From Bacteroidales bacterium (GTDB taxonomy: Bacteria > Bacteroidota > Bacteroidia > Bacteroidales > G3-4614): a stretch of DNA of 64,000 nucleotides. Of the stretch, positions 1 through 64,000 are shown one piece after another (position 1 is the stretch's first letter; each line of letters starts with the position of its first letter). The translations under genes were made by a program, and so were the position numbers. The DNA lies in NCBI GenBank assembly GCA_017559955.1, contig JAFYPQ010000042.1, positions 1 to 64,000 on the forward strand, in the 5' to 3' direction. The notes beneath the pieces were generated by a model, which was not told the DNA's origin, did no database searches, and was given only the letters and a program-made list of their open reading frames with translations.

Positions 1-12
1 ATAGTAAAATAA
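1..12 (+). CDS. 3' end of an upstream gene, probably T9SS cargo
   Basis: The first twelve bases read I-V-K-stop in frame 1. They are identical to the last twelve bases of the stranded sorting-domain remnant at 1340-1351. This suggests that the gene just outside the window also ends in a type IX secretion C-terminal domain of the KVIVK class. Four codons are too few for more than a suggestion. Confidence 0.35.
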   Translation: MVK

Positions 13-23
13 AAAATGTACCC

Positions 24-1127
24 ATGAAATCATACAAATTATTTTTATTGCTAATGTTGTTGTTATTATCGACAAGATTAGTTAAAGCAAACGAAAATCA
101 ACCTTGCGGAATAGATTTAGGAGAATATGCTTTTGGAATACCTGTTGAACAACTTAATTTTAATAATCAAACACCATTCACCTTCTCGTTTTGGGTAAAT
201 ATAAAAGAGTTTAATCATGGCACTTACGGAACGCAATTTATTAATATTCGTAATCCTAACGGAGATTGGATTTCCTGTGATTTTGGGTATTTATGGTCAA
301 TAATCATGACAGAAGAATATGGTAATTTATTAAGGGAAGATATTCTATCGATGAGTACATGGGAAATGGAATGCTCAACAGGAACATTGTTTCAAAACCT
401 TAAAGAATGCCAATTTTATCCTAAAAAATGGGTGTATGTGTCATTCGTATTCTATTATGCTAACTTTCCTCAAATGATGTTATACATAAATGGAGAGCCG
501 ACATTGAAGTATGTTCCTACATATGAAGGAAGTACCCTTCGTCCTTGGTACGACGAATATATAATCATGATAGGAGGTCCTGCCTTTGAAAGAGCACCAT
601 TAAATGCATATATTGATAAAGTTCAATTATATAATAAAGCATTATCTCAAACAGAGATTCAAACAAGTATGACAGACCCATTACTAAATGATGAATCACT
701 TTTGGGCTATTGGGATTTTGAAGATGGAAGTACCACAGATGCAGAAGGCTTTATGCTTGCTGATAATGGAACAATAAAAGCTACGATGTATAAAATACAG
801 CAAGCAGAAGGAGGCATTTCAAGTGGTGCCGAGATTCAACCATTTACCTATGGCGAGGGAGTAAATCCCGAATCTGTATTACAAGGCATTGAGGAAAATA
901 TTATTTCAGATAACAAAACAAAAGCGTATATTGCCAACGGAGTGTTTAATGTTGAAAAAGAGGAAGGCATAACCTCGGTAGAGGTTTATAACTCTCTTGG
1001 CACCCCTCTCTTCCGGAGAGAGACAGGGGGTGAGGATACCTCTATCCAAATTCCTCTTCCTGCAACATTAAAGGGCGTGATAATCGTTAAGGTAAATAAC
1101 GAAGTAATAAAGATGATGTTGAAATAA
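24..1127 (+). CDS. secreted LamG-like protein with T9SS sorting domain
   Basis: The 367-residue product has a Sec signal peptide (about residues 1-22, hydrophobic run ending VKA). A concanavalin-A-like/LamG domain spans about residues 45-235, with the typical FTFSFWVN strand early and GYWDFEDGS late. A C-terminal domain of about 70 residues (from KAYIANGVF) ends in VKVNNEVIKMMLK, in the style of a type IX secretion sorting domain. LamG folds usually bind glycans or proteins, so a cell-surface adhesin-like role is inferred. The last ~200 bp are about 96% identical to the 3' end of the next gene. They carry an internal hairpin, and a second sorting-domain remnant follows out of frame. The C-terminus therefore looks exchanged by recombination. 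Confidence 0.75.
   Translation: MKSYKLFLLLMLLLLSTRLVKANENQPCGIDLGEYAFGIPVEQLNFNNQTPFTFSFWVNIKEFNHGTYGTQFINIRNPNGDWISCDFGYLWSIIMTEEYGNLLREDILSMSTWEMECSTGTLFQNLKECQFYPKKWVYVSFVFYYANFPQMMLYINGEPTLKYVPTYEGSTLRPWYDEYIIMIGGPAFERAPLNAYIDKVQLYNKALSQTEIQTSMTDPLLNDESLLGYWDFEDGSTTDAEGFMLADNGTIKATMYKIQQAEGGISSGAEIQPFTYGEGVNPESVLQGIEENIISDNKTKAYIANGVFNVEKEEGITSVEVYNSLGTPLFRRETGGEDTSIQIPLPATLKGVIIVKVNNEVIKMMLK
912..1102 (+). repeat. 3' sorting-domain cassette, copy 1
   Basis: This block aligns without gaps to 2444-2634 (constant offset of 1532), with 8 mismatches in 191 bases by eye. It encodes the sorting domain of the LamG-like protein. The protein upstream of it is unrelated to the propeller protein carrying copy 2, so the cassette has been copied independently of the rest of the gene. 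Confidence 0.85.
1001..1032. repeat. REP-like palindrome inside coding sequence, copy 1
   Basis: An imperfect inverted repeat is centred on TTCCGG, with arms CACCCC...GGGGTG and TCTC...GAGAG. It lies in frame within the sorting domain and supplies residues around TPLFRRETGGED. The reverse strand reads like the LTPCLSPEERG peptide produced by REP-type palindromes in many genomes. Confidence 0.6.
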
Positions 1128-1351
1128 CTGCGGGTAAAGGAGAAATAACAGTAGCAGTTGGGTTAGACAAAACAAGTATGTATAGTATAAAAGCCGTTAA
1201 TATACAGACAACTCAAGATATATTACTATTGCCAGAAATTACACATAAAGCAGGGAAAGAGATATATAAATATACTCTTTCTCCAGGCTCATATATCATA
1301 GCAGTAATAATTGATGGTAATATAAACGCACAAAAGGTAATAGTAAAATAA
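1127..1351 (+). pseudogene. stranded T9SS sorting-domain remnant
   Basis: After the stop of the LamG-like gene, the +2 frame relative to it stays open for 74 codons. It encodes TAGKGEITVAVGLDKTS ... LSPGSYIIAVI ... KVIVK-stop, which has the form of a type IX secretion C-terminal domain (glycine-rich turn, alternating beta strands, basic end). It has no start codon or signal peptide of its own. The simplest reading is that it was the original tail of the preceding gene, cut off when the cassette now at 912-1127 was inserted or converted in another frame. Confidence 0.6.
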
Positions 1352-1366
1352 ATAAGATATAAGATT

Positions 1367-2659
1367 ATGAGAAAACGAATATTTGTAATAACATTAATGA
1401 TATTTATATCTTCAATCTCTATGTTAAATGCTCAGTATCTGATCTATTTGAGAGAATACAGAAGTGATAGGTTGGCAATTGTAGGGGATGAAATATGGAT
1501 TGCAGGGATGAAAGGGCTTATTTCTTATAATAAAACAACAGGAAAGACCGTAAATCATAACTCAGCAATTAACGTAACATCAAAAGATACAGTATCTTGT
1601 GTAGAAGCAGATATATCAGGTGATATTTACTTTTACAAGAAACATGATAATCTTTATAAATATAGTCCATATAAAGAGTGTAAGAATATTTTGAATTGGG
1701 AAGAAAATGCTTATTATTCTAATTTTAACGTATTAATACAAGATAAAGAGACGGGAGATTTATGGTTGGGAGGTTCCAATGAATTGTATAGAATTAAAAA
1801 CTCAGGGACTTATACCCTTATTACAAATAAAGTCTCTTCTAATTACTCTGTTGTTACAGATATGGATATAGATAATAACAAAACTTTATGGGGCGTTTGT
1901 GAGGCTGGATCCGAACCACCTCTCTTTTATTGCAATACACAAAGCCTTCGTTCCAATTTTAGGTCTTTGAAAGAAGACTTAATTCCAAAAAATGTAATAG
2001 ATTACATATATTCAGTTGAAATTGATGATAGTGGGGAAATTTGGTTTTGTGCTTCAGATGGAATATGTCGATATTTAAAGGATGAAAAAAGTTATGTCGT
2101 TTATAACAATGATAATACATCAGGCATCATGCCTAAAAAAGATTATACAGATGCCGATATAGATTTTGAGATCACAGTAGATATATATTACTCTGCCAGC
2201 GATAAGGATAGCGATGGTAATTTATGGTTCTCATCACCATACCATTTGACAAAATATAATGGAACGGAATTCAAAAGTTATACTTGTCCGGAGTATAAGG
2301 AAGCTCGAGATATAATTTGCGATGAAGATATAGTATGGGTATATTTAAGAGATGATTCATTATTGAAATTTCAGAATGGAGAGTTTACTCAGGTTGAGTT
2401 AAATATTATTCCTTTGAATATGGAAGAAAGCATTGCTAAAGCAAACAAAACCAAAGCGTATATTGCCAACGGAGTGCTTAATGTTGAAAAAGAGGAAGGC
2501 ATAACCTCGGTAGAGGTTTATAACTCTCTTGGCACCCCTCTCTTCCGGAGAGAGGCAGGGGGTGAGGATACATCTATCCAAATTCCTCTTCCTGCAACAT
2601 TAAATGGTGTGATAATCGTAAAGTTAAATAACGAGGTTGTAAAGGTAATTTGTAATTAG
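1367..2659 (+). CDS. secreted beta-propeller protein with T9SS sorting domain
   Basis: The 430-residue exported protein has a signal peptide of about 22 residues ending LNAQ. Propeller blades of the two-component-regulator (Reg_prop) type are visible as repeated GDLWLGG.., GEIWFCASDG.. and GNLWFSSP.. motifs at about residues 123, 227 and 285. A sorting domain from about residue 362 to the end is nearly identical to that of the preceding gene. No histidine kinase or DNA-binding part follows, so this is not a hybrid sensor. A surface or secreted role through the type IX system is inferred. The 13-bp gap after the remnant at 1127-1351 and the strong terminator downstream suggest it ends the transcription unit. 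Confidence 0.7.
   Translation: MRKRIFVITLMIFISSISMLNAQYLIYLREYRSDRLAIVGDEIWIAGMKGLISYNKTTGKTVNHNSAINVTSKDTVSCVEADISGDIYFYKKHDNLYKYSPYKECKNILNWEENAYYSNFNVLIQDKETGDLWLGGSNELYRIKNSGTYTLITNKVSSNYSVVTDMDIDNNKTLWGVCEAGSEPPLFYCNTQSLRSNFRSLKEDLIPKNVIDYIYSVEIDDSGEIWFCASDGICRYLKDEKSYVVYNNDNTSGIMPKKDYTDADIDFEITVDIYYSASDKDSDGNLWFSSPYHLTKYNGTEFKSYTCPEYKEARDIICDEDIVWVYLRDDSLLKFQNGEFTQVELNIIPLNMEESIAKANKTKAYIANGVLNVEKEEGITSVEVYNSLGTPLFRREAGGEDTSIQIPLPATLNGVIIVKLNNEVVKVICN
2444..2634 (+). repeat. 3' sorting-domain cassette, copy 2
   Basis: This is the partner of 912-1102, gap-free and about 96% identical. It carries the same palindrome at 2533-2564 (TTCCGG centre), where one substitution changes GAGACAGG to GAGGCAGG. 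Several of the few differences are synonymous or conservative. Confidence 0.85.
2533..2564. repeat. REP-like palindrome inside coding sequence, copy 2
   Basis: Same position in the sorting domain as the element at 1001-1032, with a single base difference. It gives residues TPLFRREAGGED in the protein. Confidence 0.6.
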
Positions 2660-2685
2660 CTTTTAGTTACTTCAACTGATTTGGC

Positions 2686-2731
2686 TACAGAGAGGGTAAG
2701 TCTGTTTGATTTACCCTCTCTGTATTTTTTT
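2686..2731 (+). terminator. rho-independent terminator after the propeller gene
   Basis: A perfect 14-bp stem (2686-2699 TACAGAGAGGGTAA with 2711-2724) and an 11-base loop are followed by seven T. Confidence 0.9.
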
Positions 2732-2817
2732 AACATATAAAAACTCTTTTTCGAATAATATTTTAATCTTTTCGAATAAAAAATTTGCTATTTTTTTTTA
2801 TAAAGAGATAAAAATTG

Positions 2818-2826
2818 TACTTTTGT
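2818..2826 (+). promoter_or_regulatory. Bacteroidota -7 element before the glycine-lipid operon
   Basis: TACTTTTGT matches the TAnnTTTG(Y) -7 consensus exactly. It lies about 95 bases before the ATG at 2921. The -33 position is only T-rich. Confidence 0.5.
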
Positions 2827-2859
2827 TTGCTCTTTTATTGTCTTTTCAAGCAAAAAAGA

Positions 2860-2875
2860 ATACCTACGTAGGTAT
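2860..2875. promoter_or_regulatory. perfect 16-bp palindrome in the glsA leader
   Basis: ATACCTACGTAGGTAT is fully self-complementary. It sits between the predicted promoter and the start codon, where an operator would act. No regulator can be assigned. Confidence 0.4.
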
Positions 2876-2920
2876 AATTAATTGTTTAATAAAGCATTAA
2901 TAGCTATAATATTTTGCAAA

Positions 2921-3739
2921 ATGGCTAATGAACCATTACAAATCGATTTAGATAAGATTGTAAAAAGCAAATTTCGCAAGGGTAAAGGTCTTCCGAAATT
3001 TGTAATGAATTATCTTAAAAGGACAATTCATCAAGAGGAGATTAATGCTTATTTAAAAGAAAGTTCCGATTTGCAAGGTGTTGACTTTGCTACCGATGTT
3101 AAGAGATTTTTTGAGGTTGATTGCGATGTTTATGGATTGGAAAACATTCCGAAAGATAAAAAATTCATATTTGTAAGCAATCATCCGTTGGGAGGAATGG
3201 ATGGCATTCTTCTTATTTCGATATTAGGGAAATATTTTGATGGCAAGATAAAGGCTCAGGTAAACGACTTGCTAATGAATATAAAACCATTGGCACCTTG
3301 TTTTATCCCTGTTAATTGTTATGGCAAACAATCTAAGGGCTTAGCCAAAAATTTGGACGACGTAATGGGAAGTGATAACCAATTACTGGTTTTTCCCGCA
3401 GGAATGTGTTCACGTCGCCAAAATGGCAAAATTTTGGATTTGCAATGGAAAAAATGGTTTGTAACAAATGCCGTATCACAAGAACGGGACGTTGTTCCAA
3501 TATTTTTCAACGGCAAAAATTCAAAGTTTTTCTACAATTTTGCATCGATACGTGAAAAATTGGGAATAAAGTTTAATATCGAGCTTATATATCTGCCCGA
3601 TGAGCTATTTAAGTCGAAAGGGAAAAAATATGAAATATATTTTGGGAAACCAATCCCTTGGCAAACATTCAACTCAGAAAAAACTCCAAAGGAGTGGGCT
3701 CAATATGTGAAAAATTTAGTGTACGAAATAAAAAAGTAA
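2921..3739 (+). CDS. glsA: O-acyltransferase, glycine-lipid type (GlsA-like)
   Basis: A 272-residue PlsC/OlsA-type acyltransferase. The acceptor motif NHPLGGMDG (about residues 88-96) is the family variant of HX4D, and FPAGMCSRR (about residue 160) corresponds to the FPEGTRS block. In Bacteroides, GlsA adds the second fatty acid to N-acylglycine to make glycine lipids at the inner membrane. The next gene is the matching N-acyltransferase, which strengthens the call. The ATG at 2921 is chosen; an upstream TTG at 2882 would add 13 unconserved residues. It starts an operon with 9-bp and 1-bp gaps. A general lysophosphatidate acyltransferase role is the alternative. Confidence 0.75.
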   Translation: MANEPLQIDLDKIVKSKFRKGKGLPKFVMNYLKRTIHQEEINAYLKESSDLQGVDFATDVKRFFEVDCDVYGLENIPKDKKFIFVSNHPLGGMDGILLISILGKYFDGKIKAQVNDLLMNIKPLAPCFIPVNCYGKQSKGLAKNLDDVMGSDNQLLVFPAGMCSRRQNGKILDLQWKKWFVTNAVSQERDVVPIFFNGKNSKFFYNFASIREKLGIKFNIELIYLPDELFKSKGKKYEIYFGKPIPWQTFNSEKTPKEWAQYVKNLVYEIKK

Positions 3740-3748
3740 TCCACCATC

Positions 3749-4687
3749 ATGGAAGAAATTATAGAGAAAATAGACAGAATTCTTATTAAAGAGGAGTTGA
3801 AGACAGCAACTTTTATTCGTCGCACTCGCAAGTGTAATAACGAAATTTATGTAGTTAATGCAGCTCATTCACCAAATATAATGAATGAGATTGGTCGTTT
3901 GAGGGAGATTGCATTTAGAAGTGGTGGCGGTGGAACAGGTAAATCGGTTGACATCGATGAGTTTGATTTAATGACTCCTCCATGTCGTCAACTTTTTGTA
4001 TGGGACCCCGAAGCAGAGGAGATTTTGGGTGGCTACCGTTTTATATTGGGCGAAGATATAAAATTTGAAGAAGATGGTTCGCCCCGAATTGCGATGTCGC
4101 ACCTTTTCGAATTCTCAAATGATTTTAAAGAGAACTATTTGCCTTATACCATTGAGTTAGGACGCTCATTTGTGGCTCTTGAATATCAATCGTCAAAAGC
4201 AGGTGCCAAAGGGCTATTTGCCCTCGACAACCTTTGGGATGGTTTAGGAGCTATTGCCTCTATTTATCCGCATATAAAATACTTGCTTGGTAAGTTTACA
4301 ATGTACACAGAGTTTCCTGTTGTCGGACGAAATATGATAATGCATTTCTTACGTATCTATTTCCCCGATAAAAACAATCTAATATGGGCTCACAAACCAT
4401 TGGATACAACAACCAATGATGCCGATTTTGAAGGTCTCTTCTGTAAGGATGATTACCGGAAAGATTACCTTACTTTAAATGCCGAAGTTAGAGCCTTGGG
4501 AGCAAACATTCCTCCATTGGTTAGTGCATATATGGCTCTGTCGCCTACAATGAAAACCTTTGGAACAGCCATTAACGATGAATTTGGCGATGTAGAGGAG
4601 ACCGGTATGATGATTACTATCGAGGATATTTTCCCCGAGAAGAGAGCCCGACACATTGATAGTTTCTCAAAAGACGAAGTTCTATAA
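3749..4687 (+). CDS. glsB: GNAT-fold N-acyltransferase, glycine-lipid type (GlsB-like)
   Basis: A 312-residue hemolysin/OlsB-type acyltransferase (Acetyltransf_5 fold). Visible blocks are RLREIAFRSGGGGTGKS near residue 48, the LGGYRF strand near residue 91 and ELGRSFV near residue 131. These are typical of enzymes that take 3-hydroxyacyl-ACP and acylate an amino acid. In Bacteroides the glsB/glsA pair makes glycine lipids, with GlsB adding 3-hydroxy fatty acid to glycine. The pairing with a PlsC-type enzyme nine bases upstream is the main support. The substrate amino acid is inferred from the family; ornithine or serine cannot be excluded. Confidence 0.75.
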   Translation: MEEIIEKIDRILIKEELKTATFIRRTRKCNNEIYVVNAAHSPNIMNEIGRLREIAFRSGGGGTGKSVDIDEFDLMTPPCRQLFVWDPEAEEILGGYRFILGEDIKFEEDGSPRIAMSHLFEFSNDFKENYLPYTIELGRSFVALEYQSSKAGAKGLFALDNLWDGLGAIASIYPHIKYLLGKFTMYTEFPVVGRNMIMHFLRIYFPDKNNLIWAHKPLDTTTNDADFEGLFCKDDYRKDYLTLNAEVRALGANIPPLVSAYMALSPTMKTFGTAINDEFGDVEETGMMITIEDIFPEKRARHIDSFSKDEVL

Positions 4688-4688
4688 T

Positions 4689-5777
4689 ATGAAAAATAAA
4701 ATATCCTTAAAGCTATTGCTGGTATTCATTGTTGCAATATCCTTTATCTCGTGTTTCGATAAAGGGTGGAATATCAACGACGTGAAGGATATTGCCGTTG
4801 GTGCCGGCGATTCGATATTTTTCATATCAAAAAAAGATAAACACCTCTTTTCTGTAAATTGCAAACAAACCTCTTTAATCAGAGACGAAGTGGCTTTAAT
4901 TCAAAAAGAGGAGAAATTCGGCTATGCCGATGAAGATGGCGAGCAAATAATCCCCGATGTATATAAATACGCAACCGTCTTTAACAACAATATGGCATGG
5001 GTTGTCAGAAGTGGAGATGTACCCGGTGTGATTAATCGTAAAGGAGAACTTAAATTCTCTTTACGTGAAGTTGATTGGGTGGAGGTATATATTGAGGATA
5101 TGGCACGCTACTACACAATTGAAAAAAGACAAAAGAGATATGGCTTTGCAAATACCTCAGGAGAAAAGGTTATAATGCCTCTATATTACGATGCCACATC
5201 ATTTAGCGAAGGATTGGCCGCCGTAAAAGGAGTTGATGGTAAGTGGGGATATATCGATAAGAACGGAGTTGTAATAATTCCAGCAAATTTTGACGTTGCA
5301 AAAATTTTCGTCAATGAACGTGCCGTTGTTGCCATTGAAGATAAATGGGGTGTTATTGATAAAACGGGAGAATTTATTCTTGAACCTAAGTTCGAAGATA
5401 TGACTGCCGACGGAGAGCTATTCATTACTTTAAGCAACGACAAATGGGGATGGACCGATATTGAAGGTAACTGGGTTATAAACCCCGAGTATGAAAAAGT
5501 GCTTCCGTTCAGAGAGTCCGATTTGGCTCCTGTTATGATTGACGGTAAATGGGCATACATTAATAAAAACGGGGAGATTGAGATTAAACGTCAGTTTGAC
5601 GAGGCATACCCTTTTGTTGACTATTTGGCATTAGTAAAAATTGGTGATTACTACGGCTTTATAAACGACGATGGCGTATATAAAATAAATCCTCAATACA
5701 GGTATATTTCGCCCGATTACATCAGCAATGCCATATATGGTTTGCCATTCTATTCATCTGTTATGAGTGACAGATAA
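4689..5777 (+). CDS. WG-repeat lipoprotein
   Basis: A 362-residue protein with a lipoprotein signal (hydrophobic run ending FISC, cysteine near residue 22), followed by at least six WG repeats. These appear as KWGYIDKNGVVIIP, KWGVIDKTGEFILEP and KWGWTDIEGNWVINP at roughly 45-residue spacing. WG repeats form an extended beta array whose partners are generally unknown. The ATG at 4689 lies one base after the stop of glsB, so it is very probably co-transcribed with the lipid genes. An earlier in-frame ATG inside glsB would spoil the signal peptide and is rejected. Confidence 0.8.
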   Translation: MKNKISLKLLLVFIVAISFISCFDKGWNINDVKDIAVGAGDSIFFISKKDKHLFSVNCKQTSLIRDEVALIQKEEKFGYADEDGEQIIPDVYKYATVFNNNMAWVVRSGDVPGVINRKGELKFSLREVDWVEVYIEDMARYYTIEKRQKRYGFANTSGEKVIMPLYYDATSFSEGLAAVKGVDGKWGYIDKNGVVIIPANFDVAKIFVNERAVVAIEDKWGVIDKTGEFILEPKFEDMTADGELFITLSNDKWGWTDIEGNWVINPEYEKVLPFRESDLAPVMIDGKWAYINKNGEIEIKRQFDEAYPFVDYLALVKIGDYYGFINDDGVYKINPQYRYISPDYISNAIYGLPFYSSVMSDR

Positions 5778-5795
5778 AGATGGTTCTCAATAATA

Positions 5796-5834
5796 CAATA
5801 AGCAGGTTCTACACAAAGTAGAACCTGCTTATTG
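5796..5834. terminator. hairpin between converging genes
   Basis: A perfect 17-bp stem (CAATAAGCAGGTTCTAC and its complement) encloses the five-base loop ACAAA, between the WG lipoprotein (plus) and the thioesterase (minus). It lacks a long T tract on either side but is well placed for two-way termination. Confidence 0.75.
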
Positions 5835-5852
5835 TTTGTATGAATTTGTGTA

Positions 5853-6296
5853 TTATTTACTTATCTCTCTTTTAAATGGGCGGCCTTCGTAGCGACTGAT
5901 TGCCTCTACGCATTTTTCTGTGATAGGCTCTGCGCTGTTTGTGTTTACGTCAAAGCCAACCATAATTGTTCGTGCTGCTGCTTTTAGTTGGTTTGTATCG
6001 GGGTTTATGAGCTGTTGTGATAGCTCTAAGCTTTTGTTGCCGATACGCAAGATTGTGGTGCGTACCACTACTCTCTCATCCATTAGAATGGGCGACATAA
6101 AGTCTGTTTCAATGCGGGCAATTACCAATCCAATTTCTCTCCAATCAATAAAGTCGGTGTTCCATACAGCTTTAAAATAGGCTACTTTGCCTATGTCAAA
6201 GTAGTTCATGAAAATGGTGTTGTTTACATGCCCCATTGGGTCAAAGTCGTTAAAACGTGGTTGTACCTCTATTTTGTGTTTGTATAGTTTATCCAT
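5853..6296 (-). CDS. acyl-CoA thioesterase, YbgC/FadM hot-dog family
   Basis: A 147-residue single hot-dog (4HBT) domain. The N-terminal RFNDFDPMGHVNNTIFMNYF block contains the conserved Asp and the GHVNN of the family. It would hydrolyse short or medium acyl-CoA or acyl-ACP thioesters in the cytoplasm. It is the last gene of the recF cluster, five bases after the DciA-like gene. The substrate cannot be told from the sequence. Confidence 0.8.
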   Translation of the reverse strand: MDKLYKHKIEVQPRFNDFDPMGHVNNTIFMNYFDIGKVAYFKAVWNTDFIDWREIGLVIARIETDFMSPILMDERVVVRTTILRIGNKSLELSQQLINPDTNQLKAAARTIMVGFDVNTNSAEPITEKCVEAISRYEGRPFKREISK

Positions 6297-6301
6297 CTTT
6301 T

Positions 6302-6592
6302 TTATCTGAATATAATATCTGTTATTGTTTCGCTTCCGGTTGTTTGATTGAGTCTTTCAATTAGTAATGAGCGGTTCATTACTAATTCATTACGAGCTAC
6401 GGATGATGTAACCTCTACATATAAAATGCCTTTGCTTACATATACCTTTCGGGTATATTTTGCCATGGCTTTCCCTATCACCTCTTCCCATTTTTGAGTT
6501 ATGGTAGTTTCGTCAAGGCGGCTCTTCATATTGTTCTTTTTGAGTAGCTCTTGAATTACTTCGCTGATATGTACGGTTTTGCGTCTCTCCAT
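6302..6592 (-). CDS. DciA-like DUF721 protein
   Basis: A 96-residue DUF721 protein. The short N-terminal helix, ITQKWEEVIGKAMAKYTRK near residue 28 and GILYVEVTSSVARNEL near residue 55 fit the domain. DciA is the ancestral loader or regulator of the replicative helicase DnaB. It begins immediately after the recF stop with no gap, a common arrangement that ties both genes to replication and repair. The protein is short and lacks the long tail seen in some DciA proteins, so the loader function is inferred. Confidence 0.7.
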   Translation of the reverse strand: MERRKTVHISEVIQELLKKNNMKSRLDETTITQKWEEVIGKAMAKYTRKVYVSKGILYVEVTSSVARNELVMNRSLLIERLNQTTGSETITDIIFR

Positions 6593-7690
6593 CTATATCT
6601 CTTTTATTACTCCGTTTTCAACGCCAAATAGTTTGAATTTTTTATCGCTTTTTCGAACTATTGCATCCAAATATTCTCTGTTGGTATCTGTTACGAATAT
6701 CTGCCCAAAATCAGGCGTGGAAACCATATTCATGATTCTCTCCACTCGGTTTGAGTCAAGTTTGTCGAATATGTCATCTAAAAGCAATATCGGGTTTTTA
6801 CCTCCCATTTTTTTGAGGTACTCGTACTGTGCAAAACGTAGTGCAATGGCAAACGTTTTGGTCTGTCCTTGCGAGCCTACTCTTTTTATGTTGTGGTCGC
6901 CAAGTTTCATGTCCAAATCGTCGCGATGTATGCCTCGTGTTGTGTATCCTAAAATTTTATCTTTTTCTCTGCTTTCGGCAAGTTGTTCAGCTAATGTTCC
7001 GTCGTTCAGGTGTGATGAGTATGATAGTGTTACACTCTCTCCTCCTCCGCATATTTGTTGGTAAAAACTGTTGAATACAACAACAAAATTGTCTATAAAC
7101 TCTTTTCGACACTTGTATATATAGTTGGCAGAATACTCCATTTGAGCTTCCACAACTTCGTATAGAGCCGTTTCAGAGCCCTCTTTTCGCAACATAGTGT
7201 TACGGGTTGCCAAAGCTTTGTTGTACGAAATAAGAGCCGAAAGGTATTCTCTGTTGAATTGAGAGAGTGTCTGGTCGATAAATTTGCGACGTATATCGCT
7301 GCTCTCCTTTACCAACTCGCTATCCTCGGGCGATACTATTACCAATGGTATATACCCAATATGTTCGGAAAGCCTGCCATACTCCTTTTTGTCTCGTTTA
7401 AAAACCTTTTTTTGTTTGAGCTTTACTCCACAATTTATCTCTGAAAAGTCGTTGGTTTTAGAGTTGCGATAATCTCCTCTTATCATAAAAAACTCCTCGC
7501 CATGCCTAATATTTTGTGTATCGGATATATTGTAAAAACTTTTACAAAACGACAAATAATATATCGCATCCAACAAATTAGTCTTACCCATACCATTATT
7601 TCCCAAGAAACAATTTATGTTATTTGAGAATGTTATATCGGCTTCGGCTATATTTTTGAAGTTAAGTAACGAAATGCTTTCGAGTATCAT
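6593..7690 (-). CDS. recF: DNA replication and repair protein RecF
   Basis: A 365-residue SMC-like ATPase that helps load RecA at single-strand gaps. Walker A GNNGMGKTN is at about residue 31. The signature region is RVGSQGQTKTFAIALRFAQYEYL near residue 275, with Walker B LLLDDIFDKLDSNR near residue 310. The start is the ATG at 7690 (MILESISLLNFKN), which is the usual RecF N-terminus; a longer frame to 7789 adds unconserved residues that overlap the divergent promoter region. It leads a three-gene minus-strand cluster with the DciA-like gene and a thioesterase. Confidence 0.93.
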   Translation of the reverse strand: MILESISLLNFKNIAEADITFSNNINCFLGNNGMGKTNLLDAIYYLSFCKSFYNISDTQNIRHGEEFFMIRGDYRNSKTNDFSEINCGVKLKQKKVFKRDKKEYGRLSEHIGYIPLVIVSPEDSELVKESSDIRRKFIDQTLSQFNREYLSALISYNKALATRNTMLRKEGSETALYEVVEAQMEYSANYIYKCRKEFIDNFVVVFNSFYQQICGGGESVTLSYSSHLNDGTLAEQLAESREKDKILGYTTRGIHRDDLDMKLGDHNIKRVGSQGQTKTFAIALRFAQYEYLKKMGGKNPILLLDDIFDKLDSNRVERIMNMVSTPDFGQIFVTDTNREYLDAIVRKSDKKFKLFGVENGVIKEI

Positions 7691-7816
7691 TATGCAGCCC
7701 TTATATTCTGATTTATTTTGCGAAGATACTAATTTAAAACCGATTTTTTTTAGTTTGTATGTCATTAAAAATGCAAAAATTACGGGCACAAATTTTATTT
7801 ATATCGATAAATATTT

Positions 7817-7825
7817 TATTTTTGC
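7817..7825 (+). promoter_or_regulatory. Bacteroidota -7 element before the TPR gene
   Basis: TATTTTTGC matches TAnnTTTGY and is 96 bases before the ATG at 7921, in the divergent gap with recF. The -33 match is weak. Confidence 0.45.
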
Positions 7826-7920
7826 ACTGAAATTTACGTAGTGTGCTTTATTTTATACGAAAAAATATTGTTATATATGCGTATAAACAACTGAATATTA
7901 ATTAAAAACATTAAATACAA

Positions 7921-8607
7921 ATGGCTAAAAAAGAACAACAAGTGGATGAGTTGGATAAAATGAACAACATCCTTTCTTCCGGCGAACAATGGATTGAGAA
8001 AAATCGCAAAAAACTTACAATTACTCTTTTTATCGTAATATTGGGTGCTTTAGGTTTTCTTTTAGTTAAAGAGTTTTACTTAGAACCAAAAGAAAAAGAG
8101 GCTCAAAAAGAGATGTTTAAAGGTGAAGCATATTTTGAGCAAGAGAACTTTGAAGTTGCCTTAAACGGAAATGAAGCAGACTATATCGGTTTTGCCGCTA
8201 TTGCTGATGAGTATTCAGGTACAACTTCAGGAAATTTAGCTAATGCATACGCAGGAATTTGTGCATACAACCTTGGCAATAACGAAGAGGCTCTTGAATA
8301 TTTAGAGGCATACGACGGAGACGAGGCTCTTCTATACCCCAACATTATTGCAATGATAGGAAACTGCTACGCAAATATGGGCGAATACGAAAAAGCTTTA
8401 GAGAAATTTGTTGATGCTGCAGAAGTAGCTTCAAATCCTGTAACTTCTCCCCTATTCCTTATAAAAGCTGCTACTATTGCAGAGAAAACAGAGGATTACG
8501 CAAAAGCAGTTGAACTATACCAAGAGATAAAAGACAAATACGAGAATTCTGCAATGGGTCAAGATATTGACAAATACATTGAAAGAGCAAATGCTCAAAT
8601 GAAATAA
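7921..8607 (+). CDS. TPR membrane protein, YfgM-like
   Basis: A 228-residue protein with a basic N-terminus, one transmembrane helix (about residues 37-55, LTITLFIVILGALGFLLV) and a periplasmic TPR array from about residue 60 to the end. Repeats such as ANAYAGICAYNLGNNEEALEYL and NCYANMGEYEKALEKFVDA are clear. This matches the YfgM/Tol-Pal-TPR layout, whose Proteobacterial member works with the SecYEG/PpiD chaperone network. A similar periplasmic chaperone-assistant role is inferred only. It is followed by ribH after a weak terminator. Confidence 0.7.
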   Translation: MAKKEQQVDELDKMNNILSSGEQWIEKNRKKLTITLFIVILGALGFLLVKEFYLEPKEKEAQKEMFKGEAYFEQENFEVALNGNEADYIGFAAIADEYSGTTSGNLANAYAGICAYNLGNNEEALEYLEAYDGDEALLYPNIIAMIGNCYANMGEYEKALEKFVDAAEVASNPVTSPLFLIKAATIAEKTEDYAKAVELYQEIKDKYENSAMGQDIDKYIERANAQMK

Positions 8608-8630
8608 TCGTATAAAAACTATAACAATAT

Positions 8631-8669
8631 AAAGGGTATCGCATATTTTATATGTTGGCACCCTTTTTT
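8631..8669 (+). terminator. weak terminator before ribH
   Basis: AAAGGGT pairs with ACCCTTT across a 22-base loop and runs into six T. It could terminate or attenuate transcription between the TPR gene and ribH. Confidence 0.5.
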
Positions 8670-8683
8670 ATTTATCTGAAAAT

Positions 8684-9169
8684 ATGGCAACAACAAATCT
8701 ATCGGCATACGATAAAAACTCTATGCCCGATGCTTCAAAAATGAAATTTGCAATTATATGCTCAGAGTGGAACGAACAAGTTACCGGAGCCCTTCTAAAA
8801 GGAGCTTGCGATACTTTAGAAGCAAATGGAGTTAAATCGGAAAATATTTATGTCGAGTATGTTCCCGGAACTTTTGAGCTGACATTCGGAGCCAAACGTG
8901 CAATGCAATTTTATCGCCCCGATGCAGTAATAGTTTTAGGATGTGTAGTCAGAGGCGGAACTCCACACTTTGAATATGTATGCGAAGGCGTAACACAAGG
9001 CATTACCTCTCTTAACGAAGAGGGCTCAATACCTGTAATATTCGGAGTGTTAACTACCGACGACATGCAGCAAGCTCTTGATAGAGCAGGAGGAAAACTT
9101 GGGAATAAGGGCGATGAGGCTGCTGTTACCGCTATAAAAATGGCTGCTTTAAGTAGTAAATTAAAGTAA
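8684..9169 (+). CDS. ribH: 6,7-dimethyl-8-ribityllumazine synthase
   Basis: A 161-residue lumazine synthase that condenses ribitylaminouracil with dihydroxybutanone phosphate in riboflavin synthesis. Key blocks are [15 protein letters not shown] (substrate loop, residue 28 on), [14 protein letters not shown] near residue 59, [20 protein letters not shown] (with the catalytic His) near residue 84, and [11 protein letters not shown]. It has the usual length. No other riboflavin gene and no FMN riboswitch are visible in the 76-base upstream gap. Confidence 0.95.
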
Positions 9170-9218
9170 TTGCTCTCGTCAAATTTGAAAGCATTCATTG
9201 TAATTTACAGCTCTATTT

Positions 9219-9250
9219 TTTGCTTATTTGCAAGAAAGCAGTAAATTTGC
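9219..9250 (+). promoter_or_regulatory. Bacteroidota promoter of the ferredoxin gene
   Basis: TTTG (9219-9222), a spacer of exactly 19 bases, then TAAATTTGC (9242-9250). This is an exact match to the TTTG-N19-TAnnTTTG sigma-70 consensus of the phylum, 36 bases before the ATG. Confidence 0.85.
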
Positions 9251-9285
9251 ATCCACATTAGTACTAATTTATAAACTTTACAAAA

Positions 9286-9453
9286 ATGGCTTACGTTATT
9301 ACAGAAGACTGCGTTGCATGTGGAACATGTGCAGGTGAGTGCCCAGTTGAGGCTATCTCTGAAGGCGATATCTACGTAATTGATCCTGACAAATGTTTAA
9401 GCTGTGGTACTTGCGCTGACGCTTGTCCTACAGGAGCTATCGTTGAGGGATAA
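9286..9453 (+). CDS. 2[4Fe-4S] bacterial-type ferredoxin
   Basis: A 55-residue electron carrier with two complete cluster motifs, CVACGTCAGECP and CLSCGTCADACP, separated by the acidic EGDIYVIDPDK segment. This is the classical clostridial-type ferredoxin layout, soluble in the cytoplasm. Likely partners are pyruvate or 2-oxoacid ferredoxin oxidoreductases and Rnf, none of which is in the window. It is a single-gene unit with an exact consensus promoter and its own terminator, as expected for a highly expressed carrier. Confidence 0.95.
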   Translation: MAYVITEDCVACGTCAGECPVEAISEGDIYVIDPDKCLSCGTCADACPTGAIVEG

Positions 9454-9474
9454 TCGTAGTCTTAAAAAGTTAAT

Positions 9475-9507
9475 GGCTGTCCGAAAATTCGGGCAGCCTC
9501 TTTTTTT
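9475..9507 (+). terminator. terminator of the ferredoxin gene
   Basis: A 10-bp stem GGCTGTCCGA with TCGGGCAGCC (one G-U pair), a four-base loop, then TCTTTTTTT. Confidence 0.9.
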
Positions 9508-9526
9508 ATCGATTAATAATAATTAT

Positions 9527-9706
9527 ATGCAAACAATACCTACCGATCCGATGATGTTGTTCAGCTTCGTAAATATGAAGTTGCGTGATGAATTCTCATC
9601 GCTTGATGAGTTGTGTGCAACCCTCGACATCTCTCGTAAAGAACTCGAAGAAAAACTTGCTTCGGCAGGTTTCGAATATAGTGCCGAACATAACAAATTC
9701 TGGTAA
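9527..9706 (+). CDS. DUF4250 small protein
   Basis: A 59-residue protein with the full DUF4250 pattern: IPTDPMMLFSFVNMKLRDEF at the start, SLDELCATLDIS in the middle, and a C-terminal EYSAEHNKFW. The central part resembles a small helix-turn-helix, but no function is established for the family. The ATG at 9527 fits the family N-terminus. It sits 20 bases after the ferredoxin terminator, so it needs its own promoter or read-through. Confidence 0.85.
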   Translation: MQTIPTDPMMLFSFVNMKLRDEFSSLDELCATLDISRKELEEKLASAGFEYSAEHNKFW

Positions 9707-9782
9707 CAAACATCAGCTGTTTTTAAACCTTTCGCTTTACTCGATCGTTAAATCCAAAAACATTCTTTTATAATTGGATATA

Positions 9783-11081
9783 ATGAAAGAGGAGCTCTCT
9801 TTTTTTCATCATTTTGTATCAGTCTTAAAAAAACTGTTTGAGAAATTTGACATTTCGCCCAATCTCGTCGATAAGGTAGATAGTTGGCTTTTTGTCTTGG
9901 CATTAATTCTTATCTCAATTTTATTTTCTTGGATTTTAAGGCTCTTGATAAAATTCTTATTACCTCGTATATTTAAAAAAACAAAAAGCAGGGTAATAAA
10001 ACAATTGCTAAAACATAGGGTCTTTTTAAAATTAATATATCTTTTTCCTCCCGTTATAATACTTCCTTTTTTACCACTTGCTTACCAAGATTATCCCAAG
10101 TTCATCTCTGTTACCGAACGTATATGTTGGATATATTTTATCGTATCGACTGCCATATACATAAACTATCTGTTAGGGGTAATATTCAACCTTTTCTATG
10201 AGGGGGAGAGAGGTAAAAACATTCCACTGCATGGGGTTATGCAACTCATTAAAGGGATTGTGTTTACATTGGCCCTTATAGTTGTAATATCGATTATAAT
10301 TAATAAATCTCCGTTTAATCTTATTACAGGGTTAGGAGCTTTTGCCGCAGTTTTAATGTTAATATTCAAAGATACAATATTAGGTTTGGTTGCGGGCGTG
10401 CAATTAATGCAAAATGATATAGCCCGTAAAGGAGATTGGATAACTACAGACAACGAAAAGATTAACGGAATTATTGAAGATATTACGCTAAATACGGTAA
10501 AGGTAAGAAACTATGATAATACAATTCTTACCATTCCGCCATATCTTCTTATATCATCCACTTTACAAAATTGGAGGGCTATGCAGGAGAGTGGCGGAAG
10601 GAGAATATTGGTAACATTTATTATAGAAGCCGGCAGTATCATAAGCCTGTCGGACGAGCAGTTGAAAGAGTGGGAGAGGGTAGAACTTCTGTCTGGTTAT
10701 ATAGCTCAAAAAAGAATGGAGAGGGATGGAAAAAGAGATTTCTCTTCTGTTAATAACAATAGGGTTTATGGCACCATTGATACAAATTTAGGACTCTTCA
10801 GGGCATACTTACAACTCTATATAAATTCTCTGCCTGCCATAAATAAATCGATGCTCTCGATGATACGTCTTTTAGAGCCTACCGATAATGGAATTCCCAT
10901 TCAAATATATTGTTTTTCGCTTGTTACCGAGTGGAAGGGTTATGAGGCTGTTCGCAGTGAAATTACCGAACATATCTTCTCTGCTTCAAAGATGTTCGGA
11001 TTGCGTGTTTTTCAAAATGCTTCGGGTTATCATTATCTATCGGAGGCTTATATTACAGTGGGTAAAAATATGCCCGGATAG
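9783..11081 (+). CDS. MscS-family mechanosensitive channel, YbdG-like
   Basis: A 432-residue membrane protein with about five transmembrane helices in residues 35-190, then an MscS beta domain. The block GDWITTDNEKINGIIEDITLNTVKVRN..TILTIPPYLLISSTLQNWRAM..SGGRRI closely follows the YbdG/MscM subfamily rather than small MscS. It would act in the inner membrane as a tension-gated safety valve in osmotic downshock. The ATG at 9783 is preferred over a TTG nine bases earlier. It is monocistronic by spacing. Confidence 0.85.
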   Translation: MKEELSFFHHFVSVLKKLFEKFDISPNLVDKVDSWLFVLALILISILFSWILRLLIKFLLPRIFKKTKSRVIKQLLKHRVFLKLIYLFPPVIILPFLPLAYQDYPKFISVTERICWIYFIVSTAIYINYLLGVIFNLFYEGERGKNIPLHGVMQLIKGIVFTLALIVVISIIINKSPFNLITGLGAFAAVLMLIFKDTILGLVAGVQLMQNDIARKGDWITTDNEKINGIIEDITLNTVKVRNYDNTILTIPPYLLISSTLQNWRAMQESGGRRILVTFIIEAGSIISLSDEQLKEWERVELLSGYIAQKRMERDGKRDFSSVNNNRVYGTIDTNLGLFRAYLQLYINSLPAINKSMLSMIRLLEPTDNGIPIQIYCFSLVTEWKGYEAVRSEITEHIFSASKMFGLRVFQNASGYHYLSEAYITVGKNMPG

Positions 11082-11135
11082 AGAAGTTTAATTTCTGCTT
11101 TTTTTGTACCTTTACCGAGGTAAAAAAGGATTATT

Positions 11136-12737
11136 ATGTTGAAATTTACACCTGTAAAAATAGAGGACAGAGAATTATTTGAACAACATTCGTTTATGTT
11201 GGGAGAGGGTAGTTGCGATATGGCATTTGCTAATATCTTTTGTTGGGCACATCTGCATAATCCCGAAATAGCGATATGGGGCGATTTTATTTTTATTCGT
11301 TTTGGAGGTGTAAATGGCAAACAACATACATATATGGAGCCTATAGGAGTAGGGGATAACATTTCAGCATTTAAGGTTCTTATGGAGTATGTTGGCACGC
11401 TGAACGAACCCTTTAAAATGGCTGGAATCTCGGCAAACTTTGCCGAAAAGTTACGTACCTCGGTCCCCTTTTGCGGATATTATCTATATCCAAAACGTAG
11501 CCAATTCGATTATATATATAACGCAGATTTATTACGAACGTTATCGGGCAAAAAGCTACAACCAAAACGCAACCACATTAATACCTTTAAAAAGCTCTAT
11601 AATTTCACCACAGAGCCATTATCTTCGTCGCACAAGAAAGAAGTATTACAACTCGTAGAAGAGTGGCGAGAAGGCAAAGAAAACGCCGATTTGGAGGCGT
11701 ACGAATGTGAAAGGGAGGCGATTGAACGAGGAATGGACAATTTCGAATCTCTCGGACTACAAGGCTTGGCTCTATATGTTGACAAAGATTTGGCAGCATT
11801 TACATATGGCTCGGCCATAAACAAAAATACTTTTTGTATTCACATAGAGAAGGGTAGTGCCCGATATGAACGAAGTTTTGCCATGATAAATTATCTATTT
11901 GCAAATACTCTATCGGAGCAATATTGCTATATAAATCGTGAAGAAGATTTAGGAATTCAAGGACTTAGAGATGCAAAACTATCGTACCAACCCATTATGC
12001 TTTATCCTAAATTCAGCCTTATCGAAATATTCGGTAACGAAGATAAAGTAGAGGAGATTAAACGTTCGACAGAAGCCGTTGAAATTGCCATGCTTTGGCG
12101 TGAAGCATTTGGCGATGACGAAGAGAGTATAGAGCAATATATAACCAAAATAAGAGCTCTCGGCAAGAGCTATATCTTACGAGACAGAGATGCAATAATT
12201 GCTACCGCCGACATGTTTAACTTTGTTGGAGAATTTGGAAAATGCTCATACATTTATGGCGTTGCAACTAAAACTGATTATAGAGGAAAGGGGTATGGAA
12301 AGGCTCTTATGAAAGATATTTTTGAGTGTCTATACCGCAATGGGGCAAACAGATGTATGCTTATACCGGGCAACGATAATGTGGCTCAGTGGTACATAAG
12401 CCAAGGATTTTCAAAAGTAACCAATGAAACCATATCGCTTTTAAATGATTATGAGTATGATTTCGGACGTGGAGAGAATGAATCAAATACCCCTCAATAC
12501 AGAATTATAAACGCCGAAGAGTATCTACGTGAATATGCAAAATTACATCCCCAGAAAAACTTTTGCGTAACTGTTAAAGACTCTGTTTTATTGCCGAATA
12601 ATGCAACATTCAGGGTAGAGGAGGGGAAGATAAAAAAGGTTGCCGATAAGTGCGACAACCTTATGAATATCTCTGATTTATTTGATGCTTATCCCATTAA
12701 AGAGGATAGCTATTTTATGGTCAGAATGTTTAGATAA
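11136..12737 (+). CDS. DUF2156-GNAT fusion protein
   Basis: A 533-residue protein with two parts. Residues about 1-295 match DUF2156, the tandem-GNAT fold also found in the lysyl-transferase domain of MprF-type enzymes (FKKLYNFTTEPL, LALYVDKDLAAFTYGSAIN, CYINREEDLGIQGLRDAKLSYQP). Residues about 305-450 form a second GNAT domain with the acetyl-CoA loop VATKTDYRGKGYGKALMKDIFE near residue 382. Related Bacteroidales genomes often carry the two activities as neighbouring genes (from memory), so a fusion is likely. No MprF membrane part is present. An aminoacyl- or acyl-transfer role is inferred; the substrate is unknown. Confidence 0.75.
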   Translation: MLKFTPVKIEDRELFEQHSFMLGEGSCDMAFANIFCWAHLHNPEIAIWGDFIFIRFGGVNGKQHTYMEPIGVGDNISAFKVLMEYVGTLNEPFKMAGISANFAEKLRTSVPFCGYYLYPKRSQFDYIYNADLLRTLSGKKLQPKRNHINTFKKLYNFTTEPLSSSHKKEVLQLVEEWREGKENADLEAYECEREAIERGMDNFESLGLQGLALYVDKDLAAFTYGSAINKNTFCIHIEKGSARYERSFAMINYLFANTLSEQYCYINREEDLGIQGLRDAKLSYQPIMLYPKFSLIEIFGNEDKVEEIKRSTEAVEIAMLWREAFGDDEESIEQYITKIRALGKSYILRDRDAIIATADMFNFVGEFGKCSYIYGVATKTDYRGKGYGKALMKDIFECLYRNGANRCMLIPGNDNVAQWYISQGFSKVTNETISLLNDYEYDFGRGENESNTPQYRIINAEEYLREYAKLHPQKNFCVTVKDSVLLPNNATFRVEEGKIKKVADKCDNLMNISDLFDAYPIKEDSYFMVRMFR

Positions 12738-12760
12738 TCAGCTGTCAGCTATTATAATAC

Positions 12761-12789
12761 TAACAACTAAAAACTAACAACTAACAACT
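12761..12789. repeat. AACTAACAACT low-complexity repeat
   Basis: Tandem AACTAACAA-type units fill the short gap between converging genes. The reverse complement of the same motif lies at 34871-34901. Confidence 0.6.
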
Positions 12790-15576
12790 TTAATGCGCTT
12801 CTAGCCAATTTTTACCACTTCCCATATCTGCAACTAAGGGAACACTCATTTGGTATGCGGCAGCCATCTCCTCGGTAACCAGAATTTTCAGTTGTTCGAG
12901 ATCTTTTTCGGCAACACTGAAGTTCAACTCGTCGTGTACCTGAATAATCATTTTCGCACTCAAATTTTCGCTTTTGATGCGGTTTGCCACTCGTACCATG
13001 GCAATTTTAATAATATCGGCTGCGCTGCCTTGTATGGGGGCATTTATGGCATTTCGCTCGGCATATCCCCTAACTATGCTGTTGTTCGAATTTATATCGG
13101 GCAAAACTCTTCTGCGTCCTGTAATAGTTTCTACGTAACCTTTCTCTCGTGCAACCTCAATGCTCTTCTCCATATACTCCTTAACTGATGGGAACGACTC
13201 GAAATAGCCGTCAATAAGCCCTTTTGCTTCGGTCCTGGATATGTTGAGCCTCTCGGCTAATCCGAATGCAGATATGCCGTAAATAATGCCGAAATTGGCT
13301 GTTTTTGCCTTTCTTCGCATATCTCCGGTAACCTCCTCGATTGGTACATTGAAGATTTTGGCTGCTGTTGCAGCGTGAATATCCTCACCCGAAAGGAATG
13401 CGTTTACCATATTCTCATCTTTGCTAAGATGAGCCATTATGCGAAGCTCAATTTGAGAGTAGTCGGCAGAGAAGAAAACATCTCCGTCATCAGGAATGAA
13501 AGCTCTGCGAATCTCCTTCCCATTTTCATCTCGAATAGGAATATTTTGTAAATTGGGATTGCTCGAACTTAAACGACCTGTTGCCGTAACAGTTTGGTTA
13601 AAAGAGGTATGTATCTTCCCTGTTCGACTATTAATAAGCTCGGGCAAAGCGTTTATATATGTGCTTAACAATTTTTTAAGCCCTCGGTATTCCAATATAA
13701 GAGCAACTATCGGGTGTCGGTTTATAAGCTTTGTAAGAACCTCTTCAGAGGTTGAGTATCCTCCTTGTTTTGACGGTTTTGCTTTTGGGTCGATTTTAAG
13801 TTTCAAGAATAATATCTCTCCTACCTGCCTTGGAGAATTTACATTAAATGTTTCTCCCGCATATTCAAAAATTTTGTTCTCTATTTCGCACGCTCTGCGT
13901 GTTAATATTCTTGAACTTTCTCCAAGTGTGGCGGTATCTATTTTTACTCCCTCCGCCTCCATATCGGCAAGAACCTTTACAAGAGGCATCTCTATTTCAT
14001 AAAAGAGCTTTTCTAAACCCTCCTCTTTTAATTTTATCTCAAATATATTTTTAAGTCGCAAAGTAATATCTGCATCCTCGGCTGCATATTCGCATATATC
14101 AGTTATAGGAACATCACGCATCGAACGTTGATTCTTACCCTTTGGTCCTATTAAAGTATCAATACTTATTGTTTTATGCTTCAAATATACTTCTGCCAAA
14201 TAATCCATATTGTGATGTCCGTCGGGTTGCAAAAGATAATGGGCAACCATTGTGTCAAAAAACTCTCCTTTAAGTTCGACACCATAGTTCTTCATCACAA
14301 TATAGTCGTATTTTATATTTTGACCTATCTTCTGAGATTTTTCATTTTCGAGAGCTGCTTTAAATTTTTCAACAATTTTTTTTGCCTCATCCTCCTCGTC
14401 GGGAACAGGGATATAAAATGCTTCATCCTCTTTAAGAGAAAACGACATTCCCACCAATTTTGCGTTTATTGGCTCAACCGATGTAGTTTCAGTGTCAAAT
14501 GCAAATTTTTCGGCACTCTCTAATTTTAACACTAAATCATCTATTTTGTCCTCTTTTTCAACAAGATAGTATGTATGTGGTCTGTTTTTTAAGCCCTCTA
14601 CATTTTCATATTCTACGTTTTCCGACTCATCGGTCGCAAATAAATCAAAGAGCGAAGGTTGAGAAATAACTTTTTTTTCGCTCTTTTTCTCTTCGGGTTG
14701 CGAGGGAGAAATTTTACCCAATATTTTTTCCGATAAATTTCTAAACTCCAATTCGGCAAAAATCTTCTCCAACTTTTCGCAATTCGGTTTTTCGAATCTC
14801 AACCCCTCTTCGTCAAACTCTATGGGAACATCAATTTTTATTGTTGCCAAAAATTTTGAAAACTTAATCTGCTCTACATTTTCCTCAACTTTAATTTTTA
14901 AAGCTCCCTTAAGTTTATCGGTTGAGTTGATTAAGTTCTCAATCGAGCCGAATTCATTGATAAGTTTTATTGCCGTTTTTTCGCCAACGCCCGGACAGCC
15001 GGGTATATTATCGGCACTATCACCCATCAATCCTAACATATCTATTATCATCACAGGAGATGATATGCCATATCGCTCCTTAACCTCATCAACCCCGTAA
15101 ACATCAAAACCTCCTCCGTGTCGAGGCTTGTATTGAAATATATGCTCGCTGACAAGTTGTCCGAAATCTTTATCAGGAGTCATCATATAGGTATCAAAAC
15201 CTCTCTCTTCAGCAAGTTTTGCGGTAGTTCCGATTACATCGTCTGCCTCATATCCGCAAACTTCCAATATAGGTATATTGTAAGCTCTTATAATATCTTT
15301 AATTATTGGAACTGCCGCCCTTATTGCCTCGGGTGTCTCCTCTCGTTGAGCTTTATATTGTTCAAACATTTCGTGTCGAAACGTAGGACCTTGCGGGTCA
15401 AAAGCCACTGCTATATGCGAAGGGTGTTCCTTATTAATAACCTCTTCCAATGTTGTTACAAACCCATATATAGCCGACGTGTTTAACCCTTTGGAATTAA
15501 TACGGGGATTTTTGATAAATGCGTAATATGCCCTATATATTAAGGCATATGCATCCAATAAAAATAATTTTTTCAT
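12790..15576 (-). CDS. polA: DNA polymerase I
   Basis: A 928-residue family A polymerase with all three domains. The 5'-nuclease is at residues 1-295 (LLDAYALIYRAYYAF, CGYEADDVIGT, GDSADNIPGCPGVG). A 3'-5' exonuclease at about 345-540 keeps its acidic residues (FAFDTETTSVEP). The polymerase domain is at about 560-928 (SADYSQIELRIMAHLS, RRKAKTANFGIIYGIS, IQVHDELNFSV). It processes Okazaki fragments and fills repair gaps. Length is normal for Bacteroidota. It converges with the DUF2156-GNAT gene and diverges from the prenyl synthase. Confidence 0.96.
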   Translation of the reverse strand: MKKLFLLDAYALIYRAYYAFIKNPRINSKGLNTSAIYGFVTTLEEVINKEHPSHIAVAFDPQGPTFRHEMFEQYKAQREETPEAIRAAVPIIKDIIRAYNIPILEVCGYEADDVIGTTAKLAEERGFDTYMMTPDKDFGQLVSEHIFQYKPRHGGGFDVYGVDEVKERYGISSPVMIIDMLGLMGDSADNIPGCPGVGEKTAIKLINEFGSIENLINSTDKLKGALKIKVEENVEQIKFSKFLATIKIDVPIEFDEEGLRFEKPNCEKLEKIFAELEFRNLSEKILGKISPSQPEEKKSEKKVISQPSLFDLFATDESENVEYENVEGLKNRPHTYYLVEKEDKIDDLVLKLESAEKFAFDTETTSVEPINAKLVGMSFSLKEDEAFYIPVPDEEDEAKKIVEKFKAALENEKSQKIGQNIKYDYIVMKNYGVELKGEFFDTMVAHYLLQPDGHHNMDYLAEVYLKHKTISIDTLIGPKGKNQRSMRDVPITDICEYAAEDADITLRLKNIFEIKLKEEGLEKLFYEIEMPLVKVLADMEAEGVKIDTATLGESSRILTRRACEIENKIFEYAGETFNVNSPRQVGEILFLKLKIDPKAKPSKQGGYSTSEEVLTKLINRHPIVALILEYRGLKKLLSTYINALPELINSRTGKIHTSFNQTVTATGRLSSSNPNLQNIPIRDENGKEIRRAFIPDDGDVFFSADYSQIELRIMAHLSKDENMVNAFLSGEDIHAATAAKIFNVPIEEVTGDMRRKAKTANFGIIYGISAFGLAERLNISRTEAKGLIDGYFESFPSVKEYMEKSIEVAREKGYVETITGRRRVLPDINSNNSIVRGYAERNAINAPIQGSAADIIKIAMVRVANRIKSENLSAKMIIQVHDELNFSVAEKDLEQLKILVTEEMAAAYQMSVPLVADMGSGKNWLEAH

Positions 15577-15640
15577 TGTTCTTTACTAAAATGTTGAGTA
15601 AATTTAATGTAAAGATAGTGATTTTATATTGTTTTATTAC

Positions 15641-15649
15641 TATTTTTGC
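15641..15649 (+). promoter_or_regulatory. Bacteroidota -7 element before the prenyl synthase
   Basis: TATTTTTGC matches TAnnTTTGY and lies 18 bases before the ATG at 15667. The T-rich -33 region is not an exact TTTG. Confidence 0.5.
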
Positions 15650-15666
15650 ACTCAATATACAAAGCA

Positions 15667-16641
15667 ATGGATATAAAAGAGTCTATTAAAAACATTATTG
15701 GAGTTGAGATGGAGAGTTTTAATAAAGCCCTCTATAGTGCATTGTCAACTGATAATGTTTTGCTTCAGAGCGTAATTGACTACTACCTTCAAACCAAAGG
15801 CAAACAGATAAGACCAATGTTGGTCATCTTGAGTTCCCGCCTGTTTGGAGAGGTTAACGATACCACAATGAGTGCCGCTGTTGCCGTTGAGTTATTACAT
15901 AACGCAAGTCTTATCCATGATGATGTAGTTGATAGTTCGCCACTACGAAGAGGCAGAAAAACAGTTAATAACATTTGGGACAATCGTGTAGCTGTATTAG
16001 TTGGCGATTTCTTTGTATCGACAGCACTGCAAACAGCAATCAAATCAAATAATCTTAATACTGTTTCGTTAATTGCAGCACTCGGAAAAGAGTTGGCAAC
16101 AGGTGAAATAGACCAAATTGAGACTGCCGACGAACACATCATTGACGAAAAAAGATATTTTAATGTCATAAAACAAAAAACAGCATCGCTATTCTCATCA
16201 TGTATGCTAATGGGTGGTTACTCAAATGGAGCAACAAAAGAACAACTTGAAGCAATAGAGATATTTGGACAAAAACTCGGACTCTGCTTTCAAATAAAAG
16301 ACGATATATTCGACTATTTTTCTGACGATATTGTCGGAAAACCAACAGGTTCGGACCTCAAAGAGGGTAAAGTTTCGTTACCTCTATTATATGCTATTCA
16401 ATCGAACAATGACGAAAGAAACTCAAAGATGAGAGAGTTGCTTATGAGTCAATCTCTTACCGGTGATGAGATAGCAACATTGGTTGAGTACGCCAAAGAG
16501 ATGAAAGGAATTGAGTATGCCGAATCTGTTATGCAAAAATTAAGAGACGAGGCTATGCAATCTCTATCAATATTTCCTAAATCAGAGATTAAAGATACTC
16601 TTATACAAATACTTGATTATATTATCAGTAGAAACTATTAA
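15667..16641 (+). CDS. long-chain polyprenyl diphosphate synthase
   Basis: A 324-residue trans-prenyltransferase. The first aspartate motif is LIHDDVVDSSPLRRGRKTVN near residue 80 and the second is FQIKDDIFDYFSDDIVGKPTGSDLKEGK near residue 205. It is of the octaprenyl/solanesyl (IspB-like) class that makes the menaquinone side chain. The chain length cannot be fixed by eye. The ATG at 15667 is chosen because the earlier TTG at 15646 overlaps the predicted -7 element. The gene stands alone between divergent polA and a two-way terminator. Confidence 0.88.
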   Translation: MDIKESIKNIIGVEMESFNKALYSALSTDNVLLQSVIDYYLQTKGKQIRPMLVILSSRLFGEVNDTTMSAAVAVELLHNASLIHDDVVDSSPLRRGRKTVNNIWDNRVAVLVGDFFVSTALQTAIKSNNLNTVSLIAALGKELATGEIDQIETADEHIIDEKRYFNVIKQKTASLFSSCMLMGGYSNGATKEQLEAIEIFGQKLGLCFQIKDDIFDYFSDDIVGKPTGSDLKEGKVSLPLLYAIQSNNDERNSKMRELLMSQSLTGDEIATLVEYAKEMKGIEYAESVMQKLRDEAMQSLSIFPKSEIKDTLIQILDYIISRNY

Positions 16642-16652
16642 TGATAAATAAT

Positions 16653-16695
16653 AACAATAAAAGGAGAGAAACGATGTTTCTCTCCTTTTATTGTT
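16653..16695. terminator. bidirectional terminator
   Basis: A perfect 20-bp stem (AACAATAAAAGGAGAGAAAC with its complement) and the loop GAT lie between the converging prenyl synthase and deoC. A/T runs in the arms serve both directions. Confidence 0.9.
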
Positions 16696-16715
16696 TTCCT
16701 ATCTCACACGATGAA

Positions 16716-17579
16716 CTATTCGTTTATTGCAGCAATTAGATTATTAGCCAATCCTGCTGCACCAATACGGAACAGATCTTTATTTAACCACTCTTCTCCC
16801 AATACCTCTTTTACGATTGTATAATATTTGGCTGCATCTGAGGCTGTTTTTATACCTCCGGCTGCTTTTATTCCAATTCTTGTGCCGGTTTCAGCAAAAT
16901 AATCCTTAATAGCATTACACATAGTATAGAATGTATCAGGAGTTGCTCCTACACCTATTTTGCCTGTAGAAGTTTTGATAAAATCGGCTCCTGCATATAT
17001 CGAAAGTATTGACGCCTTTCTTACTTCATTTAAACTCTCCAAAGCCCCTGTTTCAAGTATTACTTTTAATTTGGCATCACCACATATCTCTTTTATTTCG
17101 TTTATATCGTCGCACATATCCTCATAATTACCGATTACGAAGTTTCCTACGTTCATGACAATATCCAACTCATCAGCTCCATCTTTTAGAGCCAAACCTG
17201 CCTCAATTGCTTTCACCTCAGGATAAGTTTGCGATGATGGAAATCCTCCCGCAACAGAGGCTACTTTAACTTCTGAAACCTCTAAGGCTCCTCTTACAGC
17301 TGTTACAAAATTCGGATATACACAAATGGCTGCGACATTATTCATTTCGGGATAGTCGTTATCCATTTTGTTTATCATATCAACAAGCTTTAATACCGAT
17401 TCATAGTTATCAGTTACATTAAGAGTTGTAATATCCAAACATGAGAAAATGGTTTTATATACATCCTTGGTACAATTTTGTGCTAAATTGTTTTTTAATA
17501 GATTCTCAACCTCGTTCTTTACGATTTCATCGTTTAAATTTTTCTCATATTTTGCGATTGCTTCATTATATCTATCCAT
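16716..17579 (-). CDS. deoC: deoxyribose-phosphate aldolase
   Basis: A 287-residue class I aldolase that splits 2-deoxyribose 5-phosphate to glyceraldehyde 3-phosphate and acetaldehyde. Motifs are GADELDIVMNVGNF (residue 133 on), LKVILETGAL, ADFIKTSTGKIGVGATPD with the Schiff-base lysine near residue 202, and GIKAAGGIKTASDA. It is longer than E. coli DeoC at the N-terminus, as in related Bacteroidota enzymes. It lies five bases from the MazG-like gene, consistent with a nucleotide-salvage and cleanup operon with dtd. Confidence 0.93.
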   Translation of the reverse strand: MDRYNEAIAKYEKNLNDEIVKNEVENLLKNNLAQNCTKDVYKTIFSCLDITTLNVTDNYESVLKLVDMINKMDNDYPEMNNVAAICVYPNFVTAVRGALEVSEVKVASVAGGFPSSQTYPEVKAIEAGLALKDGADELDIVMNVGNFVIGNYEDMCDDINEIKEICGDAKLKVILETGALESLNEVRKASILSIYAGADFIKTSTGKIGVGATPDTFYTMCNAIKDYFAETGTRIGIKAAGGIKTASDAAKYYTIVKEVLGEEWLNKDLFRIGAAGLANNLIAAINE

Positions 17580-17584
17580 AATAT

Positions 17585-17908
17585 TTATAGTTTTGGATTA
17601 TTTATATGTCTTGTCTTATCTCTCTCTGTTTTCTTTTCAATATTTCTTTTTAGTGCTTTGGTTAAATCAACTCCCGTTTGATTTGCAATACAAATCAAAA
17701 CCCATAAAACATCAGCTAATTCATCGGCTAATTCTACCTTTTTATCACTATCTTTTGAAGATTGTTCGCCGTAGGTTCTTGCCATTACTCTTGCAACTTC
17801 ACCCACCTCTTCTGTTAAGATAGCCATATTGGTTAGTTCGTTAAAATAACGCTTGCCGTAAGTTTTTATCCACTCATCAACCAATTTTTGAGCCTCATCT
17901 ATCTTCAT
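17585..17908 (-). CDS. MazG-like nucleotide pyrophosphohydrolase
   Basis: A 107-residue all-alpha NTP-PPase of the MazG/dCTPase type. The metal ligands appear as LTEEVGEVARVMA near residue 31 and ELADELADVLWVLICIAN near residue 60 (EExxE and ExxD). It probably hydrolyses non-canonical or surplus dNTPs. It abuts dtd and deoC in the same direction. The substrate is not predictable. Confidence 0.82.
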   Translation of the reverse strand: MKIDEAQKLVDEWIKTYGKRYFNELTNMAILTEEVGEVARVMARTYGEQSSKDSDKKVELADELADVLWVLICIANQTGVDLTKALKRNIEKKTERDKTRHINNPKL

Positions 17909-18361
17909 TTACTCTCTGTTTTTTGAATCTATAACAATTGTTACCGGACCGCTGTTTTCAAGCGATACAAGCATATCTGCTCCGAATTCTCCCTGTTTAA
18001 CCTCTTTGCCTATCAAAGTTTCTATCTCTTTACAGAAATTTTCATACATAGGAATTGCGGTAGCATGTCCGGCAGCCCTTATATACGAAGGACGATTACC
18101 CTTCTTGGTAGCTGCATACAGAGTAAACTGACTTACAACCAATACCTCACCCGAAACATCCTTAACCGAAAGATTCATTACTCCGTTTTCGTCATCAAAT
18201 ATACGAAGGTTTACAGCTTTTGCCGTTAACCATTTCAAGTCTTCGTCAGTATCTGCCTCCTCTATACCAAGTAAAATAAGCAAACCTTTCTCTATGGCTG
18301 ACTTAATTTTACCATCAATAGTTACAGATGCTCTGTTTACTCTCTGTATTACTACTCTCAT
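17909..18361 (-). CDS. dtd: D-aminoacyl-tRNA deacylase
   Basis: A 150-residue DTD protein that removes D-amino acids (and mischarged glycine) from tRNA. It has the N-terminal MRVVIQRVNRASV, the SQFTLYA motif near residue 77 and the cross-subunit GPVTIVID (Gly-cisPro) near residue 138. It begins one base after the MazG-like start in the same operon. Length is typical. Confidence 0.95.
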   Translation of the reverse strand: MRVVIQRVNRASVTIDGKIKSAIEKGLLILLGIEEADTDEDLKWLTAKAVNLRIFDDENGVMNLSVKDVSGEVLVVSQFTLYAATKKGNRPSYIRAAGHATAIPMYENFCKEIETLIGKEVKQGEFGADMLVSLENSGPVTIVIDSKNRE

Positions 18362-18427
18362 CTTATAATATTTTCTGTGCGAAATTAACTATATTTTCTC
18401 ACACATTTACTATGTAATTTAAAATAT

Positions 18428-20230
18428 CTATCCCTTTAAAGCTTTTATAATTAACTCTGCTTTTGAAGCACCAATAATATTTATAATCTCTTGAATATCA
18501 GCATCTTTTATTCTTTTTACACTCTTAAAATGCCTGATTAACAACTCTTTACTCTTTGGTCCTATTCCTTTTATGTTATCCAGTTCCGATACTACCTGTG
18601 CTTTACTTCTCTTCTTACGGTGATGGGTAATGCCAAATCGGTGAGCTTCATCTCGCATATGCTGAATAACTTTAAGCGATTCTGAATTCTTATCTATATA
18701 CAAAGGCACTGAATCATTTGGGAAATATATCTCCTCCAACTTCTCGGCAATACCGATTATAGCTATTTTACCATATAAGCCCAACATTTTAAGAGTCTCA
18801 ACAGCTACACTAAGTTGCCCTTTGCCTCCATCAACAACTATTAATTGAGGTAAATCTCCTCCTTCATCTAAAAGGCGTTTATAACGACGAAAGATTACCT
18901 CTTGCATCGTTGCATAATCGTTTGCACCAACAACTGTTTTTACGTTAAAATGGCGATAATCCTTTTTCGAAGGCTTCGCATTTTTAAATACAACGCAAGC
19001 TGAAACCGGATTTGTACCTTGTGTATTTGAGTTATCAAAACACTCCATGTGTCTCGGTAGCTCGTTTAAATGAAAATCTTTTGCCAATTGCGTCAATATT
19101 CGTGTAGTACGTTGCTCCGGATTAAGTTTTTCCGATTGCTTTGTCAAATCAATTCGATATTGTATCGCATTTTTTGTACTTATTTGCAAAAGGTGGCGTT
19201 TATCGCCTCGTTGAGGTACAGTAACTATATAGCTATTTGAATTTACGCCAAATTCAAAAGGTACGATAACTTCACGTGCATCACTTTCGAACCTCTCGCG
19301 AAATTCTGTAATACCAAGTGCCAATATATCTTCTTTCTCCTCTTCTAATCGTTTTTTGTAAGATAATGTCATACTCTGCACTATTGCCCCTTCACGAATA
19401 TTCATATAATTAATATATACGGTACCTTCGTAATCTTCATAACCGAAGACATCAACATTATGCACACTTGAATTTACAATTACCGATTTTGAACGATAAT
19501 TTTCAAGTAATTGATACTTCTCTTTTACCTTTTGTGCCTCTTCAAATTTTAATTCTGATGAGAGTTGCTGCATCTCCTCAATTAGAATTCTCGATAATTC
19601 TGAAGTCTCGCCATTAAGGATTTGTCGTGCCTGTTTAATATATTCGCCATATTTCTCTGCATTTTCGATACCGACACACGGGGCATTGCAGTTTTTTATA
19701 TGGTATTCCAAGCATTTTGAATATTTACCAGCCCTTATTTTATCACTGGTCAGTAATAAAGAGCAAGAACGAATAGGATAAAGTCGCTTAATTAACGATA
19801 ATACAACCTTTGCTACGTTAACATTACTATACGGACCATAATATTTAGAACCATCTTTAATTACAGTTCTTGTAAGGAATATACGTGGAAAAGGCTCCTT
19901 TTTTACAACTATCCACGGATAGGTTTTATCATCTTTAAGAAGTATGTTATATTTTGGCTGATACTCCTTAATCATTGAATTTTCAAGATGCAAAGCATCC
20001 TCTTCGGTTTCAACTATAAAATATTTCAAATCCTCAATATGTTTTACCAACATTGAGGTTTTTATACTTTGATTATTCTTGTTAAAATATGATGATACTC
20101 TCCTCTTTAAATTTTTAGCTTTACCTACATAAATAATAACACCATCTTTGTTGAAATACTGATAAACTCCGGGTTTTTCAGGCATTACAGAGATGATGTT
20201 TTTTATTTTATTTAGTGTTTCGTTATTCAT
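18428..20230 (-). CDS. uvrC: excinuclease ABC subunit C
   Basis: A 600-residue nuclease subunit of nucleotide excision repair. Domains in order: GIY-YIG (PGVYQYFNKDGVIIYVGKAK, residues about 20-95), a cysteine cluster near residues 156-185, the UVR motif (FEEAQKVKEKYQLL, near 228), the RNase H-like nuclease (MECFDNSNTQGTNPVSACVVF, near 395), and a C-terminal helix-hairpin-helix (LDNIKGIGPKSKELLIRHF). All catalytic regions look intact. A parS-like site lies in the gap upstream of its start. Confidence 0.95.
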   Translation of the reverse strand: MNNETLNKIKNIISVMPEKPGVYQYFNKDGVIIYVGKAKNLKRRVSSYFNKNNQSIKTSMLVKHIEDLKYFIVETEEDALHLENSMIKEYQPKYNILLKDDKTYPWIVVKKEPFPRIFLTRTVIKDGSKYYGPYSNVNVAKVVLSLIKRLYPIRSCSLLLTSDKIRAGKYSKCLEYHIKNCNAPCVGIENAEKYGEYIKQARQILNGETSELSRILIEEMQQLSSELKFEEAQKVKEKYQLLENYRSKSVIVNSSVHNVDVFGYEDYEGTVYINYMNIREGAIVQSMTLSYKKRLEEEKEDILALGITEFRERFESDAREVIVPFEFGVNSNSYIVTVPQRGDKRHLLQISTKNAIQYRIDLTKQSEKLNPEQRTTRILTQLAKDFHLNELPRHMECFDNSNTQGTNPVSACVVFKNAKPSKKDYRHFNVKTVVGANDYATMQEVIFRRYKRLLDEGGDLPQLIVVDGGKGQLSVAVETLKMLGLYGKIAIIGIAEKLEEIYFPNDSVPLYIDKNSESLKVIQHMRDEAHRFGITHHRKKRSKAQVVSELDNIKGIGPKSKELLIRHFKSVKRIKDADIQEIINIIGASKAELIIKALKG

Positions 20231-20241
20231 ATTTTTATTAT

Positions 20242-20257
20242 TGTTTCACGTGGAACA
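20242..20257. promoter_or_regulatory. parS-like centromere site
   Basis: TGTTTCACGTGGAACA matches the near-universal parS sequence TGTTTCACGTGAAACA at 15 of 16 positions; only the right arm differs. It lies in the uvrC-mnmG gap. ParB nucleates on such sites, which cluster near the replication origin. I saw no second copy; the other CACGTG hexamers in the window lack the flanking arms. parA and parB are not in the window. Confidence 0.8.
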
Positions 20258-20304
20258 ATTAATTTATGAATAGAGTTTTGAGATATAGAGAGAAAATTTG
20301 AGAA

Positions 20305-22179
20305 TTATCTACCTAAAAGCATTAGCAAAATATTAATATCATTTGGTGATATTCCTGGAATACGACCTGCCTGAGCAATTGTTTCTGGGTCAATTTTTGA
20401 AAGCTTTTGACGTGCTTCAATTGTAAGTTGAGTAATTTCACTATAATTAAATTTACCTTTAATACGAATATTCTCCAAACGTGAAATCTTTTCTGCTATA
20501 AGTTTTTCTCTTTCAATATATCCCTCATATTTTAAAAGTATCTCTGCAGCCTCAAGAATTTCATCTTTACGTTCTTTAATTTTATCTACCTCACGCTTGA
20601 AAGGAGTAACAATCTCAATAATATCATAAATATTTAGTTGAGGACGAAGCATTAAATCTGCAAGTTTTACGCCCTGTTTTAATGGAGAAGTTCCCTTCTT
20701 CTCTAATGCATCATTCACATAGGCAGTCTTAACAGAGAAATTACGACAGAAATCTATAATTCTGTTCAACTCTGCTTTCTTAGTTTGCAATAAATCATAA
20801 CGCTCTTTTGTAGCCAAACCAATATTATAAGATTTCTCAGTTAGTCGCATATCGGCATCATCTTGACGCAACAATATGCGATATTCAGCTCTTGAAGTAA
20901 ACATTCTATAAGGCTCGTCAACACCTTTGGTAACAAGGTCATCAATTAAAACACCTATATATGCCTCATCTCTACGGAGAACAAAATCTTCGCCACCATG
21001 ACATCTGATATGAGCATTTATACCAGCAACCAAACCTTGTCCTGCAGCCTCTTCATACCCAGTAGTACCATTTACTTGACCAGCAAGATATAAATTCTTA
21101 ATAACTTTACTTTCGAGTGTATGGTTAAGTTGAGTTGGTTCAAAATAATCATATTCTATGGCATATCCGGGGCGATATATATGTACATTACGAAGAGCAG
21201 GAATCTCTTGCAAAGCTCTAATTTGAATATCTATTGGAAGTGAAGAAGAGAATCCATTTAGGTAAAATTCATTTGTATTCTCTCCCTCCGGCTCAAGGAA
21301 TAACTGATGTTCCATCTTATCAGGGAAAGTATGAAGTTTAGTTTCAATACTTGGACAATAACGTGGTCCAATACTCTGTATTTGTCCATTGTAAAGAGGG
21401 GAATCGGGGAGACCTTCAAGAAGAATTTCATGAACCCTTGGGCTCGTATATATACTCCAACAACTAACCTGTTTCAATTGACGAGGCTTAAAATCGAGGT
21501 ATGAAAACTTATGAAAATCATCATCACCGCCCTGCTCTATACATTGTGTAAAATCAATACTTCTTGCATCGATTCTCACCGGAGTACCTGTCTTCATTCT
21601 ACCAACAATGACACCCTCCTGAGCAAGTTGTTCTGATATTCCATACGATGCAGGTTCTGATATTCTACCGCCAACAAACTGAGTACGACCAATATGCATC
21701 AATCCATTTAAAAATGTACCGGAAGTAATAATAACTGTCTTTGCAAAAAACTCAACACCCAATTGAGTTTTAACACCTGTTACAATTTTGTTTTTTATAA
21801 TTAATTGATTTACAGAGTCTTGCCATAGATATAAATTAGGAGTATTCTCTATAATCGAACGCCATTCTTGAATAAATTTTGCTCTATCACTCTGAGCACG
21901 AGGACTCCACATGGCAGCTCCCTTAGAACGATTAAGCATACGAAACTGAATTGCAGTACGGTCTGTAACAATACCAGTATAACCTCCAAGAGCATCAATC
22001 TCACGTACAATTTGACCTTTTGCAATACCTCCAATGGCAGGATTACAACTCATCTGTGCAATCTTATTAAGGTCCATTGTAATAAGCAAAGTTTTAGAAC
22101 CTAAGTTAGCTGCAGCCGAAGCAGCTTCGCACCCTGCATGACCGGCTCCAACAACAATAACGTCGTATGAAAATTCCAT
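20305..22179 (-). CDS. mnmG: tRNA uridine-34 5-carboxymethylaminomethyl modification enzyme MnmG
   Basis: A 624-residue FAD enzyme that, with MnmE, installs the cmnm5 group at the wobble uridine. The N-terminal Rossmann motif is VVGAGHAGCEAA (residues 10-21). CNPAIGGIAKGQIVREIDALGG follows near residue 46, GTFLNGLMHIG near residue 153, and FTSRAEYRILLRQDDADMRL near residue 429. Length is standard. mnmG (gidA) is a frequent neighbour of replication origins, which fits the parS site beside it. Confidence 0.96.
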   Translation of the reverse strand: MEFSYDVIVVGAGHAGCEAASAAANLGSKTLLITMDLNKIAQMSCNPAIGGIAKGQIVREIDALGGYTGIVTDRTAIQFRMLNRSKGAAMWSPRAQSDRAKFIQEWRSIIENTPNLYLWQDSVNQLIIKNKIVTGVKTQLGVEFFAKTVIITSGTFLNGLMHIGRTQFVGGRISEPASYGISEQLAQEGVIVGRMKTGTPVRIDARSIDFTQCIEQGGDDDFHKFSYLDFKPRQLKQVSCWSIYTSPRVHEILLEGLPDSPLYNGQIQSIGPRYCPSIETKLHTFPDKMEHQLFLEPEGENTNEFYLNGFSSSLPIDIQIRALQEIPALRNVHIYRPGYAIEYDYFEPTQLNHTLESKVIKNLYLAGQVNGTTGYEEAAGQGLVAGINAHIRCHGGEDFVLRRDEAYIGVLIDDLVTKGVDEPYRMFTSRAEYRILLRQDDADMRLTEKSYNIGLATKERYDLLQTKKAELNRIIDFCRNFSVKTAYVNDALEKKGTSPLKQGVKLADLMLRPQLNIYDIIEIVTPFKREVDKIKERKDEILEAAEILLKYEGYIEREKLIAEKISRLENIRIKGKFNYSEITQLTIEARQKLSKIDPETIAQAGRIPGISPNDINILLMLLGR

Positions 22180-22215
22180 AAATATAAATCAGTTTCGAAA
22201 CTTGTTGCGAAGTTA

Positions 22216-22252
22216 CAAAAAAACTTTCAGCCAATAGGTATTGACTGAAAGT
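22216..22252 (-). terminator. terminator after ybeY
   Basis: On the minus strand, ACTTTCAG..CAATA pairs with TATTG..CTGAAAGT with one mismatch, and a run of seven T follows. It separates ybeY from mnmG. Confidence 0.9.
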
Positions 22253-22283
22253 AATATTATATATAAAGTATTACAAAAATAAT

Positions 22284-22703
22284 TTATTCAAAAATAAGAG
22301 ATAAAGCTTTATCCTCAGCCGCTTCCATAATTTCACGTTCTCCCTCACCTTTATCATTTATACCGCAAAGATGAAGAATACCATGAATAATTACACGGTG
22401 TAACTCACGAACATACTCCTGAGAAAATTGTTCGGCGTTAGTACAAACAGTATCGATACTAATAAAGAGATCGCCCGAAATTGTATTTGCGGCAGAATAA
22501 TCAAATGTTATAATATCGGTATAATAATCGTGTTGAAGAAACTGACGATTAACCTCTAAAATCTTCTCATCATCACAAAAAATATACGAAATTTCTCCGC
22601 ATCTTTTACCATACGAGGCAGCAACTTCTTTTATCCACAAAGTAATTTTACTTTTTTCAATTTGAGGCATATCAACCCCTTCGTTATAATAATTTATAGC
22701 CAT
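22284..22703 (-). CDS. ybeY: endoribonuclease YbeY
   Basis: A 139-residue UPF0054 metalloprotein acting in 16S rRNA 3' maturation and 70S quality control. The zinc motif is HRVIIHGILHLCGINDKGEGE (H-x3-H-x5-like arrangement) near residue 105, preceded by the strand ITFDY and SGDLFISID. The start at 22703 agrees with related Bacteroidales proteins. Confidence 0.94.
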   Translation of the reverse strand: MAINYYNEGVDMPQIEKSKITLWIKEVAASYGKRCGEISYIFCDDEKILEVNRQFLQHDYYTDIITFDYSAANTISGDLFISIDTVCTNAEQFSQEYVRELHRVIIHGILHLCGINDKGEGEREIMEAAEDKALSLIFE

Positions 22704-22764
22704 TTTATAAATATTTTACAAAAGTAATCTTATCAATACTAAACATCATATAGTATTAAATAGG

Positions 22765-24303
22765 CTAAACTCCCCAATTACCTCTATCTAAATTACGATA
22801 AGTAATTGCCTCTTGAATATGATAACTTTTAACCACATCACTACCCTCTAAATCGGCAATAGTACGTGCTACTTTAAGAATTCTATCATAAGCACGAGCA
22901 GAGAGATTAAATCGCTCCATAGCAATTTTAAGCATGGAAATACTATCTTTATCAGGTAAAGCCCATTTATTAAGCAATCGACTATTCATTTGAGCATTAC
23001 AATATACTCCCGGAGTATCTACAAAACGCTTTATTTGCATCTCTCTTGCACGAACTACTCGCTCACGTATAATAGCACTGCTTTCACCTTTTGTTGTTGA
23101 CGAAAGTTTCTCAAATTCAACAGGAACAACCTCAATTTGAATATCAATACGGTCTAACAGGGGACCTGATATTCTATTTAAATAGCGGGTAACAGCCCCT
23201 TCACTACATATACACTCCTTTGTTGGGTGATTATAATACCCACAAGGGCAGGGGTTCATACTTGCAACAAGCATAATACCCGCAGGATATTCAACAGTGT
23301 TTTTAGCTCGAGAAATGGTTATTTTACGATCTTCAAGTGGTTGACGCATAACTTCCAATACCGAACGAGAAAACTCTGGTAATTCGTCTAAAAACAACAC
23401 TCCGTTGTGTGCAAGAGATATTTCACCGGGTTGAGGATACGTTCCTCCTCCAACCAAAGCAACTCCCGATATAGTATGATGAGGTGATCGAAAAGGGCGA
23501 CGTGTAACCAATGCCCCATTATCAGATAATCTACCAGCAACAGAATGTATTTTTGTCGTTTCTAATGCCTCTTCAAGAGTTAAGGGCGGAAGTATTGTTG
23601 GAATACGTTTTGCCAACATCGATTTTCCTGAACCGGGAGGACCTACCATAATTAAATTATGACCTCCGGCAGCAGCAACTTCGAAAGCACGTTTAACATT
23701 CTCTTGTCCTTTTACATCTTCAAAATCGATATCAAAGAGCTGTTGTTTATCATAAAACTCAGCTTTAGTATCTATCTCAACTATTTGTAATTGCTGTTCA
23801 TCCTTAAAAAAAGCAACTACTTCTGTTATATTTTCAACACCATACACATCTAAACCATCAACAACAGCGGCTTCAGGTGCATTTTGCTTTGGAAGTATAA
23901 AACCCTTATATCCCTCTTGCTTTGCCATAATGGCAATAGGTAAAGCTCCCTTGATAGGAAGTATCGAACCGTCAAGCGACAATTCTCCCATTATAAGATA
24001 ATCCTTAAATTTAAAGCTCTTTATCTCTTCATTAGCAGCTAATAATCCAATAGCAATTGGTAAATCATATGCCGAACCCTCTTTCTTTATATCGGCAGGA
24101 GCAAGATTAACTACAACCTTTCGGCGTGGAAATTTAAGATTATTATGAGATAATGCCGAAATTATACGCTGATGACTCTCCTTTACGGCAGCATCAGGTA
24201 AACCCACCATAAAGAATTGTATTCCTTGAGTACAATTTACTTCAATAGTTACTATTTGTGCATTTATGCCTTGAAGAGCGGCAGCATATATTTTTGTCAG
24301 CAT
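22765..24303 (-). CDS. comM: YifB/ComM family Mg-chelatase-like AAA ATPase
   Basis: A 512-residue protein with an N-terminal Lon-like ChlI fold (about residues 1-180), an AAA+ core with Walker A MVGPPGSGKSMLAKRIP near residue 217 and Walker B GVLFLDELPEF near residue 300, and a C-terminal Mg-chelatase domain (LSARAYDRILKVARTIADLE). A cysteine zinc-binding insert (CPCGYY..CIC) is present. ComM is a helicase that drives branch migration during uptake of DNA by natural transformation, but the gene is common in non-competent bacteria. Confidence 0.93.
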   Translation of the reverse strand: MLTKIYAAALQGINAQIVTIEVNCTQGIQFFMVGLPDAAVKESHQRIISALSHNNLKFPRRKVVVNLAPADIKKEGSAYDLPIAIGLLAANEEIKSFKFKDYLIMGELSLDGSILPIKGALPIAIMAKQEGYKGFILPKQNAPEAAVVDGLDVYGVENITEVVAFFKDEQQLQIVEIDTKAEFYDKQQLFDIDFEDVKGQENVKRAFEVAAAGGHNLIMVGPPGSGKSMLAKRIPTILPPLTLEEALETTKIHSVAGRLSDNGALVTRRPFRSPHHTISGVALVGGGTYPQPGEISLAHNGVLFLDELPEFSRSVLEVMRQPLEDRKITISRAKNTVEYPAGIMLVASMNPCPCGYYNHPTKECICSEGAVTRYLNRISGPLLDRIDIQIEVVPVEFEKLSSTTKGESSAIIRERVVRAREMQIKRFVDTPGVYCNAQMNSRLLNKWALPDKDSISMLKIAMERFNLSARAYDRILKVARTIADLEGSDVVKSYHIQEAITYRNLDRGNWGV

Positions 24304-24326
24304 CTTACTGAATAGTTGAATTATAT

Positions 24327-25463
24327 TTACTTTTTCTTACCTCTGTTTTTTCTTAAATTATCGATACTGTCATTATTAATTATGGTTTTATCAATAAGAT
24401 AATTTAAAGAGTCTAAATCTAATTCTCTTCCTATTATTACACCGTTTCTGTTCAATAAAAATATCGATGGTACTACTCGTAAATTAATAGCAGATATATC
24501 TTTATTTGTCCAACCATCTTGTAAATTAGTTGTAAACGATTTTAAATCATAATTATTAATTGTCGATATCCAACTATCTTTATCTATATCCAAAGAAATT
24601 AGATGAGATGAAACTTTATCTTTATTTTTTAAACTATCATAAAACTTATCAATTTCCTGAATTTTTAAAACTGATAAAGAGTCGGAAGAATCCCAAAATG
24701 TAACAATCGTGATTTTATTTTTATAATTATAATTATAAACCAAACTATCAGTCGGAGTTTTTAATTGAGGATAAGGTAATGTTTTTCCTTTATCTAATAG
24801 CTGTATAGCAGCAAATTGCTCTATTCTGGCCGAAATTACTTCTGCTTTGGCAATAGGAGATAATTTCTCGGCTAACTTTCGTGTTAATGTTTTATATTTT
24901 GGTGATGCTACATAATTATATAAAATAAAAGTAGATGCCGGTGAAGATAAATTAGATTCTATAAACTCTGTAGCTTTAATAACAATTGAATCGTTAATTT
25001 TATTCAACTCTTCTATATAAATAGAATCCTGATATCTTTTTATATAATCTAACTTTAAAGAATCATATTTAAAGATAAGTTGACTGTTATTATTAAAAAA
25101 ATCTCCAATTAATATATTGGTGGAATCACCATTAATGGTAGTCTTATAAGACTTTGACGAACCCGATAAATTTACAGCATCACCCTCCTTTATAAATATG
25201 GCAGTTATATTATTAAAATTTTCATCTAATATATATACTGGTGTTTTACTATTGTTTAATTCAATATCAAGTTCAAATTTATTATCATCTATATATATGG
25301 TATCAGTAACTATTCCCGATTTAAAATTTTCATATACCACATAAATAATTTTACCTTTATAATCAGTAAATTCTCCCTCTATTTCATTGGTAGAAAATAT
25401 ATCTATTTTACTACACGACGATATAATAAAAAGAATGGAAAATATGAATAATATTTTTTTCAT
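24327..25463 (-). CDS. lipoprotein with cysteine-free thioredoxin-like domain
   Basis: A 378-residue lipoprotein (signal ending IISSC, cysteine at residue 17). The N-terminal half resembles DUF4369 (EGEFTDYKGKIIYVVYE). The C-terminal half has the TlpA/thioredoxin fold order: strand ITIVTFWDSSDS near residue 252, then the cis-proline segment LRVVPSIFLLNRNGVIIGREL near residue 330. Where TlpA proteins have WCxxC, this has DSSD, so thiol redox activity is not expected. It lies between comM and a small TPR gene in one run. A structural or binding role at the envelope is inferred. Confidence 0.7.
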   Translation of the reverse strand: MKKILFIFSILFIISSCSKIDIFSTNEIEGEFTDYKGKIIYVVYENFKSGIVTDTIYIDDNKFELDIELNNSKTPVYILDENFNNITAIFIKEGDAVNLSGSSKSYKTTINGDSTNILIGDFFNNNSQLIFKYDSLKLDYIKRYQDSIYIEELNKINDSIVIKATEFIESNLSSPASTFILYNYVASPKYKTLTRKLAEKLSPIAKAEVISARIEQFAAIQLLDKGKTLPYPQLKTPTDSLVYNYNYKNKITIVTFWDSSDSLSVLKIQEIDKFYDSLKNKDKVSSHLISLDIDKDSWISTINNYDLKSFTTNLQDGWTNKDISAINLRVVPSIFLLNRNGVIIGRELDLDSLNYLIDKTIINNDSIDNLRKNRGKKK

Positions 25464-25477
25464 TACAAACTAAATTA

Positions 25478-25717
25478 TTATGGATTATATAAATCGGTAT
25501 TTCTAAATTCCAATATATCAATTATCATACGATGAGCTTCACTAGCAGGAGAAGAGGGATTTATTTCAACCGCTGTTAAATAACATCGTATTGCTTGAGA
25601 AATATTTCCTGCTTTACGGTAAGCATTACCCAATCTAAAAAAAGCTGTATCATCTTTTTTATTTTCTTTGGTATATATCTCTAATTCCAAAATCAACTCA
25701 TCTAAATTATCACTCAT
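25478..25717 (-). CDS. small TPR protein
   Basis: A 79-residue protein made of about two TPR units (DTAFFRLGNAYRKAGNISQAIRCYLTAVEINPS, residues 23-55) with no signal peptide. It overlaps the end of purN by eight bases, indicating translational coupling. A cytoplasmic protein-binding role is likely; the partner is unknown. Confidence 0.75.
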   Translation of the reverse strand: MSDNLDELILELEIYTKENKKDDTAFFRLGNAYRKAGNISQAIRCYLTAVEINPSSPASEAHRMIIDILEFRNTDLYNP

Positions 25718-26279
25718 AATTTAAAAGTTTATTTATGGTATTAACATAAAGTTTATGTTCAACTTTAAGTAATTTTTTCTTTAAATATTCTATATCATTA
25801 CCCTCATATGGAACAGTTTTTTGAGCTATTATTTGTCCACCATCTAAACTACTATCAACATAATGAATTGTAATACCATATACTTTTACACCATACTCCA
25901 TTGCCTGTTCAACTGCATCTTTACCTCTAAACGATGGTAATAAAGAGGGATGTGTATTTATTATTATTCCTTTATATCTATTTAATAATATTTCTCCTAC
26001 AATTCTCATATAACCTGCCAAACATATTAAATCAATGTTATATGAAGATAATTTTTTAACTATTACTCTCTCATACTCATCTTTAGATGAATAATCTTTA
26101 GGTGAAATAACTAAACACTCTATACCTAAACGTTTAGCTCTTTTAATGGCAAATGCATCTTTTTTATCGCATACCAATAAAATAACCTGAGTATTTTCTA
26201 TATTATTTTTTTTACAAGCTTTGGTAATTGATTCGAAATTAGAACCATTACCGGATGCAAATATTACTAAGTTTTTCAA
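25710..26279 (-). CDS. purN: phosphoribosylglycinamide formyltransferase
   Basis: A 189-residue folate-dependent GAR transformylase (purine step 3). The N-terminal FASGNGSNFESI (residues 7-18) binds the substrate phosphate. The catalytic block INTHPSLLPSFRGKDAVEQAMEYGVKVYGITIHYVDSSLDGGQII near residue 107 contains the Asn, His and Asp triad. It sits 22 bases after nadA. A second purine gene, purD, is 15 kb away. Confidence 0.94.
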   Translation of the reverse strand: MKNLVIFASGNGSNFESITKACKKNNIENTQVILLVCDKKDAFAIKRAKRLGIECLVISPKDYSSKDEYERVIVKKLSSYNIDLICLAGYMRIVGEILLNRYKGIIINTHPSLLPSFRGKDAVEQAMEYGVKVYGITIHYVDSSLDGGQIIAQKTVPYEGNDIEYLKKKLLKVEHKLYVNTINKLLNYE

Positions 26280-26301
26280 TATAAGTATATATGAAATAAT
26301 T

Positions 26302-27237
26302 TTATAATTTTAATTTTTCAGATATATCTAACATACGTTGTATAGATATAACTGCCTTTTCTCTTATCTCTTCATCTACAAAAACCTCATATTTTTCATT
26401 TAAAAGAGCATCATATAGCTTTTCTAAAGTATTATACTTCATAAAAGCACATTCATTACATGCACAAGAAGAATCTTCGGGAGGAGCAGGAATAAACTCT
26501 TTGTTGGGACACGATAATTTCATCTTATGTAATATACCCGATTCGGTTGCAACTATAAACTTTTTACAATCCGATTTAATAGCATAGTTTAACAAAGCAG
26601 CTGTTGAACCAACCTTATCTGCTACAATTAATATATGTTTTTTACACTCTGGGTGAGCCAATACTTCAGCATCGGGATTTTGATCTTTAAGTTCTTTTAT
26701 TTTTTGTAGTGAAAATTGTTCGTGAACATCACAAGCACCATTCCAAATAACCATATTTCGTCCGGTAACAGAATTAATGTAGCTTCCTAAATTTCTGTCA
26801 GGACCAAATATTATTTTTTCATCTTTAGGGAATGATTCAACAATCTCCTTGGCATTAGAACTTGTAACCACAACATCAGTCAAAGCTTTAACCTCAGCTG
26901 TAGTATTTACATACGATATAACTTTATATCCTGGATATTGTTTAATGAATTCAGCTAAATCATCAGCCTTACAACTATCGGCCAAAGAACAACCTGCAGT
27001 ATTATCAGGAATAAGAACCTTTTTATCAGGACATAATATTTTAGCGGTTTCGCCCATAAAATTTACACCACATACCACTAATATATCGGCATCTGTTTTA
27101 GCAGCCCATTGTGCAAGTGCTAAACTATCTCCTACAAAATCTGCTACATCTTGAATTTCGTTACGTTGATAGTAGTGAGCCAAGATAACAGCATTTTTTT
27201 CTTCCTTTAATTTTTTTATTTTATCTACTATATCCAT
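26302..27237 (-). CDS. nadA: quinolinate synthase
   Basis: A 311-residue [4Fe-4S] enzyme that makes quinolinate from iminoaspartate and dihydroxyacetone phosphate in NAD synthesis. Cluster-type cysteines are in VVCGVNFMGETAKILCP near residue 80, WNGACDVHEQF near residue 168, and the C-terminal SCACNECAFMKYNT near residue 260. The N-terminal ILAHYYQRNEIQDVADFVGDSL is typical. nadB and nadC are not in the window. Its start abuts the AT-rich gap described as a possible origin. Confidence 0.94.
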   Translation of the reverse strand: MDIVDKIKKLKEEKNAVILAHYYQRNEIQDVADFVGDSLALAQWAAKTDADILVVCGVNFMGETAKILCPDKKVLIPDNTAGCSLADSCKADDLAEFIKQYPGYKVISYVNTTAEVKALTDVVVTSSNAKEIVESFPKDEKIIFGPDRNLGSYINSVTGRNMVIWNGACDVHEQFSLQKIKELKDQNPDAEVLAHPECKKHILIVADKVGSTAALLNYAIKSDCKKFIVATESGILHKMKLSCPNKEFIPAPPEDSSCACNECAFMKYNTLEKLYDALLNEKYEVFVDEEIREKAVISIQRMLDISEKLKL

Positions 27238-27693
27238 ATAAAAATTTAAAAATCTTTTTTATTACTCCTTTTTCAACAAACAAATAATTATATATTCTTT
27301 ATTTAATAGAAAAAAAATGATGATGATAATATATTGTTAATATGTTTAATATCTTTTTTTATATTTATTTGGATATTTGGTTATTAATATTCAATTAACA
27401 AAATAAACATAGTAATCAACATCTTTAATATTTGATTTTAAATATAATATATACTTTATTAACATAATGTTGATAAAGTACAAAGTTAATTATTTTTTTT
27501 ATTTTAGATATTGATAACCATTAAATATGATGTGAATAAATAAAAACAAAAGAAATTTAATAATAACAGTACATATTCAGATATTTGATTATACAAATTT
27601 CATATTTATAAATACAACTATATTTTTTAAAAAGTTATTATCTACTATTAACAACTTATCAACATGTTTATTAATAACTCAATTTTAATAATA
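27238..27693. other. AT-rich gene-free region, candidate oriC
   Basis: About 450 bases with no plausible gene and very few G/C. Four nine-base DnaA-box-like sequences occur: TTATCAACA at 27468-27476 (minus), TTATCAATA at 27509-27517 (minus), TTATTCACA at 27531-27539 (minus, exact to TTATNCACA) and TTATCAACA at 27656-27664 (plus). The AT-rich stretch 27540-27650 could be an unwinding element. Support comes from the parS site 7 kb away and nearby mnmG. dnaA is absent and genes on both sides run the same way, so this stays a proposal. Confidence 0.45.
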
Positions 27694-27724
27694 AAAAAAA
27701 GAACTCATAAAGAGTTCTTTTTTT
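27694..27724 (-). terminator. terminator of the kinase gene
   Basis: A 13-bp stem (AAAAAAAGAACTC with GAGTTCTTTTTTT) and the loop ATAAA lie downstream of the minus-strand kinase gene, with T runs on both strands. Confidence 0.85.
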
Positions 27725-27762
27725 ATGTAATTTATTATGTATTATATTATTAAGAAAAAATA

Positions 27763-28917
27763 TTAATTAATACCATTCTCTCTTAATACCTTATCAGTTA
27801 TAGTTTCAATCCATCTTAAAATATATTTCTCTTGAATATAAGTAGAAACTTCAATCATAATAGTCTGTTTTTCTTCAATGGTAATATCATTTGGCAGATT
27901 TTTTAATTTATTATTAAAATAAGAATATATTAAAATTTTAGTATCGTTAATATATATAGGATTACTCATTGTATCAATTTTATTTTCAATATCACTATCA
28001 ATAACTATATTATCAATATCATTACACATATTGGTAATAATATTATTAAATGTTTGTTTTCTCTTTAAAAGTTCCTCTTTGTCTTGAGTAATAATCTGTT
28101 CAATACTATCTATTTCGGGAGAAATTTGATTATGAGCACTTTTAATAGTAGCAATATAAAAAGTAATAGAAATTATAATAATAAAAATAGAGATAAAAAT
28201 ATATTTAGGAAGTTGCCACGCAAAATTCAACCAACGTTTAACAGAAGTAAAATTATTAAAGCGTTTATCTTTATCAACACAACAACGTTTAATAATAAAT
28301 TTAGTAAAAAAGCCTGTATTTAAGGTTTCAAGTAGTTTACCAAAAGAGTATATATCAGAAGGACCATCAGGAGCCATATAACCACTTGAGCCCACCGCCT
28401 GTTTAAGAATAGCATAACTATCCGTATCGCCTAATCCAAAATCAATAAGTTTAATATGTTCACCATTATTGGTAACCATAATATTTGAAGGCTTAATATC
28501 GCGATGTTGTGTATGTACCGATTCAATATATTTAAGCGCATCAATAACTCTTCTAATAATATTGCGTCGTTCACTTTTTGAGTGAGTTTTAGTAAGCCAT
28601 TCACTAAGAGAAATACCATCAATCCACTCCATAACTATAGCCTTTCCAATACCCTCAATATTTTCAAAAGAGTGTACCTGAACAATATAGGAGTGATGTA
28701 AGTTGACTAAAATATCATACTCCTTTTGTAAAAAAGATTGATACATAATATCATCTTGCAACTTTTTTTTCAGAGCCTTAATCAACCACCATTTACCATA
28801 ACGTTTAGCACGAAACAGAGTGTTAAACCCTTCATTTCTAATTTCTGAAATTTGAGTAAACTTATTTTGGTTTAGAAAATTATCACCTGGCTTTATAAAT
28901 GACGAAGTATCAGACAT
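27763..28917 (-). CDS. Hanks-type Ser/Thr protein kinase with membrane anchor
   Basis: A 384-residue kinase. The core spans residues about 20-225: the ATP lysine in WWLIKAL near residue 50, helix-C Glu in FLQKEYDIL, the catalytic loop HRDIKPSNIMV near residue 138, DFGLGD near residue 160, and SGYMAPDGPSDIYSFGKLL in the activation segment. The glycine-rich loop is poor (NEGFNTLF). A single transmembrane helix at about 237-257 leads to an external coiled region of about 125 residues with no PASTA repeats. It is probably a membrane signalling kinase. The input signal and targets are unknown. Confidence 0.85.
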   Translation of the reverse strand: MSDTSSFIKPGDNFLNQNKFTQISEIRNEGFNTLFRAKRYGKWWLIKALKKKLQDDIMYQSFLQKEYDILVNLHHSYIVQVHSFENIEGIGKAIVMEWIDGISLSEWLTKTHSKSERRNIIRRVIDALKYIESVHTQHRDIKPSNIMVTNNGEHIKLIDFGLGDTDSYAILKQAVGSSGYMAPDGPSDIYSFGKLLETLNTGFFTKFIIKRCCVDKDKRFNNFTSVKRWLNFAWQLPKYIFISIFIIIISITFYIATIKSAHNQISPEIDSIEQIITQDKEELLKRKQTFNNIITNMCNDIDNIVIDSDIENKIDTMSNPIYINDTKILIYSYFNNKLKNLPNDITIEEKQTIMIEVSTYIQEKYILRWIETITDKVLRENGIN

Positions 28918-29009
28918 ATAAAATTATGTATAAATAACAATTGCTAATATACAAAAAAGATTTCTTTTGAATATATTATTATGTACTTATATAATTAACA
29001 ACTTCTATA

Positions 29010-29549
29010 TTAACCCCCAATTAAAACCCTTATATTAACGCCATTATTTTCGCCTGCAACATATGTAAGAGGGGTAGAACCTTCATGAATAAGATTACTT
29101 AAATATAGAGGCTCATTTTGAATAAACAAGTTACAAGAGAAAGTATCGCCAACACTAAGTTTTGAATTGATACTTTCAGTAACCTCAAAACGCGAGTTCC
29201 CCATATACTTTACAATAACCGACCGGTCAGGTAACCATGTAATATGAAGAAGTTCACCTCTAAGAAGATTTTTAACATCAATACTATCAGAACCAATAAT
29301 CCTGCTCTGAACACACTCAAAATCTTTGCGGTGGTTACAAAAAGCATCAAAATTTCTGTATCCAACAAATTTAGCAAGCACATCAAGAGTGTGAGTACGG
29401 GTTTCAACCTGCTCGTTTTTGAGATATCTCCAAAAACGCTTTAAGGTAGTAGGAGATAATCTTTCCTTTGTTCTTTCCCAAACAGCGTTGCTTAACTCTT
29501 CAAAATTATCGTTAGCAGTATGGCTACACTCATTATTCAGAAAAGATGA
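29010..29549 (-). pseudogene. start-less paralogue of the 57 kb helix/beta protein
   Basis: The frame is open from the stop at 29550-29552 down to 29010 and encodes residues aligning with almost all of the 186-residue protein at 57140-57700, including NFEELSN, RLSPTTLKRFW, HTLDVLAKFVGYRNFD and IQNEPLYLSNLIHEGSTPLTYVAG. The first ~18 residues, including the initiating Met, are missing and replaced by unrelated sequence with no ATG, GTG or TTG. The first usable start is a GTG at 29381, which would remove the conserved N-terminal module. Either this is a pseudogene or a shortened C-terminal protein is made. The 5' end overlaps the divergent gene at 29546. Confidence 0.65.
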
Positions 29550-30277
29550 TTAGAGAAATTATTTATGTAAAAGATAAAAATGCTCCATCTCAAATTCCTC
29601 CAATTTTTCAACCCGAGGTGGAGGCAATGAAACAACTTGGTATTCGTGTAGGAACAACTCCCTCTTCTGATAGCGAACAACTTTTTTATAGAGGGTTTAT
29701 TATGCACAGTAAAGAGCAATATCCTAATGATAAACGTTTTATTCAGGGCTGGAAAGAGTATGATGCAATACTATCTATGTCCAAGAATTATGATTTAATA
29801 AAGGATATATCTATTCCTACTTTTTTTGTAGATAAACTTGACAAAAGTGTTTCCGAAAAAATTATTTCAAGAGGTTGGGATAAGGCATTTATAAAGAACG
29901 AAAAAAAATCGTTGTGGGACGAGGGTGAATTGGCTTCGGTGTGGCCTATAAACTCTATTGAGGAGTTGCGATGTAAATATGAAAATCTACCCTACAAAGG
30001 GGTTTATGCAGTCAGAAAATTTATAAATCCCGAAATTTTTTATGATGAGGAGAGATATTGGGTTATCTTGAATAAAATATATCATAGGTCGGGGGTTATT
30101 CCCGATATAGTGCGTGAAGCCGTAGAAAGACTATCTGTTTTAGGTAGTAATTACTATACCATAGATGCCATTACTGATATGATTGTGGAGATAAATCCAG
30201 GAGAATCATCTGACCGATTAGGTGTTAATTCAGGCGAACTTTTTGCTATGTGGTGGAAAGAAGCTTTTGATCTATAA
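29546..30277 (+). CDS. ATP-grasp-like protein (R2K/DUF4343 type)
   Basis: A 243-residue soluble protein. The C-terminal AITDMIVEINPGESSDRLGVNSGELFAMWW (residues about 206-236) has the ATP-grasp metal-binding Glu-x-Asn pattern. The middle segment DKAFIKNEKKSL fits the nucleotide-binding lysine strand of the R2K clade. Members are proposed peptide or amino-acid ligases, often in conflict or natural-product contexts. No partner peptide or biosynthetic neighbour is visible. Its ATG overlaps the damaged 5' end of the divergent pseudogene by four bases. Function is not established. Confidence 0.55.
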   Translation: MIREIIYVKDKNAPSQIPPIFQPEVEAMKQLGIRVGTTPSSDSEQLFYRGFIMHSKEQYPNDKRFIQGWKEYDAILSMSKNYDLIKDISIPTFFVDKLDKSVSEKIISRGWDKAFIKNEKKSLWDEGELASVWPINSIEELRCKYENLPYKGVYAVRKFINPEIFYDEERYWVILNKIYHRSGVIPDIVREAVERLSVLGSNYYTIDAITDMIVEINPGESSDRLGVNSGELFAMWWKEAFDL

Positions 30278-30405
30278 CGTATATTACAAACTTTATCTTT
30301 TTCGCTTACTTCTGTGATTTTAGCGGAAGTCTTTATTGCGCTATGATACTCTCGTACTCATTGAAATAATCCAATAAACTTGATGTTATTTCGCTTACAT
30401 AATAG

Positions 30406-30414
30406 TATCTTTGT
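30406..30414 (+). promoter_or_regulatory. Bacteroidota -7 element before the TrmH-type gene
   Basis: TATCTTTGT is an exact TAnnTTTGY match 16 bases before the ATG at 30430. The upstream TTGA is displaced from the ideal -33 spacing. Confidence 0.5.
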
Positions 30415-30429
30415 GAAAAACATTGAAAA

Positions 30430-30960
30430 ATGAAAAAGTTATCGGTTATTGAGTTGGATAGAGTATCAAAAGAGGAGTTTAAACAACTTGATAAAACTCC
30501 TTTGGTTGTGGTTCTTGATAATATAAGAAGTTTAAATAATGTTGGTTCGGTTTTCCGTAGTTCTGATGCTTTTAAACTTGAGAAAATATATTTATGTGGA
30601 GTAACAGCCACACCTCCCAATGCTGAGATACATAAAACTGCACTTGGTGCAGAGGATAGTATGGATTGGGAATATTGTGAAGATACAAAACAGGTGGTAG
30701 AAAAACTTAAAAATGATGGTTATAAAGTATTTGCTGTTGAACAGGTACAAAATAGTATAATGCTCGATAAAGTTGAACTTGATAAAAATAGCCGTTATGC
30801 CCTTATATTAGGTAATGAGGTAAAAGGAGTTCAACAAGAGGTTGTAGATATGTGCGATTTTGCAGTTGAAATTCCTCAGTTCGGTACTAAACACTCTCTT
30901 AATGTATCAGTGGCAGGTGGAATAGTAATATGGGAATTCTTCAAAAAATTACAGTTTTAA
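30430..30960 (+). CDS. SpoU/TrmH-family RNA 2'-O-methyltransferase
   Basis: A 176-residue SPOUT (knotted) methyltransferase without an N-terminal RNA-binding extension. Motif 1 is LDNIRSLNNVGSVFRSSDAF near residue 30, motif 2 is YALILGNEVKGV near residue 120, and motif 3 is IPQFGTKHSLNVSVAGGIVIWEF near residue 148. It would methylate a ribose in tRNA or rRNA. The target (for example G18 of tRNA) cannot be assigned from the sequence. Confidence 0.88.
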   Translation: MKKLSVIELDRVSKEEFKQLDKTPLVVVLDNIRSLNNVGSVFRSSDAFKLEKIYLCGVTATPPNAEIHKTALGAEDSMDWEYCEDTKQVVEKLKNDGYKVFAVEQVQNSIMLDKVELDKNSRYALILGNEVKGVQQEVVDMCDFAVEIPQFGTKHSLNVSVAGGIVIWEFFKKLQF

Positions 30961-30967
30961 AAATAAA

Positions 30968-31000
30968 AGTAAAAAAGAGTTTTTAAAACTCTTTTTTACT
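30968..31000. terminator. bidirectional terminator
   Basis: A palindromic hairpin (AGTAAAAAAGAGTTT with AAACTCTTTTTTACT) lies between the TrmH-type gene (plus) and the deacetylase gene (minus), with T runs in both directions. Confidence 0.85.
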
Positions 31001-31007
31001 TTATATA

Positions 31008-31631
31008 CTAAAATAGAATAGGTAATTTTTTAATTTGATAACCTTCATCAATCAACCATTCTATTGTTTTTGGTAAAACTACTTTTAAATTACGTTGTGC
31101 CTTTAATGAGTCGTGAAAAACAATAATTGAACCGTTGCGAGTATATTTTTTAACATTATAAAAAACTTCATCAGGAGTTAAATTTTTACTGTAATCACGA
31201 CTTACCACATCCCACATTATAATATGATATCCTGCTTTTTGTAGAGCTACTTTTTGACGAAAACGCATATGTCCGTGAGGAGGACGAAAAATAGTGCTAT
31301 TTATTAATGTATTGGCTGCCTCAACATTTCTTAAATAATTTTTTGTTCTGAATTTTATACCTTGAATATGATTTTGTGTATGGTTTCCTGTCAAGTGTCC
31401 CCTTTTTATAATCTCTTTATACAACTCTTTATTTCGAGCTACATTATCGCCTACGCAAAAAAATGTAGCTTTAATATTATAATGGTCTAAAACATTCAGT
31501 ACCCAAGGTGTAACCTCGGGTACCGGACCATCGTCAAATGTTAAATATACTGTTTTGTTTTTACAGGGTATTCGCCATATTGTTTCAGGATATAACATCC
31601 TATACATATATGGTGGCTGTTCTATTAACAT
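31008..31631 (-). CDS. polysaccharide deacetylase (NodB domain)
   Basis: A 207-residue CE4 deacetylase. The five family motifs are present: YLTFDDGP (residue 29 on), GNHTQNHIQG (zinc His pair) near residue 82, FRPPHGHMR near residue 115, IIMWDVVSRDY near residue 135, and IIVFHDS near residue 168. It has no clear signal peptide. It removes N- or O-acetyl groups from a cell-wall or surface sugar polymer. It is three bases downstream of the DUF2723 membrane protein, suggesting joint work on an envelope glycan. Confidence 0.9.
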   Translation of the reverse strand: MLIEQPPYMYRMLYPETIWRIPCKNKTVYLTFDDGPVPEVTPWVLNVLDHYNIKATFFCVGDNVARNKELYKEIIKRGHLTGNHTQNHIQGIKFRTKNYLRNVEAANTLINSTIFRPPHGHMRFRQKVALQKAGYHIIMWDVVSRDYSKNLTPDEVFYNVKKYTRNGSIIVFHDSLKAQRNLKVVLPKTIEWLIDEGYQIKKLPILF

Positions 31632-31634
31632 ATT

Positions 31635-34600
31635 CTATTCTCTAAACAAGTTATAACCTAAATCACTGAGAGCATACAGATATTTTTCGGCACTCTCTTC
31701 ATCACCTTGTTGAATAAAAAATTGAATAATTGTTTTTAAAGTATATTCTTGTCTTAAATACTCTTGTGATATGCTTCTTACCTTATCTGTACCCAATTCT
31801 CTAAACCACTTCATATATTCCATTGAGCTATCTGCAATTTCAGTTAAGATGGCTTTACCTTTTTCTTCTTCTCCTAAACTGTAATATGCCATGGCAGGTT
31901 GAATTGATAGATAGTCGTGTTTACTTGCCGATGCAGGAATTTTTTCCATCATCTTATCCAAAACATTCAAAGCCATATCATATTTCTCTTCCATAATTAA
32001 AGCTTCTGCAAGGTCTATGAATAACATACGCATAGTATAACACATTTTACGAGTGGTTTCATCTAAATAAACATTAGAATTATCTACACCTCCCCACTCA
32101 AATTTATTCATCATATTATCGTACATTGTTTCGGTATCGACCAAACCGTCGCTATCAGCATTTGGATTATAAACAGGTAAAATTCTATATGCTAAACCAA
32201 CCTTAACAAAATATTGGTCTAAATTCATATACATATCAGGCCCGACCGTTACAGCATAGTAAATAGGTCTATCCCAATTATCTTTTGCTATAGAATTTAA
32301 CATACTTAATATTGATATTTGATTAAGCATGATAGCATTACCGTTTTGTAAATTTATATCAACTCTGTCGGTGATATAATCTTTTAAACCAGTAGGAATT
32401 TTATTCACTATACTTGCTGTATCGACATCAATATATAAATTACTGCATGGAATATGATCTAATTTTATATTTTCATATTCAGGTAATATTTTTGTATTTT
32501 CATCTTCAGATATTAAGTAATCCATTGCAATATCAAGTTCGCAACTATTTACCATACCTCTGTCTATGACATAAGCATATTGCATTTTACCATTGCCATA
32601 TCGTTTACGATCCATTTCTATTGGAAGAGGAGATGACTCGTAAGCTTGGCTCTTCATTTGGTCGGTGTACCAATCGGTTTGCAGGTAACTTAGGTTACAA
32701 ACTCTAACATCGGTTCTGTAACCTTCGGTCTCTTGAACATACCATAATGGGAATGTATCATTATCTCCATTAGTGAAAATAATACCATTCTCTTCAACAC
32801 ACGATAGATAGTTTTTACCGAAATCACGTGCGGCGTATCTTCCTGAGCGGTCGTGGTCATCCCAGTTTTGAGCTGCCATTTGTACAGGTACAAGCAAACA
32901 CATAAGAGTAACAGCAAAAGCTGCAATGGAATTATCTTTTCTTTCTAATATATATTTTTTTACAAAACTATATATACCTAATACTCCCATACCAATCCAA
33001 ATTGCAAAGGCATAGAACGAGCCGGCATAGGCATAATCCCTCTCACGTGGTTGATATGGAGTTTGGTTAAGATATATTACAATTGCCAAACCAGTCATAA
33101 AGAACAAGAAGAATGTTACCCAAAAACTCTCAATACCCTTTTGACCCGAGAATGCTTGATATAGTAAACCTATTATACCAAGTAATAGTGGTAACATATA
33201 ATATACATTACGACCTTTATTATTCTTTAAGTCTGATGGTAAGTTTTCTCCTTCAATATGTTTGTCGATGAAGTGGAAACCTGTAATCCAATTACCTTTA
33301 TGAAGTTCGCCATTTCCTTGAATATCGTTTTGGCGACCAACAAAGTTCCACATAAAGTAACGCCAATACATATAGTTAACTTGGTAACTTATAAAGAAAC
33401 GAATGTTCTCGGCAAATGTCGGTTTTGTAACATACCCCTTCGATGTTTTTACCTTTTTACCTTTATAATTGCTCCACTGCTTATATGCCTCAATGTGGTG
33501 AGATTGGTTACTATACATACGGGGGAATAGCATATTCAATTCCGGTTGATAAACATAATCCTTTTTATGGTCGGTAACCACATATTTGTCGGGTTCGTTT
33601 TCGTTGTTTTTTATAGCACGTTTCCAAATAGCTTTACCTACTATTTCTTTTGGTTCGTTATTGCTGTTACGAACTATATCCGAAGCAAAAGTATGTCCAT
33701 AAAGCAAAGGTCTTTCGCCATATTGTTCTCGGTTAAGATAGCTTGACAAATTGAAAACATCTTCAGGTGAGTTCTGATCCATAGGAGTATTTGCCGTAGA
33801 GCGTAACAATATAACTGCGTATGACGAGTAACCTATGAATATTACCATAATGCTTGTTAGAATTATATTTAGCAATCTTATATTCAGCTTAGGTATAAAA
33901 GTTAAAGCTATCAGTATTGCAACAATCAAAAGAGAGATAAAAATGTTATCACTTATAAACGGAAGTCCAACCATTATCAAGCTAATTATAAAGGCAAACT
34001 TCATTCTTATTACGCTCTTTTGAGTAAATGTTTCATATAATCCCCACGAGATACAAGCAATAACCAAGAAGAAATATACAATAGCACCTGTGTTAAATGG
34101 GGTACCAAATACATTAACAAATAGTAATTCAACCCACCCGGCAACTTTGATAAATCCCGGAACCAATCCGTAAAGGATAAAGAATATAATAGCAAACGAT
34201 ACAAGAATTGCTAAAAGAGAACCTTTTCCTGATGTTTTAGGCCATTTCTTATAGTAGTAAATAAGAACAATTGCAGGGATACACAAAAGGTTCAACAGGT
34301 GTACGGCAATTGAAATGCCAATAATATATGCAATTAAAATAATATATCTATCGGCATGTGGTTCGTCGGCATGATTTTCCCACTTTAAAATAAGCCATAC
34401 CACTAAGGCTGTACAGAAAGATGAGTATGCGTAAACCTCACCTTCAACAGCCGAAAACCAGAAAGTGTCGCTGAAAGTGTATGCCAATGCACCAACAGCA
34501 CCCGCTCCCAAAATAGCAATGGTTTTTGCTAAAGAATACTCATTATTTTTAACTGTTATTTTTTTACCAATAGCAGTAATTGTCCAGAATAACAGAAGAA

Positions 34601-34868
34601 TAGTAGCTGCACTCAATATTGCCGACATAAAGTTTATCATCCATGCAACTTGGCTTGGGTCAGAGGCAAAGTTTGCAAAGAATCTGCCTGTCAACATAAA
34701 GATAGGGTTGCCTGGGGGATGTCCCACCTCTAATTTATATGCAGATGAAATAAACTCTCCGCAATCCCAAAAGCTTGCGGTAGGCTCCAAAGTAAGGGTG
34801 TAAACTGTAGCGGCAATCAAAAACATTACCCACCCTGTTAGGTTATTCAATTTTTTGTATAATTCCAT
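31635..34868 (-). CDS. DUF2723 membrane protein, GT-C glycosyltransferase-like
   Basis: A 1077-residue protein. The first ~730 residues hold about 12 or more transmembrane helices, with the hallmark SFWDCGEFISSAYKLEVGHPPGNP near residue 31. This acidic loop resembles the catalytic loop of GT-C enzymes, and the family is annotated as protein O-mannosyltransferase-like. The soluble C-terminal part ends in TPR-like helices (MAYYSLGEEEKGKAILTEI). Protein O-glycosylation is well known in Bacteroidales, but this family's substrate is not established. It lies between miaB and a polysaccharide deacetylase. Confidence 0.8.
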   Translation of the reverse strand: MELYKKLNNLTGWVMFLIAATVYTLTLEPTASFWDCGEFISSAYKLEVGHPPGNPIFMLTGRFFANFASDPSQVAWMINFMSAILSAATILLLFWTITAIGKKITVKNNEYSLAKTIAILGAGAVGALAYTFSDTFWFSAVEGEVYAYSSFCTALVVWLILKWENHADEPHADRYIILIAYIIGISIAVHLLNLLCIPAIVLIYYYKKWPKTSGKGSLLAILVSFAIIFFILYGLVPGFIKVAGWVELLFVNVFGTPFNTGAIVYFFLVIACISWGLYETFTQKSVIRMKFAFIISLIMVGLPFISDNIFISLLIVAILIALTFIPKLNIRLLNIILTSIMVIFIGYSSYAVILLRSTANTPMDQNSPEDVFNLSSYLNREQYGERPLLYGHTFASDIVRNSNNEPKEIVGKAIWKRAIKNNENEPDKYVVTDHKKDYVYQPELNMLFPRMYSNQSHHIEAYKQWSNYKGKKVKTSKGYVTKPTFAENIRFFISYQVNYMYWRYFMWNFVGRQNDIQGNGELHKGNWITGFHFIDKHIEGENLPSDLKNNKGRNVYYMLPLLLGIIGLLYQAFSGQKGIESFWVTFFLFFMTGLAIVIYLNQTPYQPRERDYAYAGSFYAFAIWIGMGVLGIYSFVKKYILERKDNSIAAFAVTLMCLLVPVQMAAQNWDDHDRSGRYAARDFGKNYLSCVEENGIIFTNGDNDTFPLWYVQETEGYRTDVRVCNLSYLQTDWYTDQMKSQAYESSPLPIEMDRKRYGNGKMQYAYVIDRGMVNSCELDIAMDYLISEDENTKILPEYENIKLDHIPCSNLYIDVDTASIVNKIPTGLKDYITDRVDINLQNGNAIMLNQISILSMLNSIAKDNWDRPIYYAVTVGPDMYMNLDQYFVKVGLAYRILPVYNPNADSDGLVDTETMYDNMMNKFEWGGVDNSNVYLDETTRKMCYTMRMLFIDLAEALIMEEKYDMALNVLDKMMEKIPASASKHDYLSIQPAMAYYSLGEEEKGKAILTEIADSSMEYMKWFRELGTDKVRSISQEYLRQEYTLKTIIQFFIQQGDEESAEKYLYALSDLGYNLFRE

Positions 34869-34870
34869 AT

Positions 34871-34901
34871 TTAGTTGTTAGTTATTAGTTGTTAGTTGTT
34901 A
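34871..34901. repeat. AGTTGTTAGTT low-complexity repeat
   Basis: Tandem TTAGTTGTTAGTTATTAG units lie in the miaB-DUF2723 gap. They are the reverse complement of the AACTAACAACT repeat at 12761-12789. Confidence 0.6.
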
Positions 34902-34916
34902 GAGAATTCCTCATTG

Positions 34917-36245
34917 TTAAACAGGTTTTCCCAAAAGTGTAGCCGATGATGAATCATAAATCTCAACCATTACTCTATCTCCTATATGGTAGTTCTTTTT
35001 ATCAAAAACAACGGTCTTATTTTGAGGAGTACGTCCGCAAAGTTGTTCACGAGAGCGTTTCGAAAATCCCTCAACCAATACCTCAAAACGTTTACCAATA
35101 TCACGACGGTTGCTCTCTGCCGATAGCTCGTTTTGCAACTCAATCATACGTTGTAGGCGAGCAATCTTAACCTCTTCGCAAATATTATCGGGAAGTTTCT
35201 TAGAGGCAAATGTTCCGGGACGCTCAGAATATTTGAACATAAACGAAGAGTCGAAACCAACCTCACGCATAAGCGATAGAGTCTCTTCAAACTCCTCCTC
35301 TGTCTCAGAGTGAAAACCACTGAACATATCGGTTGAGATACCGCAATCGGGTATATATCGTCTAATAGCGGCAATTCTCTCCAAATACCATTCTCGAGTA
35401 TATTTTCTGTTCATAAGAGCCAAAATTCTGTTCGAACCCGATTGAACAGGAAGGTGAATATGATTGCATATATTATCACACTCGGCAATAGTCTTTAAAA
35501 TATCATCGCTCATATCTTTAGGATGCGATGTGGTAAAACGTACTCTGATACCATTACCGGCCTCTTTCGATACCATACGCAATAGAGCAGGGAAATCGGT
35601 TTTTTCACCCATCTCATTCTCAAAAAGGTACGAGTTTACATTCTGACCTAAAAGAGTAACCTCTTTAATACCATTTGCTTTAAGCTCACAAAGCTCATTT
35701 AATATGCTTTGTGGTGGACGACTTCTTTCTCGTCCCCGAGTATAAGGTACAATGCAATACGAACAGAAGTTGTTGCAACCACGCATAATAGATATAAATC
35801 CCGAAATGGATTTACCTATTTTATGAGGTAAAACATCTTTGTAAGTCTCAACGGTTGACAACTCAATATTAATAGCTTTTTCACCACACTCAACAGCACC
35901 CACAAGGTTTGGAAGGTCGTTATAAGCATCGGGTCCCGCAACAAGGTCAACACCGTGGTTTGCAATAAGTTCATCTTTAACTCTCTCTGCCATACAGCCA
36001 AGAACGCCCACAATGAGTTTACCCTTTTTATTACGTAAACTATTCATAAATTGAAGGCGACCTAAAACTTTTTGTTCGGCATTATCTCTAATCGAACAAG
36101 TATTTAGGAATACTGCATCGGCATCATTGATATCATCGCATAACGAGTAACCGCAAGTGGCCATAATAGATGCTACCACTTCGCTGTCTGCCACGTTCAT
36201 TTGACATCCGTATGTTTCAATAAATAGCTTTTTATCCTCCGACAT
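34917..36245 (-). CDS. miaB: tRNA-2-methylthio-N6-dimethylallyladenosine synthase
   Basis: A 442-residue radical-SAM methylthiotransferase. The N-terminal UPF0004 domain carries three cluster cysteines (YGCQMN, NTCSIRDNAEQK, GVLGCMAER). The radical SAM core has RGCNNFCSYCIVPYTRGRERSR (CxxxCxxC) near residue 152. A C-terminal TRAM domain is visible (EVLVEGFSKRS..QLCGRTPQNKTVVF). It adds the methylthio group at A37 of tRNAs reading U-starting codons. Length is typical. Confidence 0.95.
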   Translation of the reverse strand: MSEDKKLFIETYGCQMNVADSEVVASIMATCGYSLCDDINDADAVFLNTCSIRDNAEQKVLGRLQFMNSLRNKKGKLIVGVLGCMAERVKDELIANHGVDLVAGPDAYNDLPNLVGAVECGEKAINIELSTVETYKDVLPHKIGKSISGFISIMRGCNNFCSYCIVPYTRGRERSRPPQSILNELCELKANGIKEVTLLGQNVNSYLFENEMGEKTDFPALLRMVSKEAGNGIRVRFTTSHPKDMSDDILKTIAECDNICNHIHLPVQSGSNRILALMNRKYTREWYLERIAAIRRYIPDCGISTDMFSGFHSETEEEFEETLSLMREVGFDSSFMFKYSERPGTFASKKLPDNICEEVKIARLQRMIELQNELSAESNRRDIGKRFEVLVEGFSKRSREQLCGRTPQNKTVVFDKKNYHIGDRVMVEIYDSSSATLLGKPV

Positions 36246-36267
36246 ATTTTATTTATCAGAATAATTT

Positions 36268-36287
36268 GTAAATTTGACACAAATTTA
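36268..36287. promoter_or_regulatory. inverted repeat forming divergent -7 elements
   Basis: GTAAATTTG and CAAATTTAC face each other across three bases. Each arm reads TAAATTTG, an exact -7 element, one per strand. The minus-strand copy is about 35 bases before the miaB start. Matching -33 elements at ideal spacing are not seen. Confidence 0.45.
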
Positions 36288-36478
36288 CGAATAAGCGAGC
36301 AAAATAATATCAAACTTGTTTGAATATTTTTACAGCGAGCGAAAGTAAATTCGACGTTTACGTCAAATATACGAATAAGCGAGCAAAATAATATCAAACT
36401 TGTTTGAATATTTTTTACAGCGAGCGAAAGTAAATTCGACGTTTACGTCAAATATACGAATAAGCGAGCGAAAGTAAA
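36286..36478. repeat. 84-bp tandem repeat, 2.3 copies
   Basis: Copies start at 36286, 36370 and 36455, each beginning TACGAATAAGCGAGC. Copy 2 has one extra T, and copy 3 is internally deleted between two GCGAGC words. Each full unit holds the dyads TCAAACTTGTTTGA and GACGTTTACGTC. The array fills most of the 307-base gap between divergent miaB and the CoA-transferase gene. The remainder of the gap (36479-36552) is plain AT-rich leader. Confidence 0.9.
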
Positions 36479-36552
36479 TCGCAACATAAGTAAATTTTAC
36501 AATAAAATTAAAACAGTTTCTTATTGAGAAAATATAAAAATAAATATTTATT

Positions 36553-38031
36553 ATGGCATTTAAAGTAATAACAGCTCAAGAGGCAGCATCATATATTGGA
36601 AATGGTGCTAAAATAGGTTTTGGAGGTTTTACCGCTTCGGGAACACCCAAAGTAGTATCGGCTGCATTGGCAGAAAAAGCAGAAGCAGAACACCAAGCCG
36701 GACGTGAATTTAAAGTTTCGTTATATACCGGAGCATCATCGGGTGATATGCTTGATGGAGCTTTAGCCCGTGCAAAAGCAATAGATGCACGCACACCCTA
36801 TCAGTCAAACAAATCATCTCGTGAGGGAATAAACAAAAACGAAATACAATATTTCGATATGCACCTTTCACACTTGGCTCAAAATCTACGATATGGTTTT
36901 TATGGTAAGTTAGACTTTGCCATTGTTGAGGCGTGTAAAGTTTATGATGATGGTCGTATAATACCTTGTATGGGAGTAGGTATTGCTCCTACCGTATGCG
37001 ATTTGGCTGAGAAGGTAATTATAGAGCTAAATCATCATACACCTGAGGCAATAGAGGGATTTCATGACATATATCAACCAGCCGACCCTCCATATCGTAA
37101 AGAGATACCCGTTTATACTCCATCCGATAGAGTTGGAGTACCGTACATACAAATCGACCCATCTAAAATCATAGGTGTTGTAGAGAGCAATCTACCCGAT
37201 GGAGTGGCACCCTTTACTCCTGCCGATGAGACAACAAATAAAATTGGTGAGAACGTATGTAACTTCTTGGTATCGGAGTTGAAAGCGGGACGTATTCCTG
37301 CATCATTCTTACCAATACAATCAGGAGTGGGAAACATAGCAAATGCAGTGTTGGGTTCGCTTGGCTCAAATCCTGATATTCCACCTTTTGAAATGTACAC
37401 TGAAGTAGTACAAGACTCTGTTGTAGGTTTAATGAAGAGTGGAAAATGTAAATTTGCCAGCGGTTGTTCACTTACTGTAAGTGATGCTGTAATGGATGAA
37501 ATTATTGCCGATGTGGATTTCTTCCGTGACAAAATAGTTTTGCGTCCTCAAGAACTTTCGAACAATCCCGAGGTTGTACGACGAATGGGACTTATAACCA
37601 TAAATACGGCACTTGAAGCAGATATCTTCGGTAACATAAACTCAACTCACGTTACCGGAACCAAGATGATGAACGGTATTGGCGGGTCGGGCGACTTCAC
37701 TCGCAATGCATACCTTTCAATTTTTACTTGTCCCTCTGTTGCAAAAGGAGGAAAAATCAGTGCAATAGTACCAATGGTGTCGCACCTCGACCACAGCGAA
37801 CACTCGGTATCAGTTCTTATCACAGAACAAGGAGTTGCCGATTTGAGAGGAAAATCTCCCCGTCAAAGAGCCGAAGCTATTATTGAGAATTGTGCACACC
37901 CCACATATCGTCCGTTGTTGCGTAAATATCTTGAAATGGGAAGTGGTCATACACCTCATACTTTGTCGGCAGCATTCGCAATGCATACGGCGTTTAACGA
38001 AACAGGAGATATGAGTACAGCTGAGTTTTAA
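36553..38031 (+). CDS. acetyl/succinyl-CoA:carboxylate CoA-transferase
   Basis: A 492-residue acetyl-CoA hydrolase/transferase family protein (Cat1/ScpC type). Visible blocks are KIGFGGFTASGTPKVV near residue 20, the nucleotide loop PIQSGVGNIANAVLG near residue 256, the segment TKMMNGIGGSGDFTRNAYLSIF near residue 375, and SVLITEQGVADLRGKSPRQRA near residue 426. In Bacteroidales such enzymes move CoA between succinate and propionate or acetate in fermentation. The exact acyl pair is not readable. It is a single gene with its own terminator and a repeat array upstream. Confidence 0.88.
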   Translation: MAFKVITAQEAASYIGNGAKIGFGGFTASGTPKVVSAALAEKAEAEHQAGREFKVSLYTGASSGDMLDGALARAKAIDARTPYQSNKSSREGINKNEIQYFDMHLSHLAQNLRYGFYGKLDFAIVEACKVYDDGRIIPCMGVGIAPTVCDLAEKVIIELNHHTPEAIEGFHDIYQPADPPYRKEIPVYTPSDRVGVPYIQIDPSKIIGVVESNLPDGVAPFTPADETTNKIGENVCNFLVSELKAGRIPASFLPIQSGVGNIANAVLGSLGSNPDIPPFEMYTEVVQDSVVGLMKSGKCKFASGCSLTVSDAVMDEIIADVDFFRDKIVLRPQELSNNPEVVRRMGLITINTALEADIFGNINSTHVTGTKMMNGIGGSGDFTRNAYLSIFTCPSVAKGGKISAIVPMVSHLDHSEHSVSVLITEQGVADLRGKSPRQRAEAIIENCAHPTYRPLLRKYLEMGSGHTPHTLSAAFAMHTAFNETGDMSTAEF

Positions 38032-38081
38032 ATATAAATGCCTTCAATTTTGATAATGAATTAAGAGCTTGAATAAAAAAG

Positions 38082-38131
38082 AACTGACCCCAAAAGTTTA
38101 AACAAAAAACTTTGGGGTCAGTTATCTTTTT
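38082..38131 (+). terminator. terminator of the CoA-transferase gene
   Basis: A 17-bp stem with one bulged base (AACTGACCCCAAAAGTTT with AAACTTTGGGGTCAGTT) and a short A-rich loop, followed by ATCTTTTTATTTT. Confidence 0.85.
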
Positions 38132-38169
38132 ATTTTCAGTTAACTTTATAATATACCAAATCTATTTTT

Positions 38170-38904
38170 TTACTCTTTAACAACATCAGGCATTTCTCTA
38201 ATTTTCTTGTTTTCTCCCGAAATTTTCAAGTTACCTTTACAATATGCGGCACCCCTACCAATACTTCTAACAGAGATATCTTTATCGACGTGGCAACCAA
38301 TATCGCCTTTACCAAAAATTTTACAAACAACCTCATCGGCAACAAGGTTGTCAGCATCAATTTCTCCATTTCCTATAATAGAATATGTGGCCTTTTTAAC
38401 TTTACCGGCAAGAAGAATATCGCCATTACCCAAACCACGTTTGGCATAAACTTCGTCGTAAATAATATTTTTGCAACGTATTTGGCTTCTGTTTAAAACT
38501 TTAAGTTTTAGTTTACTACCCGACACTATACCTTCGGTTGTAAAGTTTGCTCCTACCGAGCAGTTAACTTGTGTAAGTTCTTTAGAATATACATACACCA
38601 TAATAACGCCATAATCCATCTTATATCCTCTTCCGTATCTGATACTTAATAGTCCGTTTTTAGATGTGAGGGATACGACGTTTTCTCCTTCGGGAGCATA
38701 TATTCTTACTTTACCAGCCTGACTTTCGCTTTGAGTATATACTACGTTAATACCATTTAATATACTAACCTCTTTAAAGTCGGCAATAGTTGTGTCGCTG
38801 TAAACATAGTTGTATTTTTTAGCCACAACCTCTTTTGCATTCACCTTTGCACTTGCAATAAAAATTGTAATTACTGCAAGAAATAGAATTTTAAATCTCT
38901 TCAT
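38170..38904 (-). CDS. head GIN domain protein (DUF2807)
   Basis: A 244-residue exported protein with a signal peptide of about 23 residues ending VNA. The GIN domain is a short right-handed beta solenoid starting at IADFKEVSILNGINVVYTQS (about residue 40) and repeating LNRSQIRCKNI, RGLGNGDILLAG and IGNGEIDADNL. Family members are secreted or periplasmic and of unknown function in Bacteroidota. Its first 14 bases overlap the end of dusB, implying translational coupling. Confidence 0.85.
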   Translation of the reverse strand: MKRFKILFLAVITIFIASAKVNAKEVVAKKYNYVYSDTTIADFKEVSILNGINVVYTQSESQAGKVRIYAPEGENVVSLTSKNGLLSIRYGRGYKMDYGVIMVYVYSKELTQVNCSVGANFTTEGIVSGSKLKLKVLNRSQIRCKNIIYDEVYAKRGLGNGDILLAGKVKKATYSIIGNGEIDADNLVADEVVCKIFGKGDIGCHVDKDISVRSIGRGAAYCKGNLKISGENKKIREMPDVVKE

Positions 38905-39898
38905 TTTCTATTGTATTAGTTAAATATTTCTCTTGTATAGTATCAAAAATAGAGTTGAGTTCATCCTCTTTCTCTGCTCTTAACATTGCAATTTTTATAT
39001 CACGGAAGTTAGGGATGCCTTTAAACAGCGTTGTAGCTGCAAGATGGCGACGAATGTGCAGTATTCCACGTCTCTCGTCCAATCGGGCAATACTTTCACG
39101 CATTTGGCGACGGAATACGTCCATCTTCTCTTCAACGGTTAAAGGCTTATAAGTATCGGGATTTGTCAAATAACCTTTAATATCTCTAAATATCCAGGGA
39201 GCACCAATAGCTCCTCTGCCAATCATAATAGCATCGGGATTATATTTGTCGAATCTCTCTTTTGCAATCTCTGCCGATGTAACATCTCCGTTACCTATTA
39301 TGGGTATCTTTATCTTAGGATTAGCTTTAACTCTGCCAATATAGTCCCAATCGGCTGAGCCGGTGTACATTTGACTGCGTGTACGTCCGTGTATCGAAAG
39401 AGCCGCAATTCCGCAATCTTGTAACTCTTCGGCAAGAGTTTCAATAATTTTAGAGTCGTGGTCCCATCCCAAACGAGTCTTTACCGTAACAGGAATATCA
39501 ACAGCCTCAACAACGGCACGGGTAATGGCAAGCATTTGAGGAATGTTTCGTAACATTCCTGCCCCGGCTCCTTTCCCTGCCACACGTTTAACAGGACATC
39601 CGAAGTTAATATCCAATATATCGGGGTTTGCCTCTTGGCATATCTTTGCGGCCTCAACCATTGGTTCAATCTCTCTGCCGTAAATTTGAATAACAACAGG
39701 TCGCTCTTCGTCGCTTATCGATAGCTTTGCCTCTGTTTTATTAACGTGTCGTATCAAAGCATCGGCAGAGACAAACTCGGTATAAACCATATCAGCACCA
39801 AACTCTTTGCACATAAGGCGAAACGATGCATCGGTTACACCCTCCATAGGAGCGAGAAAAAGGGGTTTATCGCCAAAGTCAAGTCTATCTATTTTCAT
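38891..39898 (-). CDS. dusB: tRNA-dihydrouridine synthase
   Basis: A 335-residue FMN enzyme reducing uridines in tRNA. Motifs are LAPMEGVTDASFRLMCKEFGADMVYTEF (residue 15 on), NFGCPVKRVAGKGAGAGML with the catalytic Cys near residue 100, IHGRTRSQMYTGSADWDYI near residue 175, and DAIMIGRGAIGAPWIF near residue 223. Assignment to the DusB class rests on overall similarity. It overlaps the GIN-domain gene downstream. Confidence 0.92.
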   Translation of the reverse strand: MKIDRLDFGDKPLFLAPMEGVTDASFRLMCKEFGADMVYTEFVSADALIRHVNKTEAKLSISDEERPVVIQIYGREIEPMVEAAKICQEANPDILDINFGCPVKRVAGKGAGAGMLRNIPQMLAITRAVVEAVDIPVTVKTRLGWDHDSKIIETLAEELQDCGIAALSIHGRTRSQMYTGSADWDYIGRVKANPKIKIPIIGNGDVTSAEIAKERFDKYNPDAIMIGRGAIGAPWIFRDIKGYLTNPDTYKPLTVEEKMDVFRRQMRESIARLDERRGILHIRRHLAATTLFKGIPNFRDIKIAMLRAEKEDELNSIFDTIQEKYLTNTIENEEI

Positions 39899-39954
39899 AA
39901 TCTTTCAACTCTTATCCGTTACTTTAGGAAGCTGTTTTTAAAATTTATCGTTTA

Positions 39955-40407
39955 TTACATAAAAAATTCGACGCCTTTAATCACACAAACATAGCGAATA
40001 AATTTACCTAACAGCATCGATATATTTGTTGTTAAAACGTTTGCCCGCATATATCCCAGAGCGACAATAATTAGTTCTCCCCAAATAGGCAGAAACGATA
40101 AAAACGCTACTACTGCACCCGGACCTTTTTGAACAAAACGTGTACCCTTATTAAGCTTTTCGGGCTTTATTTTAAGATATTTTTCTATCCAACTCAACTT
40201 TCCTAATCTACCCAGATAGTAACAGGTGGCACCACCCAATGAGTTTCCTATTGTTGCAACACTTAAAGCAATTGCGGTATCATAGCCAGCAGATACCAAA
40301 AATATCAGAACAGCCTCCGAACATAGGGGTAGAACCGTTCCCGAAATAAACGAGGCTATAAACAAACCTATATAACCCCATTCCGAAAATTGAGCTACAA
40401 TATCCAT
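39955..40407 (-). CDS. YqaA-like VTT/DedA-type membrane protein
   Basis: A 150-residue inner-membrane protein with about four helices. It carries the VTT-like features FISGTVLPLCSEAVLIFLVSAG near residue 20 and a glycine-rich loop NSLGGATCYYLGRLGK near residue 60. The family is related to DedA/SNARE-associated proteins, some of which flip undecaprenyl phosphate or phospholipids. No activity is proven for YqaA. It overlaps the upstream membrane-protein gene by 13 bases. Confidence 0.85.
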   Translation of the reverse strand: MDIVAQFSEWGYIGLFIASFISGTVLPLCSEAVLIFLVSAGYDTAIALSVATIGNSLGGATCYYLGRLGKLSWIEKYLKIKPEKLNKGTRFVQKGPGAVVAFLSFLPIWGELIIVALGYMRANVLTTNISMLLGKFIRYVCVIKGVEFFM

Positions 40408-41393
40408 ACAATATAAATGGTTATGTATGTTAATATTATAGCATAAAGAAATCTTAATTTTGCTTTACTCTTAATACTATTGAAGTAGTGAGCAACCAGC
40501 AATGCCGAAACACTATTGAAGATGGGCATATATGTTGCAATACTTAATGGGTTTATAACCATAAGCAGAGTTGTTGTTATCAATGCTGAATTTAAAAACA
40601 GGATGTATCGTTTAATAGATATCTTTTCGTGAGAGTCGGCATATATATTGGTTAAATTATATACCATTATCACAATAAGAATAGCCATAACATACACTAT
40701 GTCATATATAATGTTATTATCGATATACTTATAATCATTCAACATAATTACCGATTTCAGCCCTTCGCCAAAGTCGGCAAAATTAAAATTACCCCATCCC
40801 AAATACGACGTAGCCCACAATATAAACGTCGAAGTTGCAATTGCCAATATTGATGCGGCACCACTCTTAAAGGTTAGCATATTCAACTGTGCAAGACCAA
40901 TCCAAAAGAGAGGAATAAAGAAAATAATCTTATCCCACAATATGGCTGATACACACAAAATAAGAGTAATACCATATACTATTTTTTCTACTCTTTTTTT
41001 TCCGTAATTCTCAAACAGGTAGTATGTCGAAATAAGAAATGATATTGCCCCTAAAATACCTATGTTAAATGAAAGCAGAATATTGGGGTTACAACATTGC
41101 AACAAAAGAAAAAATAGTGTTGGAAAGAGAGAAAGCAGTATTGTAAGAGAGTATTTATTGGCAATGGTGGATATGGCGGCTGTAAGAATAGTCATCAAAC
41201 AAACATTTACAACAATGGCACTAATGGAGGAGTACCACTCTTGCGATAGTTGTAAATCAACCAAATTGCCAAACGGGGTTATTACGGGTGTAAAATATAT
41301 TGAGGCGATGGCTACAAGAGCCACCGCCGCAAATAAACAAATTATATGAGATACCAATGAAGTAGGTATCTTTATCACTCCATACTCTCTCAC
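40395..41393 (-). CDS. integral membrane protein of unknown function
   Basis: A 332-residue protein with roughly nine or ten hydrophobic helices spread over its length, short loops and no recognised motif. It has a single charged N-terminus (MREYGVIKIP) and no signal peptide cleavage site. It begins nine bases after purD on the minus strand and overlaps the YqaA-like gene, so all three are probably one transcript. I do not recognise the family. Confidence 0.7.
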   Translation of the reverse strand: MREYGVIKIPTSLVSHIICLFAAVALVAIASIYFTPVITPFGNLVDLQLSQEWYSSISAIVVNVCLMTILTAAISTIANKYSLTILLSLFPTLFFLLLQCCNPNILLSFNIGILGAISFLISTYYLFENYGKKRVEKIVYGITLILCVSAILWDKIIFFIPLFWIGLAQLNMLTFKSGAASILAIATSTFILWATSYLGWGNFNFADFGEGLKSVIMLNDYKYIDNNIIYDIVYVMAILIVIMVYNLTNIYADSHEKISIKRYILFLNSALITTTLLMVINPLSIATYMPIFNSVSALLVAHYFNSIKSKAKLRFLYAIILTYITIYIVWIL

Positions 41394-41401
41394 AGGTTTT
41401 T

Positions 41402-42673
41402 TTATTTTAAATCAAAACCAATATCTCTGCGATAATATTTCTTGTCGAATTCTATTTTTTGAGCATTTTCAAACGATTTAGCCAAAGCTTCATCTTTGCT
41501 GTTTCCGTATGAACTTACGGCAATAACCCTACCGCCCGAAGTAACTACTTTGCCATCTTTTAAAGCTGTACCTGCGTGGAATAGGATGCTATCTGTAATA
41601 CCCTCCAAACCTGTAATCTCTTTGCCTTTTTCGTAATCTCCCGGATAACCTCCCGATACTAACATAACGGTAACGGCATAGCGTGGGTCTATTTCAAGCG
41701 ATTTTTCGTTAAGTTTTCTCTCTGCTACTGCTTCAAACAACTCAACAAGGTCGGAAGCTATACGCAACATAACCGCCTCGGTTTCGGGGTCGCCCATACG
41801 TACGTTATACTCAATAACCATAGGCTCGTTTTCAACATTGATGAGTCCTAAAAATATAAAGCCTTTATATTCGATACCCTCTTTTTTAAGACCTTCAACG
41901 GTAGGGATAACAATACGCTCCTCAACCTTTTTCATAAATACCTCGTCGGCAAACGAAACGGGCGAAACTGCACCCATACCTCCGGTGTTTAAACCTGTAT
42001 CGCCTTCGCCAATACGTTTGTAGTCTTTTGCAACGGGCAATATTTTATAGTTTTCACCATCGGTTAAAACAAATACCGAACACTCTATACCCGATAAGAA
42101 CTCTTCGATTACCACAGTGCTGCTTGCCTCGCCAAACATTCCGTTAAGCATAGCCTTCAACTCCTCTTTTGCCTCCTCAATGTTATCGATGATAAGAACA
42201 CCTTTTCCGGCAGCCAAGCCGTCGGCTTTTAAAACGTAGGGAGCTTTAAGTGTTTTCAAGAATTCGACAGCCTCATCATACTCATTAGCAGTAAATTCTT
42301 TGTATGCGGCAGTAGGAATGTTTTGACGCATCATAAAAGCTTTTGCAAAAGCCTTGCTACCCTCAAGACGAGCACCCTCTTTTGAAGGACCTATAACTGG
42401 GATGTTTGCCAATTCGGGACTGTTTTTGAAATAGTCGTAAACACCTTTTACCAATGGATCTTCTGGGCCTACAACAACCATCTTAATATCGTTGGCAAGA
42501 ACAAACTCTTTAATGGCATTAAAGTCGTCTGCTTTAATAGCTACGTTTTCACCTACATTTGCAGTACCGGCATTACCGGGAGCAATAAACAACTTGTCGC
42601 ATTTTGCACTTTGAGTTATTTTCCATGCAAGGGCATTCTCTCTACCACCCGAACCTAATAAAAGGATATTCAT
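41402..42673 (-). CDS. purD: phosphoribosylamine-glycine ligase
   Basis: A 423-residue GAR synthetase (purine step 2), an ATP-grasp enzyme. Blocks are [16 protein letters not shown] (residues 4-19), [17 protein letters not shown] near residue 70, [13 protein letters not shown] near residue 146, [11 protein letters not shown] near residue 227, and [17 protein letters not shown] near residue 285. It is preceded by an exact consensus promoter. Confidence 0.96.
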
Positions 42674-42735
42674 TTTTTACTATTTAATTATAATACAACA
42701 TCAAAAAAAGTAAGAACGTAGTTCTTATCACTGAT

Positions 42736-42767
42736 GCAAAGTTAGTTTAATTGTGCCAATTGACAAA
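42736..42767 (-). promoter_or_regulatory. Bacteroidota promoter of purD
   Basis: On the minus strand: TTTG (42764-42767), exactly 19 bases, then TAACTTTGC (42736-42744). This is a full match to TTTG-N19-TAnnTTTG, giving a leader of about 60 bases. I see no purine riboswitch-like fold in that leader. Together with the terminator at 42836 it accounts for the 308-base gap between purD and the sigma gene. Confidence 0.85.
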
Positions 42768-42835
42768 AAGAAAGCCGATTTTTAGCTGTTGTATATAAAA
42801 TTATACTGACATCTTTTGCTTATACTCAAACAAAA

Positions 42836-42880
42836 AATAGACAGGCTAATCCATCTTACGATTTTTTTAGCCTGTCTATT
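42836..42880 (-). terminator. terminator of the sigma factor gene
   Basis: A 14-bp stem AATAGACAGGCTAA with TTAGCCTGTCTATT. On the minus strand it is followed by a TTTTTTG run. Confidence 0.85.
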
Positions 42881-42981
42881 AGGTATAGTTTTTTTAAAAA
42901 TTCGCTAAAAGCAAAAACAGTTTTTTGAGAACAAATAAACTTAGTTAATAAAACACAAAGCAACTTCTTATGTGAAGTTAT

Positions 42982-43491
42982 TTATCTATAATCTTTTAGT
43001 AATTGTTGCAATCGTTGTCGTGCAAAAAAAATTCTGCTTTTTACAGTTCCGAGAGGTAGTTTCATATAGGTAGCAATCTCTTGATATTTATAACCTATAA
43101 CGTGCATCGAAAAAGGGACTCTGTATTCGGGAGGAAATGAGGCAATAGCTCTGTTAATCTCTTTTATGGTGTAGCTTCCTTCGGGAGTGTCAAAACCCGA
43201 TTCTTGCGGAAGATTTAGGTGATAAAGATCTTCTGTTTGGTCAATCATAGTTTGATTGCGAACAACTCTGCGATAGTTGTTAATGAATATGTTTCTCATA
43301 ATTGTAAACATCCAACCCTTAAAGTTTATGTTGTCGATGTACTTGTCTCGATTATCGAGAGCTTTCATTGTTGTATCTTGCAGTAGGTCTTTTGCCTCCT
43401 CTTTATCCGATGTGAGCATATAGGCAAAATTGTAAAGATTATCTTGAATTTTTAATAATCTCTCTTGAAACAAATCGACGTATTCATCCAT
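42982..43491 (-). CDS. ECF-type RNA polymerase sigma factor
   Basis: A 169-residue sigma-70 family protein with region 2 (LQDNLYNFAYMLTSDKEEAKDLLQDTTMKALDN, residues about 12-45) and region 4 (FPPEYRVPFSMHVIGYKYQEIATYMKLPLGTVKSRIFFARQRL, about 118-160). The ATG at 43491 gives MDEYVDLFQERLL, the usual N-terminus; an ATG at 43527 adds 12 unconserved residues. No anti-sigma or transmembrane gene is next to it. Its regulon is unknown. It has its own terminator. Confidence 0.88.
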   Translation of the reverse strand: MDEYVDLFQERLLKIQDNLYNFAYMLTSDKEEAKDLLQDTTMKALDNRDKYIDNINFKGWMFTIMRNIFINNYRRVVRNQTMIDQTEDLYHLNLPQESGFDTPEGSYTIKEINRAIASFPPEYRVPFSMHVIGYKYQEIATYMKLPLGTVKSRIFFARQRLQQLLKDYR

Positions 43492-43552
43492 TTTTAGTAG
43501 TTTTATTGTATTACTACTCAAAAACAAATTAGAAATGGATAAAGTTCATTAA

Positions 43553-43594
43553 TAAAAAATGTGCGAATATCAGAAACTCTCCAATATACGCACA
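43553..43594 (-). terminator. terminator of porZ
   Basis: On the minus strand, TGTGCGTATAT pairs with ATATTCGCACA (one mismatch), followed by TTTTTTATT. Confidence 0.85.
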
Positions 43595-43628
43595 ATAACA
43601 TTTATTCGTTTATTTATTTGGCTATGTT

Positions 43629-45974
43629 CTAATTAATAAATACAATTTTGGTTACAACACCCTCTTTGCCATCTTCTGACGATGCCCATACGTAATACAC
43701 ACCGCTTTTTACACGTTGTCCGTTTGTGGCATTACCGTCCCAAACAATTTGACCTCCTTTTGAGTATGCTTGGTATATCAGATTACCAACTGTATCGGTA
43801 ATTTTGACGAGCGAGTTAAACATCAGTCCGGTTATGGTTACTACTCCTGTATATTCGGGGCGAACAGGATTGGGGAACGCATAAATGTTTTCGTAACTTT
43901 CTTCCTCTTCTGTGGCTTCAGCTCTGAATGAGGCCAACCCCTTGTCGGTAGCAAAATATACCTCTCCGTTCTCTTGATTAATAGCTATGTCGTATATATT
44001 ATTTGAAGGAAGAAGAGAGTTCTCCATTGTAAAGTGTTGAATTGTTTCAAGTCCGTCGGGAGAGAGTAGAAATGCTCCATTGCCGTATGTTCCCAACCAC
44101 TTGCAGTTTGCTCCGTCGGTTCTTATTGCCCTTATTGTCTCGTCGTCGAGTAGAAGGTCGGCATTATTTGTTCCGTCGTTACGAGGTATTTTTACTCTTT
44201 GGCAAGTAAAGTTGCTGTTCATAAAATTATCGGGGCGTGATATTATTATGGGACCTCGGTCGGTTCCAATCCATAATTTGCCGTCTCTATCTTCGTTTAT
44301 GCAATAAAAGGTTGTGGCATCGATGGTTTTACCATCCTGATCGGTAAAGGTGCTGAATTGGCGAAACTTATCGTCCGAAGTTTTTTCAAGAGTTCCGTTT
44401 ATATTTAAAGCTATTACACACGATTTTGTGGGGTCTTGTGATACAAACCACTTTGCATTTGATTTTGTTGGATGTATCATACAGCTCTGATATTTTTGGT
44501 TTATCAATGGTGTTATATGGTCAAACACAACCCATTTGCCATCGTGCTTTAATATCAATACTCCTTGTTCTCGGCTGTAGCTTGTCATCCAAAGGTTTCT
44601 ATCTTCGTCGAATGACAAACTGCTAACCATGTTGGCATAGTTATTATCTGTTCCCACTATGGGGCTGTTCATATAGTTCCAATTCTCTTTATATTCGCCT
44701 TTTTCGAATTTGTATAAACCGTCATACCATGTTCCTACAAATGCAATCTCGTCGTTATCGGGGTGTATTGCCAATTTTGAGGGCAATATGAAATTATCCA
44801 CACCCGAAGGTTTGTCTTTGGGACTTGGTACATTATTGCCAATTATGTTGTGCCATTTGTAATCTTTCAAGTATGAGATATTGTTATTGGGTGCTGTTGC
44901 TCTCGTTTCATTATCGATACATATTCCAACAGGAATGCAATATAGCGTGCTTCCCGATATTGAAAGAGAGTAGGGTGTAGATACTGCCAATTTATCAGAA
45001 ATGGGTATGGTATCGTTTTTGCTAAACTCCTCACCTGTCATTTTATACGATGCAATGCCATTTTGGTTTAATAGCCAATATAGCGATTTCTTGTTATTGT
45101 TTGAGACACTTACCGGAGTGTAACCTATATATGAGAGTAGATTAATTTTATTAAGTTTAGTGCAATCAGGAGAAAATACCTCTATGGTTGTGTTTACGGT
45201 TCCGTAAGCGTATATCTCTCCCAAAGGGTTAACATCCAGCGAAGAGTATTTGCCGTATGCAACATTTTTGACCCCTTTGGCAGTGTTGTACGACCATATT
45301 TCTCCGGCTGTCTGAATCCATAGCACATCGCTTAAAGCAAGCAATGTTTTCGGATTTGTTGGAAACTTATATTTAATATCCCAATTGCCTATTTCATATG
45401 GTATATTATCCTCCGAACAGCTGCATAAATTTCGTTCAGAGTCAACCATAAAGTATCTATCCTCAAAGAAGGTGGCGTCTAAAATCTTTGTCTCTAACTC
45501 AAAACTGTTTTTAATCTCAAACTTTTTACTGTTTACGATTACAATTCCAAAATCGGTAGAGAGATATATTTCATCTCTTTCGGGCAAGAAATTAATGTTA
45601 TTTATTTTTTTGGAGGTTGTCGTTATGGCCTCCTTTATATATGGGATGTTATATGTTTCGTCTTTATATAAGATATCTACGTTGCTGTTTGCGTATGCAA
45701 TAACGAGCATATCTTTTATGACATCGTATTTTATCAATGTTATTTCGGTGTCGTACAGATAGTTATTTCTGTTTATCTCTGCAAGTTCGGCATACTCTTT
45801 ATCGTATGAATATAGATATCCGTCCGACAAAATATAAATACAATCTTTGCCCTCAATAACCTGTTGGGGTGCATCAAACGCAGAGTATGTCTGCCATTCA
45901 AACATTTCGCTTTGTGAAAATATGGGGCAGAGATATACCAAAAGAGATAATATTATTAGATAAACTCGTTTCAT
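43629..45974 (-). CDS. porZ: PorZ-like T9SS surface protein
   Basis: A 781-residue exported protein. The signal peptide ends SLLVYLCPIFSQS; two seven-bladed propellers follow (about residues 25-330 and 335-680, with Reg_prop motifs such as DRNLWMTSYSREQG, DGKLWIGTDRGPI and GEVYFATDKGLAS). The C-terminal sorting domain is YAFPNPVRPEYTGVVTI..DGNATNGQRVKSGVYYV. Length and layout match PorZ of Porphyromonas gingivalis, part of the attachment complex that delivers anionic LPS to the PorU sortase. The ATG at 45974 is ten bases after rdgB; an ATG at 45992 would overlap rdgB. Other T9SS genes are elsewhere. Confidence 0.88.
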   Translation of the reverse strand: MKRVYLIILSLLVYLCPIFSQSEMFEWQTYSAFDAPQQVIEGKDCIYILSDGYLYSYDKEYAELAEINRNNYLYDTEITLIKYDVIKDMLVIAYANSNVDILYKDETYNIPYIKEAITTTSKKINNINFLPERDEIYLSTDFGIVIVNSKKFEIKNSFELETKILDATFFEDRYFMVDSERNLCSCSEDNIPYEIGNWDIKYKFPTNPKTLLALSDVLWIQTAGEIWSYNTAKGVKNVAYGKYSSLDVNPLGEIYAYGTVNTTIEVFSPDCTKLNKINLLSYIGYTPVSVSNNNKKSLYWLLNQNGIASYKMTGEEFSKNDTIPISDKLAVSTPYSLSISGSTLYCIPVGICIDNETRATAPNNNISYLKDYKWHNIIGNNVPSPKDKPSGVDNFILPSKLAIHPDNDEIAFVGTWYDGLYKFEKGEYKENWNYMNSPIVGTDNNYANMVSSLSFDEDRNLWMTSYSREQGVLILKHDGKWVVFDHITPLINQKYQSCMIHPTKSNAKWFVSQDPTKSCVIALNINGTLEKTSDDKFRQFSTFTDQDGKTIDATTFYCINEDRDGKLWIGTDRGPIIISRPDNFMNSNFTCQRVKIPRNDGTNNADLLLDDETIRAIRTDGANCKWLGTYGNGAFLLSPDGLETIQHFTMENSLLPSNNIYDIAINQENGEVYFATDKGLASFRAEATEEEESYENIYAFPNPVRPEYTGVVTITGLMFNSLVKITDTVGNLIYQAYSKGGQIVWDGNATNGQRVKSGVYYVWASSEDGKEGVVTKIVFIN

Positions 45975-45984
45975 ACAAATTGAT

Positions 45985-46569
45985 TTAGTCAATCAGATTA
46001 TTTAAAAACTGTGCCAATTTTTCCATGGCTTTTGCTCTGTGGCTTATTTGGTTTTTTATATCATCGCCCAATTCGGCAAAAGTTTTATCGTAGCCAAAAG
46101 GCTTAAAAACGGGGTCATATCCAAATCCGGCATTGCCTTTGGGTTCTTTGGTAATCTCTCCGGCTATCTCTCCCATAAAAATATGTTCGCTACCTCTTAA
46201 ACTTAAAGCTACGCATGTAACAAAAGCTGCACTTCTATACTCTATGCCATTTAGTTCGTTAAGGAGTTTTTCCATATTCTTTTGCGGATTGCAATCCTCT
46301 CCGGCATATCGTGCCGAATATACACCGGGGGCTCCGTCAAGTGCATCAACCAACAAACCTGTATCATCGGCAAAGCAGTCATATCCGTAGTGCTCTTTAA
46401 TATATCGGGCTTTTATTAATGCGTTGCCCTCTAATGTAGTGGCAGTTTCGGGAATATCGTCATTGCAATCTATCTCTGAAAGCGATAAAACCTCTACCAT
46501 TCCCTCTAATATTTTACGTGCCTCTTCTAATTTATGTTTATTATTTGTTGCAAATACAAGTTTTCTCAT
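45985..46569 (-). CDS. rdgB: non-canonical purine NTP pyrophosphatase (RdgB/HAM1)
   Basis: A 194-residue dITP/XTP pyrophosphatase that cleans the nucleotide pool. Motifs are [17 protein letters not shown] (N-terminus), [25 protein letters not shown] near residue 66 with the catalytic acidic pair, [24 protein letters not shown] near residue 145, and [11 protein letters not shown] at the end. It is upstream of porZ in a two-gene unit, an arrangement with no obvious functional link. Confidence 0.95.
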
Positions 46570-46654
46570 AATTGTATGTTTTTACTATTAACGTTTAATT
46601 AGGCTTCTCTATTGCATAGAGGCTCTTATATTTTGTCAATTCTAATAAACAATT

Positions 46655-46692
46655 AAGAGGCTGAATCAAAATTTATTTCGATACAGCCTCTT
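46655..46692 (-). terminator. terminator of the SPFH operon
   Basis: AAGAGGCTG pairs with CAGCCTCTT around an AT-rich loop whose inner GAT/ATC bases can pair. The minus-strand continuation is AATTGTTTAT, so the T tract is modest. Confidence 0.65.
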
Positions 46693-46709
46693 TGTAATAG
46701 ATGTTTATA

Positions 46710-47681
46710 TTATTCTTTTCCTGTTATATCGCTTATTTTAAATTTACCATCCATTTCTCGGACAGAGATTTTTCCATCCAATATTTTGAATAAGAACTCT
46801 TTTATCTTTTCGACGCTGAGTATTGCTTTTTCGCCGTTTGCGTCGATACCCATATCGTAGGTCCTTAATAGTTGAGAGCCCAAACTTGCGGCTGTCAGTA
46901 AGAAGTGGTTATTGAATTTCTCAAAATCAACTAAGTCGGCAGCCAAAACTTTACCTATTACCGTGTAACTGCGAAGAGTTTTTTGAACCTCTTCATTGGT
47001 TAGTTTACTTTTAATCTCGTCGCTCTCAACAAAAATTTCAATCTTACCTGAATTCTCAGATTCCGGTAATCCTTTATATAGCGATCCCAAATCGGCAAGA
47101 CTCAGGTTGTAAAGTTTTGTGTTTGTATCTGAAATCATTTTTTCAATTGAGAATGCACTTGGCAATAGGAAATATACAGTGTCTAAAACTTTTACCGATG
47201 GGGTATAGAATGTTCCCACCATCGATTTCCTAATCTCTAATGTTTGTGTGGCAAATACTCCGCCCACTACAACACAATCTTCAAGAATAATTTCATCGGC
47301 ATATATACTTCCTGCAACAAAGGCATTTCTTAGTGATACGCTTTTTGCATTTATGTCAGAGTAGAATAGAACTTCTCCTTGTGATGAGCGAGAAACTACC
47401 GAGTTTGAGGAAGCGACGCTTTTCTTCATCTTTATCACACCTTTTGCATCGGAATTTATATAGAACTCGTTTTGAGCAAATACGGCTCCTTGCAATTCCA
47501 AATCACCCTCTTGTATCTCTATTCTATAACCATATATAGCACCTTCTACAATGGTGTCTCCTTTGAAAATAATGTTTCTGTTTAATTCCGAAATCTTTTC
47601 GGGAAGTATTGTGCCTCTTACGAGGTTATCTTTTAGTAGTACTTCTTTGTCGTTAAAACGAATCTCTTTAAGCTCTTTCAT
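46710..47681 (-). CDS. bactofilin-like beta-helix protein (SPFH operon gene 6)
   Basis: A 323-residue cytoplasmic protein without signal or membrane segment. Residues about 30-180 have short beta-repeat rungs (GDTIVEGAIYGYRIEIQEGDLELQGAVFAQN, SLRNAFVAGSIYADEIILEDCVVVGGVFATQ), the pattern of polymer-forming bactofilins and related beta-solenoids. The C-terminal ~140 residues are helical and unrecognised. It is the last gene of a six-gene operon, 12 bases after its neighbour. A scaffold role is inferred. Confidence 0.6.
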   Translation of the reverse strand: MKELKEIRFNDKEVLLKDNLVRGTILPEKISELNRNIIFKGDTIVEGAIYGYRIEIQEGDLELQGAVFAQNEFYINSDAKGVIKMKKSVASSNSVVSRSSQGEVLFYSDINAKSVSLRNAFVAGSIYADEIILEDCVVVGGVFATQTLEIRKSMVGTFYTPSVKVLDTVYFLLPSAFSIEKMISDTNTKLYNLSLADLGSLYKGLPESENSGKIEIFVESDEIKSKLTNEEVQKTLRSYTVIGKVLAADLVDFEKFNNHFLLTAASLGSQLLRTYDMGIDANGEKAILSVEKIKEFLFKILDGKISVREMDGKFKISDITGKE

Positions 47682-47693
47682 AACTTATAGGAT

Positions 47694-48704
47694 TTAAATA
47701 TTATTTGAATAGTTGTTAAAAAATTGGGTAATATATCTCTTTACTCTCTCGTCGTGTTGGTTTGATGATTTGTAAAGTTCGCTTACCTCATTGTTGAAAT
47801 TGGTTTGCAACAACTCAAATTGAGCTGAGTTGTCGAGATTTTTGTTCTCGATTTTGCTAATTAAATTATCATTGTTGTATGCCTCTAATTTGTCAGGGGT
47901 ATAGATTTTTTTATTAATTATTTTACCTTCTTCTGTTTGAATAAAGCATACGGGAGCGTAAAAAGTTCCGCAATTGTTGTCGTCCGTAATGCTATTTTTC
48001 AAGATCGTTTCGGTCTGTTTTTGTTTAAGCAAAAATCTATTAGACTCATTTATGGCTTTGCATGCTAAATTCTTCATATGAGAAGCCTCAATTTTTGCAT
48101 CAAGGTTGCTGTTTTCTGCATTTGATACAATTACAGTTCCCACTAAATCATTGCTTATGGCTCTATCGTTTATTAAATCGCAATTTCTTTTGAATTTGAA
48201 AGTAGGTTTGTCTATCTCAAATATTCTGTTTTCAAGTTCTTTGTTAAGGTCTTCAAAAATTTTAGAGTAGCGATTTGATAATTGATTATAGTCGCTTTGC
48301 ATCTGCAACAATTTACCATTACATCTTTTTGATAGTTCGTGAAGGTGAATGAGGGTAGCTTCAATTCGTGAATTTAATTCGCAAATTTGCTGACTTATCT
48401 CTGATTGAACCGTTTTAAAGAATCCACTTATTATGGTATCACCTACCTTTTGGGCGTTTTCCTTTATTGATGCAACTTGTGCTACCTCGGTGGCTACAAT
48501 CGAACCGGTAAGCATATTGACATCATTGTTACAATCGATAATACTGCTGTCAAAAGGGTCGGTATCAACGTTTATGTTTACAGTAACATCTTCATGAGCA
48601 TATCCGCTATATGATACCGAACCTCCACGTTCAGAGGCAGGGTACGAAACGCTACCAGAATAATATACTGATATTCTTTTGGTAAAACTTCGTCTGTAAC
48701 TCAT
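47694..48704 (-). CDS. coiled-coil protein, paralogue B (SPFH operon gene 5)
   Basis: A 336-residue protein of unknown family. The N-terminal ~55 residues are Ser/Gly/Tyr-rich (SYRRSFTKRISVYYSGSVSY). A conserved core from about residue 65 has a long helical coiled coil (SEISQQICELNSRIEATLIHL..) and the signature RYSKIFEDLNKELENRIFEIDKPTF near residue 147. The next gene shares this core and signature, so the two are paralogues; the Ser/Tyr-rich head is found only here. It has no membrane segment. It is probably a structural partner of the operon's membrane proteins. Confidence 0.65.
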   Translation of the reverse strand: MSYRRSFTKRISVYYSGSVSYPASERGGSVSYSGYAHEDVTVNINVDTDPFDSSIIDCNNDVNMLTGSIVATEVAQVASIKENAQKVGDTIISGFFKTVQSEISQQICELNSRIEATLIHLHELSKRCNGKLLQMQSDYNQLSNRYSKIFEDLNKELENRIFEIDKPTFKFKRNCDLINDRAISNDLVGTVIVSNAENSNLDAKIEASHMKNLACKAINESNRFLLKQKQTETILKNSITDDNNCGTFYAPVCFIQTEEGKIINKKIYTPDKLEAYNNDNLISKIENKNLDNSAQFELLQTNFNNEVSELYKSSNQHDERVKRYITQFFNNYSNNI

Positions 48705-48709
48705 AATTC

Positions 48710-49624
48710 CTAAATTTTGCTTGTTTTAAAATTATTGGAGATAAACAACTTCTCGGTCATTTTCTTTACTCTCTCCGATGCGTTTGAAGCAGAGAGATAT
48801 TTATGAAATTCGCTTTTGAGTTCGTTGTTTATTTCCTCCTGCTCTTGCCAATTTAGTGATGATGTATTAATGCTGTTTTTAATGTTGTCTTGAACATTTT
48901 TTGACAATCCTGACCTATTGGTCTCTATGTTTAAGCATTTATTATCATATTTGTCGTAGTTACTTTCAACAATTACAACAGGAATCATTATTGTTGATTT
49001 GTCTTTATCTACATCTCCGGTCAATAGGATATGTTCTGACAACTCTTTTTGTTCTTTAAGACCACCAAGAAATCTATTCATCGACTCAATAACTTGTAAA
49101 CCAGAATATTTCATATTCGATGCAATTATTCTTTGGCTTGTTGTTATTGATTCGGTTTGAGACACAGGAGCTATAGCCGTTAAAAGTTTACCTCTGTTTG
49201 AGATAGCATTCATCTCTTTAACAGCAAATGTAATTGTAGGCTTATCAATTTCATATATTCTGTTTTCGAGATTTTTGTTTAATCTTCCAAAAAGAGTAGT
49301 ATATCTTTCAGAAATCATATGATAATCTTTTTCCATACGATTTCTTATGGCTGAAAGCTGTTTGTTTAGTTGGTTTAATTTAAGTAAGTGCGAATCGACT
49401 TCACTCTTTAATTTTGCAATCTTTTGTGATATTTGAGAGTGGATAAGGGTGTAAAATCCTTTATTAACATTATCACATACTAAATCTGCTGCATCGCTTT
49501 CGGCTTTTATAACAGCAGCCTTCATCCCTATCACAGCTCCGGTTGTCTTGTTTACGTTGTTAGAAACCGTGGCAATCTCCCTTGCCATAGGCTTGGTATC
49601 GACTACACAATCTATATATGCCAT
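48710..49624 (-). CDS. coiled-coil protein, paralogue A (SPFH operon gene 4)
   Basis: A 304-residue protein. After MAYIDCVVDTKPM comes a helical region (NNVNKTTGAVIGMKAAVIKAESDAADLV), then a coiled coil and the shared signature RYTTLFGRLNKNLENRIYEIDKPTI near residue 107. The opening AYIDCV recalls the start AIIDCV of the SPFH protein. It matches paralogue B over most of its length, including RIIASNMK..VIESMNRFL. No enzymatic motif is seen. The gap to paralogue B is only five bases. Confidence 0.65.
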   Translation of the reverse strand: MAYIDCVVDTKPMAREIATVSNNVNKTTGAVIGMKAAVIKAESDAADLVCDNVNKGFYTLIHSQISQKIAKLKSEVDSHLLKLNQLNKQLSAIRNRMEKDYHMISERYTTLFGRLNKNLENRIYEIDKPTITFAVKEMNAISNRGKLLTAIAPVSQTESITTSQRIIASNMKYSGLQVIESMNRFLGGLKEQKELSEHILLTGDVDKDKSTIMIPVVIVESNYDKYDNKCLNIETNRSGLSKNVQDNIKNSINTSSLNWQEQEEINNELKSEFHKYLSASNASERVKKMTEKLFISNNFKTSKI

Positions 49625-49634
49625 AATATGAATT

Positions 49635-51866
49635 TTATTCGTTATTACTTGATAATAAGAACTCTATCGCTGCATCTCTGTCGAAGTCTTCTTTATCATA
49701 CACAACTTCTAACTCGTCAAGGATAGCCATTAATTCTTCGTCCGACAGATTTCTGATCACCTCTTCATCTATCTCCTCATCTTCAAGGTCTTCTTCATCT
49801 TCAAGGTCTTCTTCATCTATCTCCTCATCTTCAAGGTCTTCTTCATCTTCAAAGTCTTCTTCATCTATCTCTTCATCCTCTAATTCTTCGTCCTCCTCGA
49901 CATACTCTTCTTTTATATTTTCGTTTTCGAGTTCTTGATTTTCGTCAATATTAATCTCCTCTTGCTCTATTGCAATATCTTCATTGTTTATCTCTTCCTC
50001 GTCGATATTCTCATCGGTTGGATTATATTCAGATTGTTGTTCTAAATTATCGAGAGCATTTTTAGCTATCGAAGGAAGATTTAGAGATATGTGTTCAAAC
50101 GTTATATCCTCTATATTGGGTTGAGGAGGCAAGTTTGAAGTTTTGGCGAATAGTGGGTTTGCTGCCGCCAAAGGTTTACGACGGTCGTCAAGAGAGTGAA
50201 CTTCGCTTGCTGCAACGGCAACTTCATTAGAGTATCCGTCTCGAAGTTTTCCGTCATAATATTCAACATGTCCAAATTTTTCTGCTTTGAAATTAATATC
50301 ATCTTTAAGTCGCTCGATATACTCCTCAAACTCCTCTTGAACCTTTTGGAACTCTTGCGATTGTAGTTCAAATGCTGCCAATGTTTCATTTGTGTTATCT
50401 ACGGTATCAACAATGGTAGAATCTAACTTCCCGCCCGATTTTTTCATACTATTCTCGGTTCTTTGCAATGATATAAGTGTGTTATATGAAGCAATATACT
50501 CTCTCAAGCTTTCTTGCATCAAGTTAATTATATCGCTACCCTCCGCTCTGTTTGAACGGTAGAATGCATCGGTATCTTGATGCCATTTGTTTAGGTAGTC
50601 AAGTTTTTGGCCTTTAATGTGATTATATACTTTTAAGCGTTCAAGACGGGTCTCCTCCAAAAGATTTTGAACAACCGGAGATACAATCTCTTCATATATT
50701 TGGTGAACTCCAAATGGCATATTTGTTGTATCTCCATCTTCCGAAGTCCACTCTCCCGAAATAAGATTTAATTTAACTCGTGAACTCTGTTTTAAATTGA
50801 AAGGCTCATAGTTTTGAACATCTTCCGAATAATCGAATTTTTCATTTTTGATTTTTTCGATTTCATCATATTCAAGAGTTGGAGAGTAGTGGTTATATGG
50901 CGATTTTAAAATTTTTAAAAGAAGTTTATTTGAATCTACAACCATTTTATCAACTGATGCCAATTTGAGTGAAGATATGGTTTGTACCGAACTGGCCATT
51001 GTTTTCATCAACGATTTTAAAACATCTTCAAATTGATGTGTTTTGGTCGACAAAGAGTCTTTAAGTTTGTTCAACTCTTGGAATTTATCAATACTATCGG
51101 CATATTTCTGTTTATCAAATACATTAACAATTGTTGCCTCTTGGGGGATATCTTTTGTAGCATATTCATTTAAGAAATTCAAATGTGAGCTATCTTCGGT
51201 AACCAATGGCAGTGATACAGAAGATATGTCCAAATCGTTCATACAATATGAAATTGTTTTGAGCGATCTTTCAAGTCCGCCGAGGTAGTCGTGTTGATTA
51301 ATCTCCTGAATTGAAGATGAGTAATTATCTGTCTCAATTTTTTCAGTATCAATCGAAGTTTCAACAATTGGTATCTCGTTTGAATTCTCTTCTAATTTTG
51401 CAATGGTGTCAATCAGTAAGTCGTTTCTCTTTGATAGCTGCAATACTACATTCGAGTTGTTTACCGAATTTGTATAATCTACAATGAAACTTTTATCTTC
51501 ATACTTAATTTGTTCTGCAACGGGAATATATGCAACTCCCATTTTTGAAACTTTGTAATCTCTGAATATCTCGTTATGTTGTTTTTTGAATTCTTCAATT
51601 CTTTCGTCAAGAGCAGCAATCTCTTTCTCGAACGAACTCTTTTTTATGAAATATACAAAAAACAAGATAATGGTTAACCACCATATCCATAATTTTGAAA
51701 TCTCTGTTTCAATTTCAGCTTTTTCCTCTTCCAACTTTTTAATTTCTTTTTCTATTCTCTCTTCTTCTGCAACTATTTTTTCAGCAGCTTGTTGATAATA
51801 GTTTAAGAGAATTTTGGCTTGATCCTGGCATACATTGCTGGATTCATCAAAAATTTTACCGCTCAT
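49635..51866 (-). CDS. membrane coiled-coil protein with acidic repeat tail (SPFH operon gene 3)
   Basis: A 743-residue protein. The N-terminal helix is Glu/Lys-rich (residues 25-58), then one hydrophobic segment IWWLTIILFFVYFI at about 60-75 and another coiled stretch to about 105. A long helical middle follows (to about 600). The tail at about 625-715 is almost all Glu/Asp, with a 16-residue repeat EEIDEEDLEDEEDLED encoded by 48-bp DNA repeats. A short folded end (LSDEELMAILDELEVV) resembles a small helical pair. It is probably an inner-membrane scaffold. No family is recognised. Confidence 0.65.
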   Translation of the reverse strand: MSGKIFDESSNVCQDQAKILLNYYQQAAEKIVAEEERIEKEIKKLEEEKAEIETEISKLWIWWLTIILFFVYFIKKSSFEKEIAALDERIEEFKKQHNEIFRDYKVSKMGVAYIPVAEQIKYEDKSFIVDYTNSVNNSNVVLQLSKRNDLLIDTIAKLEENSNEIPIVETSIDTEKIETDNYSSSIQEINQHDYLGGLERSLKTISYCMNDLDISSVSLPLVTEDSSHLNFLNEYATKDIPQEATIVNVFDKQKYADSIDKFQELNKLKDSLSTKTHQFEDVLKSLMKTMASSVQTISSLKLASVDKMVVDSNKLLLKILKSPYNHYSPTLEYDEIEKIKNEKFDYSEDVQNYEPFNLKQSSRVKLNLISGEWTSEDGDTTNMPFGVHQIYEEIVSPVVQNLLEETRLERLKVYNHIKGQKLDYLNKWHQDTDAFYRSNRAEGSDIINLMQESLREYIASYNTLISLQRTENSMKKSGGKLDSTIVDTVDNTNETLAAFELQSQEFQKVQEEFEEYIERLKDDINFKAEKFGHVEYYDGKLRDGYSNEVAVAASEVHSLDDRRKPLAAANPLFAKTSNLPPQPNIEDITFEHISLNLPSIAKNALDNLEQQSEYNPTDENIDEEEINNEDIAIEQEEINIDENQELENENIKEEYVEEDEELEDEEIDEEDFEDEEDLEDEEIDEEDLEDEEDLEDEEIDEEVIRNLSDEELMAILDELEVVYDKEDFDRDAAIEFLLSSNNE
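49764..49880. repeat. 48-bp coding tandem repeat, about 2.4 copies
   Basis: Units start at 49764, 49812 and 49860 (TTCATCTATCTC...). They are built of smaller 21-bp-like TCTTCAAGGTCTTCT words and encode the acidic repeat of the gene. The number of copies could change by slippage in steps of 16 residues without a frameshift. Confidence 0.9.
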
Positions 51867-51872
51867 AATTTT

Positions 51873-52577
51873 TTAGTTATATATGTTTTTCCTACTTTGA
51901 AATAAAAACTCTGCTTTTTTCAGACCATTAAGAATTCTATCTTTATTTAGTTCGTAGTTAGAAAAAGCTATCTCGACACTCTTAATTTCATCAATTAAAT
52001 CTTTCTCTAACTTTACAGCCTCGCTATTGCTCGAAGGAGATAAAAATCTAATATCTTCGGTTAGTCTTTTTATAATAGTGCTAATCTCTGTATCTATATC
52101 AGCCTTCTCGTATATCTTGGCATTTAGCTGATTTATAGCAGCTTTAATATTGTTTTTGCCTTCGTTTTTAATATCAATGCTCTCTTGTGTTTTTGAGGCT
52201 CTGTCTCCTGCCGCAATAATTCCCATTACTCCAAAAAGGAAAAATAACAACAAAACGCATTGAATAATCAATTGTAGTTTAAATGTTAATTCAGGTATTA
52301 TTTTCCCCAAAAGAATTATTGTAAATACCAAAATGGTATAAAGAATTGTAAAGGTTAGTTTCATCCCCAAAGAGGCAACGCTTTTTTGCTCCTCTTTACC
52401 TTTGCCAATCCATTGAGAAAAACTGCTTAAATGAAGTATTGTATATGCAAAGAGAGAGACCAATAAATTCAAATAAAATATATTGACCGCTTCTCTATTT
52501 CCCCAAATAAAAAATGAGGCTGTTATTATTGCTACACCTCCGAAGAGTGTAGCCCATTTTAATATTGCGTATTTCAT
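51873..52577 (-). CDS. four-helix membrane protein with coiled-coil tail (SPFH operon gene 2)
   Basis: A 234-residue inner-membrane protein with hydrophobic helices at about 8-25, 32-50, 72-95 and 102-122, then a soluble helical tail of ~110 residues (IKAAINQLNAKIYEKADIDTEISTIIKRLTEDIRFL). No motif is recognised. It starts six bases after the SPFH gene. Topology suggests the tail is cytoplasmic, where it could meet the coiled-coil proteins of the operon. Confidence 0.65.
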   Translation of the reverse strand: MKYAILKWATLFGGVAIITASFFIWGNREAVNIFYLNLLVSLFAYTILHLSSFSQWIGKGKEEQKSVASLGMKLTFTILYTILVFTIILLGKIIPELTFKLQLIIQCVLLLFFLFGVMGIIAAGDRASKTQESIDIKNEGKNNIKAAINQLNAKIYEKADIDTEISTIIKRLTEDIRFLSPSSNSEAVKLEKDLIDEIKSVEIAFSNYELNKDRILNGLKKAEFLFQSRKNIYN

Positions 52578-52582
52578 AATAG

Positions 52583-53833
52583 TTATCTTTTTTTACCACA
52601 AACAGGACAAAATTTCACATTCGATTTAAATGGCGTTCCACATCTTTGGCAGACATCATTGCTGATTAACTTATGACCGCAGTTGCTACAAAATGGAGAG
52701 TTTAAGTCAACTTCGCATTTACAATTGGGACATACTGCCGATATAATTTGAAGACCGATTCCGCAACTTACACATCTCTTAGCGTTAATGTCATTATCTG
52801 TACCGCATTTTGGGCAAGGATTATAAGGGTCTCCGCAATGAGGACAGAAATTCATCGAACTTGAGAATTTCTTTGAACAATTAGAACAATATACCATTCT
52901 TTCGTTATTGCTCATTTGAGGATTTTGGTTAACCGCATTGCTATTATTAAACCTTGGTTGGTTATAGTTAGCCTCCATCATTCGGCCACCCATATTACCT
53001 CCATTGCTGTTAATCATATTCATAGCCATTAATCCTCCGAGTAATCCCATATTGCCGTTCCCGAATTCTCCAATTGCATTATTGGCTGTTTTGAAGGCTT
53101 GTTCTTGTTGCCAAGTATGTCCGGTAATGCTCATCTCACTTTGCATATTGATAGCATTCTTTATACGCATACCATCCTCTGAATTGTCGATACCAATAGA
53201 GTTGACATAAAATTTGGTAAGCTCTATGCCTAACTCTCCCCAGAAAGGAACCATCTTCTCTTTTAAGAATTGAGATATGCTTTCGAGGTGGGCAGAAATT
53301 CTTTTAAAGCCGATTTTGTTCATATCCAAAAATTGAGTAATTGCCGATTTCGTTTTGGTAGAAAACTCGCCGGCAAATTGTTCGGTTAAGTCTCTTTGGG
53401 TAAATCTGTTTTTGGTTCCAACGGCTTTAATCAAGAATTTTTCGGCATCAACAATTTTTATACCATATTGACCATAAGCTTCAAGCGGGATATATGTATC
53501 ATAATCGATATCGTGGGTACTTATTCCATCAACACTCCAAGTAAGGTTGTAGAGATGAAGTTTATTTATAAACCACACCTCTGCCGTAAATGGGTTTTTC
53601 TTACCAAAAGGCAATCCATATAAACTTCTTAGTATAGGTAGGTTCTTAGTGTCGAGAGTATATTTCCCGGCTCCGAACTTTCCTGCCAACCTTCCCTCGA
53701 TGAAAAGGATGGCTTCTTGCGATTCATGAACAATTAGTTGAGTATAGGTACTCAAGTTTGTTTCGGGGTAGTGCCATGCAAAAATTTCGGCGTTCTCCTG
53801 TGGCGACCAGCTGACACAATCTATTATAGCCAT
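52583..53833 (-). CDS. SPFH domain protein with four zinc ribbons (SPFH operon gene 1)
   Basis: A 416-residue protein. Residues about 25-240 are an SPFH/band-7 domain of the YdjI ('virion core protein'-like) type (LIVHESQEAILFIEGRLAGKFGAGKYTLDT; IGIELTKFYVNSIGI). A Gly/Asn/Met-rich linker at 255-310 is followed by four CxxC...CxxC zinc ribbons (CSNC/CPHC, CPKC/CVSC, CPNC/CSNC, CQRC/CPVC). There is no transmembrane helix. SPFH proteins form membrane-bound oligomeric rings or microdomains, and YdjI of Bacillus lies in a membrane-stress operon. It is the first gene of the operon, so it is probably its organiser. Confidence 0.85.
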   Translation of the reverse strand: MAIIDCVSWSPQENAEIFAWHYPETNLSTYTQLIVHESQEAILFIEGRLAGKFGAGKYTLDTKNLPILRSLYGLPFGKKNPFTAEVWFINKLHLYNLTWSVDGISTHDIDYDTYIPLEAYGQYGIKIVDAEKFLIKAVGTKNRFTQRDLTEQFAGEFSTKTKSAITQFLDMNKIGFKRISAHLESISQFLKEKMVPFWGELGIELTKFYVNSIGIDNSEDGMRIKNAINMQSEMSITGHTWQQEQAFKTANNAIGEFGNGNMGLLGGLMAMNMINSNGGNMGGRMMEANYNQPRFNNSNAVNQNPQMSNNERMVYCSNCSKKFSSSMNFCPHCGDPYNPCPKCGTDNDINAKRCVSCGIGLQIISAVCPNCKCEVDLNSPFCSNCGHKLISNDVCQRCGTPFKSNVKFCPVCGKKR

Positions 53834-53873
53834 AGTTATATATTTTTGATTTATAATTCCAAATTTCCTTTTT

Positions 53874-53882
53874 GCAAATGTA
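53874..53882 (-). promoter_or_regulatory. -7 element of the SPFH operon
   Basis: On the minus strand TACATTTGC matches TAnnTTTGY, 41 bases before the SPFH start. No exact TTTG is found at -33. Confidence 0.5.
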
Positions 53883-54068
53883 AAAAATTTTAATAATATT
53901 TAGAAGTTGTTTAATAAAAATTAGCGGTGAATAAAAATTTATATTATCGACAACATTTAAAATGTGTTATTTTATTGATAAATTTTAAATTTATAATTTA
54001 CTTTGTAAAAGGTTTGGAGATTGTTTAGATTAAATTCAAGGCAAGTCTCTTTTTAAAATATATTGGCT

Positions 54069-56219
54069 ATGGCAAAAAGTAAAAAAGGGAAAAACTCTGC
54101 AAATCAAAGAATGACAAAAGATGAGATGATTTCTCGCATCGAAAAATTCTTTAAAGAGCGTCCGACACAAATATACAACTACAAACAGGTAGCTCGAGGT
54201 ATTGGAGTAAAGAGTGAGCCTGCAAAAATTGAGATTGCCCATATTCTCAATCAAATGCGTGCCGACCTGTTTTTAACCGAAACCGACCCGGGTCGGTTTC
54301 GTAGAAATCCCAAGAAAGATCTTCGTGAGGGAATATTTCAACGAAAACAAGGAGGACATTATATTATCCCTGAGGGAGGAGGAGTGCCTATTGCCGTTAA
54401 GGAGGAGGATTCGTTGCACGCATTGTCGGGCGACAGGGTAAAATATTCGTTACTGACAAAACGTCGTCGCCACGATTTAGAGGCTCGTGTTCAAGAGATA
54501 ATTGAGCGTGCCGACAACTCTTTCGTGGGCATATTGGAGGTAAAAAAACATTATGCGTTTTTAGCAACAAACTCTCGTTCGCTCGATTACGATATATATA
54601 TTCCGTTAGACAAACTCAAGGGAGGAAAGGATGGTGATAAGGCTATTGTAAAAATAGTGTCGTGGGACCCTCTGGCATCAAATCCCGAAGGAGAGGTGGA
54701 GGATATTCTTGGTATCCCCGGAGAGAATAATACCGAGATGCACGCCATACTTGCAGAGTTCGGATTACCATATAAATATCCCGAGAAAGTTGAGGCGGCC
54801 GCCGATAATATTTCTGATGAGATACCCAAAGAGGAGATTACCCGAAGAGAGGATTTCAGAGGGGTAAATACCTTTACAATCGACCCCAAAGATGCAAAAG
54901 ATTTTGACGATGCCCTCTCTATAAGAGAACTTCCAAACGGAAATTTTGAAGTCGGAGTGCATATTGCCGATGTAACCTATTATGTATTACCTGGTTCGGT
55001 AATAGATAAGGAGGCATTTAAACGAGCAACGTCGGTATATTTGGTTGACAGAACAATACCTATGTTGCCCGAAAGGCTATGCAATAATCTCTGTTCTCTT
55101 CGCCCCAATGAAGATAAACTTGCCTTCTCGGCAATATTCGAATTAAATGAGAATGCCGAGATAGTAGCCTCTCGTATTGCAAGAACAGTAATCCGATCGG
55201 TTCGTCGTTATGCGTATGAGGAGGCTCAAATGGTTATAGATACAGGAGAAGGAGAGTATAAAGAGGATATTCTGCGATTAAACGACCTCGCCCAAAAACT
55301 TCGAGACAAACGATTTAAAAACGGTTCAATCGATTTTGACCGTTGCGAGGTGCGATTTGATATTGACGAAAAAGGTAAACCCATAGGGGTATATTTTAAA
55401 CAGAGCAAAGAGGCGAATAAACTCATCGAGGAGTTTATGTTGCTTGCAAATAAGACAGTAGCCGAAAAGATAGGAAAGGTAGAGCGAGGTAAATCTGCAA
55501 AAGCCTTTGTATATCGTGTACATGACCTTCCGGATAGTGTTAAAATGGCAGATGTCTCAAAATTTGTACGACGTTTGGGCTATTCGCTTAAAGCCGACGG
55601 AACACGTTCGCAACTCACAAATTCTATAAAGGGAATGCTTGCCGAAGCAAAAACACGTCCCGAAGCAAATTTGATAGAGACCATAACAATCAGAGCTATG
55701 GCTAAGGCCATATACACAACCAAAAACATAGGACATTACGGTTTATCATTCAATTACTATACCCATTTCACCTCACCCATTCGACGTTATCCCGATATGA
55801 TGGTGCATCGTCTGTTGGAACGCTATTTGAACGGAGGAAGAAGTGTGAGCGAGGGACGCCTTGAAGAGGCGTGCCGACACTCTTCTGATATGGAGATTAC
55901 GGCGGCAAATGCCGAGAGAGCTTCAATAAAATACAAGCAAGCCGAATACCTTGGTGATAGAATAGGCGAGGTCTATGAAGGTACCATATCGGGCATAAAT
56001 AAATTCGGAATATACGTTGAAATAGACGAAAACAAATGTGAAGGAATGGTCCCTTTCAGAGATTTTGAAGATGACTTCTATGAGTTTGATGAAAAGAACT
56101 ATTGTGCTTGCGGACGGGCACATCGTAAAATTTACCGATTAGGCGATAAGATGAAAATCTCTGTTGCTCGTGTAAATATGGAGCGTAGGCAGGTCGATTT
56201 CACCATAGTTGAGGAGTAG
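54069..56219 (+). CDS. rnr: ribonuclease R
   Basis: A 716-residue 3'-5' exoribonuclease of the RNase II/R family. It has an N-terminal winged helix (PTQIYNYKQVARGIGVKS), cold-shock/OB domains, the RNB core with the metal ligands in IDPKDAKDFDDALSI near residue 275 and DRTIPMLPERLCNNLCSLRP near residue 335, and a C-terminal S1 domain (GEVYEGTISGINKFGIYVEI). It degrades structured RNA. The ATG at 54069 is taken; a TTG six bases earlier is unnecessary. It diverges from the SPFH operon. Confidence 0.94.
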   Translation: MAKSKKGKNSANQRMTKDEMISRIEKFFKERPTQIYNYKQVARGIGVKSEPAKIEIAHILNQMRADLFLTETDPGRFRRNPKKDLREGIFQRKQGGHYIIPEGGGVPIAVKEEDSLHALSGDRVKYSLLTKRRRHDLEARVQEIIERADNSFVGILEVKKHYAFLATNSRSLDYDIYIPLDKLKGGKDGDKAIVKIVSWDPLASNPEGEVEDILGIPGENNTEMHAILAEFGLPYKYPEKVEAAADNISDEIPKEEITRREDFRGVNTFTIDPKDAKDFDDALSIRELPNGNFEVGVHIADVTYYVLPGSVIDKEAFKRATSVYLVDRTIPMLPERLCNNLCSLRPNEDKLAFSAIFELNENAEIVASRIARTVIRSVRRYAYEEAQMVIDTGEGEYKEDILRLNDLAQKLRDKRFKNGSIDFDRCEVRFDIDEKGKPIGVYFKQSKEANKLIEEFMLLANKTVAEKIGKVERGKSAKAFVYRVHDLPDSVKMADVSKFVRRLGYSLKADGTRSQLTNSIKGMLAEAKTRPEANLIETITIRAMAKAIYTTKNIGHYGLSFNYYTHFTSPIRRYPDMMVHRLLERYLNGGRSVSEGRLEEACRHSSDMEITAANAERASIKYKQAEYLGDRIGEVYEGTISGINKFGIYVEIDENKCEGMVPFRDFEDDFYEFDEKNYCACGRAHRKIYRLGDKMKISVARVNMERRQVDFTIVEE

Positions 56220-56225
56220 CTTTAT

Positions 56226-57065
56226 ATGAATCTTACCAACTATCACTCACATTCGCCATATTGCGATGGGCGATGCAACATCGAGGAGTTTGTTGCAACG
56301 GCTGTTTTTTGGGGTTTTACCTCATATGGGGTTTCTCCTCACTCGCCAATTCCATACCCGTCGTCGTGCAATATGCGACACGATAGGGTTGAAGAGTATA
56401 TCTCTGAAATGAACAGACTCAAAAAAAAGTATGCGTCGAAAATAGAGCTATATATTGGAATGGAGATAGATTATTTTGGAGAAGAGTGGAATGCGTCGAA
56501 TGACTATTTTCAAACAATACCTCTCGATTATCGTATAGCATCGGTTCATTTTATAGCAAACCAAGAGGGGGAGTATTATGATATAGATGGCAATGCTCAA
56601 AAGTTTATAAAATTAGTTGACACCCATTTTGGAGGAGATATAAGATATGTGGTAGAGACCTATTTTGAGAATATGATTAAAATGATTGAAATAGGAGGCT
56701 ACGATTTTATAGGTCATCCCGATAAAATATCAATGAACGCATCGGCATATACCCCTCATATCACCGATAGCACATGGTATAAAGATATAGTTCACGATTA
56801 CTTCAAATTTATAGCAAATAAAGGGGTTATGTTAGAGGTAAATACAAAAGCATTTATACCTCATTCATATCTTTTTCCCAATGTTCAGCATCTTAAATAT
56901 CTTAAAGAACTAAATATTCCCTTGGTGGTTAATAGCGATGCACACATACCTTCATTAATGAAGAGTGGATTTAATGAGACATACGCTCTCTTAAAAGAAG
57001 CAGGATATAAAAATACCATGCAACTTTCGGGAGGGGAGTGGGTTGAAAATCACATTCAGATTTAA
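56226..57065 (+). CDS. hisK: histidinol-phosphatase, PHP family (HisK)
   Basis: A 279-residue PHP-domain phosphatase. Metal-binding blocks are NYHSHSPYCDGRCNIEEF (residues 4-21), VSPHSPIP near residue 37, IGMEIDYFGEEW near residue 76, DFIGHPDKI near residue 157, and VVNSDAHIP near residue 235. It would hydrolyse histidinol phosphate in histidine synthesis, but no other his gene is near, so a related phosphoesterase role is possible. It begins six bases after rnr and is probably co-transcribed. Confidence 0.85.
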   Translation: MNLTNYHSHSPYCDGRCNIEEFVATAVFWGFTSYGVSPHSPIPYPSSCNMRHDRVEEYISEMNRLKKKYASKIELYIGMEIDYFGEEWNASNDYFQTIPLDYRIASVHFIANQEGEYYDIDGNAQKFIKLVDTHFGGDIRYVVETYFENMIKMIEIGGYDFIGHPDKISMNASAYTPHITDSTWYKDIVHDYFKFIANKGVMLEVNTKAFIPHSYLFPNVQHLKYLKELNIPLVVNSDAHIPSLMKSGFNETYALLKEAGYKNTMQLSGGEWVENHIQI

Positions 57066-57139
57066 TTATAAATATTTTATAAGTGCAGGCAATGTTATTA
57101 AGGGTACTATTAATGCTGTTTCTTTAAAATCTCCTAAAA

Positions 57140-57700
57140 CTATCCAATTAGAACTCTTATGTTCACACCCTCTTTTTCCCCTGCAACATAAGTTAGAGGA
57201 GTAGAACCTTCATGAATAAGATTACTTAAGTAAAGAGGTTCGTTTTGAATAAACAGATTGCAGGTGAAGGTATCACCGATACTTAATTTTGAATTAACGC
57301 TTTCGATAACTTCAAACTGTGAGTTTCCCAAATATTTAATAACAATTGATCGGTCGGGTATCCAAGTAATATGTAGAGATTCTCCCCTTATAAGATTTTT
57401 CACATCAATACTATCCGAATCTACAATTCTACTTTGTATATTCTCATAGTTATTTCTATTATTACAGAAAACGTCAAAGTTTCTGTATCCCACATATTTA
57501 GCAAGTACATCCAGAGTATGAGGACGAGTATCAACACTCTCGTTTTTTAGATAACCCCAAAAACGTTTTAAGGTAGTAGGTGATAATCTTTCTCTTGTTT
57601 TCTCCCAAATAAGGTTACTCAACTCCTCAAAGTTGCCTGCAGTAACCATCTTAAATCCTGCAGTGCGTTCAACTGTTTGTCTTAAAATATCGTGTATCAT
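57140..57700 (-). CDS. protein of unknown function with TLKRFWGYL module
   Basis: A 186-residue protein. An N-terminal helical module, residues 1-80 (ILRQTVERTAGFKM, NFEELSNLIWEKTRERLSPTTLKRFWGYL, TLDVLAKYVGYRNFDVFC), recalls a helix-turn-helix-like unit seen in many Bacteroidales proteins (from memory). The C-terminal ~95 residues are beta-rich (SLHITWIPDRSIVIKYLGN, FTCNLFIQNEPLYLSNL). It has no signal peptide. A broken paralogue is at 29010-29549, with long stretches of near-identical DNA. A regulatory role is possible but not shown. Confidence 0.65.
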   Translation of the reverse strand: MIHDILRQTVERTAGFKMVTAGNFEELSNLIWEKTRERLSPTTLKRFWGYLKNESVDTRPHTLDVLAKYVGYRNFDVFCNNRNNYENIQSRIVDSDSIDVKNLIRGESLHITWIPDRSIVIKYLGNSQFEVIESVNSKLSIGDTFTCNLFIQNEPLYLSNLIHEGSTPLTYVAGEKEGVNIRVLIG

Positions 57701-57815
57701 TTCTTTATGTTTTTAGTTGTCATAATTTTTAGCAACTGACAACTCTTTCCACTGCAAAGGTATAATCAAAAAATTAAAGTTGTATCACCTTTATTTCAAA
57801 AGGACAGAAAAGGAC

Positions 57816-57847
57816 TTGACCACGCAATTTAGCCACACTACTTTTGC
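57816..57847 (+). promoter_or_regulatory. Bacteroidota promoter of the exported four-gene module
   Basis: TTG(A) at 57816-57818 and TACTTTTGC (57839-57847, exact -7 match) with a 20-base spacer, 89 bases before the first start codon. Confidence 0.6.
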
Positions 57848-57935
57848 CCCAAAATAAGCATTGTGCTATCTAATAAGCAGGTTAATAGAAGACTTCTAAA
57901 TTATACATTTATTAATATTAAAACACAAAATTATT

Positions 57936-59498
57936 ATGAGTAAGAGATTATTACTATTGCTGGCAGGCTTATTGCCTTTATTTGCTTTTGCGCAGAGTAC
58001 AGAAAAAGTTGCTCCGGCACCATCATTTGATTATAGTAGAAATAGTTTGACTATTATTTCTGTAATTGATGATAATTGTACATATGGATATGGTCAAGGA
58101 GCAATTGAAGCTTTTATTGATTCGGTGTATTATGCCGAAGGTCGTTATGATAAATTTGATTTTAACAGAATTCCGACCGAATACATTTCAACAAGCAATA
58201 CTTTAGAGAATGTAAATAAGGCTCTTGAAGAGAAAGGTATCGGAAAACAAGTTCTTGACTATTGGGTACAATTTGATGGACAATATTTTAATGAGTCATT
58301 AATGGAAAAACGTGCTTGTTATAATGCAACAGATGCAGACGTTTTAGCTGATAAATCAAATAAAGTATCTCAAATAGCAGCATCGGGTAAGGCATTAATG
58401 AATAACTCTTATGTTGTAGTTGTAGGACCAACATCATCACCAACACAAAAGAAAAACAATAAGGGCGAAACTGTTTACGAAACCAAATATGCAGCTCATG
58501 TTTATAAAGTTAATTTTAATGATACAGTAATGACTACCGTATGGGAAAATTGGCTTTATGATGGAATGCCTGAAGATGAATTTAAAGTTCAAAAGAGTGT
58601 TTATGATAATTTGAAAGTTGAACTTACTCACATTGAAAGTGTAAACGGTTCTGTAACAATAAAAGATAAGGACGCATCTTTCTATGCATCTTTTGGAGAG
58701 GGTATCAGTAGCTTTGATGGTAAAATAGATGCATGGAAACCTGTTACATCTGTATATGACAAAAGACCTCTTCAAGCAAAAATAGGTAAAAAAGAGGGAC
58801 TTAAAAACTCAGATCGTTATAGAGGATATAAAGTAATGGAAGATGCTGAAGGAAATATAGAGTACAAACCTGTAGGTTATGCTCGTGCTACAAAAGTATA
58901 TGACAATAGAACTGAAGCAACAGGTGAGAGTGAGTGCTCTTATTTCTATCAAATATCAGGAGGTAAGAACTTCTCTGAAGGTATGATTATGAAAGAGGAT
59001 AAAGATGCTCATGTATCTATTTCAGTATCGGGAGCTTGGAATGGATTTAGCTATGGTACTATAGGTGCTGACTATTTGTTCCATACTACTCGAGTAGCAG
59101 GTATTATGCAATATGTGGGATTGGAAATTGGTTTCGACATGGAAAAAGTTAATCTTTTAGGAGATGATTATCTAAATATGTATATCCCCATTGCCATTAA
59201 CTATAGTGTAGGTTTCCACCCTGTAAGATGGGTTGAGATTCAACCATATGTAGGAATAGGTGCCGATTACTTTATGCCTGCAAGTGAGATGAAACCTGAT
59301 GATAGTTCATTCGCAAAACAACTTGCTTACTTTGCTCATGGAGGTTTAAAAGTTGGAGTAAATGTATGCTATCCAGTACAAGTGTTTGCTAAAGTGGGTT
59401 ACTCTTACAAATTTATGGAAGGAGATTACTACTTTAGTTCAGAGAGAGATCGTTTTGGAACATTCAGTATAGGAGGTGGAGTAAAAGTTAGCTTCTAA
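57936..59498 (+). CDS. exported protein with C-terminal barrel-like region (module gene 1)
   Basis: A 520-residue protein with a signal peptide ending FAFAQ (about residue 20). The N-terminal part (SLTIISVIDDNCTYGYGQGAIEAFIDSVYYAEGRYDKFDFNRIP) resembles the nucleotide-sugar-free alpha/beta core of CsgG-like proteins. The last ~180 residues alternate strands and turns (IGADYLFHTTRVAGIMQYVGLEIGF..) and end in KVSF, the terminal-Phe signature of outer-membrane barrels. An outer-membrane location is inferred. It leads a module of four exported proteins. No named family is recognised with confidence. Confidence 0.65.
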   Translation: MSKRLLLLLAGLLPLFAFAQSTEKVAPAPSFDYSRNSLTIISVIDDNCTYGYGQGAIEAFIDSVYYAEGRYDKFDFNRIPTEYISTSNTLENVNKALEEKGIGKQVLDYWVQFDGQYFNESLMEKRACYNATDADVLADKSNKVSQIAASGKALMNNSYVVVVGPTSSPTQKKNNKGETVYETKYAAHVYKVNFNDTVMTTVWENWLYDGMPEDEFKVQKSVYDNLKVELTHIESVNGSVTIKDKDASFYASFGEGISSFDGKIDAWKPVTSVYDKRPLQAKIGKKEGLKNSDRYRGYKVMEDAEGNIEYKPVGYARATKVYDNRTEATGESECSYFYQISGGKNFSEGMIMKEDKDAHVSISVSGAWNGFSYGTIGADYLFHTTRVAGIMQYVGLEIGFDMEKVNLLGDDYLNMYIPIAINYSVGFHPVRWVEIQPYVGIGADYFMPASEMKPDDSSFAKQLAYFAHGGLKVGVNVCYPVQVFAKVGYSYKFMEGDYYFSSERDRFGTFSIGGGVKVSF

Positions 59499-59515
59499 TA
59501 TAATATCTAATCAGT

Positions 59516-60052
59516 ATGAAAAATTCATTAAAAACATTGGGCTTAATAATAATGTTATTTGCCCTTGTACCGGCTCTATCTTTCGCTAAAAAGATAGACA
59601 AAAGAGAGGTTATTGCAACATGGTCAAAATACGAAGTATCTACTGTTGCAGTTGGACAAAATGGAACTAAAAGCTTGAAAGTTTGGGGCTATGGAAAGAA
59701 GATAGACAAAGCTATTGAGCAAGCAAAGAAAAATGCTGTTCATGCATGTCTCTTTAGAGGTTGCCCAGGAGCAGCTAATGCAAGAGAGACTCCGGCTATT
59801 TTTAAATTGCAAGGAAGTGAACAAGTGTCAATAGATAATTTTGAATATTTCTATGACTTCTTTGAAGAAAACGGAGACTATATTGCATTTGTAAATGTAA
59901 CAACAGACGGTATCCCTTCAGGTCAAGATCGTCGTCAAGTTAAGGGAGGTTACAAAGTGTGTATCAGCGTACAAGTTATGTACGATAACTTGAGAGATAA
60001 AATGAAACGCGATGGTATTCTTAACGATTCTTCATCACGATTTAGTTACTAA
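59516..60052 (+). CDS. exported LPP20/FlgT-like protein (module gene 2)
   Basis: A 178-residue protein with a signal peptide ending ALSFA. The segment SLKVWGYGKKIDKAIEQAKKNAVHACLFRG (residues about 53-82) has the strand-helix pattern of LPP20/FlgT N-terminal domains, which occur in outer-membrane-associated assembly proteins. The C-terminal half has two further strands (FVNVTTDG, YKVCISVQVMY). It follows gene 1 by 17 bases. It is probably periplasmic, bound to a module partner. Confidence 0.6.
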   Translation: MKNSLKTLGLIIMLFALVPALSFAKKIDKREVIATWSKYEVSTVAVGQNGTKSLKVWGYGKKIDKAIEQAKKNAVHACLFRGCPGAANARETPAIFKLQGSEQVSIDNFEYFYDFFEENGDYIAFVNVTTDGIPSGQDRRQVKGGYKVCISVQVMYDNLRDKMKRDGILNDSSSRFSY

Positions 60053-60069
60053 ATAATTATAGATTGTAT

Positions 60070-61032
60070 ATGAAAAAAATATTTCTATTGGGGTACCTAT
60101 TGGTTTTTTCTTTAGGCATCTTCGCCCAAGCTAAAAAACCCGTTTTGATGATTGTCCCATCTGATAGTTGGATGGCTAAAAATAACTTTATGAAGCCTAT
60201 TCAAGATATGTCAGGGGAGACTAAATATGTGGCAGATTATAGCATGGCCTTTCTTCAAAATGATGATTTAAGTAAAGTAATCGGAGCAATGGAGAATTTT
60301 ATGAACCAAGAAGGTTATGAAATTCAAAGTTTGAATAGTGCTCTAAAAGATTTGGAACAACAAGATGCAATATCAAATGTAGATGATGCAGGAGGAGGCG
60401 TAGATATGAGTCCGTTGGATATGATCTTAAATACGGTTACTTGTGATATCAAGGTTGAACTATTTTATGAGATAAAGAGAGAGGGTCCCTATAAATTTGT
60501 TGAGTTTAACGTTAGTGCAGTAGATGCCTATAATAATAAACCTGTATCACCCGGAAACATAGGAAGAGGAACAGCAGCTCCAAATGCTCAAATTGTTAAT
60601 CAATTAGAGGAGGCAGTATTGAGTTTTAAAGATAAATTCATCAATGATATGGATTTATATTATAATCGACTCTTTGAAAACGGACGTCAAATTATGGTAC
60701 GTTGTATGAAAACAAGCAACAGCTCTGTTACTTTTGATGATGAGGTAGGAGATGACGAAGAGATTCTATCTGATCTACTTGAAGACTTTATTACTGAAAA
60801 CGCCTTCAAAAGCAATGCTTCAACACAAGGAGCTGTAACTGCTAACAACATTACATTCAGAGTACAAATTCCTATGACTTACACCGATTCAAAAGGTAGA
60901 GAAAAAGGTACAAGTGCAAAATGGTTTGGTAGAAAGGTTCAAAAATTCCTTGAAGAGACAACAGGAGTACAATGCTCTATGCTAACTCAAGGATTAGGAG
61001 CAGTGAGAATTAGTTTGGGAGGAGGTGAGTAA
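60070..61032 (+). CDS. exported DUF6175-like protein (module gene 3)
   Basis: A 320-residue protein with a signal peptide ending LGIFAQ. The opening KPVLMIVPSDSWMAKNNFM, the middle DIKVELFYEIKREGPYKFVEFNVSAVDAYNNKPV, FENGRQIMVRC near residue 210 and the C-terminal GRKVQKFLEETTGVQCSMLTQGLGAVRISLG fit my memory of DUF6175, a Bacteroidales family of unknown function. The ATG at 60070 is chosen over a TTG six bases earlier. Its stop overlaps the next start (TAATG), so the two are translationally coupled. Confidence 0.6.
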   Translation: MKKIFLLGYLLVFSLGIFAQAKKPVLMIVPSDSWMAKNNFMKPIQDMSGETKYVADYSMAFLQNDDLSKVIGAMENFMNQEGYEIQSLNSALKDLEQQDAISNVDDAGGGVDMSPLDMILNTVTCDIKVELFYEIKREGPYKFVEFNVSAVDAYNNKPVSPGNIGRGTAAPNAQIVNQLEEAVLSFKDKFINDMDLYYNRLFENGRQIMVRCMKTSNSSVTFDDEVGDDEEILSDLLEDFITENAFKSNASTQGAVTANNITFRVQIPMTYTDSKGREKGTSAKWFGRKVQKFLEETTGVQCSMLTQGLGAVRISLGGGE

Positions 61033-61973
61033 TGAAAGCGAAACTTATATTAACCTTGTTAGTAACAATATTGTTTTGCGGTTTCACATCTGCACAAGAT
61101 GTAAATAAGATTGCGTTAAGTGCTTATATCCCTGATAATTGTGGAGTACCACCGGCATCTCGAAAGGTATTGGATACGAAGTTAAAAAGTCTTGTAACTT
61201 CGTGTGGTTTTGGGGCAGAATCGAATAAACGATTTATATTGACATCTCAAATCAATATATTAACAGAGGACATTCTTCCCACAACTCCTGTTATGTTTTC
61301 TTATACTCTTTCGGTTAATATGTATATAGGAGATGGAGTATCAGGCACACTATTTTCAACCACTTCAATGGAGGTAAAAGGTACCGGAAAAACCAAGGAT
61401 AAGGCATATTTGCAAGCTCTAAAAGCAATAAATCCAAAAAATGCCGAGTTCAAAGCTTTTATAGAAGAGGGTAAACAAAAAATAATCGATTATTATAAAG
61501 TAACCGCTCCTTCTATAATTAGTAAGGCTCAAAGTTTGGCTACATCTCAAAAATACAAAGAGGCAATATATGTGTTATCAGAGATACCTCAAGAGTGTAC
61601 AGAGTTTTATGAGCAGGCTAATAAATTGACATCAGAGTTTTATATAAAACATATATCTGAAGAAGGTAAAATATTATTGGCAGAGGCAAGAGGAGTATGG
61701 AACTCTTCACAAGACAGAGCTGCTGCCGATAAAGCCGGAGAAATATTAGCCAAAATAAATCCTGCAGCACCACAATATGACGAAGCCGCAAAGCTAGGTG
61801 AGGAGATTGCTAAAAGAATAGAAGCATTAGATGCTCGTGAATGGCAGTTTAAACTTCAAAAACAGAAAGATGAAACAGAAATTGCTAAGTTACAGATAAA
61901 TGCTGCAAAGGATATAGCAATAGAGCAAGCAAGAAACCAACCAGACATAGTATATGATATATATTGGTGGTAA
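61032..61973 (+). CDS. exported CsgG-like/coiled-coil protein (module gene 4)
   Basis: A 313-residue protein with a signal peptide ending GFTSAQ. The N-terminal ~150 residues (KIALSAYIPDN, LDTKLKSLVTSCGFGAESNKRFILTSQINI, ..GTLFSTTSMEVKGTGKTKDKAYLQALKAI) follow the strand order of CsgG/TolB-N-like domains. The rest is helical with TPR-like turns (KYKEAIYVLSEIP) and a charged coiled coil near the end (EWQFKLQKQKDETEIAKLQ). It is the last gene of the module, with a terminator 29 bases downstream. Function is unknown. Confidence 0.6.
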   Translation: MKAKLILTLLVTILFCGFTSAQDVNKIALSAYIPDNCGVPPASRKVLDTKLKSLVTSCGFGAESNKRFILTSQINILTEDILPTTPVMFSYTLSVNMYIGDGVSGTLFSTTSMEVKGTGKTKDKAYLQALKAINPKNAEFKAFIEEGKQKIIDYYKVTAPSIISKAQSLATSQKYKEAIYVLSEIPQECTEFYEQANKLTSEFYIKHISEEGKILLAEARGVWNSSQDRAAADKAGEILAKINPAAPQYDEAAKLGEEIAKRIEALDAREWQFKLQKQKDETEIAKLQINAAKDIAIEQARNQPDIVYDIYWW

Positions 61974-62001
61974 ATAAATTCATAGTTAAATTATTTTTAT
62001 A

Positions 62002-62027
62002 GTGGGGTTAATCAACCCCACTCTTTT
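62002..62027 (+). terminator. terminator of the exported module
   Basis: GTGGGGTT pairs with AACCCCAC across the loop AATC, followed by TCTTTT. Confidence 0.9.
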
Positions 62028-62200
62028 AAAGAGACACATTTATATAAAATATTGACTTATTGTAAACTGTTGTACCTATTAATTTAGCAAGATTTCCTAG
62101 TGCTTATCAGCAGAAATGGGTGCTTCAGTACTTATAAAAATTATTATTTCCACATAGTGGGAAGATAAGTTTCGTAAACAAAAAAATTCTTTCTAGTGGG

Positions 62201-62246
62201 TAGGGGCTGTTTTAGAATGTATAATTCTATGACAGCCCCTATTTTT
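62201..62246 (+). terminator. second hairpin in the module-cysE gap
   Basis: TAGGGGCTGT pairs with ACAGCCCCTA, with an inner AGAAT/ATTCT stem, followed by TTTTT. It is not needed by the gene module, which has its own terminator at 62002. It may end a short transcript from 62030-62200, where I found no gene. The rest of the 468-base gap (62247-62441) is AT-rich leader before cysE. Confidence 0.7.
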
Positions 62247-62441
62247 CTAATATATCAATTAATTCAACTATGTTGGTATATGGTTAAAATCTCATTTCGA
62301 ATTTATTTGAAAATAGTCCTTAAATAAATTTTAAACAACTTCTTACTTGTAACTGAATTTATTTTGTTTATTTTGCATAATGATTGCTAAAATGCGGTAA
62401 TATGATTTTGTCATATCCCATATTACCTATTAACAAAATAG

Positions 62442-63353
62442 ATGATGCGAAAAGAAAAACATGCACAATCAATAAGAGAGGCAGTGGAACAACTCTCAAA
62501 TCAGGAGTCGGTGCGTATATTATGCAACCGACAACAAGAGGGCGAACCAATGCCATCGGCAAAGGAGCTTTACGAAATAATAGACCTGTGCCGATCACTA
62601 ATATTTCCGGGATATTTCGGACATTCTCGAATTGACATAGATACATTACCTTATCATATAGGAGTTAATACTGAAAAACTGTTTAAACTATTGATAAGTC
62701 AGATACTTGCGGGAATGTGTAGCGGAAATCCGCAACAAGGTACGAGTGTAGAGGCTCGCCGTGAGACAGCAAAAGACATAGCGGCACAGTTCGTAGCATC
62801 GTTGCCTGAATTGCGACGAATTTTGGCTACCGATGTTATAGCAGCTTTCAATGGCGACCCCGCAGCCGAGAGCTATTCTGAGGTAATATTTTGTTACCCT
62901 GCCATTAGAGCCATAAGCAACTATCGTATAGCACACCGTTTAATGGAGTTGGGAGTACCCCTTATTCCTCGAATAATATCAGAAATGGCACACTCCGAAA
63001 CAGGAATAGATATTCATCCAGCGGCAACCATTGGCGAATATTTTACTATCGACCACGGAACAGGAGTGGTTATCGGAGCCACTGCCATATTGGGTAACAA
63101 TGTAAAACTTTACCAAGGAGTTACACTTGGGGCAAAGAGTTTTCCATTAGACGAAGACGGCAATCCGATTAAAGGTATTGCCCGACATCCGATTATAGGC
63201 GATAATGTAATAATATATTCAAACGCTACTATCCTTGGCAGAATAACCATTGGTGAAGGAGCTGTCATCGGAGGTAACATCTGGATAACCGAGAGTGTGG
63301 CACCGGGCGAGGTGGTAACACAATCAAAAGCAAAACAGAAAAAAGGAGAATAA
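62442..63353 (+). CDS. cysE: serine O-acetyltransferase
   Basis: A 303-residue enzyme making O-acetylserine for cysteine synthesis. The N-terminal helical half is followed by a left-handed beta-helix of hexapeptide repeats from about residue 190 (GIDIHPAATIGEYFTIDHGTGVVIGATAILGNNVKLYQGVTLGA; NVIIYSNATILGRITIGEGAVIGGN). The histidines of DIHP and DHGTG that act in catalysis are present. It is longer than E. coli CysE, like the EpsC-type enzymes of Bacteroidales. The next gene begins five bases downstream. Confidence 0.92.
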   Translation: MMRKEKHAQSIREAVEQLSNQESVRILCNRQQEGEPMPSAKELYEIIDLCRSLIFPGYFGHSRIDIDTLPYHIGVNTEKLFKLLISQILAGMCSGNPQQGTSVEARRETAKDIAAQFVASLPELRRILATDVIAAFNGDPAAESYSEVIFCYPAIRAISNYRIAHRLMELGVPLIPRIISEMAHSETGIDIHPAATIGEYFTIDHGTGVVIGATAILGNNVKLYQGVTLGAKSFPLDEDGNPIKGIARHPIIGDNVIIYSNATILGRITIGEGAVIGGNIWITESVAPGEVVTQSKAKQKKGE

Positions 63354-63357
63354 CAAG

Positions 63358-64000
63358 GTGGATAACAATAAATTTAAACTAATAGCAAAAACTTTTCAGG
63401 GAGTTGAAGAGGAGCTTGCAACAGAGATATCGCAACTTGGTGGCGAAGAGATAACCATTGGTAAAAGAATGGTATCGTTTGTGGGAGACAAAGAGTTGAT
63501 GTATAGAGCAAACTTTTTTTGTCGTACAGCTTTGCGTATATTAAAACCAATATACACATTTGAAGCAAACGACACCGATGAGTTATACTCAAAAATAAAA
63601 GAGTATGATTGGAGCAGTATAATGACTTCGAAGAGTACGTTCACCATTGATTCGGTAGTGAATTCTGATGAATTTCGCAACTCTCGTTTTGTAACCTATC
63701 GTGTAAAAGATGCAATTGTCGATTACTTTACCGATAGAGGAAAAGATCGCCCTTCGGTTCGATTGACCAACCCCGACCTATATATAAACATACATATATC
63801 GCATAACGAGTGTACAATATCGTTAGACTCTTCGGGAGAGAGCCTTCATAAAAGGGGGTATCGTGTGGCACAAACTGAAGCTCCTATAAATGAAGTTCTT
63901 GCTGCGGCAATGCTTCTAAAAGCAGGTTGGGATGGGTCGAGCGACTTTGTTGACCCGATGTGTGGTTCGGGAACAATTCTTATTGAGGCAGCAATGATTG
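63358..64000 (+). CDS. rlmL: THUMP-domain 23S rRNA methyltransferase, RlmL-like (5' part)
   Basis: An open frame from the GTG at 63358 (good GGAGA eight bases upstream) to the window end, 214 codons without stop. Residues about 5-60 are a ferredoxin-like N-terminal part (KLIAKTFQGVEEELATEISQLG), about 60-165 a THUMP domain (RPSVRLTNPDLYINIHISHNE), and the SAM motif DPMCGSGTILIEAAM begins near residue 200. The family methylates guanosine N2 in 23S rRNA (G2445 in E. coli). The gene is incomplete here; the catalytic NPPYG motif would lie beyond the edge. Confidence 0.88.
   Translation, partial: MDNNKFKLIAKTFQGVEEELATEISQLGGEEITIGKRMVSFVGDKELMYRANFFCRTALRILKPIYTFEANDTDELYSKIKEYDWSSIMTSKSTFTIDSVVNSDEFRNSRFVTYRVKDAIVDYFTDRGKDRPSVRLTNPDLYINIHISHNECTISLDSSGESLHKRGYRVAQTEAPINEVLAAAMLLKAGWDGSSDFVDPMCGSGTILIEAAMI

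Follow-up and report, generated by a model that had tools for sequence, protein, structure and literature searches.

We describe a six-gene module on the minus strand (46710-53833) of a 64,000-nucleotide window, the stretch of contig JAFYPQ010000042.1 from a Bacteroidales bacterium that was analysed here. Our main reading, to which we give roughly even odds (a probability of about 0.5), is that the module is self-contained, moves horizontally and builds a membrane-attached scaffold on the cytoplasmic side; assembly, interactions and purpose are inferred. A first-pass annotation had called six minus-strand genes 5-12 bases apart, and we confirmed all six open reading frames (A to F) at those positions, with intergenic gaps of 5, 6, 10, 5 and 12 bases. 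Its proposal of an undescribed membrane-scaffold system is supported by the fixed gene order, by the lack of any assignment for B-F and by literature searches that returned no description, while assembly itself remains an inference.

Gene order was compared across phyla. We assembled 76 named loci from Bacteroidota, Bacillota, Spirochaetota, Fibrobacterota and Ignavibacteriota, 54 of which carry the complete A-B-C-D-E-F set on one strand in fixed order; no locus has another order, and the remainder are partial or have broken gene calls. Because the same genes recur in the same order in dozens of genomes, the arrangement is far beyond chance. The six genes are inherited jointly, and pairwise distance correlations among all six proteins range from 0.84 to 0.97. 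The annotation would have been refuted by genes scattered among relatives or by coiled-coil genes that proved to be part of a phage or stress system already described; the former is contradicted by this co-occurrence and the latter by the failure to assign B-F in Pfam, NCBIfam, PHROGs, PADLOC or the PDB. Because five loci carry C-D-E-F without A-B, we regard C-D-E-F as the core and A-B as an add-on, and the essential element cannot lie in the SPFH part; a match to the A-family SPFH protein was not found elsewhere in these five genomes.

The block is sparse, being present in about 2-3% of the species sampled: 8 of 393 genomes of the order plus the window's own, and 3 of 145 in the Treponema family. 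When C was searched across the phylum, the window and one weak match were returned, in a sampling that lay mostly outside the order and gives only a bound on frequency. Synteny and blastn revealed an empty site in four congeners, in which rdgB adjoins RNase R, while the window has about 7.3 kb extra (approximate ends 46640-53973). At this site the block is thus present or absent as a unit, and it appears to have moved horizontally as one. The junctions contain no obvious target-site duplication or integrase, and base composition does not betray a transfer (GC content of 34.5% for the block vs 35.5%). In four loci additional zinc-ribbon genes follow F; otherwise no recurring neighbour gene was found. 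Most flanking genes are housekeeping genes, and the flanks offer no functional hint.

Only A scored above a curated family cut-off, and the other five families are unnamed in the libraries searched. For B-F, no curated family was found in Pfam, NCBIfam, PADLOC or PHROGs and no convincing relative in the PDB, where profile searches gave no match for C and D and only helical look-alikes or chance matches for B and E. The absence of a recognisable enzyme motif, remarked on at first pass, extends to these family searches, which found no enzyme family in any of A-F. In literature searches that did not cover bioRxiv and most subscription journals, we found neither a description of the module, although an earlier one is not excluded, nor a paper that pairs bactofilin with SPFH; the passages that were found of a Psp survey and of a survey of prokaryotic SPFH proteins do not describe the six-gene set. 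The idea that this is a prophage or plasmid gene set was considered and rejected, with C absent from 50,697 phage and 72,556 plasmid records and F without a match in IMG/VR.

The first-pass annotation had listed an SPFH protein with four zinc ribbons, a four-helix membrane protein, a membrane protein with an acidic tail, two paralogous coiled-coil proteins and a bactofilin-like beta-solenoid; the first four of these descriptions held, and the last stood only in part. Gene A (52583-53833, minus strand) encodes 416 aa, with an SPFH domain at residues 26-218 that belongs to PF13421 (SPFH/Band_7_1; Pfam E 1.6e-37, 129.6 bits vs a cut-off of 24), a Gly/Met-rich linker and a C-terminal Zn_Ribbon_1 match (Pfam E 2.8e-16). 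CxxC pairs at eight positions (316, 330, 340, 354, 368, 382, 395 and 409) make up four C-terminal zinc ribbons. Hydropathy analysis detected no hydrophobic segment in A, which thus meets the description of the YdjI-type SPFH family (PF13421): above the curated cut-off, soluble and with C-terminal zinc ribbons. By the same analysis, membrane segments are confined to B and C among the six proteins. Gene B (51873-52577, minus strand; 234 aa) has about four hydrophobic helices and a helical C-terminal tail with a conserved RK end; R229 is invariant in the alignment and K230 nearly so, in a protein that evolves fast (24-35% identity).

Gene C (49635-51866, minus strand) encodes 743 aa, comprising a conserved core (residues 1-609) and a variable acidic tail with a HeH/LEM-like end. 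Identity to seven relatives is 55-66% overall, and that of the core is 47-74% within Bacteroidota. Hydropathy places a single hydrophobic segment at residues 56-74, and residues 613-700 are 62.5% D/E. An AF2 model contains helices at 12-64, 66-98, 387-476 and 492-540 at low confidence (pLDDT 66), and a Foldseek search with this weak model of the core gave no match (best E 1.1). The HeH/LEM-like motif at the C terminus (LSDEELMAILDELEVVYDKEDFDRDAAIEFLL; 49638-49766, minus strand) is common to relatives, one of which matches Pfam LEM (4.6e-6) and another Rho_N (1.3e-5), while the window copy scores nothing. The tails of C are exchanged among relatives and may be acidic, HeH/LEM-like, zinc ribbon or ribosomal L7/L12-like; in many relatives the HeH/LEM-like tail is absent or has L7/L12-like or zinc-ribbon modules in its place.

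The paralogy of D (48710-49624, minus strand; 304 aa) and E (47694-48704, minus strand; 336 aa), the latter with an N-terminal extension, was established by profile-profile comparison (hhalign probability 100%, E 1.1e-58, 299 columns). For D, a 137-residue helix (11-147), a helix at 157-199 and a small alpha/beta C-terminal domain are predicted in an AF2 model with a mean pLDDT of 78 and values of about 92-96 over residues 51-120. The hydrophobic period is 3.66 (hendecad) in both D and E, well above shuffled controls. Foldseek found nothing significant for D in the PDB (best E 0.77), and a second look with VIA-align gave Z < 6, a value common for long helices. Because one part can fill the VIA-align list, D could still have a known fold.

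Gene F (46710-47681, minus strand; 323 aa) combines a tentative bactofilin-like beta-solenoid (~35-170) with a conserved second half (~172-314). A weak profile likeness to bactofilins is what stood of the earlier description: 30 of 40 family members match Bactofilin weakly (best 1.1e-4), and the sole PDB profile match of F is the bactofilin 2N3D (E 0.67). The window copy itself reaches 14.7 bits against PF04519, below the Pfam cut-off of 27.9, hhalign found no match to four bactofilins from carrier genomes, and periodicity analysis detected no significant solenoid repeat. With weak profile matches and no folded model, the solenoid remains tentative and filament formation is inferred. The six-gene unit has its own terminator-like hairpin 3′ of F (AAGAGGCTG...CAGCCTCTT; 46655-46692, minus strand), recognised from sequence and coordinates 17 bases beyond the stop codon.

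In the scaffold that we propose, C would be the membrane-anchored coiled-coil hub, although its model is of low confidence. The homologous rods D and E, about 20 nm long and with 11-residue periodicity, may form a hetero-oligomeric filament or sheet, and F could act as a bactofilin-like solenoid that caps the D/E assembly or polymerises with it. The soluble SPFH protein A might assemble into a ring or cluster that B recruits, in the way that YdjG/YdjH recruit YdjI in Bacillus, and the exchangeable tail of C would dock a partner. The likeliest use would be envelope surveillance or reinforcement under occasional stress; this envelope stress role is the most likely one, although it rests on analogy only. 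A need confined to occasional stress would account for the few species that keep the block. The further idea of an undescribed, horizontally spreading cytoskeleton-like system, with a membrane hub, a D/E hendecad rod lattice, a solenoid polymer, an optional SPFH ring and no nucleotide-driven enzyme, is possible, but we lean against it.

The patchy presence (8/393 and 3/145), the gain or loss as a unit, the occurrence in distant phyla and the exchangeable C tails would also be expected of an unrecognised defence against phages or mobile elements, in which the scaffold would detect or obstruct what happens at the membrane during infection; protection is inferred. Neighbours do include scattered matches to defence models (e.g. 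DpdF, AbiEi, PsyrT and Mokosh; no background rate), but most are housekeeping genes, and PADLOC models of known anti-phage defence match none of the six proteins. Moreover, Pfam and NCBIfam revealed no recognisable nuclease, NADase, pore or other effector, and the exchange affects small domains of a single tail, not an effector gene. We consider this explanation unlikely, although it is the strongest rival. A phage-shock-like envelope stress system, the Bacteroidota counterpart of B. subtilis pspA-ydjGHI with D/E replacing PspA and with inferred induction by membrane damage, is less likely still. A shares its SPFH Pfam family and a zinc-ribbon end with YdjI (PMC8581546, PMC11237479) and is followed by two membrane proteins and by long helical ones. 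Because a search that was positive in 9 of 14 known genomes detected no member of the PspA family in 12 genomes, this identity is disfavoured; in addition, Pfam reveals neither a TPM domain nor that of another Psp partner in B or C, D is one very long helix followed by an alpha/beta domain without a significant PDB match, and A and B are dispensable. The LEM or Rho_N-type HeH matches in C tails, together with long rods, a tentative solenoid and enzyme-free parts throughout, could also point to an internal organelle or a membrane-nucleoid link, with a lamina-like filament layer and DNA binding (inferred) by the C tail. That is very improbable given that the tail is absent or replaced in many relatives, that the window copy of the motif is below detection and that the strongly acidic linker of C would repel DNA.

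Families that stay together in order across phyla and move as a block usually constitute a complete molecular machine. If the module is indeed a membrane scaffold, it would be a new type of cytoskeletal or envelope-guarding system that contains no enzyme. Zinc-ribbon SPFH proteins, which are poorly understood, would then gain a defined partner set. Because carrier isolates appear to be on record (Barnesiella sp. An55 and Labilibaculum filiforme), the module is directly testable.

Among known systems, B. subtilis YdjI is an SPFH/zinc-finger protein that localises PspA and sets the precedent for recruitment via YdjG/YdjH (PMC8581546). The module resembles pspA-ydjGHI in that its SPFH protein is soluble, belongs to the same Pfam family and carries a zinc ribbon at its C terminus, in having two membrane proteins per operon and in the probable recruitment of helical oligomers. 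As first claimed, the gene set is nevertheless different: it lacks PspA and the TPM-domain YdjH, A has four zinc ribbons, five families without relatives are added, and the core exists without the SPFH gene. Flotillin-NfeD (SPFH2) operons likewise place an SPFH gene beside a gene for a small multi-helix membrane protein, but A is not membrane-anchored, an NfeD domain is lacking in B (no match for B or C in Pfam or NCBIfam) and the other partner genes differ. With bactofilins (BacA, PF04519), F shares weak profile similarity over its predicted solenoid and the idea of a nucleotide-free polymer; it differs in falling below the family cut-off, in not matching the bactofilins from carrier genomes by profile-profile comparison and in its large conserved extra C-terminal region. 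Finally, whereas the module contains no ESCRT, ATPase or adaptin component, it shares with the SPFH-zinc-ribbon proteins of archaeal ESCRT/adaptin loci the combination of SPFH, coiled coil and zinc ribbon, there found in membrane-remodelling loci (PMC10936438).

Six open reading frames lie on the minus strand at 46710-53833 with spacings of 5-12 bases, as verified in the sequence for the coordinates of the first-pass annotation; we letter them A to F in transcription order, A being the SPFH gene. The RNase R gene (plus strand, from 54063) lies divergently upstream of A, and downstream of F there is a terminator-like hairpin in the sequence (46655-46692) and then rdgB (minus strand, 45985-46569). 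Searched with F, the window's order yielded the block in 8 of 393 genomes, not counting the window's own; one match is a fragment at a contig end, and all seven usable loci read A-B-C-D-E-F. A wide scan with C, covering about 85,000 species genomes, gave at least 80 named loci, and those listed came from Bacteroidota, Bacillota (Clostridia), Spirochaetota (Treponema), Fibrobacterota and Ignavibacteriota. The neighbourhood check upheld the expectation that the six genes travel together: all six stand in order and on the same strand in 54 of the 76 listed loci with a C gene call, and a different gene order occurs in none of these 76. The remaining listed loci are cut off at a contig end, have broken gene calls or hold only part of the set. 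Over 32 loci, the correlations between the pairwise distances of the six proteins are 0.84-0.97, beyond every permutation. The frequencies given here vary with the sampling and with how sensitive each search was; the loci are mostly from MAG contigs, and single loci may bear wrong organism names.

Because five loci, one from Treponema, carry C-D-E-F with no adjoining A or B, C-D-E-F is the core and A-B the usual add-on. Elsewhere in these five genomes, some of them draft assemblies, the search for an A-family SPFH domain returned zinc-ribbon matches only. Four Salinivirgaceae-type loci (L057, L060, L066 and L072) have extra same-strand zinc-ribbon genes directly 3' of F, a possible extension of the module.

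The annotation's reading of A as an SPFH protein with four zinc ribbons holds: A matches PF13421, the YdjI-type SPFH family (1.6e-37), and the four ribbons are present; hydropathy revealed no membrane segment. PF13421 proteins exceed the cut-off in 91 of 386 genomes of the order, most belonging to a separate, higher-scoring subfamily distinct from the module's A. Loci L115-L144 represent a large PF13421 subfamily of this kind (~370-400 aa), widespread in the order and apart from the module's SPFH.

None of B-F matched a family above cut-off in Pfam or NCBIfam or an entry in PADLOC, and PHROGs gave no convincing match. Profile searches of the PDB found nothing for C and D, and only helical look-alikes or chance matches for B and E. 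About four hydrophobic helices in B, and one hydrophobic segment inside a long N-terminal helical pair in C, agree with their description as membrane proteins, and profile comparison clearly makes D and E paralogues, as proposed. AlphaFold predicts for D a single 137-residue helix, very confident over residues 51-120, followed by a second helix and a small alpha/beta domain; from helix geometry, the long helix would be ~20 nm if straight. Its hydrophobic repeat is 3.66 residues (11/3) in both D and E, with periodicity scores of 94 and 88 against shuffled-control 95th percentiles of 46 and 42. An 11/3 repeat marks hendecads, the pattern of helix assemblies that are straight or slightly right-handed. 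The bactofilin-like label of F stood only in part: weak PF04519 matches occur in 30 of 40 relatives (best 1.1e-4) and a PDB profile search gave a bactofilin at E 0.67, but F is not classed as a bactofilin because direct profile comparison with carrier-genome bactofilins fails.

C has a conserved part (residues 1-609) and beyond it a tail that is swapped between relatives: many have an acidic tail, many Bacteroidales an HeH/LEM-like one (single LEM match 4.6e-6, single Rho_N match 1.3e-5), some carry zinc ribbons there, and others have ribosomal L7/L12-like domains. The L7/L12 C-terminal-like domain ends C in L048, L054, L061 and L062 (at best 1.3e-17 within the aligned set), which is unusual as a fusion partner of a membrane coiled-coil protein. 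A conserved part with an exchangeable small-domain tail is, we infer, how a docking arm would be expected to look.

The block is present in only one of seven congeners (other genomes of the genus). In four, rdgB and RNase R adjoin with ~225 bases between them, exactly where the window has ~7.3 kb more. Because the one block-bearing congener has it at a different site, we favour a gain in the window's lineage; loss in the four congeners is not formally excluded. No recurring flanking gene was found among the loci compared, neither a target duplication nor an integrase is obvious at the window's junctions, and searches of phage, plasmid and IMG/VR records gave nothing that accounts for the block's movement. 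A second stretch missing from congeners is 57066-62441, which has one gene of 186 aa on the minus strand and, on the plus strand, four secreted/outer-membrane-type genes (57936-61973); in three congeners the homologue of 62442-63353 comes immediately after the 56226-57065 gene. Closely similar small-protein paralogues, one shorter, lie 28 kb apart at 57140-57700 and 29010-29381 and have the motif LRGE.LHITW.PDRS in common. The region 24001-31000 is low in GC (25-32%), contains a gene for a eukaryotic-like serine/threonine kinase (27763-28917) and looks like a separate acquisition.

Among A-F, only B and C have membrane-anchoring capacity; C is the largest core protein, and it and F are among the best conserved ones. 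We propose C as the hub, its contacts being inferred. By inference, D and E would pair into long rods and F would polymerise or cap, and B would recruit A by analogy with Bacillus subtilis, where YdjG and YdjH recruit YdjI (PMC8581546). Because of this SPFH analogy we favour envelope maintenance as the inferred purpose. The sparse and mobile distribution makes phage defence the main rival; defence-model matches are also present among neighbour genes, but they are scattered and there is no background rate to compare.

By its defining test the module is not a phage-shock system: a search of 12 genomes (eight that carry the block, counting the window's own, and four congeners without it) gave no PspA, nor was a TPM partner found. 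Because the literature searched, with preprints and subscription papers outside its scope, held no description of the gene set, we rate it, with corresponding caution, as new as a gene system.
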